From contig JAJEKV010000006.1 of NCBI GenBank assembly GCA_021234155.1, forward strand, positions 13,110,143 through 13,174,142: a DNA stretch of 64,000 nt, read 5' to 3'. The DNA comes from Isoetes taiwanensis (taxonomy: Eukaryota > Streptophyta > Lycopodiopsida > Isoetales > Isoetaceae). The notes beneath the pieces were generated by a model, which was given only the letters and a program-made list of their open reading frames with translations, did no database searches and had not been told where the DNA came from. This document shows, piece by piece, positions 1 through 64,000 of the stretch. Numbering within the stretch: position 1 is the first letter of the stretch; every line of letters begins with the position of its first letter. The position numbers were made by a program, and so were the translations under genes.

Positions 1-595
1 ACCTTATTCTATCCGCAGTAACCCTATTCCAACCATTTTGGCTCAGCTCCGTGTCATCAAGCATTTCAACCCATATAGGGTCTCCCTCCATACTAGCTAT
101 AGCTGCCTGCTTGTTAGCGATTCGCCCATTAAAATCCCCCAATAAAAGAACATCACCTGCTGACATCAAGGAAAGCACGTCCTGCTCCAGATTAAAAAAG
201 GGGTCGTCTCTGTCTAGATGCTCTGTATTATAAACTGGGGATTCTCTCGGCGGAAAGTAACAACCTGCTACAAAAATCTTTCCTCTCTGGCCAAGCATTT
301 CAATCCAAATATGCTGCAGTGATCCCATTCCTGTCACTAGTTTTATCAAATGTCTCATATTTGTCCTAACATAACATGCTATTCCACCGTGACCTTTTAA
401 ACGCCATCCTTTATTATACCAGACAGAATGTAACAAAATAAAACCATGAATGTCAGGTAAGCTTTTCTCCTCGTTCTCACAAGTTTCTAGAAAAAATAAA
501 ACATCTACATTTTCAAATAATTCACCCATTACATCTACCTTATACTGGCTAAGACTATTAATGTTCCAGCATGTTATTCTGGTGGTCTCAAATAC
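1..595 (-). CDS. LINE copy A ORF2, N-terminal endonuclease domain (partial)
   Basis: After the UAG at 598-596 the same frame stays open to base 1, about 198 codons. It encodes an apurinic-type endonuclease: the WNINS motif with its catalytic Asn near the start, FFLETCENEE, GGIACYVR, a PPRESPVYN segment and LLLGDFNGR. No ATG lies between the UAG and the WNINS motif, and the first in-frame ATG (VMGELF) would remove the motif. AUG initiation therefore cannot produce a full domain. The domain should nick target DNA for target-primed reverse transcription. The RT and C-terminal regions are outside the window. Confidence 0.88.
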
Positions 596-598
596 CTA
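596..598 (-). promoter_or_regulatory. In-frame UAG-G between ORF1 and ORF2 of LINE A (putative readthrough site)
   Basis: The ORF1 stop is TAG with G as the next base. The downstream frame reads V-F-E-T-T-R-I and then the endonuclease start. Copies B and C have the same codon, the same +4 base and a related E-x-x-R-[I/M] segment. A single in-frame UAG between two genes matches the arrangement used for readthrough expression in several retroelements. Activity is inferred, not shown. Confidence 0.65.
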
Positions 599-1555
599 TG
601 CATCATCTTGGTCTTCCACGACAACTTTGCCGCGCCTCCAGAATGCTTTTTTCCCCATTTTTCTTGCGTCCTTGAGTACCTGTAATTGATTTTTGTGTTC
701 TTGTAGCTGGGTTTTTGTAAGGTCGTCATTGATCCAAATTTTCTTCCCTTTGAGCATGGATTTCTTTTTCAATACATTAAGTTTATCTTCTCGCGAGCGA
801 AACTTAACAACAATGTGTCTGTCCCTGCCATTTTGTTTACCAATGCGAAATGCATCTGTAATGCCTGTATCTATTAGCTCGAGATCATTCTCACAAAAGC
901 TTTGTACAATCTCTTTGGTTCTTTCTTTAGTTTGCTCAGGTATTCCAATTAAGCGAATGTTCAAAGCTTTTTCCTTTCTTTCTTGTTCCTCCATAAAGGA
1001 TGCTAGCTGGTTCTGGATGTCTGATACATGTTTGCTATGATGTTCTGATATATCATGTTCTTCTGCATCATCGTCACTATCGTCATCACCTCTCATAACA
1101 TCCTGCTTAAAAGTTTCCAGTTCTGATCTAATACCCTGTTTAAATTGCTCTAGCTCTGCCATCATCTTGCTTTGACATTTCTCTATTTCTGATTGCACAT
1201 GAGCAAGCAAGAAAGATTTGAGATCACTGACCATGTTCTGGACAGAAGTTTCCATTGACACTTTCATAGACAAAGTTGAAATTTCCATTGCTGCCCGCAT
1301 TTGCCCAACTGCATCCAACAAGTCTTGTTTAGTGACTCCAGCATCCCAATCGGACTCTGATTCAATTGTGCCATAATGGTTTTTGCTTGTGACTTTCGCA
1401 GCCCTGATTATCTCACAGTCCTCTGTTTTGCCGGATTTCATATCCCTGGTTACAGCAGAATGCTTCAAAGCTTTATTACAGTCTCCTGTTCTTACATTTC
1501 GGTCGCGGTCCCTGTTTCTTTCCAGTAAGCGATCCCACGAATCTGCGGTCGCCAA
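596..1555 (-). CDS. LINE copy A ORF1 protein (coiled coil + Transposase_22-like RNA-binding domain), 319 aa
   Basis: Intact 319-residue ORF. Residues about 75-195 are Met/Glu/Lys/Gln-rich and heptad-like, as expected for a trimerising coiled coil, with an acidic run (GDDDSDDDAEE) near 155-165. From about residue 200 comes the L1 ORF1p-type fold: NIRLIGIPE, then DAFRIGK, RHIVVKF and a basic C-terminal domain (IWINDDL, KDARKMGKKAFW, GKVVVED). In this family ORF1p binds the LINE RNA and acts as a chaperone in the ribonucleoprotein particle. The frame ends with UAG at 598-596, and ORF2 continues in the same frame. No CCHC zinc knuckle is present. The start is the first ATG of the open frame; the upstream duplicated leader is not open. 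Confidence 0.88.
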   Translation of the reverse strand: MATADSWDRLLERNRDRDRNVRTGDCNKALKHSAVTRDMKSGKTEDCEIIRAAKVTSKNHYGTIESESDWDAGVTKQDLLDAVGQMRAAMEISTLSMKVSMETSVQNMVSDLKSFLLAHVQSEIEKCQSKMMAELEQFKQGIRSELETFKQDVMRGDDDSDDDAEEHDISEHHSKHVSDIQNQLASFMEEQERKEKALNIRLIGIPEQTKERTKEIVQSFCENDLELIDTGITDAFRIGKQNGRDRHIVVKFRSREDKLNVLKKKSMLKGKKIWINDDLTKTQLQEHKNQLQVLKDARKMGKKAFWRRGKVVVEDQDDA

Positions 1556-1950
1556 TCTCCCAACTCTGAAGTTGCAGACGAACCAGAACTAGATTCCGAC
1601 ATACTTTTGCCCATTTGTTTTGTTATCTTTGTTGTTGAATCGATGGTCATCTCCAAAGGCGACAAAGCCCTTTGTTCATATCCACAGTTACAATGAATGC
1701 CTTAAAACTTTGTTACAGTTCTCTGTTTTATCATTTTCAGCGCAATCTCCTATTTTTCGTATCGATTACGCCTTTGTTCTTTGTCTATTTCATCAATCTA
1801 ATAACAAAAGCAGACAACTCTGAACTGTTGCAAAGCGAGCGAACCCGGTTCCGACATCCACATTTCCCTTTGCCCATTTGTTTATGATTTGTTACCTTTC
1901 TTGTGGAATTGATGGCGCATCTCCAAAGGGCGACAGGTAAAGCCCCTTGA
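1449..1950. repeat. Imperfect tandem duplication of the LINE A leader/ORF1 start (two units of about 240-270 bp)
   Basis: The segment at about 1449-1680 recurs, diverged, at about 1687-1950. Matching pairs in order are GTTACAGCAGAATGC with GTTACAATGAATGC, ATTACAGTCTCCTGTT with GTTACAGTTCTCTGTT, and CTCCAAAGGCGACA with CTCCAAAGGGCGACA. The outer (5') unit covers the ORF1 start but is not open. Tandem 5' monomers that carry promoters are known for mammalian L1; a similar role here is only inference. Confidence 0.7.
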
Positions 1951-2017
1951 CTTTCTTTTCCATGTCGGTTTTAGAGGTGCATTGCCCTAGTTCCCTTGTG
2001 TGCGCCATCGCTTTCAC

Positions 2018-2021
<4 letters not shown>

Positions 2022-2109
<88 letters not shown>
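2022..2109. repeat. (GA)44 microsatellite at the LINE B 3' end / LINE A 5' end
   Basis: An essentially pure GA dinucleotide tract of 88 bp. It lies directly beyond the 3' end of LINE B and just upstream of the LINE A leader, both on the minus strand, where it reads (TC)n. Confidence 0.98.
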
Positions 2110-2113
<4 letters not shown>

Positions 2114-3285
2114 TCGTCTTTTTTAGAGGCCTCCCTAGGCCTATAAGGCGACATTATTATACATCATAGTCATAAAAATTAGATGAGTTTCCAATTCCTC
2201 ATCCAATTCCTCACTCTCACTCAATGCATCCTCTTCTTCTATTAGGGTATTTACATTTTTAGTACAACTCTCTCTATCTTTGTAGAGTCTCAATTAAAAG
2301 GATCCAATTCTATTTCCTTCCAATCCAAAAGGTATGCAAATCAGGCGCGTTGATGCCATATCTATCTCGTATTATACTATAGGCTGGACATCTCCCAATC
2401 TCCACACCTAGATGAGTGCGGTGAGGCGGTTCTGCGATATTGTGCCTCTTCTTTTATCGATAAGTTCTCCTTTAGATGTATTGCCTCATCAGCGTGAGGA
2501 TTCATATGCATCTTGTACAATATCATCTTAGTCTTTGGGCTCATCCACATTTTTTCTTCTAACCTTTTCATAGACCCATGTTCTCGGGTTGTCAATGGAA
2601 ATTGCCTCTTCCCACATGATATCCCATCACATCAAGCCATGTCTTGACATCGACAAACTCATCCTTTATGTTCGGTGTTCGGACAAGCATAATAAGGAAT
2701 GCGTGTGGCATCCATCTTTTTTATTTTAGCAAGGTACCTAATGCATTTGAGTAAAGCTTCCCCTTCAAATTGGCATAGTGCCGCGTTATCTAGCATCATC
2801 GGATATGTGGTTTTAGCCTTTACACCCAATTCCGGCTGAGAAACTTCTTGTGTACACATTTCAATATCATCCCAAGAGCCTTGTGGCAGCCCCCGCAAAT
2901 TCAGCCCCATATAATACTATGCTTTGGACTAGAGATTCATATGGTTTAGTGGCCATGCCCATATGTAGGTTTTCACGCACATGCTTTGCATAGAATCTGA
3001 TTATATTACGCCCGCTTTCAATTCTTTGTTGTATGCATTGATGCCATTTATGATTCCTGCTAATAGTAAGTCCCAGGATATTTATATGTCTACCATATCT
3101 CAACTTTTTCACCCAAATAGAAACCCATGTTCTGCTTGGAGGCACCTCTTGTCATGGTTTTAGTCTTCTCTAGATTTACTTGCATCCTCGTTTTGTTATT
3201 CTGAGCGACCAATTGATCAAGTAATTCTTTGCATGTGTACACAGGATGTTGCAAATAGCACCACATCATCAACATATAAGAAAGC
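2110..3285 (-). pseudogene. LINE copy B, 3' part: end of ORF2 (from the RT YVDD motif) and 3' UTR
   Basis: The minus-strand translation, in shifting frames, begins with AFLYVDDVVLFATSC (RT catalytic box) at about 3285-3240. It continues with a NLEKTKTM-like palm end, a thumb-like segment (INGINAYNKELKAG) and a C-terminal stretch (VSQPELGVKAKTTYPMMLDNAALC) that recurs in LINE C at about 10,550-10,650. Many stops and frameshifts show decay. The 3' UTR ends with a small hairpin (2127-2142) and GACGAATAAT, then the (GA)n tract. The upstream RT half lies at 7615-9784, beyond an inserted DNA element. Confidence 0.85.
2127..2142 (-). other. 3'-UTR stem-loop of LINE B
   Basis: Sense (minus) strand AGGCC...GGCCT with a short loop, followed by GACGAATAAT and (TC)n. 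The equivalent hairpins in LINE C (9845-9857) and LINE D (49498-49511) keep pairing while the sequence changes. A 3' structure recognised by the RT is known for stringent-type LINEs; the role here is inferred. Confidence 0.6.
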
Positions 3286-3306
3286 CGTATTTAATTAAAG
3301 TGGGAC
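3286..3306 (+). repeat. Left terminal inverted repeat (21 bp)
   Basis: Perfect inverse match to 7594-7614; it contains the palindrome TTTAATTAAA followed by GTGGGAC. Confidence 0.9.
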
Positions 3307-3437
3307 AAATCTTGAATATTGGGACTCGGTGAAAATGAGACTCATATTGACATCAAAATTTCACATCATATAACAAGGGCTGGTTCATAATATTTTCTTA
3401 CGAAATTTCCAAATAAATAGTTGAGAAAGTTGGGCGG

Positions 3438-3714
3438 GTGATATCGAAGGGGGAGGAAGGGGAAGGCGGGAGTGAGAAAGGGGGGGAGAAGGGGGCAAAG
3501 GGAGAAGAGGGGCAAGGGGAAGGGGCAAAGGGAGAAGAAGGGGCAAGGGGAAGGGGCAAGGGGCAAGGGAGAAAAGAAGGGGCAAGGGGCAAGGGGGCAA
3601 GGGGAAGGGGAAGGGGCAAGGGGCAAGGGGATGGGGCAAGGGGCAAGGGGCAAAGGGGCAAGGGGCAAGGGGCAAGGGAGAAGAAGGACAAGGGGCAAGG
3701 AACGATATCCATAA
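3438..3714 (+). repeat. Purine-rich minisatellite (GGGGCAAGGGGAAGG-like units)
   Basis: About 280 bp with almost only G and A plus isolated C, built from variants of GGGGCAAG and GGGGAAGG. Overlapping open frames on both strands (Gly/Lys/Glu-rich on plus, Pro/Leu/Ser-rich on minus) are composition artefacts. Polypurine runs with G4 blocks could form triplex or G-quadruplex DNA. Confidence 0.9.
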
Positions 3715-3789
3715 TTTAATTAATTATAAAATAATTTAATTAATTTAATTAAATAAATAACTAATAAAAAAATATAAACCATTCTCCTC

Positions 3790-3960
3790 TTCTCGACTAG
3801 TGAGTCGAGAATTGGAAAAAACTATAAATCCCCTCATTGTTCTCTTCTCCAACTGGTGGTGAGAATTGGAATAACCAAGTCAAATTGCTTTCGATTAAGA
3901 ATCGGATTGTCTGAGAATTACTAGTGAGTCGAGGTTGGAATAACCAATTCAAATTGCTCG
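3790..3960 (+). repeat. Short repeats around TCTCGACTAGTGAGTCGAG and AATTGGAATAACCAA
   Basis: Three imperfect copies of a CTCGACT-AGTGAGTCGAG palindrome-like core plus GAATTGGAATAACCAA and CAAATTGCT(T)CGATTAAGAA. Similar CTCGACTCGCGAGTCGA cores recur at 6.5-6.9 kb in the same element. Non-coding. Confidence 0.65.
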
Positions 3961-3961
3961 A

Positions 3962-4350
3962 TTAAGAACCGCTCACATGAGTAGGATGAAAAAATGTAGG
4001 ACCGCCTCCCAGCGGAGTTCTGCCATAGCCTCCCGGACTTCCCCCTCCATATCCTCCACCTCCGCCATAGCAGCCTCGGGAACCTCCTCCATAGCCCGAC
4101 TCTCCATAGCCAGGACCTCCATAGCCACCGCCTCCATAACAAAAAATATCAGGAACAATACAACTAAAAATGAGCATAAAGAAACTAAGAGAAGCATGTG
4201 AAGCAAGGACACTGAATGAAAAGAAGAGGGCGTCGTCGCGTGAGGATGGAAGGTATAAGCGAGGTGAGGGCCGTCTTTGAGGCCGTGTTGATCCTCCATA
4301 GCTAGGACCTCTGCCATAGCCACCGCCTCCTCAAGTATCCCTTTCCTCCT
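3962..4350 (-). pseudogene. Glycine-rich protein-like coding fragments
   Basis: The minus strand at 4150-3970 encodes GYGGPGYGESGYGGG-type repeats, and 4345-4260 encodes GGGYGRGPSYGGS-type sequence in another frame. This resembles plant glycine-rich proteins. There is no signal peptide, stable start or continuous frame. The intervening Leu/Val-rich stretch could be an intron or part of a hydrophobic N-terminus. It may be a captured gene fragment inside the DNA element; composition bias limits certainty. Confidence 0.4.
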
Positions 4351-5668
4351 AGACCATTTCTGCGCCTGCGCAAGGCTGAGAATGTGCCGAGGAATGAAGC
4401 CGAGCTCCATTGCCATACGCCATCCTGGTATGGTGTGTGGATACCATGGCAAAGAGGGAATCTCCTGGGAATTTTGGAGGTGCGGCGGGTGTGCTTGAAA
4501 CTCGCCTTAGTATTGTTTTCTGCAATGCCACCAAGTACAAGCAATGGCGTAACGAGCATCGGATGAGAGTGATTACAGCAATGTTTCCAAATGGAAGGGC
4601 ATTTGTTGAATTGTAAACTATTGCAAGCGTGTTCAAGAAAATAAATGTCGAGAACAAAGGTCCGCAATCAAGACACAGAACTCCAGCTTACCCAGTTTTT
4701 TTTGCGGCGGCGGCCGAGCCCGACGACCTTCCTTCCGCCTCCTCCATATCTTGAGGATTATCTTTCTTTGTTGCGGCTATGGAGAGCTTCTTTTTAGGTT
4801 ACGTATATGCATAGTTATCCCAGATTTAATTTTGAGGAAAACACATTCAAAAGATAGCTCGAATTTAGAGAAGGGCTCCGCCATCCCGGAATAGAAGGCG
4901 TCTTTGGCTTTTGAGAGCAGATAATCCGGCGACCTCTGCCTCCTCGGCATAAGAGCGAGGAGAAGGTCCGGCTATTAGGCTAACGTGGCGGCATCCCCAC
5001 CTCCTCCTTTTTATGGTCCTCTACCATGAATCCTCTGTTTTTCTTCTTGTATCCTCTGTTGTGTGCTCTTTGCTGCTTCAAACTCCCTTGGAGCTTCAAT
5101 CACAGGAAATCGGGCAACTCTTTGCTTCAAACTCCTTTGACCTTCAATGCACTTCAAACTCCCTTTGAGCTTCAATGCTGAAACTCCCTTTGGCGGCAAA
5201 TCCGGTAGCTCTTTGAGCTTCAAACTCCCAAATCGGTCACTTGGGCTCAATCCGGCGACAATCAGCTCCTAGCCTTTGAGTCTCGACCCATGAAGAATAG
5301 GATAAGCCGGAGGCGGGAACCGTCGGCCAAAAATTGATTTTTTCAGAAGAACGGGCAAGCCAGGATGCGGCTTTTTTGTGCAAATCGGTCTTGTGGCAGG
5401 TCGGAAGTGCTTGGCAGAGAATTTAAAAGCCCGTGAAGGATTAAATCAATGAAAATCGGGCCTGTGGCACGCCGAATTTATCCGATTTGAGGAGAGTATG
5501 CATGCTAGGTTCAAAATGCTTGGAAATCCAAGAAGAATGGACGAATCTGCCGGATCCTTTTCATCTGCCTCCTTTCTGTCCTTTGCTCTGCCCTTTGCTC
5601 TGCCCTTTGCTTTGCATTTTTTGATCTCGAATCTCCATAGTGTGAAGCTTTTTGGTTGCCGTGGAGCT
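4351..5668. other. Unassigned interior of the DNA element
   Basis: Mixed non-coding sequence. At about 5040-5240 short related phrases recur (CTTCAAACTCCCTTTGAGCTTCAATGC). Open stretches at 4410-4616 (plus) and 4302-4667 (minus) have no recognisable motif. No transposase signature is seen. Confidence 0.5.
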
Positions 5669-5734
5669 ATGGCTACGGGAGCTTCTTCCGGAAAGAAAGA
5701 GTTCGAAGTGGTACAAAGGATTTTCGTCTCAAAG
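5669..5734 (+). pseudogene. Exon-like segment with ATG and splice donor (unknown product)
   Basis: The ATG at 5669 lies in a good plant context (GCTATGGCT). It opens 22 codons beginning MATGASSGKKEFEVVQ and ends at AAAG|GTATGT, a strong donor. An acceptor-like site (TTTTGCAG) and an exon-like stretch follow at 6979. This could be the first exon of an element gene or of a captured host gene; no family is recognised. Confidence 0.3.
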
Positions 5735-6162
5735 GTATGTACCAAATTTTAAAATTCAAGCATAGGCGGGAAAAAAAGGCGGGGTATTAGAAAAAGGGGA
5801 TAAAATAATACGTTGAAAAAGAAAGTGTAAAATAAATGATAATAATATAAGATTATATTTTGACGTGTCCCAAATTTCAAAATTCAAATATTGGGGAAAA
5901 AAGGGCGGGGTATAAGAAACGTAGAGAGAGTTTTGAAGTTGTCATAATATTTGTATAATGCATTATTATTAGTTGTAAGGGTAAGTAGGGTAAATTATTT
6001 TTCAGTTGTTATAATGTGCTATAGGTGCATATGATGTCCATTAGATAAATACATGGGGAGGGTCTACTTATCATAGAAAATTTATGGGGAGGGTAATTTT
6101 TCATAGAAAATACATAAAATATTGTGTTTATTAAAAAATACATAGTATAGTAGTGTGTGCTA

Positions 6163-6420
6163 GTATAAGATGCTAATGTGTGCTAATACTAATGTGTGCT
6201 AATACTAATGTGTACTAATGTATAAAAATGCTAATGTGTGCTAATACTAATTGTGGTAGTATAAAGTACTAATTGTGTGCTAATTGTGGTAGTATAAAGT
6301 ACTAATGTGTGCTAATTAAGGTGTGCTAGTATAAAAATGCTAACGTGTGCTAGTATAAAAACAATTGTTAAATACTAATGTGTGCTAAATACTAATGTCT
6401 TTGTGAGAAAAACAATAAAA
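6163..6420 (+). repeat. Tandem CTAATGTGTG / AGTATAAA-type AT-rich repeat
   Basis: About 260 bp of irregular repeats of CTAATGTGTGCTAATACTAATGTG and TAGTATAAAGTACTAATTGTG. Non-coding low-complexity interior of the DNA element. Confidence 0.75.
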
Positions 6421-6526
6421 ACTATGGTGTGATAGAATAATAAACTATGGTGGAAAATTAGATGGATAGATAGATAAAATGATGCTCATAAAAAAATAAT
6501 CTACGGCCCTTAGGTGCCTTTTTTAC

Positions 6527-6890
6527 TCTGAGCTGCCTTTCTCGACCAGCAGTCGAAAGCCCAGCCCTAAAGCTAGTTTTAAGCTTTGAAAGCTGCCTTT
6601 CTCGACTCGCGATCACGAAGGCCTTCGACCCCCTAAAACCTGCGTTTTTAAACTTTTGGCTGCCTTTCTCGACTCGCGAGTTGAAAAGGCCTTGACTAAA
6701 ACACCATGTTTTTAGCTTTGAGCTGCCTTTCGACTCGCGAAGAAAAACTCCTTTTCCCTAAAACCCGTTTTTTCGCTTTTGAAATTTGCCTTTCGACTTT
6801 CCGAGTCGAAAGGCCTTCTAACCCCTAAAACCTCGTTTTTAAGGCTTTGTTTGCCTTTCTCATTCTCGCCCAGTCGAAAGGCCTCTCATT
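6527..6890 (+). repeat. About 62-bp tandem repeats carrying a palindromic TTTCTCGACTCGCGAGTCGAAAGG core
   Basis: Five to six degenerate units, each of the form GCTGCCTTTCTCGACTCG.. then GTCGAAAGGCC, TTCGACCCCTAAAACC and TTTTTAAGCTTTG. The core is self-complementary (CTTTCGACTCG/CGAGTCGAAAG) and recurs roughly every 60 bp, so single strands could form serial hairpins. Confidence 0.75.
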
Positions 6891-6978
6891 TGTATTTTCA
6901 AAATGGCCCTAAAAACTGTTTTATTTTAATTTTTTTGCCCATAGCATCCACTTGACTAACTTGATTTTTCTTTTGCAG

Positions 6979-7140
6979 TCCTTATCTCGGACCAGATAGT
7001 ATATGCTTGGGAGCGATGAAAAGACGAGTTCATTGAAAAATGATGCGAGGAAGAGGGTGGTGACATCAGTTGGACATACAAGCACGTGGCCTATGAAGGA
7101 ACTCCTCATACAAATTTCTATAAATGCAGCAAAGTTGCTC
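6979..7140 (+). pseudogene. Exon-like segment after a TTTTGCAG acceptor (possible transposase N-terminal fragment)
   Basis: After a good acceptor, one frame reads DEFIEK..CEEEGGDISW then TYKHVAYEGTPHTNFYKCS, with one stop. The order Trp...His-Val...Lys-Cys is faintly like a BED-type zinc finger, but the second Cys and the His pair are not clear. It may be part of the element's own gene. Function uncertain. Confidence 0.25.
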
Positions 7141-7593
7141 AGTGACTTGGGCCAGCTCCATAGTTTGCACTAGGTGGTTCATGTGTGAAGATGGTGTAAT
7201 CATTGTGATATCGACCACTATGGTCGCTTCACCTTGTAATATATATTGTAATGAGCCCATTTATAAATATAAGATATATCAAAACTAGTATTTTTGGTGA
7301 TTAAGTAAACAATTTCGTAATTTTTGTTGGAATTTGTGATCTCTTGTCTACCCACCTAAGAAAATAGAGCCAAAATGTCTTGGTAAAGGAATTCACCCTC
7401 CGCGAAAAACTCTTATTTTGAATGACAAATAAGCCCCAAAACAGGGACTTGACTTCGCTATCCCAGAAAAAACGGGAGAAAGCTTGGATGCAGCTGATGC
7501 TGAGACAAAAATTGAATTAAGGCCGGTTTTTTGGGTTGGGGGTGCTCCTTTTTGTGTAAAATAACGAGTTCGAAAAAAGTGGGAATGGAATGA
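7141..7593. other. Unassigned interior next to the right TIR
   Basis: AT-rich sequence without a recognisable gene or repeat. Confidence 0.5.
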
Positions 7594-7614
7594 GTCCCAC
7601 TTTAATTAAATACG
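7594..7614 (-). repeat. Right terminal inverted repeat (21 bp)
   Basis: Perfect inverse match to 3286-3306. Confidence 0.9.
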
Positions 7615-8976
7615 ATTTAAGAGCAATTGGATCACATATCCTTGAATCTCAGTGCCTCCATCACAGTTATTATGTAACCATTCTTCATTATCCAATAAAG
7701 AGACCAAATATAGTAGGAGACAAGGGGCATCCTTGTTTAACTCCAATGCTACTTTCAAGCTGTATCACGGTATCTCACTTTTTGAATGGCATCGATAAGC
7801 GTACTAAAACTTTCTCATAGAGTATTTGAACTGCATCCCGCAAGTGTTTAGGGACACATAATTGCTCCATTCTTTCCCATAATCTATTCACAGGAACTTT
7901 GTCAAATGCCTTGTGAAAGTCTACAAATGTGACATATAGAGGTTTCTGGTCCCCTTGACCAAATCAAAAATGCATTTTAATGCAAGCAAATGGTCAATGT
8001 GGACATTTTAGCCTAAAACACCTTGGGTTTTGGCTCTTTTTCGTTATGCTCAGCCCAAAGACTAATTTTTCTCTACAATATTTGCAAATAATTTAGAGAA
8101 CAAATTACTTACCATAAAGGTTACGTAATTGTTTCCGCCTAGCATGGAACCACTCTTATGCACCGGGAACAATTCGGTTGAGCTGCCACTCATGTGGGAA
8201 TCCTTGTTGCATTGCTAAGGTAAAACATCGTGCTATTATTGTATGGATGGATGCCCCTGCCCATTTAAGATGCTTCGGCACATATCTGTTTTGATCCTTT
8301 GCTTTGCCATTTGCAAGACTATATCGATCTTGAAATGACCACTTCTTCTTTTTTTGTAAAAATCATATCAGACCTCACTTTTAGTGGGGCCTCGATGCTA
8401 TCATCATGATATAAGTGTTTAACTTGGTTCCGTAGCTCACTTGCGACAAAGCGGGATTTCACGTGTGTTAGTGCTTTTTGAGATTTTTCCAAACGATTTT
8501 GGATCATTTTGGTATTGGGTGATCAAGGTCTCCTGCTGCTTTAGTACAAATTGTCTCTTTTTTGCCTTATGATCCTCCGATATGCCTTTCTTAGGGCTGT
8601 TTTGCTATCATCATGGCAGTCCCTCCATTTCCTTTTGGCTATTGGCATGTTTGATCATACCAAAACTTGCATTGTAGCCCTTTTCTATGCCCACCTTGGC
8701 TTACATTGCTCCGTGGTTTACGTTATGATACCCGGCAACTTCTTATTCATGTAGATCCACGATTGCCATCCCAAGTGCTTTGGCCAATTTTGTCTTCTAT
8801 ATACATCCTATATGTGGCAGCCATACTTGGCCTAAGCATGCTCAATTTTGGATGATCTACATGCTCCATTGCAAGAGGTTTTAACCGGCATTCATGTAAA
8901 GAGAATCTGATTGGTATATGATCAGATTCAAGGTATTATGTTCTTATATCAAAATCTAAAATCACCTCCAAATCAT

Positions 8977-9711
8977 CTAGGTGAGATGATCAAATAGTCT
9001 ACCACACTTCTTGCTCTGCGGTACATGGCCCAGGAGGCGGAAATTTCTGATTCCATTGCATATCAAAAGCTCGGCATTAGTGCATAGATTTAGCAGCTGG
9101 CGACCAGACCTAGTTATGAGGTGATCCTCAGAGCATCTATTCCAGCCTTGCTTGGTCATCTCCTCTTCCTCCATGGTCTCAAACCAGAGAGGATCATCTT
9201 CCCAAGTATGGATACTAGCTTGCTTGTCTCCGGTTCTTCCATTGAAGTCTCCTGTCAAGATTACAGTCCCTTGCATTTGAAACCTCAAAATATCTTGTTC
9301 CAATTTAAAAAAGATATCCTCCCCTGTGGCTCCATCCGAATAAGCCTTTTTATGACGTGGTGCAAAATAGTATGCAGCTAAAAATATCATACCAGATGGG
9401 CGAGTTATCTGTATCCATACATATTGATTGTTGATGTCCTTTTTACATGCAGACACTAAGTCTGAGTATTGATCTCTAATGTAACAAGCCACTCCACCAT
9501 TTCCAATATCACTTCCTGTGTAGCTTTTATTCTTCACGGATGTCACCAATGTGAATCCATCAATGTCTGGCAAAGCGTAGAGGTCATGTTCTTTTGTTTC
9601 TAAAAAGCATATTATGTCAATGTTTTCCAATTCATCCTGCATACTCAGGATTTTTGTCTCCGTCAATTTATTTATATTCGAAACCATTATCCTGAGTGCC
9701 TCCCATCTGTC
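8977..9711 (-). pseudogene. LINE copy B endonuclease domain
   Basis: About 240 open codons after the UAG at 9714-9712. It carries MVSNINKL (equivalent to WNINS), DIICFLETKEHD, GGVACYIRDQ, the AAYYFAPRHKKAYS segment and VILTGDFNGR, then NGWNRC-like and LLNLCTNAELLICNG motifs. In the family this nicks DNA to prime reverse transcription. The Trp of the WN motif is replaced by Ser (SNINK). The frame breaks near FDHLT at 8977, before the SDH motif. Confidence 0.82.
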
Positions 9712-9714
9712 CTA
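9712..9714 (-). promoter_or_regulatory. In-frame UAG-G between ORF1 and ORF2 of LINE B
   Basis: ORF1 ends ...GKVIIEE and then TAG with G following. The same frame continues D-R-W-E-A-L-R-I-M into the endonuclease. Equivalent to 598-596 and 13178-13176. Confidence 0.65.
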
Positions 9715-9784
9715 TTCCTCAATGATCACCTTGCCTTTGACCCATTTTGCTTTTTGATTGTTTTGTCTGGCTTCCTTATACTTA

Positions 9785-9809
9785 GAGAGAGAGAGGAGAG
9801 AGAGAGAGA
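9785..9809. repeat. (GA)n tract at the LINE C 3' end / LINE B 5' break
   Basis: GAGAGAGAGAGGAGAGAGAG-type tract of about 25 bp. On the minus strand it follows the LINE C tail (TTTCATTTCATTTCATC) and precedes the ORF1 remnant of LINE B. Confidence 0.93.
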
Positions 9810-9844
9810 TGAAATGAAATGAAATGTTGTATTATACGTCCAGG

Positions 9845-9857
9845 AGACCATCGGTCT
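9845..9857 (-). other. 3'-UTR stem-loop of LINE C
   Basis: Sense strand AGACC...GGTCT, followed by CCTGGACGTATAAT. The stem differs from that of LINE B (AGGCC/GGCCT) by a compensatory pair. Confidence 0.6.
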
Positions 9858-11461
9858 AGAAGACGTTCAAAAGATACATTCAAAATCATATGCCATAATA
9901 TCTAATGCGTTCTCAGATAGAACATCATTAGAGTCATCTCTCTCATTCTCATCCAAGCTTATTAATAGTGAGTCAAGATTCTTAGCAGCACTTTAGTAGT
10001 TCCCAATCCTCTTACACGACAAAGCAAAAATTGCACTAACGATGCTCGTTGATCTCAAATCTAATCCTCAAATAGTGGTATCTTTGGGCATTTGGAATAA
10101 CATGTTCCTCGTCCTCCACCTCACCTTGATCCACATAACTTCACAGTCCTAAGCTCATGAGGTATATTATGCCAACGACCCATCTCTACTCCCAAGTGAT
10201 GTGAACCCAGCCTTATCCTACGGATAGTGTGTCGATCTTGGTGGAGACTCCCTCATATAAGTAAGACATCTCCTTCAATGTTGGGTTCATAAACTCCAAT
10301 TAGTACATCTTTTTTAGGTGCACGGCCTACTCCAAGATTTCCATTACCACTGCTTCTCTTACCCATTCCCTTATCCCGTGTCTTTGTTATCGTTTAGCTC
10401 ATTTATGTCCATATCCCATTTCTGAGCCATTCTTTTATGTATGGCATACCATCCACTACTAGAGCTTTCCTCCAACGCTAAACGTGGTAGGCTGCTATCA
10501 TCCATAACGTATAAAATCTTCTTTATGTAAAGCAGAGTCTTACATAAAGCTTCACCTTCAAGAGGTAGTAAACCACATTCGCTAACATCATGTCATAAGG
10601 AGTTTGCATCTTAACCCCTAACTCTGAGTGTAGGAATTTTTTCCTCAATTTTCTCTACTCTTTTTTCCACATCTCAATGCTAGCCCCCGTCCCCACGCCG
10701 CATCCATACAAGACAACCGTTTGAACTAATGAAATATATAACATTTTCTTTAAAATTTGGTTCGGATGCAGCCTTTTTTACATTTCATTTGTAGTGCAAA
10801 AAGAGCTTTTCGGCCCCGCCTACTCTACGATCAAGCGCTTGATTCCATTTAAAATTTTTATCTACTATCAAACCCGGTATTTATATATACTTGATATCTC
10901 CACCTTTTCTCCCCTTATAGTAAAAATCAAAATTCTCTACTTTTTTTTGCCAAAAAAAATCATAACTTTTGTTTTAGCTAAATTCACTCTCATACATTTG
11001 CATCACAAAAGGCCGCTAGCACGTCTAGATGCTTTTGCATTCCATCTCCGGTCCAGTGATAACAACAAAATGTCATCGGCATAAAGCAGGCATGACCACA
11101 TATCCCGCCAATGGAGTACCTCCCCCCTGTGATTGAGTAATCCAGGCTTCTAATTCATCAATGAAAATTCCAAACAAATTGGTGATAGAGGACAACCCTG
11201 TTTTACTCCAACATTACTCTCTACCAAATCTTTGCATTTATCTAACAAGGGGAAGAAAGGCCGGACCCATACTTTCTCATATAATTTGGCCCTTTGCATT
11301 TTACGTATGATTCTGGAACTCCTATATTCTTCATGCTTCCCCTGAGTTCTCTCTTGGCACCATATCAAATGCCTTAGTAAAATCTACAAAAAGCGCAAAT
11401 AGTAGTTTCTTTTTTCCCTTTAACAAGCATCCATCATTGTTAAGTGTCTGGACCAAATGGC

Positions 11462-12685
11462 TCAGAGTGGATTTTTTGGCCTAAAACTAGCTTGCCCAAT
11501 GGCCCTTACATCAGCCCCCTCCGCCCATAAGCTGATTTTCGACTCTAGGATAGTAGCATATAGCTTTGAGTATAGGCTACTAATCATTATCATTCTGTAA
11601 TTTCTAGGGTCCAGTTCGTCACCTGCTTTATGAATGGGAGTGATTCTATTTACCTGCCATGAATGCGGGAAGCCTTCCTGCAATGCTGCGTTATACATAT
11701 CTGTAAGTTTCTCTGCCACTGCGGAACCACCCCATTTAAGCATCTCAGCCATTAGGCCCATCGCATCAGCTGCTTTTCCATTGGAAAGCTTGTGCAACCC
11801 ATTTGCAACATCCTCAACCGATAAGACAAGGGTATTATACCCGCCATCCATGCAATGGCTATTCATTCCTGGCACATGATATAACTTACGTATTTGGTGC
11901 ATGAGATCATCTGCATCTAGCTTTAGTTCCCCATATTTTTTACTCTTTAGTCTATTCCAAAACTTTTTGGGTTCAATTATCAAGTTTTTGACAAATTCCT
12001 CTTGCTGCCTACGCATAAAAGCCCTTTTCTTAGACTTAATCAGCCTAATATATTCCTTTTTCAACTGCTTTTTATCATCGTCACCTGCTGCCTTAAACAT
12101 TTGCCTGCTTGCTTTGCACTCCATATCGAACCATCCATTACATGGTAGACCCTTCAACCTCCTCTTAGAAATAAAACAATTCTCAGCAATATTCATGAGT
12201 ATCCGTGATAATAAATCACTTATTCCTTCTGCATCATGTGGCCAAATAGCTTCTAGCATCAATTTCTCACATTGGGTCTTATAAATCTCCGCCTTCCTGC
12301 TTGTCAGATTAACTCTCTTATGCCTAAGAGGTGAGTGTTTTTCCTGATAAACATCTTTTATATATACCTCGATAAATAGTGGCACGTGATCAGACTCAGT
12401 GCGAGTATCTCCAACAACCATTGTTGCAACCTGATCAATAAAATCTGCATTGGCAATAATAAAATCCACTACACTTGAACCTCTACATGTACATTTTTCA
12501 GTGTCTGGGAACTTAGATAAACCATTATATATCACCAAATCAAGTCCACTGCACATGTTAAGTAAATGATTACCTTGAGGCGTCACCCATCTATAAGAAT
12601 CATGTGATGTACGGTTCCAGCCATTCAACCTTAAAGCTTCTTCATCCATCATTTCCATCCATAACGGATCTCCATCTGGGCTCAA
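11462..12685 (-). pseudogene. LINE copy C ORF2 fragment: endonuclease C-terminus to RT N-terminus (407 open codons)
   Basis: Open frame with the last endonuclease motifs (SSVVDFIIAN; TESDHVPLF, which includes the catalytic SDH). A Lys/Arg-rich linker follows (RRLKGLPCNGWFDMECK, KKEYIRLIKSKKRAF, KKFWNRLK). RT blocks 0-2 come next: LSNGKAADAMGLMAEMLKWG, RITPIHKAGDELDPRNYR, ISSLYSKLYATILE. It stops at 11462, and RT continues in other frames (FVDFTKAFDMVP; GVKQGCPLSP at about 11,200; YADD at about 11,080). ORF2 carries out nicking and reverse transcription; this copy is broken. Confidence 0.88.
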
Positions 12686-13175
12686 CCTAGCTGCTTGTCT
12701 ATTTGCAATCGACCATTAAAGTCACCGAGATCAAGAAGCGTTACCAATAGCCATCAATTCAATTGCATCCTGTTCGGCTGAAAAAAGGGTCATCTTTATC
12801 CGGATTATCATTATCATACACTGGTGATTCTCTAGGTGGAAAGTAGCATCCTGCAACAAATATCTTACCTTGCCTTCCATTTATCTCTACCCAAAAATCT
12901 TTTTAGAGTTGTTTTTTTTGTCAAAGAAACTAAGTTTTTGAATTTGTACGCACATAACAAGCCACACCACCATATCCTCTCGTCTCCATCCTTTATTATG
13001 CCATACTGAATGAACCATATGAAAATCCGGAATATATGGTAGACCACATTCCTCGTGTTCCCAGGTTTCAAGAAAAAAGACCAAATCAAGAGATTCGAGA
13101 ACTTCACTCATTGTACTAACCTTTTCTTCATTTAGTTTGGTAATGTTCCACGCTCATCCTAATGGCCTCGCATCC

Positions 13176-13178
13176 CTA
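13176..13178 (-). promoter_or_regulatory. In-frame UAG-G between ORF1 and ORF2 of LINE C
   Basis: TAG with G following. The same frame continues G-C-E-A-I-R-M-S toward the WNITKL motif, where a one-base insertion shifts the frame. The C-terminal ORF1 residues are still in frame with the stop. Confidence 0.62.
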
Positions 13179-13987
13179 TGCTGAAGAGGATGCCTCCTCT
13201 ATGATCAATTTTCCATATTTCCAATATGCCTTCTTGCCCGCTGCCTTCTTTGCATGCATATTCTCTTTTATCGAGTTTATATTGCTCATCTTTTCTTTCT
13301 TGAGATCTTCATTTATCCATATTAGTTAAGCCCTTTGAAGGCCGCGGCTTCCTCCCGGAATGTTCATCTTGCTTTCCACTTTTTGGAATTTAATTACCAC
13401 ATGCCTTGGTCTATCTCCCTTTTCCCCACTCTAAAAGCATCGATGATTCCCGGTCTCATCTATTTGCATTGCACTTTTTAAGAATCGATCAACACTCTCT
13501 CAACAACATTTTCTTTTACTTGTTCAGGAATGCCAACTATTCTTAAGTTGAGTAATCTGTTCTTTTTCTCTTGCTCAGCTAAGAAATCCGAAAGTTGTTG
13601 TTTCATATCTGTGATATCAGCAATGGAACTCTCTACATCATTTACCGTCATGTCTCCCATGTCTTCCTGTACAGGTGCATTTATTTGTAGTCTCAGATTG
13701 CCAATTTCACTCTTGATTTCAGATCTCATTTTCTCCAAATCTGCTTTGAAATTTTCAGATAGAGTATTCCTGATGTCATGCATCATTCCCTGGACTTCTT
13801 GGATGAAAATCTTCCTGAAATCTGATAGCATATCCTTCACTGAAGTTCCTATCATTTGTACAAGATTATCAATTTGTGGTACCTGTTGCAGAGAAGAGTA
13901 TTGTGGGAAGCCGAGACTGGAAAAGCCATCCAAATTCTGAGTAGCAATGTAGCGAATTTGTGTTACTGTTGCGAGAGAGGAGCACAC
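13176..13987 (-). pseudogene. LINE copy C ORF1 (frameshifted)
   Basis: Open from 13987 to 13478 (169 codons): a predicted coiled coil (MLSDFRKIFIQEVQGM, NFKADLEKMRSEIKSEI) and then NLRIVGIPEQVKENVVER, the L1 ORF1p RNA-binding signature. After 13478 the continuation is in shifted frames: GIIDAFRVGK, WINEDLKKEKM, then GKKAYWKYGKLIIEE, ending SSSA and UAG at 13178-13176. The domain order equals that of LINE A ORF1. Confidence 0.85.
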
Positions 13988-14022
13988 TAAAACTGAATGG
14001 GATTATCTGCACATCAGTGCAC

Positions 14023-14026
<4 letters not shown>

Positions 14027-14076
<50 letters not shown>
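14027..14076. repeat. (GA)n tract with G run at the LINE C 5' end
   Basis: About 43 bp of GA repeats followed by a run of G. It directly precedes (minus strand) the LINE C leader TGATGTGCACTGATGTGCAG. Confidence 0.95.
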
Positions 14077-15340
14077 CTTCACTTCTCGTGGCATAAATGA
14101 TGCATTTTAGCCCTAAATAATAAGCTAATTAAGGGGTTTAAGCTGAATTTTTAAATTTTATTTTAGCACTAAATCCACCTTATGGGATCCTAAACCATCG
14201 AACCTTTTCCCTTTCCTACTTTCTTGGAGTTTCTTGGATCGGATTGAAGCATAGCTGCTCCCCATGAGATCCCAGGCCACTGCTGCTTGGTTAGCGGCGG
14301 ATCAAATTAGCTGTGACTATCTTTTGCTCCCTACGGCCCGATAATTATCGAAATCCGTTATTTGTACCATTCTAAACAATTGCCGTCATTAGATTCAACA
14401 AAATCTGTCGAGATCCCATTTCCATGCTTGGTTAAGCGGCGAGTAAATTCTTTGTGAATGTCTTTGCTTCCACAGCAGTAATTATCAATTAGGTTATTTG
14501 TACCATTCTAAACAATCGATTGCGGACAATCGAGATTCCATTACCCTGCTTTGTAAAGAGCTCGAATCAAATTGCTCATCCGAACAATTTCCCGACTTCG
14601 AGAAAATATGTTTTAGTGGTAAGCATCTAATCTTTGTTGACAAATCTTTGGGAATGGTAAATAATGTGGAAATGGTTTCATTCTATTATATATTTCATGC
14701 TTCTATATTGAAGACAAAGGTTAATGTAAAGCGGTGTGGAGGATTGCATTCAGTGTGGAGAATTTTTGGGCTTGGTATGGATTGGAAAGTCTGACTTTAG
14801 TAATGTTTGGTCGTGCAAGTTCAGTTGATGCTAACGAGTTTAGCATTTGGTACTATGTTTCGGGACAAATCGCCAGCAAATTATGCTAACAGGTTATATT
14901 GGTACTATGTTTCGCGAGGCAATACTTGCTAGTTAGTATGTGTTGTGTGCCCGAGTTACTTAGTGATTTCGTGCTATGGGTTTTGCGCAACATTTGCTAA
15001 GCAGCGTGTTACATTAAGAACGTGAATTTTGTGCTACACTTGCAAGGCTCAAATTGTTATTAGCGGTTTAGCTAAAAGATGAAGTTCGGTGCTAAGTTAG
15101 AAGAGTTAGCTGCTATTTAGCATGACATGCTAAGCATTTGCTATTTTGGCACCCGATAGGCCCAAGGTAATTGGTGTTAATGACAATTAGTAATTATTTG
15201 GAAAAATAGCGCTTCATTGCTAAGCTCTTAGAGTTAGTACTATTCCGTGGATACTTAGTGCTATGATTTGGATTGGTTTAGTTTTTTGAGACACAATGAA
15301 GAACTTCTAGTGTGATATATAATTTCTAAGTTTGGTGCGT
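14077..15340. other. Non-coding spacer rich in GCTAA/GTTAG/TAGTGCTA words
   Basis: No recognisable gene. From about 14,810 to 15,300 words such as GCTAAC, TTTAGC, TTAGTGCTA and GGTACTATGTTTCG recur irregularly. A similar vocabulary (TTAGTGCTA, GTTAGTAATTT) occurs on the minus strand at about 27,960-28,450, suggesting two oppositely oriented remnants of one repeat family. Confidence 0.5.
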
Positions 15341-15346
15341 GGATAG

Positions 15347-16070
15347 AATGGCAACAAAGAAAACTCAACCTAAAGTGACCATAGACGAAGAGGAAGCAAG
15401 GAGGTTGTTTGACACATTTGTATTTTCCTTCGAGGGCATGACCTTCGGATGTAAGAAAGGCGATGGGTCAAGATGAGATAAGCAAAAATATTTGGTCAGG
15501 TAAAACCGGTGGGTACCAAGCAAATTTATAAGTTTAGTCGAATGAATCCACTATTTGTGGATCGGTTTATGAACATCACTGAGAAGATGTACCAAAGAAG
15601 TGATGTTTGTGTTGGAGAGATTGGGAAGTTTTTTTGCCACGCATTCACTTTGCATGTGAGAGAGGACAAAAGATTAACTGCATCATTTGTGGTTAAAAGC
15701 GAAGAAAAGTGTTACGACTAAGGTTGAGAAAGAAGATGAGTATGAATCCTCATTTCCTCATACAAACGCGTTGTTGGTTGTGTAGTGGACTATTCGTCAT
15801 CAACTCCTTGATTGTTTGGCAGATAAGCAGAAGGATGACTTGAATGTTAGAGTTAAAAGTGCAGCCAAAGAAATGAAGGAAAAAGGAAGTTGTGGAAGAA
15901 GCGATTCACGAGGTGGATCTTTTGCAAAACAGCAAATTGAAGCAAAGAAAGGCCGGGTGTGAGCACTCCAAAGTCATTACATTCTTATTGTCGTCAATGC
16001 CGGTTTCCAAGGAAAAGGAACTTTTGAGGTGACAACATCATACAAGAGTATGGAGGAAATTCACAAAGGG
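15347..16070 (+). pseudogene. Degenerate coding region, unknown protein
   Basis: One frame starts MATKKTQPKVTIDEEEARRL and continues FDTFVFSFEGMTFGCKKGDG before a stop. Another, from 15509, reads GTKQIYKFSRMNPLFVDRFM and continues with TEKMYQRSDVCVGEIGKFFC; a third continues with Lys/Glu-rich sequence (ADKQKDDLNVRVKSAAKEMK). It looks like one frameshifted gene of about 200 codons. No family recognised. It could belong to the element that supplies the flanking GCTAA-rich spacer. Confidence 0.4.
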
Positions 16071-16426
16071 TAATTGCTAATGACCTTTGCAATTACATGT
16101 GCTCAATAATTATTCTTTACGCTTCATCATTCTTTTTTTTTTAAAAACGTAAGACGAAGAACATAGGCTCCAACCAAGGCCGGAGAAGTTGAAAGAAATA
16201 GCTTCATCTCTAAATAAGATGTCGCGGATCAACTCAACCTTCCATTTTTGGAACATCCAAAATTCTACCATAGCATTTGCAAAATTACAAAGTTGTTCTT
16301 TCTATACATATGCCTATAACCCACTTTGTGTCTCAAAATTGTTGCACATTGCATGCACAGTTTTCATCCAATTTGCACTTACATATGTTTCTCAAAGAGA
16401 TCAACTTGTCCCTCTTGTGAGAGCCG

Positions 16427-17719
16427 ATGCCTCATAATTGGTTCATGTCCATTGGACTTCCATGTAGATCTCAGACTGGAATCGCCCCCAATTATAGTGC
16501 CAAAAGTCCCATTGAATGCACTCAAGATCCATCATTAAGCACATCTGCTGACTTGGAGGAGCCTGATATAATTATGCAATCCATTGAAGATTGCACTTTA
16601 TTATCTTCCACAAGCCCAAACTTGAAGAGAGACAATGCTGAACAAAGTAATAGTTGTAAAAGACTGAAAAGTAAGTTATTCTTGTGAAGTATAACTACTT
16701 TGGATTTTTCTTCTATAAGTACTTATTTAGTTTGATAATTTGAATGATGCAGGCTCAAGTTTGGATATTTCAAACTCTATAGTTGACATTTCTAACAGAA
16801 TTGAAGACAATGCTGTGCAAGTAATAGATGAAGAATGTGAAGCAGTGTTGAAGAATATAGATGATTATGTTTCCAATTTGGACAAACGTGCTGATATTGT
16901 GGAGAAGACAATCACAAAGGAAGAAACTGATTTGGCATCAGTTGGAGAATCTCCTTCTAACAATAATTCTAAGCAGGTTTCCTCCAGCAAATGAGCTCCA
17001 TCCAAATCAATAACTAAGAAACTAAGGTGATTCTAGTGTGTTTCTTTCTGCCTGTTGTACTGATATAATTTCTCTAATAGTTGTCATTGCACAGTGCTAG
17101 TGTTGTTGGCAAGAAGCTTTTGGTTATTGAGCCAGAGGATTTCCTGTACAAGGTTTTCAAAAAGGCTAAAGCAGTACCTGATGTGGTGGAAGGTGTCCAA
17201 CTTCTTCTATCAAGAAAAGAGGTTCTTGCTGTCAGGCCAGGGGCAGTGCAGTTCATGCAATTCGTCACCGAACATTTTGTTGTTGGTATATGGTCTTCCA
17301 ATCACTCAGTGATTAGCTGCCTGAGGTCTTTCATTCCTCAGTCCTTAGTGGATAAGTTTCTTTTCAAATGGATGGTGCATCCTTTGAAAATGAAAGGAGG
17401 AACTTCTTGCTACATCAAAAAACTCACAAAAGTTTATGAGAAATGTCCAGAATTTAGCATGAGGACAACTTTGCTGATTGATCCTTACAGGTACGTGAAT
17501 TTTAAGAATAATACAGATTCTTGCATCACACCAAGGTCCTTCATGCGACATAAATGACCGATTACCCTCGTTGAAGACCATGGTACCTTACTTGGAGAAG
17601 CTAATAACGTAAGTGAACGTAATTGCTTATGTATTGCAGGTCATTGCATTTTCCAAATCGATTATGATGAGAAAAGCACAAAAGTGTTGGAGGTATTAAA
17701 GACCATGGACTTGTCTTAA
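16427..17719 (+). pseudogene. NIF/CTD-phosphatase-like (HAD fold) spliced pseudogene
   Basis: Exon-like blocks at up to 16670, 16753-17026, 17095-17608 and 17640-17719 are bounded by GTAAGT/GCAG-type sites, and the first three join in phase. Block 3 has the plant SCP/NIF layout: KKLLVIEPEDFLYKVF, AVRPGAVQFMQFVTEHFVVG, IWSSN, FKWMVHPLKM, TLLIDPYRYVNFKNN. The family dephosphorylates proteins such as the RNA polymerase II CTD. The catalytic DxDx(T/V) motif is replaced here (IEPED), and the second acidic box has lost an Asp (LLIDP). A TGA interrupts block 2 at 16992-16994, and a stop or frameshift lies near 17555. The last block is open (HCIFQIDYDEKST...) only in another phase. The upstream start is uncertain. 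Confidence 0.7.
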
Positions 17720-18180
17720 ACTGTTGTATGTTTTTTTAATATTAGATCCCTTTTTTTATTGTAATTTGGTGTTTATCAACACCACAAACGTTTAAAGAAC
17801 TTTATAATTCTCATGTATGCTTCCCATTATAATGGACTCAAATATCCGGCATGCTTTGGCCACAAAATATATAAAAAAACAAAGAACCCCAAAAATTAAC
17901 ACAAACCTAACACAAAGTTAGCAATATCCCACATGCATATATCACAAAATTAGTATGCATATATAAATAGATTTTTGTTGCTTCATTGAAGAGTGTGGAT
18001 AGAGATTAGATGATGAAAGAGCTATGTCATAACCTTTCAAAATGTAATCCTCGTCCACCCTTTTTTTTTAGTAATGGGCTCAAATATCCCACATGCATTC
18101 AATGTTCCACATGTTACCAAATCAACAATTGCCAAATCAACAAATGCCAAATGAATGGATTATGTTAAGGCATATTGTGT
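17720..18180. other. Spacer after the NIF-like pseudogene
   Basis: AT-rich, no coding signal. Phrases such as CAAATATCC..CATGC recur near 17,835 and 18,080. Confidence 0.5.
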
Positions 18181-18860
18181 ACCTATGCATATTGTGTTTG
18201 GTAAAGCGTGAGTCAACAATTTTCAAGTCAACAAGTGTGAATCACCCCCAAGCATTTGGTAAAGCATAAGTCAACAATTTTGACCTATGCTATTCTATGC
18301 ATTATGTTAAGGCATAAATTGTGTAAGTCAACAACTTTCAAGTCAAGAAGTGTGAATCACCCCCAAGCAAATGTTTGACTTTTATTGACTATGGTAAAGC
18401 GTAAGTCAACAATTTTCAAGTCAACAAGTATGAATCACCCCTAAGCTAAAGTTTTACTTTTCATTGACCAACATGTTTTAAGGTAAAGCGTGAGTCAACA
18501 ATTTTCAAGTCAACAAGTGTGAATCACCCCCAAGCATTTGGTAAAGCATGAGTCAACAATTTTGACCTATGCTATTCTATGCATTATGTTAAGGCATAAA
18601 TTGTGTAAGTCAACAATTTTCAAGTCAACAAGTGTGAATCACCTCCAAGCATTTGGTAAAGTGTAAGTCAACAATTTTGACCTATGCTATTCTATGCTTT
18701 ATGTTAAGGCATATTGTGTAAGACAACAAATTTCAAGTCAACAAGTGTGAATCACCCCCTTTGTTACATGTTTGACTTTCATTGACCAACATGTTTGGTG
18801 AAGCGTAAGTCAACAATTTTGAAGTCAACAAGCAATTTACACTAACTAATTATAATTACA
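18181..18860 (+). repeat. Complex tandem repeat with AAGTCAACAA cores
   Basis: Repeated cassette: GTAAAGCGTGAGTCAACAA, TTTTCAAGTCAACAAGTGTG, AATCACCCCCAAGC, ATTTGGTAAAGC, GACCTATGCTATTCTATGC, ATTATGTTAAGGCAT. At least five AATCACC(C/T)CCAAGC copies are spaced about 90-150 bp apart, with shuffled sub-units. Non-coding satellite-like array. Confidence 0.85.
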
Positions 18861-19611
18861 ATTACTAAACAAGTGCCAAGCCAACATAATATGATTGGTG
18901 TCCAAAAGAGAATGGCCATTTCAGGATAGATAGTTTTTTTTTAATGTTTTAGAAAATAAAATTATGGTCATTTCGAGGTAATTATTCATATCCTACTAAA
19001 TCATTATGATTAAGATACTAATGGTACGAAATCCTAAAAATCGTAGCCTCAATGAAAATTAATTTCAGCCCAGCCTTTATAGGCTATGGTCGTGAGGGAG
19101 AAGCATCGCCCAATTCTTCCAAACACGCCGCTGAAGGCCGCTCTCCCTCCCTCTGCTTCCCTTCCCCGCCCTTCCAAGCACTGCCTTGCTTTCGCTACCT
19201 TTGGCACGTGTCCTATGCATCGGATTATGGCATAGGATCTTGGACAAATTTTCCTTTGCGTGAGGCCAATGTTTCGGGTCCAATTCTTTTGAGCCCCGAA
19301 GCCCAGCTCCTCGAAAAGCTCAAGACTCTTTCTCTTTAGAGCTTCGAAGAGGATGATTCCTCCAATTTTGATTCCTCTCGATCCATTCTTCCGAGGAGCA
19401 GATTGATTCAAGATAACAACCGAGTGAACATGAGACCGACCAAGAAGAGGACCCCGGACGAAGAAGAAGAAGAAATATTTTTGAATTTCAAAATTGGCTA
19501 GAGAGTAAGTAGCATGCAATTCAAATTTTTGCTTTCTTTTATTACGTGCTTTACGACTTTCTGAACTCTTCTTATAGATGAAGCTTGAAGTCCCTGAGCC
19601 CGTGAAGCTAC
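18861..19611. other. Unassigned sequence before the minisatellite
   Basis: Open frames exist on both strands at 19,049-19,519, but none has a recognisable motif. A GA-rich stretch (GAAGAAGAAGAAGAAATA) lies near 19,460. No supported gene. Confidence 0.5.
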
Positions 19612-19788
19612 CTTTTGGTTTTTTTTTTGATCACAAGTTCAACCACGCCTTTTGTGCCTTTTGTAATTTTTCAAAAAGGAGATGCTATAGGCTTTGATGC
19701 CTTTCTTTGTAATGGCCTTAGTGCCTTTCTTTGATCTCACCCTTCTGTGAAACAGGCCTTAGTGCCTTTGAAATGTAATGGCTGTGCC
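19612..19788 (+). repeat. GGCCTTAGTGCCTTT minisatellite, left block
   Basis: Degenerate units of about 20-30 bp (GGCCTTAGTGCCTTT plus TGTAAT/GATCTC spacers). The array is interrupted by the Copia element at 19,789 and resumes at 25,589. Confidence 0.8.
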
Positions 19789-20577
19789 TGTAAGTTGTTT
19801 AGGTTCATTTCATAATTTCATAGCATTTATTGCTAGAAACACAAAACTAAAGGATCTAGTATGATGAATATCTATGCTTGTCGGAAGCCTATAAGAGGCA
19901 AATAATAATATTACTGGGTAAAATGTCTGCACTTAAATTATGGAGTGCCTGTGCTAGACTAGCAAAGTTGGAAGCAGAAAATGTTTCTCTATTCACTTTG
20001 TGACATTAGAGAACAATGCAAAGGCTAAATACCTAAGAGAAGAAGATAAGCCATATAATACATTTTTGAATGTTAAAGGGTCAAGTGACCATGGTCTTAA
20101 TCTTATTATTGGAAATTTGACCTTAGGATTGAAATCTTGGAGGGAAACCTAAGTTCAAATACTCGGTCCAATGCTAAAGGGACAAGCTTGTTTCCATAGA
20201 TTTGAAAGGTGAGATTGGTGAGGAGGCGGTTGAAAAAATTCTTGCCCCGATCGATGGCCATATAATGAACAACAAGTAGTACTGTTGGCATTGAGAATTT
20301 CGGGAACTTCACGGTCGTTTGCTCTTAAATGTGGGGTTTGCATTTGAAATTATTTAGAACCATTGATATTATTGACTTAATGGTTGGAGAATTACCTGCA
20401 CTAGTTTTACTTGTTAAAGTTCGATGAAGTTGAAATTGAATCGAAAGCTTTGAGGATATTAAGAATTATGCATTGTTTTTGCATAAATTGTTGTGATCTA
20501 GTGAAATGTGATAATGCAATATTATATTGCCTTTGGAAAATTGTTGTCATTAGATTGATTAACAATTAAATCTTACA
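19789..20577 (+). repeat. Copia 5' LTR (789 bp)
   Basis: Starts TGTAAGTTG, ends AATCTTACA. Long matching blocks with 24798-25588 include GGAAGCCTATAAGAGGC and AATATTACTGGGTAAAATG. Confidence 0.95.
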
Positions 20578-20578
20578 G

Positions 20579-20591
20579 TGGTATCAGAGCA
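20579..20591 (+). other. Copia primer-binding site
   Basis: TGGTATCAGAGCAGG lies one base after the LTR end. It is complementary to the 3' end of initiator methionine tRNA, the usual primer for plant Copia elements. Confidence 0.92.
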
Positions 20592-20606
20592 GGTTGAAGT
20601 CATATT

Positions 20607-22325
20607 ATGGCAAGCAGGTTTGGTGCAGGGTTGCTAAATGCAATTGAAGTATTCAAAGGGGATTCAGGCTTTCAAGTCTGGAAGGAGAAAGTGAAGCATG
20701 TTTTGCAGGTAGAAGATCTTTGGGATCTTGTAGAAGGAGGAAATGGGAACCTAAGAAGCTCAGGAGGCAGTATAGTTGGAAGAATTGCAGCAGAAGGGAG
20801 CTCTTCTTCAAATGAAGAACAAGCTGAAGTAGATCAGACCCGAGAAGTGAGTCAAATATCTAGGAGAAACCTTGAAGAGAATTCTAAGGTGAGAGAAGCA
20901 CAAGGAATCATAATGAGCAAGGTGAGCTCAAGTATTGTCTTAAAATTAAGAGGCATGAGTCCAAGTCAGATGTGGAAGTATATGCTACTAACCTATGAGG
21001 AAAAAACTTCTTCTCAGATAGATGTCTTGGAAAATGAGCTGAGAAGATTGAAGTTTAATGAAAAAGATAATATTAATGATTTCTTTCAGACCTTTGATAA
21101 TATTGTGGCAGACTTAGAAGGGGCAGGTGTACTCTATTCACAACAACAGCAAGTATTGGCAATCTCTAGAGCTGTTGCAGGTTTGGGAAATATTTCAATG
21201 TTCATTAGAACAATAGCTAAGACTAGAATAGAGGCAGAAAGAATGCTTAAGACTGAACTGGAACAAAACAGAGTTTTAGAAGAAGAGGAAAGCTCACAAA
21301 TATTGTTCACAAAAAATAAAGGAAAAGGGGAAGATCGAAAAATAGGTCCATGCTATAATTGTGACCAATTTGGTCACTTGAAAATCAACTGTCCTAGCCT
21401 AAAGAAGGAAATCAACTGTTATAACTGTGGGGGCAGAGGCCATTATGCTTCTAACTGCTCAACTCCAAAGACAACTCAAAGGGGAAGGGGAAGAGGTGGC
21501 AGAAATAATGCAGGTTTCAGAGGAAGAGGCAGGAATTCTTACCATGAAGCAAATGTAGCTGAAGAGATAATGCTTGAAGATGATACAGGGGAAGAAATAG
21601 AAGAGGTATGTTCTCATAAGATTTTTTCTTGCCATAACAACATTGATAGTGATGATTTTATGATCCTAGATAGTGGAGCCGAAAAAACAATTGCATGCAA
21701 CTCCAAAATCTTGAAGGAGAAATCAGAAAATAAAGGGGGATACATCCAAGTTGGCAATGAAGATTTGCAAAAGGTAGAAGAGACTGGAATACTTGAGTTG
21801 TTCACATTAGAAGGAGAAATTGTAAACTTACAAAATGTACTTTGTGTACCAAGTTTGGTTAGAAACTTAATATCCATATCTCAGCTTGTTGACATGGGTT
21901 TTAAAGTGGTATTTGAGCAATTGTATTGCAAGATTTATGAAGGAAATAAATTAAAGTTTTTAGGGAGAAGAGTTGGTAACTTGTTTGGCATAAATGCAAA
22001 ATGTTTTGGAAGTGCAAACTTATCCACAACTCCAAACATTATAACATGGCATCAAAGGCTGGGACATACCAATATCAAAAAAAACATTGAGACAATGATA
22101 AAAAATGGATGGATCAAATCTGAAGATAGCAGACTTGAAAATTATATTTGTAAAGGTTGTATGCTTGGGAAACACTCGAGACTTCCTTTCTCAAAAGCCA
22201 AAGGAAGATCAAATGAAATTTTAGGATTAATCCATACTGACTTGTGTGGTCCTATAGACTGGAAAAAGGTACTTCATAACCTTTTATTGATGACTTTAGC
22301 AGAAAGACCAAGATATACTGTCTAA
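20607..22325 (+). pseudogene. Copia polyprotein, part 1: Gag, zinc knuckles, protease, integrase N-terminus
   Basis: 572 open codons from ATG 20607, 16 bp after the PBS. Residues about 1-230 are Gag (capsid-like). Two CCHC knuckles (CYNCDQFGHLKINC and CYNCGGRGHYASNC) lie near 248-290, followed by an Arg/Gly-rich stretch. The protease motif is FMILDSGAEKTI near 350. The integrase zinc-binding region (WHQRLGH ... CKGCMLGKH) lies near 475-530, then IHTDLCGPI. A frameshift near 22,260 closes the frame. Confidence 0.93.
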
Positions 22326-22920
22326 GAAGAAAGGATTTGGCCTATGAAGCTTTCAGAGAATATGCAACAGAGGTGGAGCTTGAAACGCGCAAGAAAATCA
22401 AATGTGTAAGGTCGGATAGAGGAGGTGAGTATCTTTCATTCAAATTCAAAAAATATTGTAGTGACAGGGGCAATACGCTTGTAGCTATACACCTCAGCAA
22501 AATGGTGTAGCTGAGAGAAAGAACAAATCAATATTAAATGCTACTAGATCCATGATTAAAGAAGCAGGCTTACCTAATTTTCTCTGGGAGGAAGTAGTCA
22601 AGACAGCAGTCATGATACAAAACACTTTGCCATCTGTAAGTATAGGAGGAAAAAGTCCAGATCAAATGTGGTCAGGAAAATTGACAAACTATGAAAATTT
22701 TAAGGTGTTTGGATGTCTAGATTACACTCATGTACCTCAGGAAATGAGAAAGAAGTTGGATGACAGGTCAATAATCACATATCTAGTGGGATATGATGAA
22801 AAGTCAAAGGGTTTCAGAATGTACAACCCCTTAAAGAAAAATATTGTGGTAAGCAGGGATGTAAGCTTTGTACAAGCCTGGAAAAGGAAAGGAAGAAGAA
22901 AAACAGAATGCAAACACTAA
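22326..22920 (+). pseudogene. Copia polyprotein, part 2: integrase core and C-terminus
   Basis: Continuation in shifted frames: an RKDLAYEAFREYA segment and VRSDRGGEYLS (second catalytic Asp), then an open frame with PQQNGVAERKN (catalytic Glu), FLWEEVVKTAVMIQN, the FGCLDY segment and the LVGYDEKSKGFRMYNP motif. It ends at 22,920 by frameshift. Confidence 0.9.
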
Positions 22921-22946
22921 TGATAATAATTTGACAAACAAGGAGG

Positions 22947-24783
22947 TTGTTACAGCAGAAAACACAGATCAAGGAATGGAATCTGATACAGATCCAGAAG
23001 AAGGAGATGCAATTGAACAAGAAACTGTCACAAGAGCCACTGAAATTCCAAAAAAAAAATGCTGAACATATGAACATGAAAGATGACATGAAAACAAAAA
23101 GAAGAAAGCCTGAAGGGGAAAGGCTTCGAGAAGAACTAAAGCTAGATATATCAGAATATGGAAGACGAGCAGATGGGAGAAGCAATAGATTGGAAAGTCA
23201 AGAATCAAACAATGATGAGGTTTTAATGATAATGCAAGCTGGAACACCAGAAACATTTGAAAAGGCAATTAGAGGCATTGAAGGGCATAAATGGAAACAT
23301 GCCATGTTAGAAGAAATGGACTCTTTTGAGAGAACTGGCACATATGAATTGGTTGATTTGCCAAAAGGAAAGCATCTAATAGGTAACAGATGGATTTACA
23401 AGCTTAAAACGAACTCAGATGGTACTCCAAAGTATAAGGCAAGATTAGTTGCCCAGGTATACTCCCAGAAGAAAGGCATTGACTATGAAGAAACATATTC
23501 TCCAGTGGTGAAGTTGGTCAGCATAAGAACCTTTATTGCAATCTCAAATGCTTTAAATTTAGATCTACATCATATGGATGTATGTACTGCATTCTTAAAT
23601 GCTGATTTAAAGGAGGAAGTATACATGTATGCTTTGAGAAGGGAATTGGAAAAGTGTGGAAATTGAAAAAGGCTGTTTATGGCCTAAAACAATCACCCAT
23701 AGAATGGTATGCTTGTATAAATGAATTCTTGAAGGAGCAAAGCTAACAAATGATGGAAATGTTTACATGCTTAAGGAAATGGAGAATTTTTGCATTATGG
23801 CAATATACGTGGATGATTGTATACTAGCAGCAAATAATACAGAGTTCTTAGAAAATTGCAAAGAATTATTGAAAAGAAGATATAAAATGACAGATCTTGG
23901 TGAGTTGTCACAATATCTTGGGGTGCAGGTGAAAAGGGATAAATCCAGAAAAGTTATATCTTTAAGCCAGAGCAAATACATAGATACTGTACTTGAAAAG
24001 TTCAACATGCAGGAATGTAATCCAGTTAAAGGACCTATTCTCCCAGGATGTAAAATCTCCAAACAAATGTGCCCTCAAACTGATGAGGAAACTGAAGAAA
24101 TGAAAAAAATTCCATATAGGCAGTTGATTGGAAGCTTGCTGTTCTTAGCAAATAATACTAGGCCAGATATTGCATATGTGGTAAATGTTTTGAGCAGATA
24201 TAACAACAACCCTGGATTTGAACACTGGTTGGCAGCAAAGAAGGTACTAAGGTATTTAAAGGGAACAAAAACAAATGGAATAGTATATAGAACAGATGAC
24301 TTGCAGCTAAAGTGTTATTCAGATGCAGATTGGTGAGGAGACTTGGACGAGAGAAAGTCAACTTCAGGTTATGTTCTAATGTTAGGTGGAGGTCCTATAA
24401 GTTGGAGAAGCAAGAAGCAAACATCAATTGCACTATCTACTGCTGAATCTGAATATGCTGCAACTACCTTGGCAGCTAAAGAAGTTATATGGACAAGGAG
24501 ATTACTGGAGGAGTTGGGAATTAATCAAGAAGGAGGTACCAAGTTATTTTGTGATAATCAAAGCTGTATTGCCATGACTAAAAACCCAGTCCTTCATGAA
24601 AGGACCAAGCATATCGAAATGGAGATGCATTATATCAGAGATATGGTAGGAAAAGGATTTATTCAATTGATATACATTAAAAGTGAAGATCAGTTAGCAG
24701 ACATGTTAACCAAAGCTTTGGGTTGGAAAAGGTTTCAGAACTTAGCAGAAAAATTAAGTTGCTATGATATTATGAAATTATGA
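22947..24783 (+). pseudogene. Copia polyprotein, part 3: reverse transcriptase and RNase H
   Basis: RT: HKWKHAMLEEMDSFERTGTY, KHLIGNRWIYKLKTN, QVYSQKKGIDYEETYSPVVK, MDVCTAFLNADLKEEVYM, then after a frameshift AVYGLKQSP and AIYVDDCILAANN (catalytic YVDD). RNase H: YLKGTKTNGIVY, CYSDADW, then a TGA at 24334-24336, then [39 protein letters not shown] and HYIRDMV. The end (24,783) lies just before the purine tract. There are at least three disruptions. Confidence 0.93.
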
Positions 24784-24786
24784 TCT

Positions 24787-24797
24787 GAAAAGAGGAA
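24787..24797 (+). other. Copia polypurine tract
   Basis: GAAAAGAGGAA immediately before the 3' LTR; site of plus-strand priming. Confidence 0.85.
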
Positions 24798-25588
24798 TGT
24801 AAGTTCATAATTTCATACGGAGAGTATTATTGAAAACACAGGCAGAAAGGATCTCGTGTGAATATATATGCTTGCTGGAAGCCTATAAGAGGCAAACAAT
24901 AATATTACTGGGTAAAATGTCTGCACTTAAATTATGGAGTGCCTGTGCTAGACTAGCAAAGTTGGAAGCAGAAAATGTTTCTCTATTCACTTTGTGACAT
25001 TAGAGAATGAGAATGAGAATGATTTTTTATCGAAAACAATGCAAAGGTTAAATACCTAAGAGAAGAAGATAAGACCATATAATACATTTTTGAATGTTAA
25101 AGGGTCAAGTGACCATGGTCTTAATCTTATTATTGGAAATTTGACCTTAGGATTGAAATCTCGGAGGGAAACCTAAGTTCAAATACTCGGTCCAATGCTA
25201 AAGGGACAAGCTTGTTTCCAGATTCGGAAAGGGGAGATCGGTGAGGCCGTCGGTTAGGCAATGCCGCCGGACTGATGGCCATATAATGAACAACAAGTAG
25301 TACTGTTGGCATTGAGAATTTCGGGAACTTCACATGGTCGTAAAAGGTCTGGTTTGCATTTGAAATTATTTGGAACCATTGATATTATTGACTTTGGAGA
25401 ATTACCTGCACTAGTTTTACTTGTTAAAGTTCGATGAAGTTGAAATTGAATTGAAAGCTTTGAGGATATTAAGAATTATGCATTGCTTTTGCATAAATTG
25501 TTGTGTATCTAGTGAAATGTGATAATGCAAGATTATATTGCCTTTGGAAAATTGTTGTCATTAGATTGATTAACAATTAAATCTTACA
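24798..25588 (+). repeat. Copia 3' LTR (791 bp)
   Basis: TGTAAGTTCATAATTTC ... AATCTTACA. Differs from the 5' LTR by scattered substitutions and small indels, including an extra GAGAATGAGAATGA-type insertion near 25,005. Confidence 0.95.
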
Positions 25589-25990
25589 GTGCCGACCCCT
25601 GTAACACAGGCCTTAGTGCCTTTTGTAATATATGATGGCCTTAGTGCCTTTTTTAATATATGATGGCCTTGTGCCTTTCTGAAGTATTCTGGTATTTTTT
25701 GTTTTAATCAATTGGTTTTGTAATACCTTTTTATTATGCCTTCAGTCTAATCCAGGCCTTGTACCTTTTGTTTAATCCAGCCTTAGTGCCTTTTAATTGT
25801 AATGGCCTTGCCCGATCAGAATCCGTGCCTTGTGCCTTCTGTAATCCAGGCCTTAGTGCCTTCTTTAATGTGGATGATGGCCTTGTGCCTTTCTGTAAAT
25901 TTGTGGTTTTGTTATACCTTGTGTATAACAAAACCAGGCCTGGACTGTAATCCAGGCCTTGTGTAAATTTGTGCCTTGTGTCTTTCTCTA
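25589..25990 (+). repeat. GGCCTTAGTGCC minisatellite, right block
   Basis: More than ten units of CAGGCCTTAGTGCCTTTTGTAATNNATGATGG-like sequence, continuing the array broken by the Copia insertion. Short open frames through it are repeat artefacts. Confidence 0.85.
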
Positions 25991-25999
25991 ATTCTGTTT

Positions 26000-27900
26000 T
26001 ACTTTGGAATTCATTCAACATTCGAGTACAAAATTATGTAACTGAAGCATCAAAAATGAGAATGCAAAATACAGAAACTTACCCTTTACACAATTGCTCT
26101 TTCCACTATTCCAATAACGTGGGAAGCCTCTCTAGAATATCTTGTTCTTCTTTGACACAACGTGCTTTGCTTGAACCAACCTGACTTTGTTCTTTGCAAC
26201 TTGAGTGGCATAAACAATTGTTTTATTTCCTCTACAAAACTTGTAGCTGGATTTACAATTCACCAACTTCTCATAGTATGTCCCTTCTATGACCTCATCC
26301 CCTTTCACAAACTTCTGCCCTTACATATCTACAAAGTCTTCTAATACCAAGTACTTAGCTTTGGTACATAGGATAAAGTAGATTTTCACATTCTCGTGAT
26401 TGTTATTTGGAGCCACCACCGCAAAGACATCACCTATAGATACTTGCATGCTACATAAGTCACGCCAATATATGCTTCTTCTCCTTCATCATGTACTTCT
26501 TCTTCAACAATAGCTTTGATGGGTTGTACCACAACTAGTTCAAACTTAGTATATGATACATTGAGGCAAGATTCCCAATTCAAATCTAAACAATATGTGC
26601 AAAAGCAAGCGAGGTTTCATCGACCAAATGTGTCATGTGATTTGAACACCCATGGAAACAATGAAGGTTTCTAGATCCTTCAATAGGACGTTTTTCCCAC
26701 TTTTTTTTTGTCCACTTGTCCTATTTCAACCCTCCCAAAAGTTCTACATACAGTTTGAATCTTCTTTTTATATGTTGTGGGTGTTTGTTGTTGACATGTA
26801 ATTGCTTTTAGCCATTCCACCACCTCGCGGTGTGTTTGGTCATCTTTTGTCGCCCTTCAACAATCCTCTCAAAGCCCTCTTTATTAAAGAGAAAGTTTGC
26901 CCAAACCCACCATTATGTTCTTCCCCTTCCCATGGCCGAGCACCAAAAGTTCCACATCATGTCTAAACCCTCGTTAAAGATTTGAATCTAACATCAAAGT
27001 AAAATGATTTTTTACCTTTGAATTGTGAGGTCGCACCATCCGGAGAAAGACATAATGCTTCTTCAAAGTGATTTCCTTCTCTTGCATCCAATGATTGTGC
27101 AAGAGAAAGCAATGCCGCACAAACAAAGAATCATGTTTTCTCAATTACAAATAAGAATCATCGATATATAAAAATGTTCTTCCTTGATCATTTCTTGTGT
27201 CTCGTGATCCCTTCTATACCCCCTGTGAGGTGCAACAAGAACAATGATCCGCTTCATTATGCCAATGCTTGACCGACTTCATTCTCGCTCCTTGAAAGAG
27301 TAATTCTTTTTTTAACCATTAAGATACAATAGTATCATCAAAGAAACCTGTTTCAGAAGAAAAATTGTCTAAATATGGCTTGTTTAGCCATTTATACCAT
27401 GAAATTATGTGTCACAAACTCCTTTGCTTTAGATCCGGTTTCATCAAAACATTGGGTGAAGTCTCAGAATATTGATGCTCAATAAATTTTTATCCTTACC
27501 AATTTCAATGTAGTCTATGTTCTCCCAAGTGATTTTTGAGGTACCGCCCTTTGTTTCTTCTTTTTTGACACCTTTCCATTTTGTCCACACCACATTTGAT
27601 GCAGGTTCCTGAAAAGCATGCTTCATTGTGCCACTTCTCACCTTCATGCTTTGGGGCAAACCATGCTTCTCCACATGTCACCGTTAGGGATCGCCAAACA
27701 TGTCTTGCCGCATTGCACCTTACTTGGCTTTGCCGTGGTGGTCACATATCTTGCACTCACAGTGCACCTCACCGCGCACCATGGACTTTTTTCCTCATGT
27801 TCTTCACCCCTTCCCTCAATTGACATCCTCTCATGATAGACGAAATAATGTATTGAATTCAGATAGCTTTACAACAAAGTAAGGCTTTAATTTCTCGAAG
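26000..27900 (-). pseudogene. Degenerate coding region, unknown, possibly a transposase
   Basis: On the minus strand a frame at about 26,440-26,120 reads SIGDVFAVVAPNNNHENVKI, then KAKYLVLEDFVDM, GQKFVKGDEVIEGTYYEK and RLVQAKHVVSKKNK, with one stop. Upstream (27,800-27,600) lies CKICDHHGKAK followed by HVEKHGLPQSMK, faintly like a Cys/His DNA-binding finger. Between them are Lys-rich frames with stops. The order (finger at the N-terminus, acidic/aromatic domain at the C-terminus) suggests a broken transposon protein, but I cannot name a family. Confidence 0.4.
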
Positions 27901-29282
27901 GCTCTCGCTTAATTTGAAACATCCGGATTGTCTTGCTTGAAACTAGTGAAGAATTCTCGGGTCATGAATAAGAATAGAAAACTACTTAGTAAATGCTAAT
28001 GCTAATACCACTAGAAAAAACAACTTCTAATGAATAGCAACTTAGAACTAATTACATCGATTCCATTAGCATTACAACATAACCCTTAGCAAACCAAACC
28101 ACTAACCAAAGCTAGGACATTGAGATGAAAGCATTGCTAATCAGAGTGGTAGGTGGGGCTTCACTAACTACGTATTAAGTTTAGTGCTAACATTGACAAA
28201 ATTACTAACAAAGGGAACAACATTAACTAAATTAGTAATATTAGCAATCATTTTTTACAAAATCACTAACGCTGGCACTAACATCAACATAATTACTAAA
28301 CGTGGCACCAATATTATAAAGGTGAGAAACCTTAGCACTATATCAAAAAATGATCCATTATCAACCATCAATAGCACTAAGACTTGCTACCACGAGAAGA
28401 AGAACGCAGATTAATTCCATTAGCGCATCATATTAGAATCAATACTTCAAAACTTATAAAAAATATTAGTATTAGTAAACGTGAAAAAGACTTAGTAAAA
28501 AAACTGATCTACGTGATAGTATACATGGCTCACATCAAGGTAATGTGTTGGATGCTTAAGATAATTTTCTCTACCGATCCGGACGCCCTGAAGTTAGGGC
28601 TAAACTTCTGTGTAGTTTGTCCAATAATCCACAACTTTTTCAATCACTTCTTGGCTTCGGAATCCTTTCTCTTCTTCCTTCTCCCAAGAGCCCACAATGC
28701 GTTTTATTACTAATTGCAACACTTTATAAATTTAAACTTTCATGCTCTTAGCTCGGAACAATTCCTTGATGAATTCCTATTTGAACAATCTTTCCATGTT
28801 GTATGGTTTCTGATGCACCGCAACCTTTTTCCTTATCGTGCATAACTTTAACTTTGTTCTCCACTAGATGCCATACTTCTTTCTTCCGTCTCAGACATCG
28901 AACCCGGCCAAATCCAAAAACGCTGCGGATTATGGAGGCCGATGTTGCAATTTTCTTTTTAGTGCTCAATACTCCAATCTAAATTTTCATTTGACAATTG
29001 TTTCCTCATCTTGCTTGCTCTTTTGCCGCAAGCTTCGCAACGCCATTTCCGCCTCCCCTTCGCTTTCGCCATTAGTCATTGGATCACAAGAAGCTCGAAC
29101 AAAAATGGATGGAAAGAAAGAAAACGAGATCTCTCTCCCTCGAAAAAAGGAATCAACCATCCCCTCGAGATATTCTCAATTAATTTTGAATTTCCCTCTT
29201 TCCATAATACTAAAAAAAATAGTGCTAATTTGGGTGGACAAAATGACACTAAAAAATGAGACAATCAGAATACGCTAGAGAC
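27901..29282. other. Non-coding, ACTAAC/TTAGTG-rich spacer
   Basis: At 27,960-28,450 the words ATTACTAAC, CATTAAC and TTAGCACTA recur. Short open frames (28,868-29,278 plus) show no motif. The vocabulary on the minus strand resembles 14,810-15,300 on the plus strand. Confidence 0.45.

Positions 29283-29317
<35 letters not shown>
29283..29317. repeat. (GA)n microsatellite
   Basis: Pure GA tract of about 35 bp. No LINE boundary is recognised on either side, unlike the other three tracts. Confidence 0.95.
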
Positions 29318-29320
<3 letters not shown>

Positions 29321-29589
29321 ATCGAAAATATAGAAAGAGAAGTGATAGAAAATAAACCATGTATCTCTTTATGGATTCTTGGTTTTAATAACTAAGAAGT
29401 ACTTTAGATATCTTTAACTTAGTGCCATCTCCTAACTAAAGTGAGAAATACATAGTTATCTCTAACCTAACAAAGCCTCTTAACTACTAGTGCGAAGCAT
29501 CAACTCATTGTAAATGTTAGGTTAAGTTGATTTTATGAATTTAACCTAAGGGGTCCCTAACAAGTCTAGTGGGAATGTATATCTTCGTA
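29318..29589. other. Flank left of LINE F
   Basis: AT-rich, no gene. Before LINE F inserted it was contiguous with 45,562 onward, judging from the candidate target duplication. Confidence 0.45.
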
Positions 29590-29599
29590 ATCCGTTAAG
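29590..29599 (+). repeat. Candidate target-site duplication of LINE F (left)
   Basis: ATCCGTTAAG, nearly equal to ATCCGATTAAG at 45551-45561, directly outside the T run that is the LINE F poly(A) tail. Confidence 0.6.
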
Positions 29600-29716
29600 T
29601 TTTTTTTTTTATGTGTCATCAATATATTAAAAGAATGGTAATGTTACAAAGCAAGTGAGGAGGAAGGAGAACTGCCCCTAAAGAGACAAATGATACCTCT
29701 ACACTCCACAACAAAC

Positions 29717-30037
29717 TCACGGAAAAACTACAAATCTATCAGCCGTACAAACCCGACCATCACTATCACCCTTGCAAAGTCCCATAGGCTGGAAACTTCC
29801 AGCTCTACTAATCCAGGAACACGAGCTTTGAAATAAGCTTGTGCACAGTGAGAATGGAGAGGTAAGTGGCTGAGAATCCACTAGAAAGATCCACAGCGAA
29901 ATGGCTTCCAGGAAATCCAGCCACACCAACCAAGCCACTACGGATGCAAGGCTGGCGCATAAGCGGCCAAACACCCGAGGATACACATGAGCGGCAATTC
30001 TTTGGCTGATCGATCTCACACGGAACCAAGCCCTCAC
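29717..30037 (-). pseudogene. LINE F ORF2 C-terminal end (after the LTR insertion)
   Basis: Minus-strand frames with Cys/His/Trp-rich sequence (NCRSCVSSGVWPLMRQPC; VAWLVWLDFLEAISLW) may represent a decayed zinc-finger end of ORF2. The 3' UTR follows to the poly(A) tail at 29,610. Assignment rests mainly on position between the LTR insertion and the tail. Confidence 0.45.
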
Positions 30038-31585
30038 TGTGGCGCTCCGGTATATCGGCGCTGGAAATATCGTCTGCAGGGACTTTCCCCTCCCATGGCA
30101 TCTATCTAGCGGCGGGGCCCTCCCAGATCCCTTTCGGGCCATCTATATAGATGCTCAGTGAAGGAACCTGAGAGGGTCATTATTGCAGCGCTTTCAATGG
30201 GGCTCTCTAATAGGTGGAAAGCGTGAATACAAGGTTAGCATCTGACATAATCATATCATAAATACCACCACGGCAAGGCGGCACATCCATCCAATTGGTA
30301 ACAACAAAGAAGATGCATTGAATACTAGGAAAAACACCCAAACCCCTAGTACTGCACCCTACGTGACTCCAGTGAGGATCGGCCGCTAGGTCTCAAGAGG
30401 TCAGCGGGCCGAATCTTGGCATGGCGTTGGCTGATAGAACATCTTCGCTAGGGTTGTCCACTCCATCCCCCCTCCCTGCACACACCGCAGATGAGTCAAT
30501 CATGCTATGGCATCACTATAGCCCTCCGGAGACGCAGACTCAAGGTATCACCCCGGAAGCCTACCTGGGGTTCATGACGCCCGCCCCGATGAGGCAGGTC
30601 GTGAAGTGTCCCCTTCGGGGATCCCAAGGGGTTCCATGGGTGAGCTAGAGAATACGCGCGTAATGTGACCCCACATCCATAAATTTAATTTACTCACCCT
30701 AAATCTACTCAAAGTATGGGTGCCCCATTACACGGTCACACTTGCACCTGTGTGAGTGTCGGACCCATACCCCTCCTCTATGTGATGGCTATCAGGCCCT
30801 AGCCCATCAGTAGAGTCCCGTGAGCCTTGTATGTTCGTTGTGCAAGACCCCACCCCCACTTCACCACCTGCCCCTTCTGCGGTGCTAAGCCATTCCATAG
30901 CATCCACGCACTGATGGTCTCTTGTGCACAGTAGCTTTAATTGGGAATTAAAGGAGCTACTAGGAGCATACTAAAGCATATGGCACGAGGTCTCTACCCC
31001 CTCTAATCCCCCGCTTATGGAAGTTTAACAGAGCTACTTTCCTAAACACATCCATCCATCCATAATAACATAATCCATAATTGAAATGTAAATCCTAAAT
31101 ATCAAAGAAGGGTTAATCCTAAGTAAGAACAACCAAAGAAGACTCAAAGAACTTAATCAAGTGCTAGCCTTAAAGATATCAACTAGATTATCTACTAACC
31201 CGAAGTTCCAGCTTGATCCATTGTCATGAGGCCTCCATCTCTCGGGAAGTGGGTGTTCAAAGAACCACCGGGGTGTTAAAGAATGCCTCCAGAACTTGGG
31301 CGCCAAAAAGCTCATGATAGTGATCCCACTTGATGGCCCAAGTTAGCATTCTCATGTTGTGCAATCGAGTTTGGCCAGTGTGGCTTTCCCAATTCATTAA
31401 TTAACTTAATTAAACCACTTAGATATTAATTCCTTAATTATAGGTTATTATCGCTATTAATTAAATTAGCATAGCTAATTTAATCCTTTTAGGTCAACCA
31501 CAATACCCCATGGTGGCGTGCATTTCATCGGTGATCGATGTCGATATTTATACGATACCGGTAAATAAATACTTGGAATGCCACA
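30038..31585 (-). repeat. 3' LTR of the 14.2-kb element (1548 bp)
   Basis: Collinear with 42673-44262. Long matches include TATCATAAATACCACCACG, CTCAAGGTATCACCC and TTCCTTAATTATAGGTTATTAT. Differences are clustered in short blocks. Confidence 0.93.
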
Positions 31586-31598
31586 TTCTCCCTCCTTA
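31586..31598 (-). other. Polypurine tract of the 14.2-kb element
   Basis: On the minus strand TAAGGAGGGAGAA ends directly at the LTR start TGTGGCATTCC. Confidence 0.8.
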
Positions 31599-32300
31599 GA
31601 AAATGATGTCCTCAAAGATTGGGGTTAGTTACAAATATAGGAAATACATTATGAAGGAAGTTAATTCCTTATTTCCTAACGTAATACATTAAAAGTTTAA
31701 AGTTTGAAATTGAGTTTAAGCACCGAGGTGCATTTCACATGATCATCACAAGAAAAGAGTTCAAGGACCCAAGTCCAATATCAACATTAGAGTAACAAAA
31801 GGACAAGACTTGTAGACCAAATAAAATCGAGAAGTCGGGCCATCAACAATCCTATATACATGGGCAGGTCACGCGTCGCTCAGCGGCCGCACATGTCAAT
31901 ACATCAGTTTATATAGATAAATTAATTAGGTTGTGGTTGAAGGACCACCCCTATAAGAAATAAAAGAAAATCTATCCACAAGGGGACCTATCATGCCTAT
32001 GGTTCGCAATTCATTCGCTGTAATAAATGGTCAAGTTCCTATTATAGCGAGATGAACGCGGCCTGTTAACCGCACATGCTCTCCAAGCAATTGGCGGTCA
32101 TGTCCACATTGACAATACACCACGCCCTAGGGAACGAAGGTGATCCCATCGCCGGTAACTATTATCAACCACGATGCATCTACCCCTCTCTTTGCGCGTG
32201 ATTCTCTACGAATCAAGCCTTCAAGCTTACCGCCGGGGCGGGTTGATATGCGTCGCTGATAGTGCGCCCCCTGAGATTCTCGCGATGAAGTCCGGATAGT
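31599..32300. other. Untranslated interior between the LTR and the chromovirus remnant
   Basis: No coding signal except a short chromodomain-like remnant nearby. AT-rich. Confidence 0.45.
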
Positions 32301-35189
32301 GCTTCACCTCAGGTCTATCTTCATCACCCACATAGCATCCTCAACAAGTGTTTCCACTTAACCAAGTATTGTAGCATTTGACTTCTCTGTGGTGCAGCTT
32401 ATAGGCCCCCATCAAGAAGAGCTTCAGTACTATATCTAGATGCTCTTCATTATTTCAAGAAGGGTGGGTGTATCCAAGATCTCCTCACGATCCGAGGTGT
32501 GTTGCTTCAAGAGACTCACGTGAAAGACCTTGTGGATCTTGGGGTGTGGCAATTCAAGCGATATGCTCGTTCTCCAACACGCTCAATGATTTTGAACGGG
32601 CAGCATCTAAGCGCTTTCTGCAAGTACCAATCTTAAGCTAGCTTGTTTTACCTAATCTTAAGCCAAACCGACTCAATTCCGGCTGAAATGACGTGTCCCA
32701 AATAATCCACCTTCGGAGTGGCAAACTTGCACTAGAGAACTTGGCAAAGAGCTGGTGACGCCTTAGCTTTTGTAGGCCAACCAAGATGTTTCTCATGCTC
32801 CTCCAGAGTCTTACTATAGATGAGAATGTCGCCAAAGAAAATAACAACAAAATCATCCAAGTATTGCCGGAAGACATCATTCATCAATCGCATAAAAGTT
32901 GCAAGGGGGCATTAGTTAATCCAAAAGGCATAACTGGTAAATTCATAATGCTCATACCTAGTGCCAAAGGCAGATTTATGGATGTCCTACTTCCTTAATT
33001 TTTATCGATGATATCCTGAAATAAGTCTATCTTTGAGAAGTATCCGCCCCTGTAACTGGTCCATAAGGTCGCTGCATACAAAAGCATAGCGGTTCTTGAT
33101 GGTATGCTTATTGAGTCAAGATAGTCAATACACATCCTCAAGGAGCTATCCTTCTTCTTAACAAAAGAATAGGAGCTTGCAAAAGAATGCAAACACTAGG
33201 CCGAATGAAGCCTAGGTTTAATAGCTCTGAAGTTGCTTCTTAAGCTCACCAATTCAGGGGGACTCATACCTGCACGGGCCTTCTTGGTAGGCTTTAGTAC
33301 CCGGTTCCAAAGCTATCTCACATTCTACCCCTCCTAATGGAGGAAGTTTTTTGGATTTCGCCCGAAAGAGATCACTAAATTCCTAAGAAGATTAGCAATG
33401 TTTTCGGGCAATGCATCAACTACTTGCTTCGCTTTTAGCATCCGACTCAATGGGCCTTAAACCGATGACACACAAAGTAGCTTATCCCATGATAGCCTTA
33501 CTTAATCGCTGGATGGACATAGATCGGATAATGGGATTTAATGGATCACCTTTATAGTTACGCGGCTCCATTAGTTGCGTTGAAGGTAACCTCCCGCTTT
33601 TAGCGATCCAATATTGGCTTTTGCGATGCCAAAAATTCCATACCAACAATCAGATCATATTTGCCAATATCCATTAACTTCAAAGCACCCAATGCAACTA
33701 GTGCACCCGCAGTTTGCATTTTAAGGTTAATGCGATGGCCATGAGTGTGTCTCGATTTTTTTCCACGCTTAACGGATGTTTTTCGGGACCTCAAAGTCTC
33801 AATCTGCAACACCCGGCCATCCTAGGAGAAGCAAAATTATGTGTACTTCCGTATCCATAAGAATTATGAAGGGCTTCTTGTCTACTTGACCTATGGTGGA
33901 AATAACAAAGAGTCGACTTCGGCATTGCGGTTTCTATGGCTGCAAGGATATGAGACGCACCGTGAATATACTTTCGGGAGCCGCCCTCCCGAGCGGTAGT
34001 GTAGACTCGAGATCGCCCCAATCGAGGTCGGCCATGAAGTGCCCGGCCGCATACACCTGTAACATGCTTTGTCTCTCGTAGAATGTTCGAGGCCTCTTTG
34101 GGAATAGACTGTAAGAGGTTCAACTTCCTTACCGACATTGTTCTGGGCTTTGTCTGCCATGTTGAAGGTGACTTTCTTTTTCCGGCGCGTCGTTAGAGTT
34201 CTTCACGAGGCCCCCAACTTCGGTGAACGGCCCTTGTAAGGTGTGTGTCGGCGTGGGTCACAGTAAGAGGCGCAGGCGTTGGTAATGGTTTCAGGTGCGT
34301 CCTCTTCAAGGCTCAATGCCTTAGCCTCGGCCTCGGAATCGATTTGGGTTCTATGGCCTTAACCATTCGCTTAATTGATGGGGCCAACCCTTCTACATAG
34401 CCCTCCACCACCCTCTTTTCATTCATTCCTGGCACATACAGACTCAAACGCATGAATTCATCGGTGTAGGCCTGGAATCACATACCCTTCTCGCTCTAAC
34501 CTCAGAGAAAGTGGAATGGCATTTGTGCGAATCCGGCAATATAATCGACTTAAAAGCTTTGGCAAACTTTTTGAACTTGCACCTGCTTTTGTCCAGATGT
34601 TTGGCTCGAGCATAGCCCTTCCACCAAATACGAAAGCTCCTGTAAGGTTTGTGGTGGCAACCTTTCCTGTATCCTTTTCTGTCATGCCATAGGATTTTCC
34701 AAACCCTTCATCTCGTCCAACCAGACTCGCATTCAGCCCGCCTCTAGATTTTCCATCAAACCGCCGGTTTCCTATTTTTCCATATACTGGTTATGGCCGT
34801 GTCAACTGTCTTACGGTACTCCTTGTCCTGGTGCTTTGCATGGTCACCAGATGATACAGACGACTCAGAGGACACAGAAGTGGCCGATTGTGAGGACGTG
34901 GCACTATCGTTAGAGGAACTCCGACGACGGCTTTTGAAATCAGTGCCTCCTTAGTGCAGTCTGGGGCCGGTTCCTGGTCAAAAGTGGGCTGTGGTGGTGG
35001 ACTTGGCGGTAACGGAGGTAACTCCGACCCATCTTCTTGCACATGCTGCGGTGGGTTGGCATTCAACACATAAGCTTGCAGCTCCACTAACTGCCGCTTG
35101 ATCAACAGGAGTTCCTGTTCTGGCATTAATCTGCTAGCACCTGAGGGTGCCTGGCACGAGGCGTTACGTGCACCGTCTATATTGACCAT
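32300..35189 (-). pseudogene. Ty3/gypsy chromovirus gag-pol remnant, RNase H and integrase missing
   Basis: Minus strand. The Gag N-terminus starts with ATG at 35189 (LMPEQELLLIKRQLVELQAY, Pro-rich). A decayed zinc knuckle (CYRCMRPG) lies near 34,060 and a protease-like DLIVGMEFLAS near 33,640. RT motifs follow: LRMCIDYL (33,130), YFSKIDLFQ (33,030), MPFGLTNAP (32,910), a decayed catalytic box near 32,840 and a VDYLGHVIS-like segment. Within about 100 bp the sequence passes to a chromodomain-like YLVKWKHLL (about 32,390), so RNase H and integrase are deleted. Stops occur throughout. Confidence 0.75.
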
Positions 35190-35207
35190 AAGAAGGTATA
35201 AAGAGAG

Positions 35208-35219
35208 TTAGTGTGATAC
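35208..35219 (-). other. PBS-like site of the chromovirus remnant
   Basis: On the minus strand GTGGTATCACACT lies about 20 bp upstream of the gag ATG. It resembles the TGGTATCAGAGC primer site with two changes. Confidence 0.5.
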
Positions 35220-35220
35220 C

Positions 35221-35767
35221 ACGGGTCACAAAGAAGATTATTTAAGTAGTGTTAGGAAATAATAACAAAGACCATAGAAGAGAAGAATAGATCTTTATTA
35301 TTAAGTGAAAGTAACAGTTACATCAGAGTTATATCCTTAGCAAACTTAGGGTCATAATGTATAGAAAGTAGTGATTACAACATATTTTAGCCATAAGGCT
35401 GTACATTCAACAACTCTTAGTGAACACATACTTAGCCATGAAAGAAAAACTGAAGAGATTATGACTAGGGCTGCGCAAAAGGGTAGAGGATGGAATGGCG
35501 GACGCTTTTCTATACGGCCCTTACTACCTTATAGCGAGCCCATGCCTGGATAATGACATGCTGGTAGCCCAAGGTGACTAATGATGAGGAGGTTAAAAAG
35601 ATCTCGTAGCGCAAAGAAAATCTGCCATAAATGCTCGTTAGCATCGGCATAAGCTTCATGCCTCGTCATCTCCCTTCATGCAGATGTTCGAAGGCATGTT
35701 CTCGGAGAATATTGACTATCTCTAATCCTTTGGCTGGATCATAGGATTCTCACGTCTGCTTTTTTTT
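35221..35767 (-). other. Possible 5' LTR remnant of the chromovirus
   Basis: Follows the PBS-like site. The minus strand contains AATAAAGATCTATTC, a poly(A)-signal-like R/U5 region. No second copy is found below 32 kb, so this is tentative. Confidence 0.35.
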
Positions 35768-36283
35768 TATGGCCCGAAGGGCCTAAAAATTTTTTTAGTA
35801 TAATAACCAACACATAACTACCATTGACATTAATAAATATAACCATTGGATCCAACACATTTAAATTAAAATCCCCTTAAAACCCCTTTGGTTTGGGTGC
35901 ATATTCACCACGGGGGTGACTCAGGCATCGAGAGTCATCCGGATTGGCATATTAAGCCTTATTCCATAATCTACACCGCACGTAAAATTCCTCGTTTGTG
36001 GGGTATGCAAGTACAAGATTTGCTATCTTGTATAATAAGATTAAGCAAAATACTATAAGATTTCAACCTAATACTATATGGTGTTGATTTAATGCGTCCA
36101 AAATACAATTATGAGGGCTCTCGCCGCCTCGTCACCCCCGTGTGAATATGCACCCAAACCAAAGGGGTTTAAGGGGATTTTAATTTAAATGTGTTGGATC
36201 CAATGGTTATATTTATTAATGTCAATGGTAGTTATGTGTGGTTATTATACTACTAAAATTTTTGGTTCAGCCATAAAAAAAAC
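35768..36283. mobile_element. Foldback/MITE-like element with about 155-bp inverted arms
   Basis: 35773-35930 and the reverse complement of 36128-36280 match over about 155 bp with small indels. Shared stretches include CATTGACATTAATAAATATA, ACCATTGGATCCAACACATT and GGTTTGGGTGCATATTCAC. The spacer is about 200 bp. No ORF of interest. The whole unit could fold into a long hairpin. Confidence 0.88.
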
Positions 36284-38600
36284 GGGAGAATATAAAAAGA
36301 CATTTAAAACATGTAGCAATATGTGTTATGTGTTTATGTTAATAATGTTAATTTATTATAATAGTGGAGTCTCCAAACTAAACATATTTGTAAATTATGC
36401 ACTTGAACAATTATATTAAATTTGAGAATACACCATTTCATTGTGTCTAACAATAAAACCAACTGCCTGTACAATAACCTCTCCAACTTGTTTGCTCATG
36501 AGAAACTTTTTGTAGCTTGTTTCAAAGCAATAAATGTGTCAATGTTTTATCTGATTGTCAACACAACAAAGTAGCTTTCACATTCTAATAGAGTTAAAAA
36601 TTAAAAGCCACGCAAATATTGGTTGAATTCACGCCAAACAATGTGTGAACAATGAAATAAAAGAAATGAATAACAATATTAAGAGATCTCAAAAATGGTG
36701 AAACACACAAATCTTACCTTGACAGATGACAATAGCATCGATCTAGGTCTCCACCATAGGTCCACCATAGGTGCCCTGAATGTTCTACAATTTCATACCA
36801 CCATCATCGAATGTAGCAAATGAAGAATCGAGAACTTAAGGTTTTACCAAAGCACTTGCAAAGTAATTGTGTGCAATAGCTTGCCATATGAAAAGAGCTT
36901 GCTTTGCCGCCACCTGCATTTTGACCACCTAAATTTCCTCAAATATGTTTGAGCTTGCTCTTGTGTTTGCACAACCCGCAAAAGCTTCCGCTTCCTAACT
37001 TTGGTTTGTTGCCGAACGCCATTTGCGTAAGACGATTTGCCACTTGAAGAGCTTGAATCCTGGCGTTGTGCATTTGATTAGGAGAATCATGGTGTGCATT
37101 TGATCGAGGAGAAGCATAAGCGTCGTGTACTCTGACACGATGATGATAGCGTAGAAGCGAAGTCAAGTCCCAACTTAAAACAAACAAACTTTTCTCAAGC
37201 TCCCAAGAATTGAAGATAAGCTCCCAAGAATTGAAGACAAATGTTTGCAATAACAAAAGGTGGATTAGGCACCATTAAGCCAAGTCCAATGAAGCCTACT
37301 TTAGAATGGGCCATGTTGATTCACCTATGCGGGGAAAGAATGTCATTCACACAATGAATTCTGCTGGGCACTTTGGATTCACACAATAAGATGTCTTGTT
37401 CCTTAGTCGCCAAACCGGGTATTCCATTGACATGTAACCTCGAAGATAGTTAACAATCCGGATGGGTCATTACGACGGGCAGCCATGACCTGATCCGCAT
37501 TTGCAAAGGACGGGGGGAACTAAGGAGCAACAACAGAGAGAACAATCTTTGGATTCGATACCTAAAGATTTGAACAGGGCCATTTGGAGGATCCCATGGA
37601 TTTAAGGGGTGTTAGCCTTTCAGCCTATAACATGCCTGATTGGAAGAGGGATGCTTTAAGGAAGGTATCTACCTTTGGATTGGTAATATATGCTTCCTGG
37701 TAATATTTTAATGTTGCTTAAGCTTCCTAAGCTACCTTCAGGAATGGAGCCGAAGAGGCCTGTTCCAGGTAATTGAAGCGTGACCACATTAGATTATTAT
37801 ACAACACCAAGCACACGGCCAGCTCAAACTGCTACTGTGATTTGTGTGGAATGCAGATTTTAGACTCAGGATCTGAAGCAGGAGAGCTTAAATCAGGTTA
37901 TAGAACGTTGGTTTCCATTTGAGAATCCTGTATATTCAGAGAAAAGAAGCCTAGTGCATATCGTGACTGGAAAACAGATTCTTCCTTAGCAGTTAACTGG
38001 CGGAAAAATGCACCAATTTGGGATAAAAAAAAAAAGCTCAAGAAACATTCCAAGAGGGAAATCGAAGGCCATGCATTAATTACCTTTTTTTTGTTGGAAC
38101 TCAAAGCGGCTCCATTCGCACCCTCTCAAAGCCACGGCAACAAACGGCGATTTGGTCTTGTAATACAAGGATCTAAGGACCATCGTTTGAATGGGTTAAC
38201 CAAGGCTGCACTTTTTCTCTTCCATCTTCCAAACAATCAAATCCTCGGTTATTGCTTGTGTAAACCAGCTTACAAGAAGCTGAAAATCGGGGCTTGGTTG
38301 TATTACGTTCATAAGAAGCGGTAACCCTAAAACATTATTGCAAGAAGGTCGCATGCCGCCCTAAAGGAAAAATAGGGTGTTCGGGCACCTGTCTTTGGTC
38401 GGTTCTTCCGGAGACAACTTTCGGATCTTTGAAAGAATCCAATAATTTCCCAACACATAACCCTAAAATGGGTTGTCTCGAGGCTTGCATGTCGAACAGA
38501 ATATGATACTACAAGAAAATATATAATATATTAAGAAATATATGACATATGGGTCTAAACCATTGGAATTAGGCATCAAAATTAGTTTAAGCGTATGCGC
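36284..38600. other. Unassigned interior of the 14.2-kb element
   Basis: No recognisable domain. Short open frames (36939-37256 minus, 38091-38324 plus) lack motifs. Mixed composition. Confidence 0.45.
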
Positions 38601-38616
38601 ACTCTAGATATACTAA

Positions 38617-40505
38617 TTAGTATACCTCATCAAATACATCCATGAAATCATATAAAAACCTTAGGAAAAAACGTACAAAAATACAAAAGAAACCCCCTGT
38701 TATAATGCTACATATTCCTTCCACAACGAGTTCCCCTTCTTCGGAGTCATCATCTCGATCTGGATACTCGCCATATCGTTGGCCGTAGTCTTGGTCGGGA
38801 GGTTCTGGGTCATCCCTTCGTATGTCATTGGTGATTCGTTCCTCGATCTCTGCGAGATCATAGTCTGCAAGATGACAAGAATGAATATACAATGTGGAAC
38901 AGTTTCCTATACTCTAATCTTTAATAGATACAAGTAAGTATCATGGGAGAAAAACAATTTAATTGTATTCAATAATACAATAGTCATAATGAAGAAAATG
39001 GCACATATATTGTAGGATGACTAAGAAAGAAAAATGCCAAATCAAAATTTACAACTATACGCAGTACAAGATGCGTAATAAAAAAATGTCTAAGAACTAG
39101 GGTTCTCCTCTTCGTCCATAGGCTGAGGAGGTGGTGGCGGCGGTCGATGACGTAACAAAGTCACCCCCAGGTCTCTCATGGCGGCGTACCGCAATGGAGG
39201 CAACCTCTGGCGGGTAGGCGGCAACCAATGGGGCCGCCGTAAGGAGTTTCATACTCATCCAGGGTGCAATATCCTGCCCCAATGCAGTCAGTGCAAGATC
39301 CCGTCGAACGAGTACGTAAGTAAGCATACGATAGGAAGCTTCTTGTGCCCCGCCAATGTGGAAAGAGCACGGAGGGTCCACCATGAAGCCTCGGCCCCGG
39401 CCCTAAGTCCCGGCTATAAAAAGGACTTGCCCTCAAAAAGCCGATAGGAAGAAGCGGGTGAGGTGATTCCCCAACACCTTCCCTTTAAGGGGGTCTCCGG
39501 CGTGGCAACCTCCTTATCTAAGTCCATAGGGACTTCTTCTTCCTGAGTGCCTCCCGCTCTTCCTTCAAATGAGCAGGGTTATGGTATAGATCCTCTCCCC
39601 TCCTCATCCCAACGGAGGGAACTTTGACCATATTAATATTTGGGACATGAGGCCCCATAGTCAGAAAGGCATCCGGTGAAGGCTGAGATGGTGGATCCCA
39701 GTAACACCAGTTCCCGAAGCCGTAACAAGGTTTCGGCCGGCTCTATGGTTTCCCTGATGAAATTGAGTAGCTGATGTACCTCCTGAGGGAAGGTCAATAG
39801 GAGTAAAGTCAATGAAATCATCCATACAGTACTCTGCTAACTCATAGAGTACATGGTCCTTGCGTCGGCGCTCTGCTAACTCATAGAGTACATGGTCCTT
39901 GCGTCGGCGCTTAAACCCGGCTACCATGTGATAAGTCTAGATGATATCATCCAAGAGAAGATACCCTTGGTAATACACAACTGGAAGGCGCCCAGCCCCA
40001 AGCGTCTGCAAAATTTGTTCCCCGACGTGGTGGCATCTCCTCGCCAACTGCTTCTGTGGACGAAGTCACCCATGCCTATGTGCTCATTCTCTTCCTCCTC
40101 GGAAGACTCGGGAAGTTTGCCTTTCTTTGCCGGCAATATCTCATCCTCAACATACTGATCCATGAGGATGGCTAAGGCAAAGGCAACTTCAAGATATTGT
40201 CGCCCTTGGTGCTGAACAACTGGCGGCTGTTTACTCCATCTAAGCTTGCCCTTCAGCACGTCATATGCGTGGGTGTCACCCCCTAGCATATCTCGGACTA
40301 CATCCCATTCTAGATACAACTGGGGAGGTTCCCCCAAAAGGAATACACAGAGGGAGCATCTCCTCTGTGTAAAACTGTAGGAATCCGGCATAATCTGGGT
40401 GCCGCTACATATTAGAGATGAGGTCGAGGCGCTGGCATAGAAAGGGCTGTAAAAGATCAAAGGGCACCTGTGGATCCGAATGCTCTCCATCCTAGTACCA
40501 TGCAA
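38617..40505 (-). pseudogene. Degenerate ORF group 1, unknown protein (element interior)
   Basis: The minus-strand frame at 40,505-39,921 (194 codons) contains PPQLYLEWDVVRDMLGGDTH, FALAILMDQYVEDEILPAKK and the acidic ESSEEEENE. Further frames reach 39,097 (TALGQDIAPWMSMKL, RHERPGGDFV), and 38,892-38,617 is acidic (RRDDPEPPDQDYGQRYGEYP, DRDDDSEEG). They look like pieces of one long protein broken by frameshifts. A 39-bp tandem duplication (39831-39909) interrupts it. No family recognised; possibly a gag-like or accessory ORF of the outer element. Confidence 0.4.
39831..39909 (+). repeat. 39-bp tandem duplication
   Basis: CTCTGCTAACTCATAGAGTA followed by CATGGTCCTTGCGTCGGCG occurs twice in a row, exactly. 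Confidence 0.95.
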
Positions 40506-40825
40506 GTAGATTGATGGCGGCCATGGGCGCTGGAAGAGAGGAGGGAGGAAGATAAACAGATATAGACAAATGAAAATGAAACCTTAGAGATCCCTTTTAA
40601 ACCCCTTTTTTTTTTAAAAAAAGTTGATTTATTTATGCTGACGTCAGCATTTTCGTACATAATACAAGGACAAAAATGTAGATTTTTATTTATTATAACA
40701 AAAAATAATTACACGCAGACATGCTCAAAAACCCACTAGGGGCGCCTCCAGAATCCCTGGGCGGGGGCCAAATCCTTTGGCATTATAGTGACCCTCTTTG
40801 CGTGGATAAAACATAAAGATTTGCA

Positions 40826-42090
40826 TCACCAAAAGTGCCACCAAGTAGGCTTCGCAGCCTCTTGAAGTGCTAGAATAGCAAAAGTCCGGAAGCGGAGGTC
40901 GGTTTTGAATTCTTGGGCTATCTCAGAACCAACCTTTGAAAAAAAGGCAGTATCCGAGAAGTTCTGCGTGGTCTTACGGAACTTAGGATCTCCCTGTAAG
41001 GCCACCGGTCGGGTCCTAAACCGGTAGGGCTTCCTCGGTGGGCGAGGGTTGGGAGTCGGGCCCCTTTGCCGTGGTATCGTCTTGTCCCCAATAATGGGAT
41101 GGGGCTGGAAGCATCCACCCGCTCCCTGTCTCAATTTGGAACTTCAGCGTTCTTCCCAATGGCTCAAACCGTCTTCAACTTCTCCTTGTGCTTGGCTGCT
41201 GGACTTATGGGCTCTGACTTTTCTCCGGTGTTTAATGGGCGTCCTGTCGATGCGGTTTTGGCCCTGCTGATTTTGTGGTCCCCATTACCTGTTTGGTCCT
41301 GCTGTTTCTGTCGGGCCTTTTCTCTCGTTCCGTTGAGTCTTTTCCTCTTCCTCCCGAACTCTCGAGCTCTCTGGAGGCCGGCTTCAACCTCGGTCACCGT
41401 TTCCACAATCTGCGCTAAGGAGTTCGGCGTGGTATCGATTGGAGTCGCTGGTTCATATCAATCCGGACCGTCGTCCAAATAATCGGTGATGTCGAATTGT
41501 CCCCACATGAAGCTCTGAGAAGCTTCATGCCACTCATCTGAAGCTTCGATTGCCACTGCCATCAATGTGGCGACTCCATCCCCAAATACCTATATTCTCG
41601 ACTTGAGGCAGTATCGGCTCGTTCCACCCTCCCCTAGCGGTCATCCTCCACAGCCAAGTTTCGGATCACGGTCGGCCTCTATTCTTATGTCCTCCTCCCT
41701 CCGGTGTGTCCCTCACATTCAGGGAGGGTAAATAATATCAACACCATGACCAAGTCGGGGTGCTCGGGACTATGGTATAAAGGAAGCCGCCGAGATTCAA
41801 CCTAACCAAAAACGGCTCCGAGTAATGATATATCGGATAGGGTATCCTAGCGTGCCAAGAAATCGTTTACCAACTCATCCGTAGTATATCAATCAAAGGC
41901 GGGTCGCAGCCATATCTTTGCGATTAGGGCATAACTGGCTATGGTAAGGGTAGCGGGGTCCACGGTACTCTTTTTGGTGGCCATAACTATGGCGCCTGGG
42001 GCTAAGGCGACAAAAGGCAAAGAGGGCGCTTCGCTTAGGGAAGACGATAGGGGGGCTAGGGTAGAGAGGAGGTGAGGAAAAAACAAGGTG
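40826..42090 (-). pseudogene. Degenerate ORF group 2, unknown protein starting MATKKSTVDPATL
   Basis: Minus strand. ATG near 41,983 gives MATKKSTVDPATLTIASYAL and then IAKIWLRPAFD with a stop. Continuing frames include ATLMAVAIEASDEWHEASQS, IVETVTEVEAGLQRAREFGR and KRKRLNGTREKARQKQQDQT, then basic and Pro-rich sequence to 40,826. It is of the right size and position for a gag or leader ORF downstream of the PBS at 42,661, but no zinc knuckle or known motif is visible. Confidence 0.4.
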
Positions 42091-42660
42091 AAAGAGCAAG
42101 GTCGGGTCCTGGTGGTTATGGCGGGCGTCCGGACCGAAGCCCAAGTGAGGCCAGAAACAAGGAAGGGGTAAAAGTTAACGGCCGCCTAACCCTTAAATTT
42201 CAAAAGTGTTCTTGTTGTTGTTTTTTTTTTTTTAAATATATTAATATGGCGGAAATATCTTGCTGAATATCACGATTCGGTAGCCAAACAAGATTATCAC
42301 AGCGCTCCTACCACGGCATCAAGTCGATGAAAAAGCTTTCGCGGCCGGGTTGACTTTCGGGGCCCCTCCTTGACCTTTTCCTGCCTGCTGATGACCCTTC
42401 TAGGGTATTTGGGGTATGCCGATCCATTGGAACGACTTTTGCCTTCATCGAAAATACCCCACACGAGTTATGGCCCTTCAACTCCGGGTCCTCCAAATAC
42501 CCTAAACTTCTTAGAAAACTTACAATCTATTGCATCAACCTAGCACAAAACCAAGCAACAAGGAGCTAAACAATCACACTAGCTTAAGCTCTCACCTAAC
42601 TACCGAACTAACGAGTTAGGGTTTGGTCGGTCACTATGATTTGATAACTTAAAATCCGAC
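42091..42660. other. Leader region after the PBS of the 14.2-kb element
   Basis: Non-coding, with an (A)n-type run on the minus strand near 42,225-42,240. Confidence 0.45.
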
Positions 42661-42670
42661 TCTGATACCA
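42661..42670 (-). other. Primer-binding site of the 14.2-kb element
   Basis: On the minus strand TGGTATCAGAGTCGG lies two bases after the LTR end GGCGCCACA. Complementary to the initiator methionine tRNA 3' end. Confidence 0.88.
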
Positions 42671-42672
42671 AC

Positions 42673-44262
42673 TGTGGCGCCCCAGGAACATATCACGCCT
42701 TTCGGGCGATATCGTCAGGGGGCTTTCCCTCCCATGGCATCTATCTAAGCCATGAGCGGGGCCTCCGTCTAACTTCGGGCCATCTATAGAGAGATGCTCG
42801 AGTGAAGGACACAGAGGGGTCATTCGGCCCACGCCTTCAATGGGGCTCCTATGTCGCGGAAACGTGAATACAAGGTTAGCATACAGCATAATCATATCAT
42901 AAATACCACCACGAAGGGCGGCACATCCATCCAACTGGTAACAACAAAGAAGATGCATTGAATACTAGGGAAAACACCCAAACCCCTGGTACTACCCCAG
43001 CTCAGACTCCAGTGAGGATCGACTGACGGCTAGGTCTCAAGAGGTCAGCAGACCGAATCTTGGCATGGCGTTGGCTGGCATAGAACATCGGCTAGGGTTG
43101 TCCACTCCATCCGCCCCTCCTGTGCACACTTTGCAGATGAGTCGAATCATGCTATGGCATCATTATAGCCTTCCAGAGACGCAGACTCAAGGTATCACCC
43201 TTCGAGCCTACTTCAGGGTTCATGACGCCCCGGTCCGATGAGGCAGGTCAGGGAAGTGTCCCCTTCCAGGATCACAGTGGTTCCATGGGTGAGCTAGAGA
43301 ATACGTGCCGCATCAGCGACCCCCACATCCATACCCGACTTACTCACCCTAAATCTACTCAAAGTACAGGGTGCCCCATACGGGTCACACCTCGGCACCC
43401 AGGGAGTGTCAGACCCATACCCGGCCCTCTACGTGACTGGCTATCAGGCCTAGCCCACTGTAGGAGTCCCAGGAGCCTTGTATGTTCGTGCAAGACCCCA
43501 CCCCCACTTCACCATCAAGGTCCCTTCTGCGGTGCTAAGCCATTCCATAGCATCCACGACTCGATGGTCTCTTGTGCACGGGCCGCTTTAATTGGGAATT
43601 AAAGGAGCTACTAGGAGCATACTAAAGCATATGGCACAGAGGTCTCTACCCCCCTCTAATCCCTGCTTTATGGAAGTTTAACAGAGCTACTTTCCTAAAC
43701 ACATCCATCCATCCATAATAACATAATCCATAATTGAAATGTAAATCCTAAATATCAAAGAAGGGTTAATCCTAAGTAAGAACAACCAAAGAAGACTTAA
43801 AGAACTTAATCAAGAGCTAGCCTTAAAGATATCAACTAGATTATCTACTAACCCGAGTTCCAAAGCTTGATCCATTGTCATGAGGCCTCCATCTCTCGAA
43901 AGTGGGTGTTCAAAGAACCACTGGGTGTTAAAGAACAGTTCCAGAACTTGGGCTTTGCTCCTTCTCTTGACTCGATTTTTGGGTCAAATGGGATAGTGAT
44001 CCCACTTGATGGCCCAAGTTAGCATTCTCATGCTGGCCAATCGAGTTTGGCCAGGTGGCGCCTTCCCAATTCATTAATTAACTTAATTAAACCACTTAGA
44101 TATTAATTCCTTAATTATAGGTTATTATCCTTAATAATTAAATTAGCTAATTTAATCCCTTTTAGGTCAACCCCTAGGTTACAATACCCCATGGTGGCAT
44201 GCCTTTCATGGGTGGCGTGTTAGTATATTTATCATTACCGTATAAATACTTGGAACGCCACA
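42673..44262 (-). repeat. 5' LTR of the 14.2-kb element (1590 bp)
   Basis: TG...CA boundaries and near-full-length collinearity with 30038-31585. Confidence 0.93.
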
Positions 44263-45541
44263 TGACCCAATCCCAGCGACCGCAAGTGAGGGCATAAAAC
44301 CGCACAATGCTCCACCATCCTCAAGATGAAGGCCACAACAAAGGGGCGGAGAGGGCTCACACCCTAAAAATCGACTCACAAGGGCATTCACCCCGACATG
44401 CTGAAGTGCACCACACCGCCAAGCACCTAACCTAACCTTCTTGGGGGGAAGTGAGCTCCATGTCCACGCCCAAACCGAAGGCCATCGAGAACCCTTAAGC
44501 TGCAGAGACCACTTGCATGAAGGGGCAGAGTGTCATGAATAGCCCGGCACACGGTAACAAGACCGCACAAAACAAGAAGACACAACATCCTGATGAACCT
44601 TCCAAACTGCACCATCACATCATCACGAGGGACTATAGGTATGTGTAATGGAATACTCCCATACTAGTTCTCGGATAGCCTTGTCACTGCCCCTCGCGTA
44701 AGCGAGCTCGAAAGAACTCCCACGAAGCTAGCTGGCCACCCCAATACCAATCCTCCAAGGTGAGCCACAGCAGCTCGCCTCCAATGGGCTCACGTCAGAG
44801 CATGCACGTGGCAGCCAAGGGAAAGTCTTGGCGGGGGTAGAGGAACCCACAAGAAAGGAGAAGAGTGGTGATAAACTGAGGCATAATCTAGCTGGAAGAG
44901 CACACGCACATGATCCCAAGCCCGCAAATATCCCCTGGGCGAGAAAAGGGGATGCATGGGAAAGGCCGGGAGACCATACAACAGTGCCGAGGGGCAACTC
45001 CACATGCACAGACGGCTTTGCCCAAACGCCACACAATGGCGAAGAGATCGAACAACAAACCCACTTCAGAGAAGATGCTCCATCTGCGAGAATGCTCCAA
45101 ACAAACTTGAGACCGACACCGACTATGCGGCCAAATCAAATCCAGAAATGGCCAAGCCCCCATCCTTTCGGGGGAGACACTTCCACCAAGCCACTTTAAC
45201 AACCGCCCCTTCATCATCCCCCAGCCCACACAAAACACCTTACTATGCGGCGCCAAATCGAATGACCAAGCCCCCATCCTCTTGGGGCGGAGACACTTCC
45301 ACCAAGCCACTTTAACAACCGCCCCTTCATCATCCCGCCCCACACAAAATTTCAACAATCTTATCCAAAGCACGTATCTTACCCTCGAGGAGCTAACATC
45401 GCAGATGTTTGTATACACATGAGTGCTACAAAGTATTGACTTGGCAATAGTGATCCTACCTGCCATGGACAACTTGCTACCCTTCCACCAATTGAGGTGT
45501 TTCTGCAATCCCTGCAAAATCTCATCCCACACCCTCCCCAT
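44263..45541 (-). pseudogene. LINE F ORF2 C-terminal region (before the LTR insertion)
   Basis: GRVWDEILQGLQKHLNWWKG and SKLSMAGRITIAKSILCSTH match the conserved post-RT segment of plant LINEs (W-K-x-K-x-LSxAGRxxLxKSV). Further down are frames with WWKCLRPKRMGAW, then Trp/Cys-rich decayed sequence. A 120-bp tandem duplication (45120-45350) doubles the WKCLRPKRMGAW part. The frame is unbroken for 217 codons and then decays. Confidence 0.75.
45120..45350 (+). repeat. Tandem duplication of about 120 bp inside LINE F
   Basis: ACTATGCGGC..CCAAGCCCCCATCC and CCACTTTAACAACCGCCCCT occur at 45,121-45,212 and again at 45,241-45,333 with small differences. Confidence 0.85.
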
Positions 45542-45550
45542 GGAAATCTC

Positions 45551-45561
45551 ATCCGATTAAG
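45551..45561 (+). repeat. Candidate target-site duplication of LINE F (right)
   Basis: ATCCGATTAAG; see 29590-29599. Confidence 0.6.
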
Positions 45562-45677
45562 TTTGCCTTAACTTAATGACTGTAATGGAAAACCATAATC
45601 TCTTTTCAGTTAAGTTAGGAGATAACCAACCGGTTAAATTAACCTAACTTAATGGCGAGTGAGAAATGGCCCTTATC

Positions 45678-45862
45678 AAGTTAAGCTAGCAATTATTATT
45701 AGATGAACCACTGGAATAAAAAAGGGATCTTTAAATTGGGGAAGGCCTTTAAAGTAATATAAGGCAGCGAATATTTATAAAAAAAAGGAAGGCTACGAAC
45801 CTTTTATCTAAAAGGTTCTATCTGGAATATCTACAAAGGAGCAGATAGGCGGATGAGGAGGA
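45678..45862 (+). repeat. LTR G, matched block in the 5' LTR
   Basis: Pairs with 55577-55760; contains TATAAGGCAGC-type TATA sequence and AAAGGTTCTATCTGGAATATC. Confidence 0.85.
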
Positions 45863-46251
45863 CACTCTTTGACTAACAACTGGAGTATCCAGACCTGCGA
45901 CCAAGGCAGACAGACTGTTACAATTCATTGGCGATCAGGACAACGGGCACGATTAACAAAACAATGAAAAAAATTGGCAAACAGGGAACCTCTATGACTA
46001 GTAACTGCCAGAATTGCCTATTTAAGTCCAGAGATCTACACCAGCAATTCTTGGCATTTGCGATTTTCCTATTTATAAGTATGTTGAACCTCTAGCCTAA
46101 GTTTTTGTATTATAAATTGATTGCTCAGATGCACCGTCAATCCCTTATGATTAACGAAAATTCTACCTAAACCTATTTTTAGTCAATCTTTCCTTGAATT
46201 TGTGATTTGCTACATTGACAGATTCTTTAGTGGCTAATTTGTTTTCCTTAA

Positions 46252-48897
46252 CACTAGAGTTGTCCCTTGATGGACCATAAATGGTTCATTTGTACAGTTT
46301 GCTTTAAAATTCATATAAAATCAATGGCATAAAATTCAGTTAAGCCCTTTTTATACGTTAATATGTGGCAGTCACTTTGCATAGGAAAAATAGTTAAAAA
46401 TGCATATACCCCTAAAATTGAAAGTTATGCTTGGGTGAATCAAGGGGGGTCAAGTCCAGTTTGCTTCATGTTTATATAATATAAAACTGTCTCAACAAAA
46501 GGATTTTTTTTATTTTTTTTCATTATAATGGTATTTTTCTATACGAGATAAGGATGAATACACAAAAAACCTTGTTCCAATCCGAAGTCTAGGAAGCAAG
46601 ATATAGCCAGTCAAACATGATAGGGTCAAAACAGTTTTTCCTCTTACATTGGACCAATATGGTTCCTGGAAGGTCGTTTCAATTAAAATTCTATAACTTT
46701 TGCATGAAAATGATTTTTTACTTCAAATTTGGTATATAAGTAGTTGACTAATTGCTTCATGCATAAAAATTGTTTGTTGGCCTGTAATTTGAAGGTTCGG
46801 CTTTGACTTATAGTTAACAATTTTAAGTGACTTTTAATTGATGTTTATTTTGTTATATTTGAAGGAAATTTATTGAAATAGTATGTCATTGAAAAAATCA
46901 TATATGAATGCTTGTATAGATATGAGATCAATGAAAAAACAAGTAAAGAAAAAGAGCAAAAGGCACGATCATGATAAATCAATAAAGGTTTTTGTATCTA
47001 AGACCATTACTGGTCCACATGTTCACTTTAAATCAATAACATCTTTATCTTAGTCAATCTCAAGCTGAATTTTAGGATATTGGTATTTCATGAGCTCTTC
47101 TATCAATAAAAAATATCTATTGCTAGGTTTGGGCTAAAAGTTTTAGCATTAGTTCCAAGTTATCATCAAATATTTTCAATGTTTGATCTCTAGATTTGTG
47201 CCTTGAGGAAGAACTTCAAACACCATATTTCAAAGCTTCCCAAAGTTAAGAAAGCAATTCAAGATGAACCAAGGAAAAATATGAAAAGGTATGACTAAAG
47301 AAGATCAAGATAGACTGCTACGTCGATGCCAATTATTGGTCCACATGACCTCTCATTTCAAAGTTAAGAACATCATTATCTTAATCGATTCTTTAGAATA
47401 TAGTTTATACCACATTATATATGATAACATTAGTTGGTTAAGGAGGATTGTCTATCTAAAGGATGATATCGAAGCACGAAAATTAAGCAGTTAAGGGTTA
47501 CTTTGAATGTATGAGGAAGTCCACTTACACCTTTCAAAGATTATCTTATAGACGATGAGAAATCATAATATCATTATAGGGGACAAAATGAATAGAGCCA
47601 GTGCAAAAAAATAGAGAAATTTTCTCAATCCACTTGGTTTAATCCTGGACCTATAAATAGTCCATACTTATTTATATTCAAATCTTGTATATAATACATT
47701 ATTCTAACATAAAATTGAGATATATATTGTCAACAAAAGTTCAAATTTACAAAAATTTATAGCCTATCATAAAAGTTGATCTACATGTACTATGGTTCTA
47801 CTTAGACTACAATACTTTGGAGCAGTCACACATTGACTAACTTTATAATAGTGGAAAATAAGTAGATTTCTTCAATTTTTTCTTCTAATAAGACCACACC
47901 AAGGACCTCAATATCCATTTTTATCATATATTGTGCCATTTAAAAAATCTATGGGAGAAATGTAGTGCAATAGGTTAATATTTTAGATGAATTAAAAAAC
48001 ATGTACAGAAAGTCTTTTGATCTATTTATTTATAGTCATGGCTAAACTTCATGATATTGTCCTCCATTCATAAATAACCATCACTATCTACATCATTGTT
48101 GAGTTTTGGACCTATAAGGGTATAATCAACACACCTTGGAACCTTTCTTTGTGTTCATCCTGTTATATTAGATCTTGTTTAGATCTAGATAATACATGGT
48201 TATACCCTAGTTACATTATATTTATGTTGATAAAGTAAATTCCTATATAGAGTTAATTAGAATGCATCATTTACTATCGTTATGAGACTTATAGATGGGG
48301 TTTATTGGAGCACTTTAACCTATATTTGTATTTTGAATTCTGTACAATAAATTTTTTAGTTAATAACGATACTAATATAACATATAAACATCTAAAAAAT
48401 TCCTTGCACTATGTCTTGTTAAGGACTCATTGTCACAAAAAGTAAGTCAAAAGTTGTAATAATAAGAGAGAAATAATTCTTGAATCTCATGCAGCATTTT
48501 TAAGCAAAATAGGGTTTGGCGACTTCAATTGACATCAAACGATAGCAGCCAAACATGAAAACATGCAAATCAATATGTTTTATCATAATATATCAATTAC
48601 TTTCATATTTAGCAAGGTTTAGACACTTTTATGCTAGAAAATTGAAGAATGCAGTTCTGGAGTGCTGTAAAAACTGCCAAATTCTTCAAAGTTTGAACAA
48701 TCATACCAATATAAAGGTGAATCCAGTAGTCATGAAATTCTCACAAGTCGTTAAGAATCAAGTGAAGACTCAAATGGTAGTGGTATGTTTTAAAATTAAA
48801 AATTTTTCTTGCGAGATATATGGGTTTAAGTGGCAGGGGGTATGGTGGACCATTTCTGGTCCATGGACCAGAAATGGTCCCCGGGACAACTCTAGTG
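46252..48897. mobile_element. 2.65-kb TIR element with TTAA target duplication (piggyBac-like, non-autonomous)
   Basis: CACTAGAGTTGTCCC at 46252-46266 is the exact inverse of 48883-48897, and both ends are flanked by TTAA (46248-46251 and 48898-48901). Excision rejoins LTR sequence (TTTTCC-TTAA-GCCTTTCC). A 4-bp TTAA duplication is characteristic of piggyBac; CACTA elements make 3-bp duplications, and 3 bp do not match here (TAA versus TTA). Sub-terminal GGACCA..AAATGG.CC repeats occur at both ends, including a perfect 34-bp palindrome at 48847-48880. The interior is AT-rich with no recognisable transposase; the longest frame (48555-48971) has no known motif. Confidence 0.78.
48847..48880. 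repeat. Perfect 34-bp palindrome near the right end of the TTAA element
   Basis: GGACCATTTCTGGTCCA is followed by its exact reverse complement. A partial version (TGGACCATAAATGGTTCA) sits at the left end near 46,270. Confidence 0.93.
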
Positions 48898-49052
48898 TTA
48901 AGCCTTTCCTATTCCAAAATTCAGTCTTTCTCGTAGATTCTCTTGCTCAGGATAGCCCGGTTGGGAGGTGAGCTTTGCCCTTAAGGGGTGGATTTGCATT
49001 TATGCTCTTTATTTCTTGATGATTGTACGTACAGCCTGGAGTTTACTCATTC

Positions 49053-49066
49053 GTATCAGAGCACGG
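49053..49066 (+). other. PBS-like site of LTR element G
   Basis: GTATCAGAGCACGG shortly after an LTR-like CA end (49048-49049); resembles the initiator tRNA primer site lacking its first bases. Confidence 0.6.
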
Positions 49067-49497
49067 TTCCGGTTTCTTTAAGAACTGTGGGAATAGATTC
49101 ATATAATTAAATTTTAGAATTTAGAACATGAATTCTAGAACCTAGATGAATTAATATAGTAGTTTTTATTGAAGAACAGATGCATCCAGTTAGCCAGTAA
49201 GGAATCACTTCCTCGAACTAATCCTTGTTGTGATGAACTGACTAACAATTTTTGGTTTCTTTTGGAACATGGTACGAAGTCTAGAATTCTGTTTAAAATT
49301 TTTACTTGAGTAGAATTATCCAGTAATTTAAGAAGTCTCAGGGTTGATATCCAAGTTAAATTTTACGTGTTATTGAAGCAGCAAGGTTGAAGATTGTAGA
49401 TTACTTAATTCAAGCAAGACAAAGATTGTCGATACTGAAGATTCTAGATCATTAATCAAGAATAGAATAGAATATAATAGGTTTTTAGCGTCCACGG

Positions 49498-49511
49498 AGA
49501 CCAATTGGCCT
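49498..49511 (-). other. 3'-UTR stem-loop of LINE D
   Basis: Sense strand AGGCC...GGTCT (one G-U pair in RNA), followed by CCGTGGACGCTAAAA. Confidence 0.6.
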
Positions 49512-49639
49512 ATGGGACCCAAACAAGAAGAGAGCAAATAGTTTATTACATGTGATTAAAAACCCCTTGAAGGGTTTTCGAGGGGAAAACCTTAGCAATA
49601 ATAAGCATCTTTGGCACACCGCATACAATTGCATAGGAC

Positions 49640-49921
49640 AGTTCAAGACCCAGTCCAGTAGGGACACAAACGAGTCCGTGCATCCATAACCTCCGGAGGT
49701 ATGACCCCAACAAACCCAATCGACGTAGTCAATAACCGATGCAACGGCTGGCCGTGCACTAGTAGTCGAACATACCTCTCTCGGATATGGGCAAATGCCG
49801 GGCAGATCTGGAGGGTATGACATTCATCCTCAATCGCACCCCGGGTGGCAACACTGGGTAAAGCCTTTGCTCGTGGCTTCCCGAGCCCAACGCTCTGTTT
49901 CAATCTTGAGGCGATGTGCAC
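49640..49921 (-). pseudogene. LINE D ORF2 C-terminal Cys/His region
   Basis: GAIEDECHTLQICPAFAHIR then ERYVRLLVHG fits the zinc-finger end (C...H..C) found in many LINE ORF2 proteins. Open for about 90 codons, then stops. Confidence 0.6.
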
Positions 49922-50589
49922 CCGCTTGAATGGAAGCTATAAGTCACAGATCTTCATGGGCATTTGGGTGTACAAGTCTTGGTGTGGGCCTCTTGTGAGC
50001 CTAGGGATTGACTTCTTGGCGATAGTGTGCCCGACTTAACGTCGCGTCGAGCCTACGCATCCCGGCTTCGCGAAGGAAAGTAGCATCTAGGTGCAGTTTA
50101 AGTGCCTCGCGATCTTTCTTTGTCCCGGACGGGCGATCTGTTTGCTTGCACGCCCGGTGGAGAACCATCGAAGCTTGCTTATCTTTCCGACCTTTTGGAT
50201 TACACCGTGGCCAAAGCAAGATGGGGCAAGCGTGTATCCATAGCCAGCGACCACCTTTAAAAGTAAACGATATGGCGTTCCAATGCAGCCCGGAAGGGGT
50301 AGAAAGCCCGTCTCATGGAGTAGGATCTGGTGCGGGCTGTGGACTTCACCCCGGGGCCCGTGCCAAAAGGCCTTACACCGCTTTCGAGGTCATTCCAGTC
50401 TTTGAGGATATCACCGACCCCACACTTCTGCCCCATACAAAAGGACCGCTCAACCAAGGCCCAAACAAATGTGACTGGTGGCCCCAGTATAACTCGCCTT
50501 TGTGGTCATTTGTTACGCATGGCATACGCTGCTTTCCAACCCGCCATGACCCGCAATCGATAGCCGCGATTCCAATGGGTGGTAGTTGA

Positions 50590-51310
50590 GAACTCAATCC
50601 CCAAGTACTTGTAGGTCGGAGCCACCTCTACCTCTTGCCCCCGGTAAGTGAAGGTGGGAAGCCCCGGTCGTGGGACGATGCAACTAGCAAAGACCTAGTT
50701 TTGGCCAAGTTAACTTCGCATGCCCGGTTTAGCAAAAGTGTCAAGAGCATCCAGTGTGTTGCATGTCCTTTGGAGTATAGGCCATGAGGTTGACATCGTC
50801 GGCATATATGAGTTGCGGATTGTGTGATGCATGAGATGTGTACGCCTCCCCATGCTCGAGAGAGCCAATCTTCCAACCGATCAATGTATAGGCCAAAGAG
50901 TGTGGGGGAGAGGGGGAACCCCGACGACTCCAATGCTACGGATTCTGCGCTACCGCTGCTGATGTGATACGGCCCGAGCATGCCTCGCATTGGCCTATAT
51001 AATCGTGCATTCTCACAAGTTCGGGGGTCCCCTACCGCTTAATCCGTCCCGAGCTTGTTGCGGGTAATCGCGGTCGAACGCTTTTGCAAAATCGGCCAAA
51101 CAACAAAGATGTGATTCGCAAGGATTCCCGCTATCCTCAATCAATGCGCAGAGTGAAGATATGATCAATGGTGGAATGGCCGGAAACCTGCCTTTGTGTA
51201 AGAGTCGCGCCTCCGTTTCCTCTGCCCATATTGTCACGCTGCTCAAGGATGCCCAATAATTTTGCAAGAGAGAGTCATAATAATAGTACGGTAGTTGGCG
51301 GGCATTGAGG
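50590..51310 (-). pseudogene. LINE D reverse transcriptase
   Basis: CCLADFAKAFDRDYPQQ (RT block 3) near 51,090 and SGFPLSPTLFGLYIDRLEDW near 50,900. NPQLIYADDVNLMA (catalytic YADD) lies in another frame near 50,810, then VNLAKTRSLLVAS. The order matches LINE RT. Frameshifts separate the blocks. Confidence 0.82.
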
Positions 51311-51465
51311 GTCCCCCGCTTTGTATATGGGCACTACTCAGCTAGTGGTCCATTGCGTAGGGAAGCCTTCGCAATGCTTTATTGAACAATGCCGTGAGGA
51401 CCAGCACCCGGCCCAGCCATTTCGAGGTTCTCGTCAAGATGCCATCTAAATCTGCCGCCTTCCCA

Positions 51466-52900
51466 TTAGCTAGACGTAGGGCCCATGATAACATCCCCTC
51501 TCGTGATAACCGTAGCCATGCCTATCTGTGGAGGGGATCGGTGTTCGCCCTCGAGCTGGTCGCATGACCGCGCAAGCACCGCACTATTGCCCGAGGTGAT
51601 GTTCCCCGTGGGTCGCGGCAGCTTGCTCAAGACCCTTCTCCGTAATGTCTCGGGGTGCCACCCGGAGACCAAACATCTGCTTTTGATGCTCTGCGAGGTA
51701 TCCGCCTTCTTGTTCTTGAGAAAGGAGCGTGTATTGACCGATGGCCTGTGGGCGGAGATGGATCGATGACTTGCCCGAGTGTGGTTTGAGCTCCCGACAC
51801 TCATCATCAAACCATTTGTTGCCGGAAAGGTGGTAGTGCACGGTGGTTCGCCGCGGAGCCCTCTCCCAAAGCATCTTCGCCACCGTCGAGCGGTGAGTCA
51901 GTCACGCCATTGCTCTTGAAGTGTGGGGGAGTTGCGCTAGCCCCGGCCAGATCATGCTCAAGCGGTGGGCATAGGTCCCCAAAGGTCGTGAGTCCAGCGC
52001 TGTACCGGGCACCCGTGTGTTGAAGCAAAGAAAAGCACGGGAGCCTCCCAATGGAGATGCATGAACAGAGGCGGTGGTCCGAATCTACTTCCCTCGTCCC
52101 GAAAGTGTCTGTCCCCGATGGAAAAATGAGTAACCAAAAAGTGATCCCGCCTCAACCAGCAGATAATCCACCACACCGGAGCCGCCCCTTGGTTCTCACG
52201 TCTACAAGTGTAGGAATCGAAGATGGCCATTGTGCCAACCCATTACAAATAACCGGTCAAAGATACTACCCAAGAACAACAACCGCCTTGCCATAGCGAA
52301 ATATGGGTACATCATCCGATATCCTTGACCAAGCCACCTCTCAGGTTCAACCGCAAGACGTCCTCTGCCAGGGGTCAAATTTTGGAACACGCTTTCGGCT
52401 CACGTGGTGCATTAAAAGTCGCCAAGCAACATAACCCCCAATTGTTTTGTGTCCAGATGTCATCATATAGATCGACATAGGGCTCCAATCGATCCACATC
52501 CAAATGAGTGTTATAGAAGTTGCTCGGCATGTGGAAAGTAGCATCTTTGCTATGAGGAGAGTGTCGCCATCCATGCCGCACGCCGCACCCACAAGTAGCG
52601 ATTGTGCACATGCGTTTTTGTGCAACGGGCCGGTGCCTCAAGGTTGCACGGGTAGTAGCAGTAACGCCGCCATGCCCCTCGCTGCCCGTGCACTCATTGA
52701 ACACCGAAATGCGAATAGCTGGGAGGTCCGTGTAATGCAGGTTCTCGCATGCTCCCATGTTTCCATGAGGAAAATGAGATCTATATCACGGTGCAATAGA
52801 GTTGAGACTCTCACCTTTACGCGAGGGAAGCCCCGCCGGTTCAAGACACCATCCGAGGCACGAGTTCCTATTTGTTGGCATTCGATGTGGAAAACCATGA
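51466..52900 (-). pseudogene. LINE D endonuclease and linker
   Basis: RVSTLLHRDIDLIFLMETWE (endonuclease ExxE region) near 52,790, then frames with LFDRLFVMGWHNGHLRFLHL and SYTCRRENQGAAPVWW, and the linker motif NKWFDDECRELK near 51,830 found between endonuclease and RT. Strongly decayed. Confidence 0.7.
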
Positions 52901-52959
52901 TCTACCCCGTTGCAGGGGGAGTGTGCAGCGGCCTGAGCAGCGGGCGGCGGGAGGGAGCG

Positions 52960-54440
52960 TGAGGTGCAGTAGGGGGTACTGGCTTAGCGGCAGGGAGCAG
53001 GGTAAAGCCACGGCGCATTGCATCAGCGACCCCAGGCGGCCGACATGAAAATCACGAAGCTTCCCCCTGACAAAGACTGCGACCCCCTCTCTACGACGGC
53101 GTCCGACGCCCCCGACCGGGCTACCATGGACCTCCAAGGTATCGGGTGAGATCCCGTCGGACATACGAAAGTGCCCCCTCAATTGCCTTACTGGATGCGG
53201 TGATGGCTCACGTGATCGCGATGTTCCGCTAATCGCGGAAGGTAAATAACGCTACAAGCGATTCGCTGGAGTCCCAAGCAAGCGGCTTGCTCTAGCAATG
53301 TGTACCGGCAATGAATGCCATTCGAGATAGGATCTCATCCCCACGCGCTTTGGCGAGATCTTTCCCTCCCTTCCTCCGAGAGTCCACGCACCACCACATT
53401 ATGACGCCGGGCGCGCTCCGCCTCCTCGCGCTTCTTATCGGGTCGAGGGCAACATTAGCCGTCCCAGCAGGATGCCCGCTGGTGGAGCGTGTGGGTCACG
53501 CTCCGCAGGGGCGATGTGGTGTGTGAGGTGGAGGAGGTGGTGTCTGTCACTCGCTTACGCCCGGACGGCGGGGGCACGCGGCGCCAGGTCGCCCCTGTTT
53601 GCGCCTCTGGCCGCCTCGGAGTCGAGCCCAGCTCCTGTTGGAACCTCCTCGCCGCTGGCCACAACTCACTCGTGCAAAGGCCGCAGTGTGTTCATGGACC
53701 TCAAAGATGGAGGCCGCTGCCTTGTTGGGCAATGGTTGCTTTGCCTCCTGAATCTCCGATCCTGTGTCTCCGCCCTACTACTTCCTCGGCTCTGCCTGGG
53801 CTTCGGGGGCTTCGGGCGGCGTTTCATTATCGATTGCGGCATACCCCTCTGCTTTTCACTTGAGGCGAAATAGTTGCCAGCAGATCCGCTCAACACCACG
53901 TTTGTCACGCCCATAGTCTCCATGGTGGTGAGGGGGAATCCACGCTGAAGCCCGGTCGGGTAGGCCATGCTTATCCTGTTGCCTTTCAAAGTGGGCCAGC
54001 GGCCCTGATCTTCCAACTCTTTGCGCATGAGTCTCCATCTTCAGAACCCGGATTGCCTTTTTCTTTTGCCAGCCTCTTTTTGAGCGCGTGGGATCTTCGA
54101 GGGATCAGATCTGGCGCTGTCAATCCACTGCATCCGGGTTACATTGCTCGACGATCATCCAAATTGTTTTCATGGCCCTCGTCTGCGTCATTATTTTGGG
54201 CTTGAGCAGCCTTCATCCATCTCCCCGAAGTCAATCTCATAGATTGAGCCTTCGGGCGGGCTTCCCTCTCCTCATGGAAGAGGTTTCTCCCTTGTCTTTG
54301 TTATCTGACCGGGGCCGTTTTCGTGGCGGCCCCTCCTCCTGGTTCTCCCAGGTAGGCTGGGGCTGGGGCTGAGGAATATCCCCCTCCAAATGGGGGTCTG
54401 GGCAAGATGCAAGAACAGATTTAAAAAAATCTAGAGCCAT
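52960..54440 (-). pseudogene. LINE D ORF1-like region
   Basis: Starts MALDFFKSVLASCPDPHLEG near 54,440, then basic/Pro-rich sequence (GPPRKRPRSDNKDKGETSS), frames with GRWPTLKGNRISMAYPTGLQ and a Pro/Arg/Ser-rich stretch. It ends near VFVRGKLRDFHVGRLGSLMQ, reminiscent of the ORF1 ends of copies A-C. Whether ORF1 and ORF2 were also split by one UAG cannot be judged. Confidence 0.5.
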
Positions 54441-55446
54441 ATTGAGTCAATTAAGGATGGAAATATTAGACATCCTCTACCAGAGAAAGAGAGGGATTGA
54501 TTTGGTGTCAGAGACTAATTTACTCGCAAATTTTGCTTATTAAGAATTTGAAGAAAGAAATCTCTTAAGAAGGAGTTGCCTCTAAGCATGGAGGGATGCA
54601 AGAAGTTGCCAAATTGAGCCGATAAAGAAGAACATGGAAAGAAGAGTAAAAGAAGGAATAGTTATGGAAGATACAAATACAAAGTTATAGAGACAAAGCT
54701 GCTACAACGTGATTCACCAAAGAAAGAACTGTTGCAATAACTTCGAATATGCAAGGCACTTTAGAAACAATTTCGCAGTGATCATCAACGAATCGTTTCA
54801 AGACATCTCTAATATCTTTGACCTCGTCTCCTGCTTCAAGGAATATCAAATCTACCAAGCTCCTTCAATAAACAGCTTCTAGATCTTAATTCTATTCTAT
54901 AATACTATAAGTCATATGCTTTGTTTCCAGGTATCCCAAAATTTTGATAATTTTTTAAGCCTAAATCTTAAACTTGGATTGTGACTAGATTTAAATATCT
55001 AGTGGTTTTGTTAAATTGCCTTTTCCTAAGCTTGTCCTAGATTTGGTTTGTTGGAGGGTGTTCTCTAGTGGTTAGTGGTTACATTGAATTTTCCTTAAAC
55101 CGACACTTTCCTTCTAAACCAAAAACCAAATTTTGAATATTTGTGCCAAGTTACCTTAGAGGATTCTAAGGTGTTTAGTTCTTAATTCCTTTCCTTTTCT
55201 AAAACTAAAACTTAGTTGTTAAGAATTACCTTGTATTTTTGTCTTTATGTTAATAGCTTTTAAAGCAACTATTATGACTGCAGCATAATAGTTGGTCTTG
55301 TAAAGCTTTAGCTTTAAGGGCTGGACAAATATTTAGCCTGAAGGATTGGACTTGATTATTTCTGAATGTGGACTCAATCAGTTGCAACCATGGACTTGAT
55401 TGTGTTTAATTGCCTTATAATTTCTTGATCGAGGACGATCAAATCC
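54441..55446. other. Non-coding interior of LTR element G
   Basis: AT-rich, no ORF with recognisable motif. Confidence 0.5.
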
Positions 55447-55462
55447 TGGGAAGGGGAGGAAT
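55447..55462 (+). other. Polypurine tract of LTR element G
   Basis: TGGGAAGGGGAGGAAT immediately before the LTR start TGATATGGTGG. Confidence 0.75.
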
Positions 55463-55760
55463 TGATATGGTGGTGCTCGGGGGAGTGGCTATGGGAGGAG
55501 CAAGAGAATGAGAAAGAAAGTTAAATTGTTTGGATCAAACCTTAGAGCTTAATATATTAGTGAATATCCAATTATTAAGTTATGCTAGCAATTACTATTA
55601 GATGGACCATTGGAATAAAAAAGGGATCTTTAAATTGAGCAAGGACTTTAAACTAATATAAGGCAGCAAGATATTTATAAAAAAAGAAGGGTACGAACCT
55701 TTTACCTAAAAGGTTCTATCTGGAATATCTATAAAGGAGCAGATAGGCGGACAAGGAGGA
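55463..55760 (+). repeat. Truncated 3' LTR of element G
   Basis: Starts TGATATGGTGGTGCTC; the block 55577-55760 matches the 5' LTR. Similarity ends at about 55,760 and the rest is missing. Confidence 0.75.
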
Positions 55761-55851
55761 TCTGCAGTGAGATCGGCTCGGGGAAAACACGTCCTTCTTT
55801 CGCATCAACTCTGGAGCACCACCAATAGCTGATGCCCCGTGGACGGCCTCT

Positions 55852-56171
55852 TGTTGATCTGCAGGCAGGAGGGGATCTCCATAGCTAACACACCAAAAGG
55901 GCAAATCGTTCATGAGCTCTAACCTCTACGAGGCTTTATCACATACCCCCAGGCACATAGATTATATCAATTTCTCCTCCTCCTCGAGATGCTTGCCCTC
56001 AAGCATGTGGAACGCACTAATGTTTCTACGAGAAATTGAACCTTGGTTTTGATACCAAATGTTATGCAGTAGCATCTTTAGTAATAACCAACACACCAAA
56101 AGAGCGATCCTTCATGAGCCCCAATCTCTTGAAGGCTTTATCCCATACCCCCACGGACATAGACCATATCA
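55852..56171 (-). mobile_element. TRIM (terminal-repeat retrotransposon in miniature), 320 bp
   Basis: Direct repeats at 55852-55969 (118 bp) and 56060-56171 (112 bp) share ACACACCAAAAG, GGCTTTATC.CATACCCCC and ATATCA. On the minus strand each reads TGATAT...ACA. The 90-bp interior starts with TTTGGTATCAAAACC (PBS) next to the right repeat and ends with GAGGAGGAGGAGAAAT (PPT) next to the left repeat. Nothing else fits inside. No matching target duplication was found. The LTR start TGATATGGT equals that of element G. Confidence 0.78.
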
Positions 56172-56396
56172 ATAAGTATGCACAGGAGAGGCGGATGGAG
56201 TGGACTACCCTTGCCATTGTTCTATTGCCAGCCAACTCCAGTGTTGCAACTTATGTCTGTTGTTATCTTGTGGCCCAGACCATCAGTCCTGCCTCACATA
56301 GCCTGAGCTTGGGTTAGGACTTCCATGTGATGTTATGGTGATGTTGTATTATGATGACGATGCTACGTTGTCGATGGTGCCTTACCCTTCGAGGTG
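56172..56396. other. Spacer
   Basis: No recognisable gene. Confidence 0.5.
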
Positions 56397-56725
56397 AGCA
56401 TATATATATATCTGTTATATATATACAATTACTTTATGGGTCCAATGGGGGGTTAAAGTTATGTAGAGATTCATCATGGCCGTCGATTCTTTGAGGTGTC
56501 GCGACAATAGCCCTTGGATTTGATGGGGGGGGGCATGCATGGGGCATGCACCCCATCCCTGGGCCGTCGATCGGGCACGTGAGAAATCGTGGCCCTTGAT
56601 TTCTTTTAGGGAAGGTGCAAGGAAGGTGCCCCCTTATTTGGGGCTTTTGATATGGACCGTTGGATTTGAAGATTTCATCTCGGCCATCAATTAGTAACTC
56701 ATTGAAGTTAATGCATTTATATTTA
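56397..56725 (+). repeat. Dispersed promoter-like repeat module, copy 1
   Basis: Begins with TATATATATACAA. It shares GTAGAGATT.ATC..GGCCGTC.AT, GAGGTGTCGC, CTTATTTGGGGCTTTTGATA and TCATCT.GGCC.T with 59872-60150 in the same order and orientation. Contains a GC-rich GGGGCATGCA repeat. Confidence 0.75.
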
Positions 56726-57006
56726 ATGTTGGCATTATATTTAATGTTGGCACATTATTATAATTAATGTAGGTAGCCCAGTGGCAAGGGAAAAAAAGAA
56801 AAAAGAAAAAAAAATTCCCTCCCTTTGTCGGTAGATCGAAGCTTTTGATATGGTCAGTGCTTCGACCTTTGCCGCCATTGCCCGACGCTGCATTTCATAG
56901 CTTTCCCTCCTTTCTTTCGCTATTAGGCGGTGACCTAATTGGCTGTGGTTATTACCCGCTTTCTTACCATTTTGAATGCGTTAATCTGGAGCAGTAACAA
57001 AAGCGA

Positions 57007-57108
57007 TGGAGTTTTTATTCGGAAAGGGGCTGCTGCTAAGTTCTGGCGAAGAATGGGTGATTCGGCGAAGAATTGTAAATGGGTCATTTCATCGGGGAGA
57101 AGGTCAAG
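57007..57108 (+). pseudogene. Cytochrome P450 exon fragment
   Basis: MEFLFGKGLLLSSGEEWVIR then RRIVNGSFHRGE matches the P450 helix-C region (GKGLLxxxGExWxxxRRxxxxxF), in which Trp and Arg contact the haem propionate. It ends at a CAAG|GTAAAT donor. No haem-binding Cys loop, K-helix ExxR or other P450 exon is found downstream, so this is an isolated fragment. Confidence 0.7.
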
Positions 57109-58731
57109 GTAAATTGGATCCGAAAACCCAGATTTTGCAGATTAAATTTCCATTTCCATGGTCCCGTTAGGTGTCATTTGGCAGATTGGTGCAGGAGCAA
57201 GGGAAGAAATTAAATCTCTGACACGAAAAGATGGAAATGGATTGTTGAATATGATTGATTTGGGCAAATTTTTTCGGTACATTGGATGTGGCGGGAATCT
57301 GCTTGTGACTTCTATCTTCTCTTTGGATTCCGACGGGAGTTGAAGAAACGTTCCTTTAGGAGGTATGCCCTTCTACTTTTTAACGCAAATGAAAACTCTG
57401 GCTATGACAGCTTCCAGATAATATGAGATTCCGTGAAAACTCTGGCTATGGCGGCTTCCAGATAATATGCGATTCCGTTATGCACTGTGCTTGTGGTTTT
57501 GGCTTAAAACATTCCACTAATATGTTTACTTGCGGGGAGATCTTTTCTCGCAGGTAAGCAATGAAATAATCGAACAAGCTCCAATAGACCGCGATGCGGT
57601 GAATGTTCTATAAAAATAGGTTTCGATCATCAGTAGCCAATTCCGGTAGATATCTTTTGCATGATTTTTGTGTGCGAGTTTGTTATTCCTCTGAATGGGT
57701 AGGTCCTTTGTCTCGATCTTAAATTATATGCTTGGTTATTTCAAGGGCATGGGATTACTTCTTACAGCATGCAAGTTGGGTCAAAACAACCGATTTGCTC
57801 TTCTACTTTGCCCGGTTCAAGCCCGCCGGGATTGCTTCGGTTTTACGCCCATTCTTTAGTTTTGTGCCGTTATCGGCTTAATCTGCGGTTAAAGGGCTCT
57901 TTGTGGCAATCACACATGGATTAACCACGCTTTTATCTCTTCATTCGTGGATTATTTACGTAGATTGATTATGCGTGCGCATTTAAGTCTTCTGCGCCAC
58001 TCTATCAACCAATTTCGGTATTTCTTTCTTCAGCAGGTTCTCAGTTTTATTGCTTTAGATTCGATCATTTGCTTCATCATAAATCTCACTGTCGAATGGG
58101 ATACTTGATTCTAACCTCGTATCCCTATACGGATATACTATACACACTTGATGTCTTGCCATTCCCCTATCTGAGACATGCATGGCCACACTTTGTGGTG
58201 CTCTTTTTTGTTGCATTTCGGAGATAGCATTACGGCTATCATTTAAGCCTACCCATCAATTCAATATCCAGTTTACGGTGTTTTAATGGAGTGTTTTGAT
58301 TTTTTCGAGGCAACTATGGCGCCATACATCTTTGTAATATATTGGTTCTGAAGAGGGCTTCTCACAACCTTCATTTGGCTGGATTTTATTGAGAATATTT
58401 TGTTTATGTCAGGCTCTTGGCTTGGCTACACTACTCTGAAGCAGCATGAACGTGTTCAGTAAAGGTTCAGTAAAGGTACGCTCTATTCTGCTTGTGGCTT
58501 CTTTTTTATAGTATGATTATAATCTGTTGAATGTGGAAAAGGCATCTGCACTATTTGGAAAATTTAATGCTTCTACTGATTTTGATTCCCCCTTAGGCGG
58601 AGATGGTGACCTCGTAGTGTCACAAAATTACGATTTTGTATTCATCTAGTTAACCTTATTATGTAATATTTAGACAGAAGCTGCCATTTTCATTGCATCC
58701 AAATTGTAACTATTTAATGTCCTCTTTGCAG
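57109..58731. other. Region between the P450 and SPINDLY-like fragments
   Basis: No recognisable exon. An open stretch at 57158-57343 has no motif. A tandem duplication lies at 57388-57479. Confidence 0.5.
57388..57479 (+). repeat. Tandem duplication of about 46 bp
   Basis: GAAAACTCTGGCTATG.C.G and CTTCCAGATAATATG.GATT occur twice in a row with a few differences. Confidence 0.9.
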
Positions 58732-59079
58732 CCTTGATACTTTCCTTATGCTGACGTTAGCACCAATTGGGAATACTTTTACATGGGTATGCCATGCTTG
58801 ACAATGGCTCATGCAAACAATGTCGGTGTCACTTTTCTGCATCAAGTTGGTATGTTACATTATAATCTCATCTCATACCATCTTATGTTTTTTTGCTGTG
58901 TCCAAAATTTAGGTGTAAAGAAGTTGATTGCACATACAAACGAAGAGTATATGAACAACACTAAAGAGTTGGCGGTGGACCATCAAGCACTAGCAGATTT
59001 AAGATTGAGAATTCATGATTATACGCTTAAATCCGATTTGTGCAGTGCTCCAAAGTTTGTATGGGGATTAGAGTCATGA
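58732..59079 (+). pseudogene. SPINDLY/OGT-like glycosyltransferase, last two exons (fragment)
   Basis: Exon 58732-58849 follows a TTTGCAG acceptor and encodes a LDTF.YADVSTNWEYFYMGMP-like stretch (donor-binding region of plant SPY/OGT), then CLTMAHANNVGVTFLHQV. After a GTATGT...TTTAG intron, exon 58913-59079 encodes GVKKLIAHTNEEYMNNTKEL then the LADLRLRIHDYTLKSDLCSA and PKFVWGLES end. The family modifies nuclear and cytosolic proteins with O-fucose or O-GlcNAc. A one-base deletion near 58,745 shifts the frame, and the GSV residues before HANNVG are missing. The upstream TPR domain is absent. Confidence 0.85.
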
Positions 59080-59871
59080 AACTGAATCGACCATGTTAAA
59101 CGAATACGCCTTTGAATAATTGCTTGGCATACGATGAATCTTAAGGAATCTAGATGAATCTTTATACAATATTTATTCTCAAATTTAAGGCTTGAACTAG
59201 ACACCACAAACTACACACTGCTCGTAGATAGTAATGTCAATCTCTATACTCACTCAAATGGCCATGTGCAATCTAAGAAATTACCAATTCGCAATCTAAG
59301 AAATTACCAATTTTGGCAATTTTGAAGTTTCAAAAAAGGAGCAACATTATGGAATATGAAAGAAGCTTTTAGCACGACACTTCCTTAAACAATGGTTAGC
59401 TTCTAACTGCTAGGGGCTAAGTGACGGCATGGTTAATCTTTTCACAAGGGAATTATGAGTGCGATTTGCAATGCCGCACGTCAATTCCGATTCCAAGATG
59501 GTCGTTGAATGGCTATCAGATAAGGGATTTAAGTTAAAACTTCATGCCTTGGTTTAGATGCATACTGCCATTTGTGCAACAACACAATTGAGATAATTGA
59601 GAAGGTAAAATCTCAAATAAGATATACATTAAACACACTAATGAATTCACGTTGTGATGACAATAAATTAGTGGATTATGATATTCGACTTTATCAATAA
59701 AATTTTTGAGATTTACCCATGACTTCCACTATTATATTGATTTAGATTAGCTTAATTCTTGACACTTAACTTTAGATATTGATATGTTTAAGGTTGGATT
59801 TTATTTCCCTATCTTTGTAAACCATAGGTGACAAACCCATTTATAGTACAAAAACTTGTATATCCTTATCC
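59080..59871. other. Spacer after the SPINDLY-like fragment
   Basis: AT-rich, no supported feature. Confidence 0.5.
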
Positions 59872-60150
59872 TTATATATATACAACTATATAATCTCTAC
59901 CAACTTTCGGTAGAGATTGATCTCGGCCGTCCATCTCTGAGATGGACGGTCCAAAAGGTGACACCTCGAATCACCCCAAGCAACCCCCTTTTGGTAGACA
60001 TTGAGGTGTCGCCACCTTAACCGTCGAACATGCGAGATGGACGGCTCAGATGAAGCCACCCTTATTTGGGGCTTTTGATATGGGCAGTCGGATTTAGGGT
60101 TCTCATCTTGGCCGTTCATAAAAAAGTGATCGAAATTAAATGCCATGAAA
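59872..60150 (+). repeat. Dispersed promoter-like repeat module, copy 2
   Basis: Second copy of the module at 56397-56725, starting TATATATACAACTA. It carries an extra hairpin segment and repeated GAGATGGACGG motifs. Confidence 0.75.
59927..59949. repeat. Perfect hairpin with 11-bp stem
   Basis: CCGTCCATCTC, one T, then GAGATGGACGG. The arm GAGATGGACGG recurs near 60,030. Function unknown. Confidence 0.9.
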
Positions 60151-61146
60151 AGAAAATGGCACCACACTAAATGTTTTTTAACTTTAGCGGCGACGTGCCA
60201 CTCTTTGAATTTCTTATCATCTTTTCTGCATCTTTTGTATGACGTGTCCCAAAAATGTCGAATTTGGGCGCCTATCTTGCCGTCTTCTTCTTCACAGTTC
60301 ATCTGTGGTCTGCAAACAATCCGAGAAGAAAGTCCCCTTTTTCGATCCATTCTGTAGGGGAGCTAGAGCGGCAACGACAGTGGAGCTGAACACTTTATTT
60401 TGCTTCCAGGTTATTCATAGAAAGCAAGCTCTAAGATTGGTATCCCCTTTCTTACTCTGCTTTGGGTTCGCGTCATCTCTGCATAGAGAGAGTTATGATC
60501 CTTTGCGGTTTTTAACATTCAGGTTTTACAAGGATTTCCTTGACATTTGGCCCAGATCTTTGAAATGCATGCTCTTTCGGCTATGCATGGCAGAGTTTGT
60601 GTTTATTCTGTAAATGTTGCTTCCGGCTATGGCGAGGCTCTGGCAATTTGTTTGCACTGAATTGTGGGCGCTCCCTTAAAAGCATGAATTCCAGAATTAT
60701 TATCTCAAATCTGATGTCTTGATCCCTAGGCAAAATTGGAGCAGCCACAATTATGCCTTGGCAATGGTGTCAGCTATGGTAGTTGCTGCTCCTGGAATGT
60801 GCAGAGGAAGATTGATAGACAAAACGGACTCCGGACTCCGTCGTTTGTTAATCTGGCATGGGGTTATGATTGCCCTTCAATCCCCTGGCATTGGAATTTC
60901 GCCACAGTACGAATCACAGTCCGGTTCTTTACTTGGTTCTCTCTCTGGCAACAACCAGCAACCCTTCACACGTCATGGCCGACCTCCAACCAGCGGGTAA
61001 GTGCCTTCTTTTACATTCCATGTTTTTGCTTCATAGAAACCAATTCTGAAATCTGATAGTTCTTTTCTCGTTTCTTGTTTACAGAAGTTAATGACGACAA
61101 TGGCGATGCCTTCCCTGCCTCTCTTAGTTTGCCATCTTTGCCGGGT
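60151..61146. other. Transcript-like but unassigned region upstream of the PH-domain exons
   Basis: Contains an open block at about 60,719-60,999 ending in CAGCGG|GTAAGT, a strong donor, and CT-rich stretches. It could be a 5' exon of the PH gene or unrelated; the encoded residues show no motif. Confidence 0.3.
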
Positions 61147-61800
61147 TAAGAGTGTCAGATCCTCCCTCCTAGTGCATGGTTGACATAGATAGGACAGGTA
61201 AGGTGCCTGTCCAGCAAATGAAACTGATGTAGGCCCTTTTCACAGATGCTGTATTTGCAGCTACCTTCTTTGGATGTTGGATACTGTGTGCAAACAAAAA
61301 GCACTACTTCTGTAAGTTGAGCATATGATTTGTTTTTTTTATGAAATTTGCTTTCCATTTGCATTTGTTAGATGTCTCACCATCCCGTCAAGTTGTCAAC
61401 TATTTAGGCATGAACTCAGAAATGGCTTTCAAGCCGTTTGTTCTTTTGGGTGTCCATTTCACTGCCTTGACAGCATGCTTCTTAAATTTGGCATTGTCTT
61501 GCATACAGAGAAAGATCTGCGTATAAATGCTGTGCTTGTTATAACACAATGATAAGAGTGTCAGATCCTCCTAGTGCATGATTGACATAGATAGGACAAG
61601 TAAGGCTTCTGTTCCGCAAATGAAACTGATGTAGGCTGTACTTGCAGTTATCTTGTTTGGATGTGAGCTGTAACAGATTAATAGAAGTATGATTGCCTCC
61701 TTGGACAGCCTGTGCAAACAAGAAGCACTACTTCTGTAAGTTAAGCACATGATTTGCTTTGATTTATAACATTTGCTTTCCATTTCCATTTGTTTCTTAT
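61147..61800 (+). repeat. Direct duplication, two units about 406 bp apart
   Basis: AGAGTGTCAGATCCTCC, TAGTGCATG.TTGACATAGA, AATGAAACTGATGTAGGC and AGCACTACTTCTGTAAGTT occur in the same order at 61147-61375 and 61553-61800. Non-coding, probably intronic. Confidence 0.88.
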
Positions 61801-61980
61801 TATGCATAAGCAACTTTTCATAGATTGTCTTGCGTAACAAACTGTTGCAAAACTTCAAGAACCCACTTCTTTATTGCAAAACTTGATAAGGTTCATGTTA
61901 TCAAAGACTCTAGCTGGCTACCTTTATGTGGACCCTGAGAAGTGGAAAGTTGAATGCAACTTATATCAAGATCTATTTAC

Positions 61981-62688
61981 AGAATGCGATTGAAGGCAAT
62001 AGCACCAAATAGCTCTAGTGGATTTAGTGGGGAGCTGGCATCAGAAGACAGCGAGGCAGAGTACTATACACAGGAATTGCTTGCAAGGGGTTGTGAGTTT
62101 CTTAAGCGTTCAAAGAGAGGTAAGCTTACTACTGGCAATTTCTACATGTCCAAGTTCATATTTCTTACAAAACCTGTATGCTTTTCAGGTGATTTAAACT
62201 GGAAAATGGTCTATGTATACATGGATAAGCAGAGTCAGGTAAAATCGTCTTAACCTTAATAACTGGCAAAGCAGTCTCCAACTTCGAATGTTTAAATGTG
62301 ACTCCAACTTCGAATGTTTAAATGTGACTGTACATTTTGCAGCAAAGGAAATTTTTGCATGGTGCGGTAAAGACTAACAAAAAAAGTAAGAAGGCCCCTA
62401 TTCAGGACATGCCTAGTAATATTGTAAATTGAGAAGTTGAACCTTCTAGTTGTTATTCCTTGAAATGCATCTTTGGATTCACGTTGTTTTGCTATTCTTG
62501 AAGGTGTTCTTCTGGAGTTGCATCCAGACATACCTGCTTGGTTTGGAAGGAACCTATTAGAAAATAGTGAACAAAGACGCTATTTTGGCTCAAGAGAAGC
62601 TCTGGCATGCAAGAGTTTGAGTGCAAAAACATTTATCAACATAATTTATGGACATTTGTTGATATTATCTGCTAGGCGAGAAAGGTGA
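61981..62688 (+). pseudogene. VAN3-binding/FORKED-like PH domain exons (fragment)
   Basis: Four exon-like blocks with GT-AG borders: about 61981-62119, 62189-62238, 62343-62385 and 62504-62684. They encode EYYTQELLARGCEFLKRSKR, then DLNWKMVYVYMDKQSQ, QRKFLHGAVKTNKKS, and GVLLELHPDIPAWFGRNLLE with NSEQRRYFGSREA. This is the plant-specific PH domain at the C-terminus of VAN3-binding and FORKED1-like proteins, which act with phosphoinositides in auxin transport and vein patterning. The usual DUF828 half is not found upstream. The last block drifts from the family after RRYFG and meets TGA at 62686. It may be a partial copy. Confidence 0.72.
62276..62330 (+). repeat. 27-bp tandem duplication in an intron
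   Basis: CTCCAACTTCGAATGTTTAA followed by ATGTGA occurs twice in a row between PH exons 2 and 3. Confidence 0.93.
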
Positions 62689-62884
62689 TTCCTTCTATGT
62701 ATATTCTTCAGCCTTACATAAATACCAAAGGGAAAACATGAATGATTTGATTCAAGTGTATCATATGCAGTAAAATAATAAGGGCAAACAGCACGTTGCC
62801 TTTCTGTGTAATCTTTATCTCATTGTAGTAAAATCCATTCAAAGTGTTGTGATCAATATTATTATTTCTGTTTATAGTGCAACA
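62689..62884. other. Downstream flank of the PH exons
   Basis: AT-rich, no gene. Confidence 0.45.
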
Positions 62885-63018
62885 GGTGGTTTGCCATTGA
62901 CACATTCATTGCACTAGATGAACGAAAGTAATGGGGCTTACAAGCTTGAAGCAGGTGGTTCTTGACAACATTCATTGCCTAGATGAATGAAAATAATGGG
63001 GCTTACAAGCTTGAAGAG
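62885..63018 (+). repeat. 65-bp tandem duplication
   Basis: CATTCATTGC.CTAGATGAA, then ATGGGGCTTACAAGCTTGAAG, occurs twice in succession (62,900 and 62,965) with small changes. Confidence 0.9.
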
Positions 63019-63674
63019 GTTGGTTTCTATCTGAAGACTCCTCTTCATTTTTCCTAAGGGTAAGTTTTTCTAAGCACGTAATTGCTTCACATTTGCTGGC
63101 GGAGCTTCTAAAACCCATGAAATGTCTGGTGGGAAGTTGATCCGTGATATGCAAACCTGATTACTCCCTCATTAGAGAGACAGAGAAACGCTTGAATAAC
63201 CAATGCAGCAGCTCATGCTGTGCGACTTGAAGTGGAAAAACCAGTGAATAGCTTGGAATGAATTCTACAAACTCTAGACAAAAGGATATGCTCTAAGTCG
63301 CATCTCCTCGTTATGCTCCAATCATGGGATGAAAAGTTGGCTTACCGGGCATATCAGCAACATATCAAATTTAGATTAGAGTATAGTCTAGCAAAATTAT
63401 AATATTTAGCAGGTATAATCTGGCAACATATGGGTTGAAGCTGGGAACAACAGAGCTCAGAATCAGCAGGATTCTTCATTCAATCCTTAAGGCAACTAGC
63501 CAAGTCCAAGTGTTGATGGATCAAACTAAAACCAACAATTTCGAGTATGATGATGTCAAGTTTGCAAAAAAGGAGGCAATGCACAGTGTTTCAGGGAGTT
63601 CTCGGTCAAAATGGTGTGCTGTTTTTCCATTCTGGTGCACTTGAAGAACAGAGAAGAGTTTGTCCTTTAAATTT
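63019..63674. other. Unassigned region beside the LRR gene
   Basis: The open stretch at 63435-63644 (plus) has no known motif. It may hold introns or the 3' region of the minus-strand LRR gene. Confidence 0.4.
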
Positions 63675-64000
63675 TTATATTTGCACCACATACGCCATGA
63701 TTCGTAAACAATCTCGAAACTGACCAATAACTTCTGGGATCATTCCTGAGAACTGATTGGAATTTACAACAAGCGCAAGAAGGCCTTTGCAGTTACCTAG
63801 CTGTGAAGGCAAAGCAGAGATGTTGTTTCCACCTAGAAGCAGATGTTGGAGGGACTTGAGCTGCCCAAGATCGCCTGGCAAAGAAACAATTTGATTTTCA
63901 GAGAGGGACAAACGAATGAGCTGGGTGCAGTTTTGTATATCTGCTGGAAAAGAACCCGTTAACAGATTTGTCCTAAGCTCCAAGAGGAGATTCTTTCTGA
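63675..64000 (-). CDS. Leucine-rich repeat protein (partial, enters from the right)
   Basis: Minus strand, open through the right edge. At least four LRR units of 23-24 residues follow the plant consensus: LRTNLLTGSFPADIQNCTQL, IRLSLSENQIVSLPGDLGQL, KSLQHLLLGGNNISALPSQL and GNCKGLLALVVNSNQFSGMI followed by PEVIGQF. Receptor kinases and receptor-like proteins carry such arrays outside the membrane to bind ligands. The frame ends at 63675 after a non-LRR tail (RDCLRIMAYVVQI), which could be read-through into an intron. Kinase and transmembrane parts are not visible. It may be a real gene; it is the least damaged host sequence here. Confidence 0.8.
   Translation of the reverse strand, partial: RKNLLLELRTNLLTGSFPADIQNCTQLIRLSLSENQIVSLPGDLGQLKSLQHLLLGGNNISALPSQLGNCKGLLALVVNSNQFSGMIPEVIGQFRDCLRIMAYVVQI

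Follow-up and report, generated by a model that had tools for sequence, protein, structure and literature searches.

Our analysis suggests that a large lineage of LINE retrotransposons in the lycophyte Isoetes taiwanensis expresses ORF2 by type III (UAG-G) programmed readthrough of the UAG that ends ORF1, which very probably is the best explanation of the conserved junction between the two frames. Dozens of diverged families keep one stop of a leaky type, so that the ORF2 protein is probably a rare extension of ORF1p. Most ribosomes would terminate at the UAG, a stop that is kept, and free ORF1p, while a small fraction would place an amino acid at the UAG, continue in frame and cross a linker of 9–11 codons into the endonuclease-reverse transcriptase (RT), producing a fused ORF1p-ORF2p much as gammaretroviruses produce Gag-Pol. 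A type III signal, A-UAG-GNA, would drive this; in B-type families GGAGG usually accompanies it. We also think it reasonably likely, with less confidence, that the endonuclease-RT of this lineage is made only as such a fusion, and that a short linear signal suffices, no conserved local fold being needed. Our limited literature searches brought up no earlier non-LTR retrotransposon of this kind, which would make the lineage the first one known; in the open-licence PMC literature no report was found of a LINE that reads through a stop codon to pass from ORF1 into ORF2, an absence that carries little weight.

The window, 64,000 nt of contig JAJEKV010000006.1, holds three LINE copies, A, B and C, and all features given here lie on its minus strand. 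An earlier note on this DNA had claimed that ORF1 of each copy ends in TAG followed by G and that the same frame runs on into the endonuclease, and the sequence agrees for copies A and B. In copy A, ORF1 (599..1441) is open for 281 codons from its first Met and is followed by the candidate readthrough codon, a UAG with G at +4 (596..598) that matches the TAG-G pattern of the junctions sampled from the genome. The linker (569..595) has nine codons from the stop to the W of WNINS and, as had been noted, lacks AUG. The first 198 codons of ORF2 (2..595), encoding an AP-type endonuclease (Pfam Exo_endo_phos), are visible in the window; the RT lies beyond it, and in the genome ORF2 is open for 1117 codons. 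Copy A has, as had been noted from its visible part, two open frames (281 and 1117 codons), parted by a single in-frame TAG-G. In copy B the UAG, again with +4 G (9712..9714), leads into an endonuclease frame of 244 codons past the stop (8980..9711; Pfam Exo_endo_phos), with an in-frame AUG at codon 9 after the stop (9687-9685); its ORF1 remnant (9715..9783) seems to have lost its 5' part at a (TC)n tract. For copy C, the TAG-G was found (UAG at 13176..13178) but the same-frame run into the endonuclease was not, since the TGG of the motif lies 25 nt from the stop and the WNIT..L stretch is in another frame than ORF1. This copy has an AUG in frame with ORF1 at codon 7 after the stop (13157-13155), a broken ORF1 frame (13179..13846; tblastn with copy A ORF1) and remains of the ORF2 endonuclease, RT and C-terminus (10051..13150; tblastn with the complete ORF2 of genomic copy L009). 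The 3' part of another degraded LINE lies directly 5' of copy A (2395..3076; tblastn, L009 ORF2 residues 772-1006). An Rfam scan of the window gave no matches at gathering scores.

Junctions were sampled from the 1.66-Gb plant assembly that contains the window by two protein searches, taking the best ~150 of ~9,500 candidates in each; the sample is therefore one LINE lineage, and all junction data come from one genome and from copies that share ancestry and hence are not independent. Among the matches listed, three sequence features of type III readthrough were found: a UAG stop (TAG at the aligned place in 112 of 114 junctions, with no UAA or UGA at these 112), a 3' G (TAG-G in 110 of 114) or purine-rich GGAGG (25 of 31 B-type clusters), and a downstream ORF in the same frame (108 of 114 junctions run into a WNIN-like motif). 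The two non-TAG junctions, L095 and L103, have a TAG-G that is displaced relative to the motif, and these two together with L011, L023, L032 and window copy C make up the six that are out of frame with it. Frame, UAG identity and +4 G are kept down to 48% endonuclease identity to copy B; the earlier note had proposed to compare genomic copies for frame and UAG identity. Among the matches listed, 29 copies have an endonuclease frame that stays open for 1051-1117 codons; all 29 carry TAG, as TAG-G in 28 and as TAG-C in one. As an internal control, we looked at the terminal ORF2 stops of 13 open-ORF2 elements, leaving out seven further copies that lack the usual end. These were TAA in seven, TGA in four and TAG in two, followed by T (6), A (6) or C (1) and never by G, while the ORF1 ends of the same 13 elements are all TAG-G (Fisher P 2e-5 and 2e-7, without correction for relatedness). 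The genome comparison is thus mainly in favour of the readthrough that the earlier note had put forward as a candidate, as judged from sequence.

Conservation around the stop extends beyond the stop codon, and we read it as a putative signal A-UAG-GNA acting at the nucleotide level, usually accompanied by GGAGG in the B-type families. When 58 B-type sequences were analysed by parsimony, TAG had no changes, +4, -1 and +12 had one each and +6 had three, as compared with means of 11.4 for third codon positions at the start of the endonuclease and 10 for four two-fold purine third positions. Synonymous randomisation was run on 31 B-type clusters (2000 simulations), with A at +6 in 25 clusters (11.6 expected), G at +12 in 30 (10.9 expected) and GGAGG, which in these families begins 9-10 nt past the stop, in 25 (6.2 expected), each reached in 0/2000 simulations. 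In 48 of 49 clusters codon 1 past the stop is one for V, E, G or D; it starts with G in all 48, and GTA, GAA and GGA are its commonest forms. Synonymous divergence (pS) over codons 1-5 is 0.25, versus 0.57 in ORF1 and 0.60 in the endonuclease, and the constraint behind this lowered synonymous change near the stop is on the nucleotides. Constraint on the protein just past the stop, which the earlier note had thought worth measuring, did not emerge: pN/pS at codons 1-5 is 0.93 for pairs at 70-90% identity, rising to 1.39 and 2.00 in closer sets, which hold few differences. The 22 A1 copies together show one singleton, versus 6.4 expected, in the segment that begins 2 nt ahead of the stop and ends 14 nt past it.

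Type III signals usually come with a 3' RNA structure, as in gammaretrovirus gag-pol, where UAG-G is joined by a pseudoknot. The conserved downstream stem that the earlier note had envisaged was not found in local folds of copy A, 30 B-type clusters or A1+A2 copies. Over 60-120 nt RNAalifold found no fold common to the 30 B-type clusters, in predictions that cover local, pseudoknot-free pairing, and the single folds had a mean z of -0.32, with z < -2 in 5/30; copy A gave z 0.53. Folding of two sub-clades showed no convincing local structure either. The 33 A1+A2 copies share a weak stem that is unconvincing, 4 to 12 of 100 column shuffles being equally good.

The alternative that survives best, though we consider it unlikely, is termination at the UAG followed by reinitiation a few codons on, at an AUG or near-cognate codon, as is used or proposed for SART1 and human L1 (PMC5972666). 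In principle, post-termination subunits could be retained by the nucleotide motif around the UAG, and an in-frame linker AUG is present in 14/49 clusters, with an AUG before the endonuclease in 15/16 copies of the A2 subfamily; a conserved AUG, which had been named as an argument against readthrough, thus does exist in some families. At the same time, 24/29 open-ORF2 copies (among the matches listed) have no AUG ahead of the WNIN motif. The linker AUGs that do occur fall at codons 6 to 10, none overlapping or adjoining the stop, and when CUG, GUG, UUG, ACG and AUG are considered there is no fixed codon, with a maximum of 15/49 clusters at one position. Moreover, reinitiation needs neither a shared ORF1/ORF2 frame nor UAG in preference to UAA or UGA.

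Initiation of ORF2 independently of ORF1, from a non-AUG codon, an IRES or a separate mRNA, appears distinctly improbable; internal entry is another proposed route to LINE ORF2, but the shared frame, the near-invariant UAG-G and the lowered synonymous change at the stop would be left unexplained. Still less probable is removal of the stop from the RNA, by splicing or by U-to-C editing of UAG to CAG. U-to-C editing occurs in lycophyte organelles, and to our knowledge such editing is organellar, which counts against it here. RNA editing is at a high level in the Isoetes plastome (PMC8566536), and TAG-GTA looks like splice borders, but 25/49 clusters have GAA or GGA as codon 1 and hence no GU donor there, and conservation extends to the +4 and +6 bases. 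That shared ancestry alone accounts for the pattern, with dead copies carrying a non-functional arrangement that looks conserved since the best ~150 candidates per search come from one lineage, is scarcely credible given that families differ by pS ~0.6 and yet have no UAA or UGA at the aligned stops, that terminal stops vary in the same elements, and that 29 copies retain a long open ORF2 frame.

How LINEs produce ORF2 at a low level is a long-standing question. If readthrough of the ORF1 UAG is correct, ORF1p and ORF2p would be joined on one chain with their ratio set in a retrovirus-like way, which would be unusual for LINEs making their key enzyme, and the many families would represent a natural mutational series for a type III-like readthrough signal in a plant. 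Stop codon suppression in a plant retroelement has reportedly been seen in SIRE1 of soybean, in that case an LTR element and for an envelope-like protein. Known type III contexts include UAG-G, UAG-GGR and AAA-UAG-GUA, from gammaretroviruses, Tombusviridae and luteo/poleroviruses (as given in PMC3542737). The Isoetes junctions have in common with gammaretrovirus gag-pol and the plant-virus signals the UAG, the +4 G, a same-frame polymerase or extension downstream, and GUA or GGA among the codons that follow (PMC3542737 Table 5), but differ in belonging to a LINE and in that local folds found no conserved 3' stem within 120 nt. For LINEs, PMC5972666 and PMC5009743 describe reinitiation, frameshifting and 2A as routes to ORF2. 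SART1 of silkworm likewise couples ORF1 and ORF2 translation, but through a stop-start overlap, UAAUG, that the Isoetes LINEs do not have, while L1Tc and other 2A-bearing LINEs likewise use an in-frame recoding device, which in their case is 2A StopGo, not a stop codon (PMC5972666). In human L1 a 63-nt spacer sets the two ORFs apart, with unconventional reinitiation proposed at the ORF2 AUG (PMC5972666), whereas the Isoetes LINEs have one in-frame UAG, mostly without AUG.

In protein content the elements resemble human LINE-1: a predicted coiled coil, RRM and C-terminal domain in ORF1p, AP endonuclease and RT in ORF2. The AlphaFold2 model of copy A ORF1p (mean pLDDT 75, pTM 0.44) shows a long coiled coil, an RRM and a C-terminal domain, and all ten Foldseek matches at E < 0.001 were human LINE-1 ORF1p, so the fold is predicted to be like that of human L1 ORF1p. 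A PDB sequence search with ORF1 returned four weak, unrelated matches, one with the copy B endonuclease returned none, and comparison of copy A ORF1 with viral contigs matched no relatives. The complete ORF2 of L009 has Pfam Exo_endo_phos and RVT_1, and PDB sequence matches of ORF2 are to the RTs of R2 (best) and L1. The elements are LINEs with an L1-like ORF1p, "L1-like" referring to the ORF1p model and the endonuclease/RT content.

Human L1 has a poly(A) 3' tail. The Isoetes elements end in (CT)n instead, as seen in copy A and, by eye, in 12/16 B-type 3' stretches. In the window, (TC)n tracts (read on the sense strand) lie 5' of copy A (2022..2109), 5' of copy C (14026..14069), and at 9784..9809, between the 3' tail of copy C and the point where copy B is cut short at its 5' side.

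Copies A, B and C, the three LINE copies of the window, all lie on the minus strand. The earlier note had described each ORF1 stop as TAG-G continuing in the same frame into the endonuclease; this holds for copy A (598-596) and copy B (9714-9712), where the endonuclease is AP-type, while copy C retains the TAG-G (13178-13176) but has its endonuclease motif 25 nt past the stop in another frame, which indicates that this copy is broken at the junction. Endonuclease residue identity (tblastn) is 40% between A and B and about 35% between A and C. Copy A runs on past the window edge; at its full locus ORF1 has 281 codons counted from the first Met, and ORF2 has 1117 codons without a stop, with Exo_endo_phos and RVT_1 domains. 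An AlphaFold2 model of ORF1 (input alignment of 12 copies; mean pLDDT 75, pTM 0.44) predicts a long helix, an RRM-like domain and a C-terminal domain, and all ten of its PDB matches with E < 0.001 are human LINE-1 ORF1p (2e-7 to 7e-6). As first read, copy A has no AUG between the stop and its WNINS endonuclease motif (whose Asn we take to be catalytic, as in other AP endonucleases), the next in-frame AUG being codon 23, beyond the motif; in-frame AUGs lie past the stop at codon 9 in copy B and codon 7 in copy C. The window also holds a more distant, degraded LINE relative of the same class (50288-52701) and Copia-type LTR retrotransposon genes (gag, zinc knuckle, RVT_2; 20607-23666).

Related junctions were collected from the 1,658,258,908-base assembly (1110 contigs). 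With the copy A junction as a 401-nt query, 40 of 294 candidates were scored and all 40 retrieved, one of these loci containing a 41st junction (L018b). With the copy B endonuclease, the best 150 of 9529 candidates were scored and 60 retrieved (all 16 with an open frame > 1050 codons, plus 44 others further down); with the copy A endonuclease, the best 150 of 9486 were scored and 12 retrieved, namely all new ones whose frame stays open for 1100 codons or more without an inner stop. The resulting 114 junctions include window copies B and C and omit L010, which repeats the 401-nt junction of A exactly. Stops were placed via the motif in B-type copies (families related to copy B) and by alignment to A in A-type copies, many of which, in subfamilies A1 and A2, are decayed apart from the junction.

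The expected conservation of frame and UAG identity was borne out: TAG occupies the aligned position in 112 of 114 junctions, TAG-G in 110, and a WNIN-like motif is in frame with ORF1 past the stop in 108. The aligned TAG lacks G at +4 (the base right after the stop) in L077 (TAG-A) and L136 (TAG-C), and TAG-G is present but displaced relative to the motif in L095 and L103. These last two are also frame exceptions, as are window copy C and three A1 copies: L011 and L023 carry indels, and L032 diverges past the linker (the codons between stop and motif). The endonuclease frame stays open for 1051-1117 codons in 29 copies (A itself, 16 from the B search and 12 from the A endonuclease search), of which all 29 have TAG and 28 have +4 G; the conserved ORF1 end is in frame up to the stop in 28, and L125, which lacks it, appears truncated at that point. 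The long frame of L061 begins beyond the motif, after a frameshift. L136 is the single copy with an open ORF2 yet without +4 G, and its TAG CAA ATA comes close to UAG-CAR-YYA, the type I context of tobamoviruses given in PMC3542737.

Parsimony on 58 B-type sequences gave no changes in TAG and one each at +4 and -1, compared with a mean of 11.4 at 29 endonuclease third positions and of 10 at four two-fold purine third positions. The ORF2 terminal stop served as internal control in 20 copies (4 A1, 16 B-type), 13 of which have the usual end and were counted: TAA 7, TGA 4 and TAG 2, followed by T in 6, A in 6, C in 1 and G in none (Fisher P for ORF1-end versus ORF2-end stops, uncorrected for kinship, 2e-5 for TAG and 2e-7 for G). 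L012, L015, L021, L053, L061, L062 and L064 were dropped since their frame ends early or elsewhere (L012 and L062 with TAG-A, L021 with TAA-G). From 2 nt before to 14 nt after the stop, a stretch picked after data inspection, 22 A1 and 16 A2 copies show 1 singleton versus 12.5 expected when CG and CHG sites are allowed for.

Constraint extends past the stop. Codon 1 encodes V, E, G or D, with one Q, in 49 clusters (< 85% ungapped identity); G is its first base in 48, and 45 read GTA, GAA or GGA. Among 31 B-type clusters, 25 have A at +6, 30 have G at +12 and 25 contain GGAGG, counts that none of 2000 synonymous randomisations reached (means 11.6, 10.9 and 6.2). Across 22 pairs sharing 70-90% identity, linker codons 1-5 have a pS of 0.25 and codons 6-10 one of 0.36, as against 0.57 at the ORF1 end and 0.60 in the endonuclease. 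Protein-level constraint just past the stop, which the earlier note had proposed to look for, did not emerge: in codons 1-5 pN is 0.23 and pN/pS 0.93, rising to 1.39 in a set of 20 and 2.00 in a set of 17 more closely related pairs, both with few differences. The linker is thus constrained in its nucleotides more than in its protein, as would suit a cis signal rather than a conserved peptide.

Given the common frame, the near-invariant UAG-G, this nucleotide signal and the lack of any AUG from stop to motif in 24 of the 29 open-ORF2 copies, the junction is, from sequence comparison, best explained by programmed UAG readthrough, in which the candidate stop would be read in frame to give an ORF1p-ORF2p fusion. 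Reinitiation could also operate in families with a linker AUG. Such an AUG occurs at codon 8, 9 or 10 in the other five open-ORF2 copies and in 14 of the 49 clusters, several of the 49 being A1 copies separated by indels; a conserved AUG before the endonuclease, which the earlier note took as counting against readthrough, is found in A2 (15/16 copies) but not in A1 (0/22). Readthrough also finds parallels in UAG-G at large and in UAG before GUA or GGA, contexts listed for luteo/poleroviruses, Tombusviridae and gammaretroviruses in Table 5 of PMC3542737. On the opposing side, that viral class usually has a 3' RNA structure, whereas local folds of the first 120 nt past the LINE stops revealed no conserved stem of the kind envisaged (z < -2 in 5 of 30 single folds, none shared). 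Strategies described for LINEs in PMC5972666 and PMC5009743 include reinitiation in SART1, also proposed for L1, and 2A in L1Tc; there, HeT-A Gag needs a frameshift and the TART case is unresolved. Searches of an open-licence library, judged mostly from listings, showed no readthrough between ORF1 and ORF2 of a LINE; the present element would be a LINE bearing a virus-type readthrough site.

(CT)n tracts lie near the window copies (2022-2109, 9784-9809 and 14026-14069), and at 2022-3076 and 9784-10100 LINE copies follow one another head to tail, with (CT)n at the joins. The tract 5' of copy A is preceded by a degraded LINE 3' part, while the one ahead of copy B abuts the 3' tail (ATTTC repeats) of copy C. 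Among loci L009-L028 and L049-L068, 14/19 A1 and 19/20 B-type loci have a sense-strand (CT)n tract of at least 10 nt no more than 1.7 kb 5' of the junction, and upstream AG tracts occur in 0/39. Downstream, (CT)n starts 3390-3420 nt past the stop in 7/19 A1 loci and was seen by eye in the retrieved 3' stretch of 12/16 B-type copies. Tracts on both sides suggest that these LINEs insert into, or get tailed by, (CT)n microsatellites. Just before (CT)n, many ORF2 3' UTRs among L109-L124 carry, by eye, a self-complementary AGGCCT...AGGCCT-like stretch, perhaps a candidate 3' hairpin for RT recognition.
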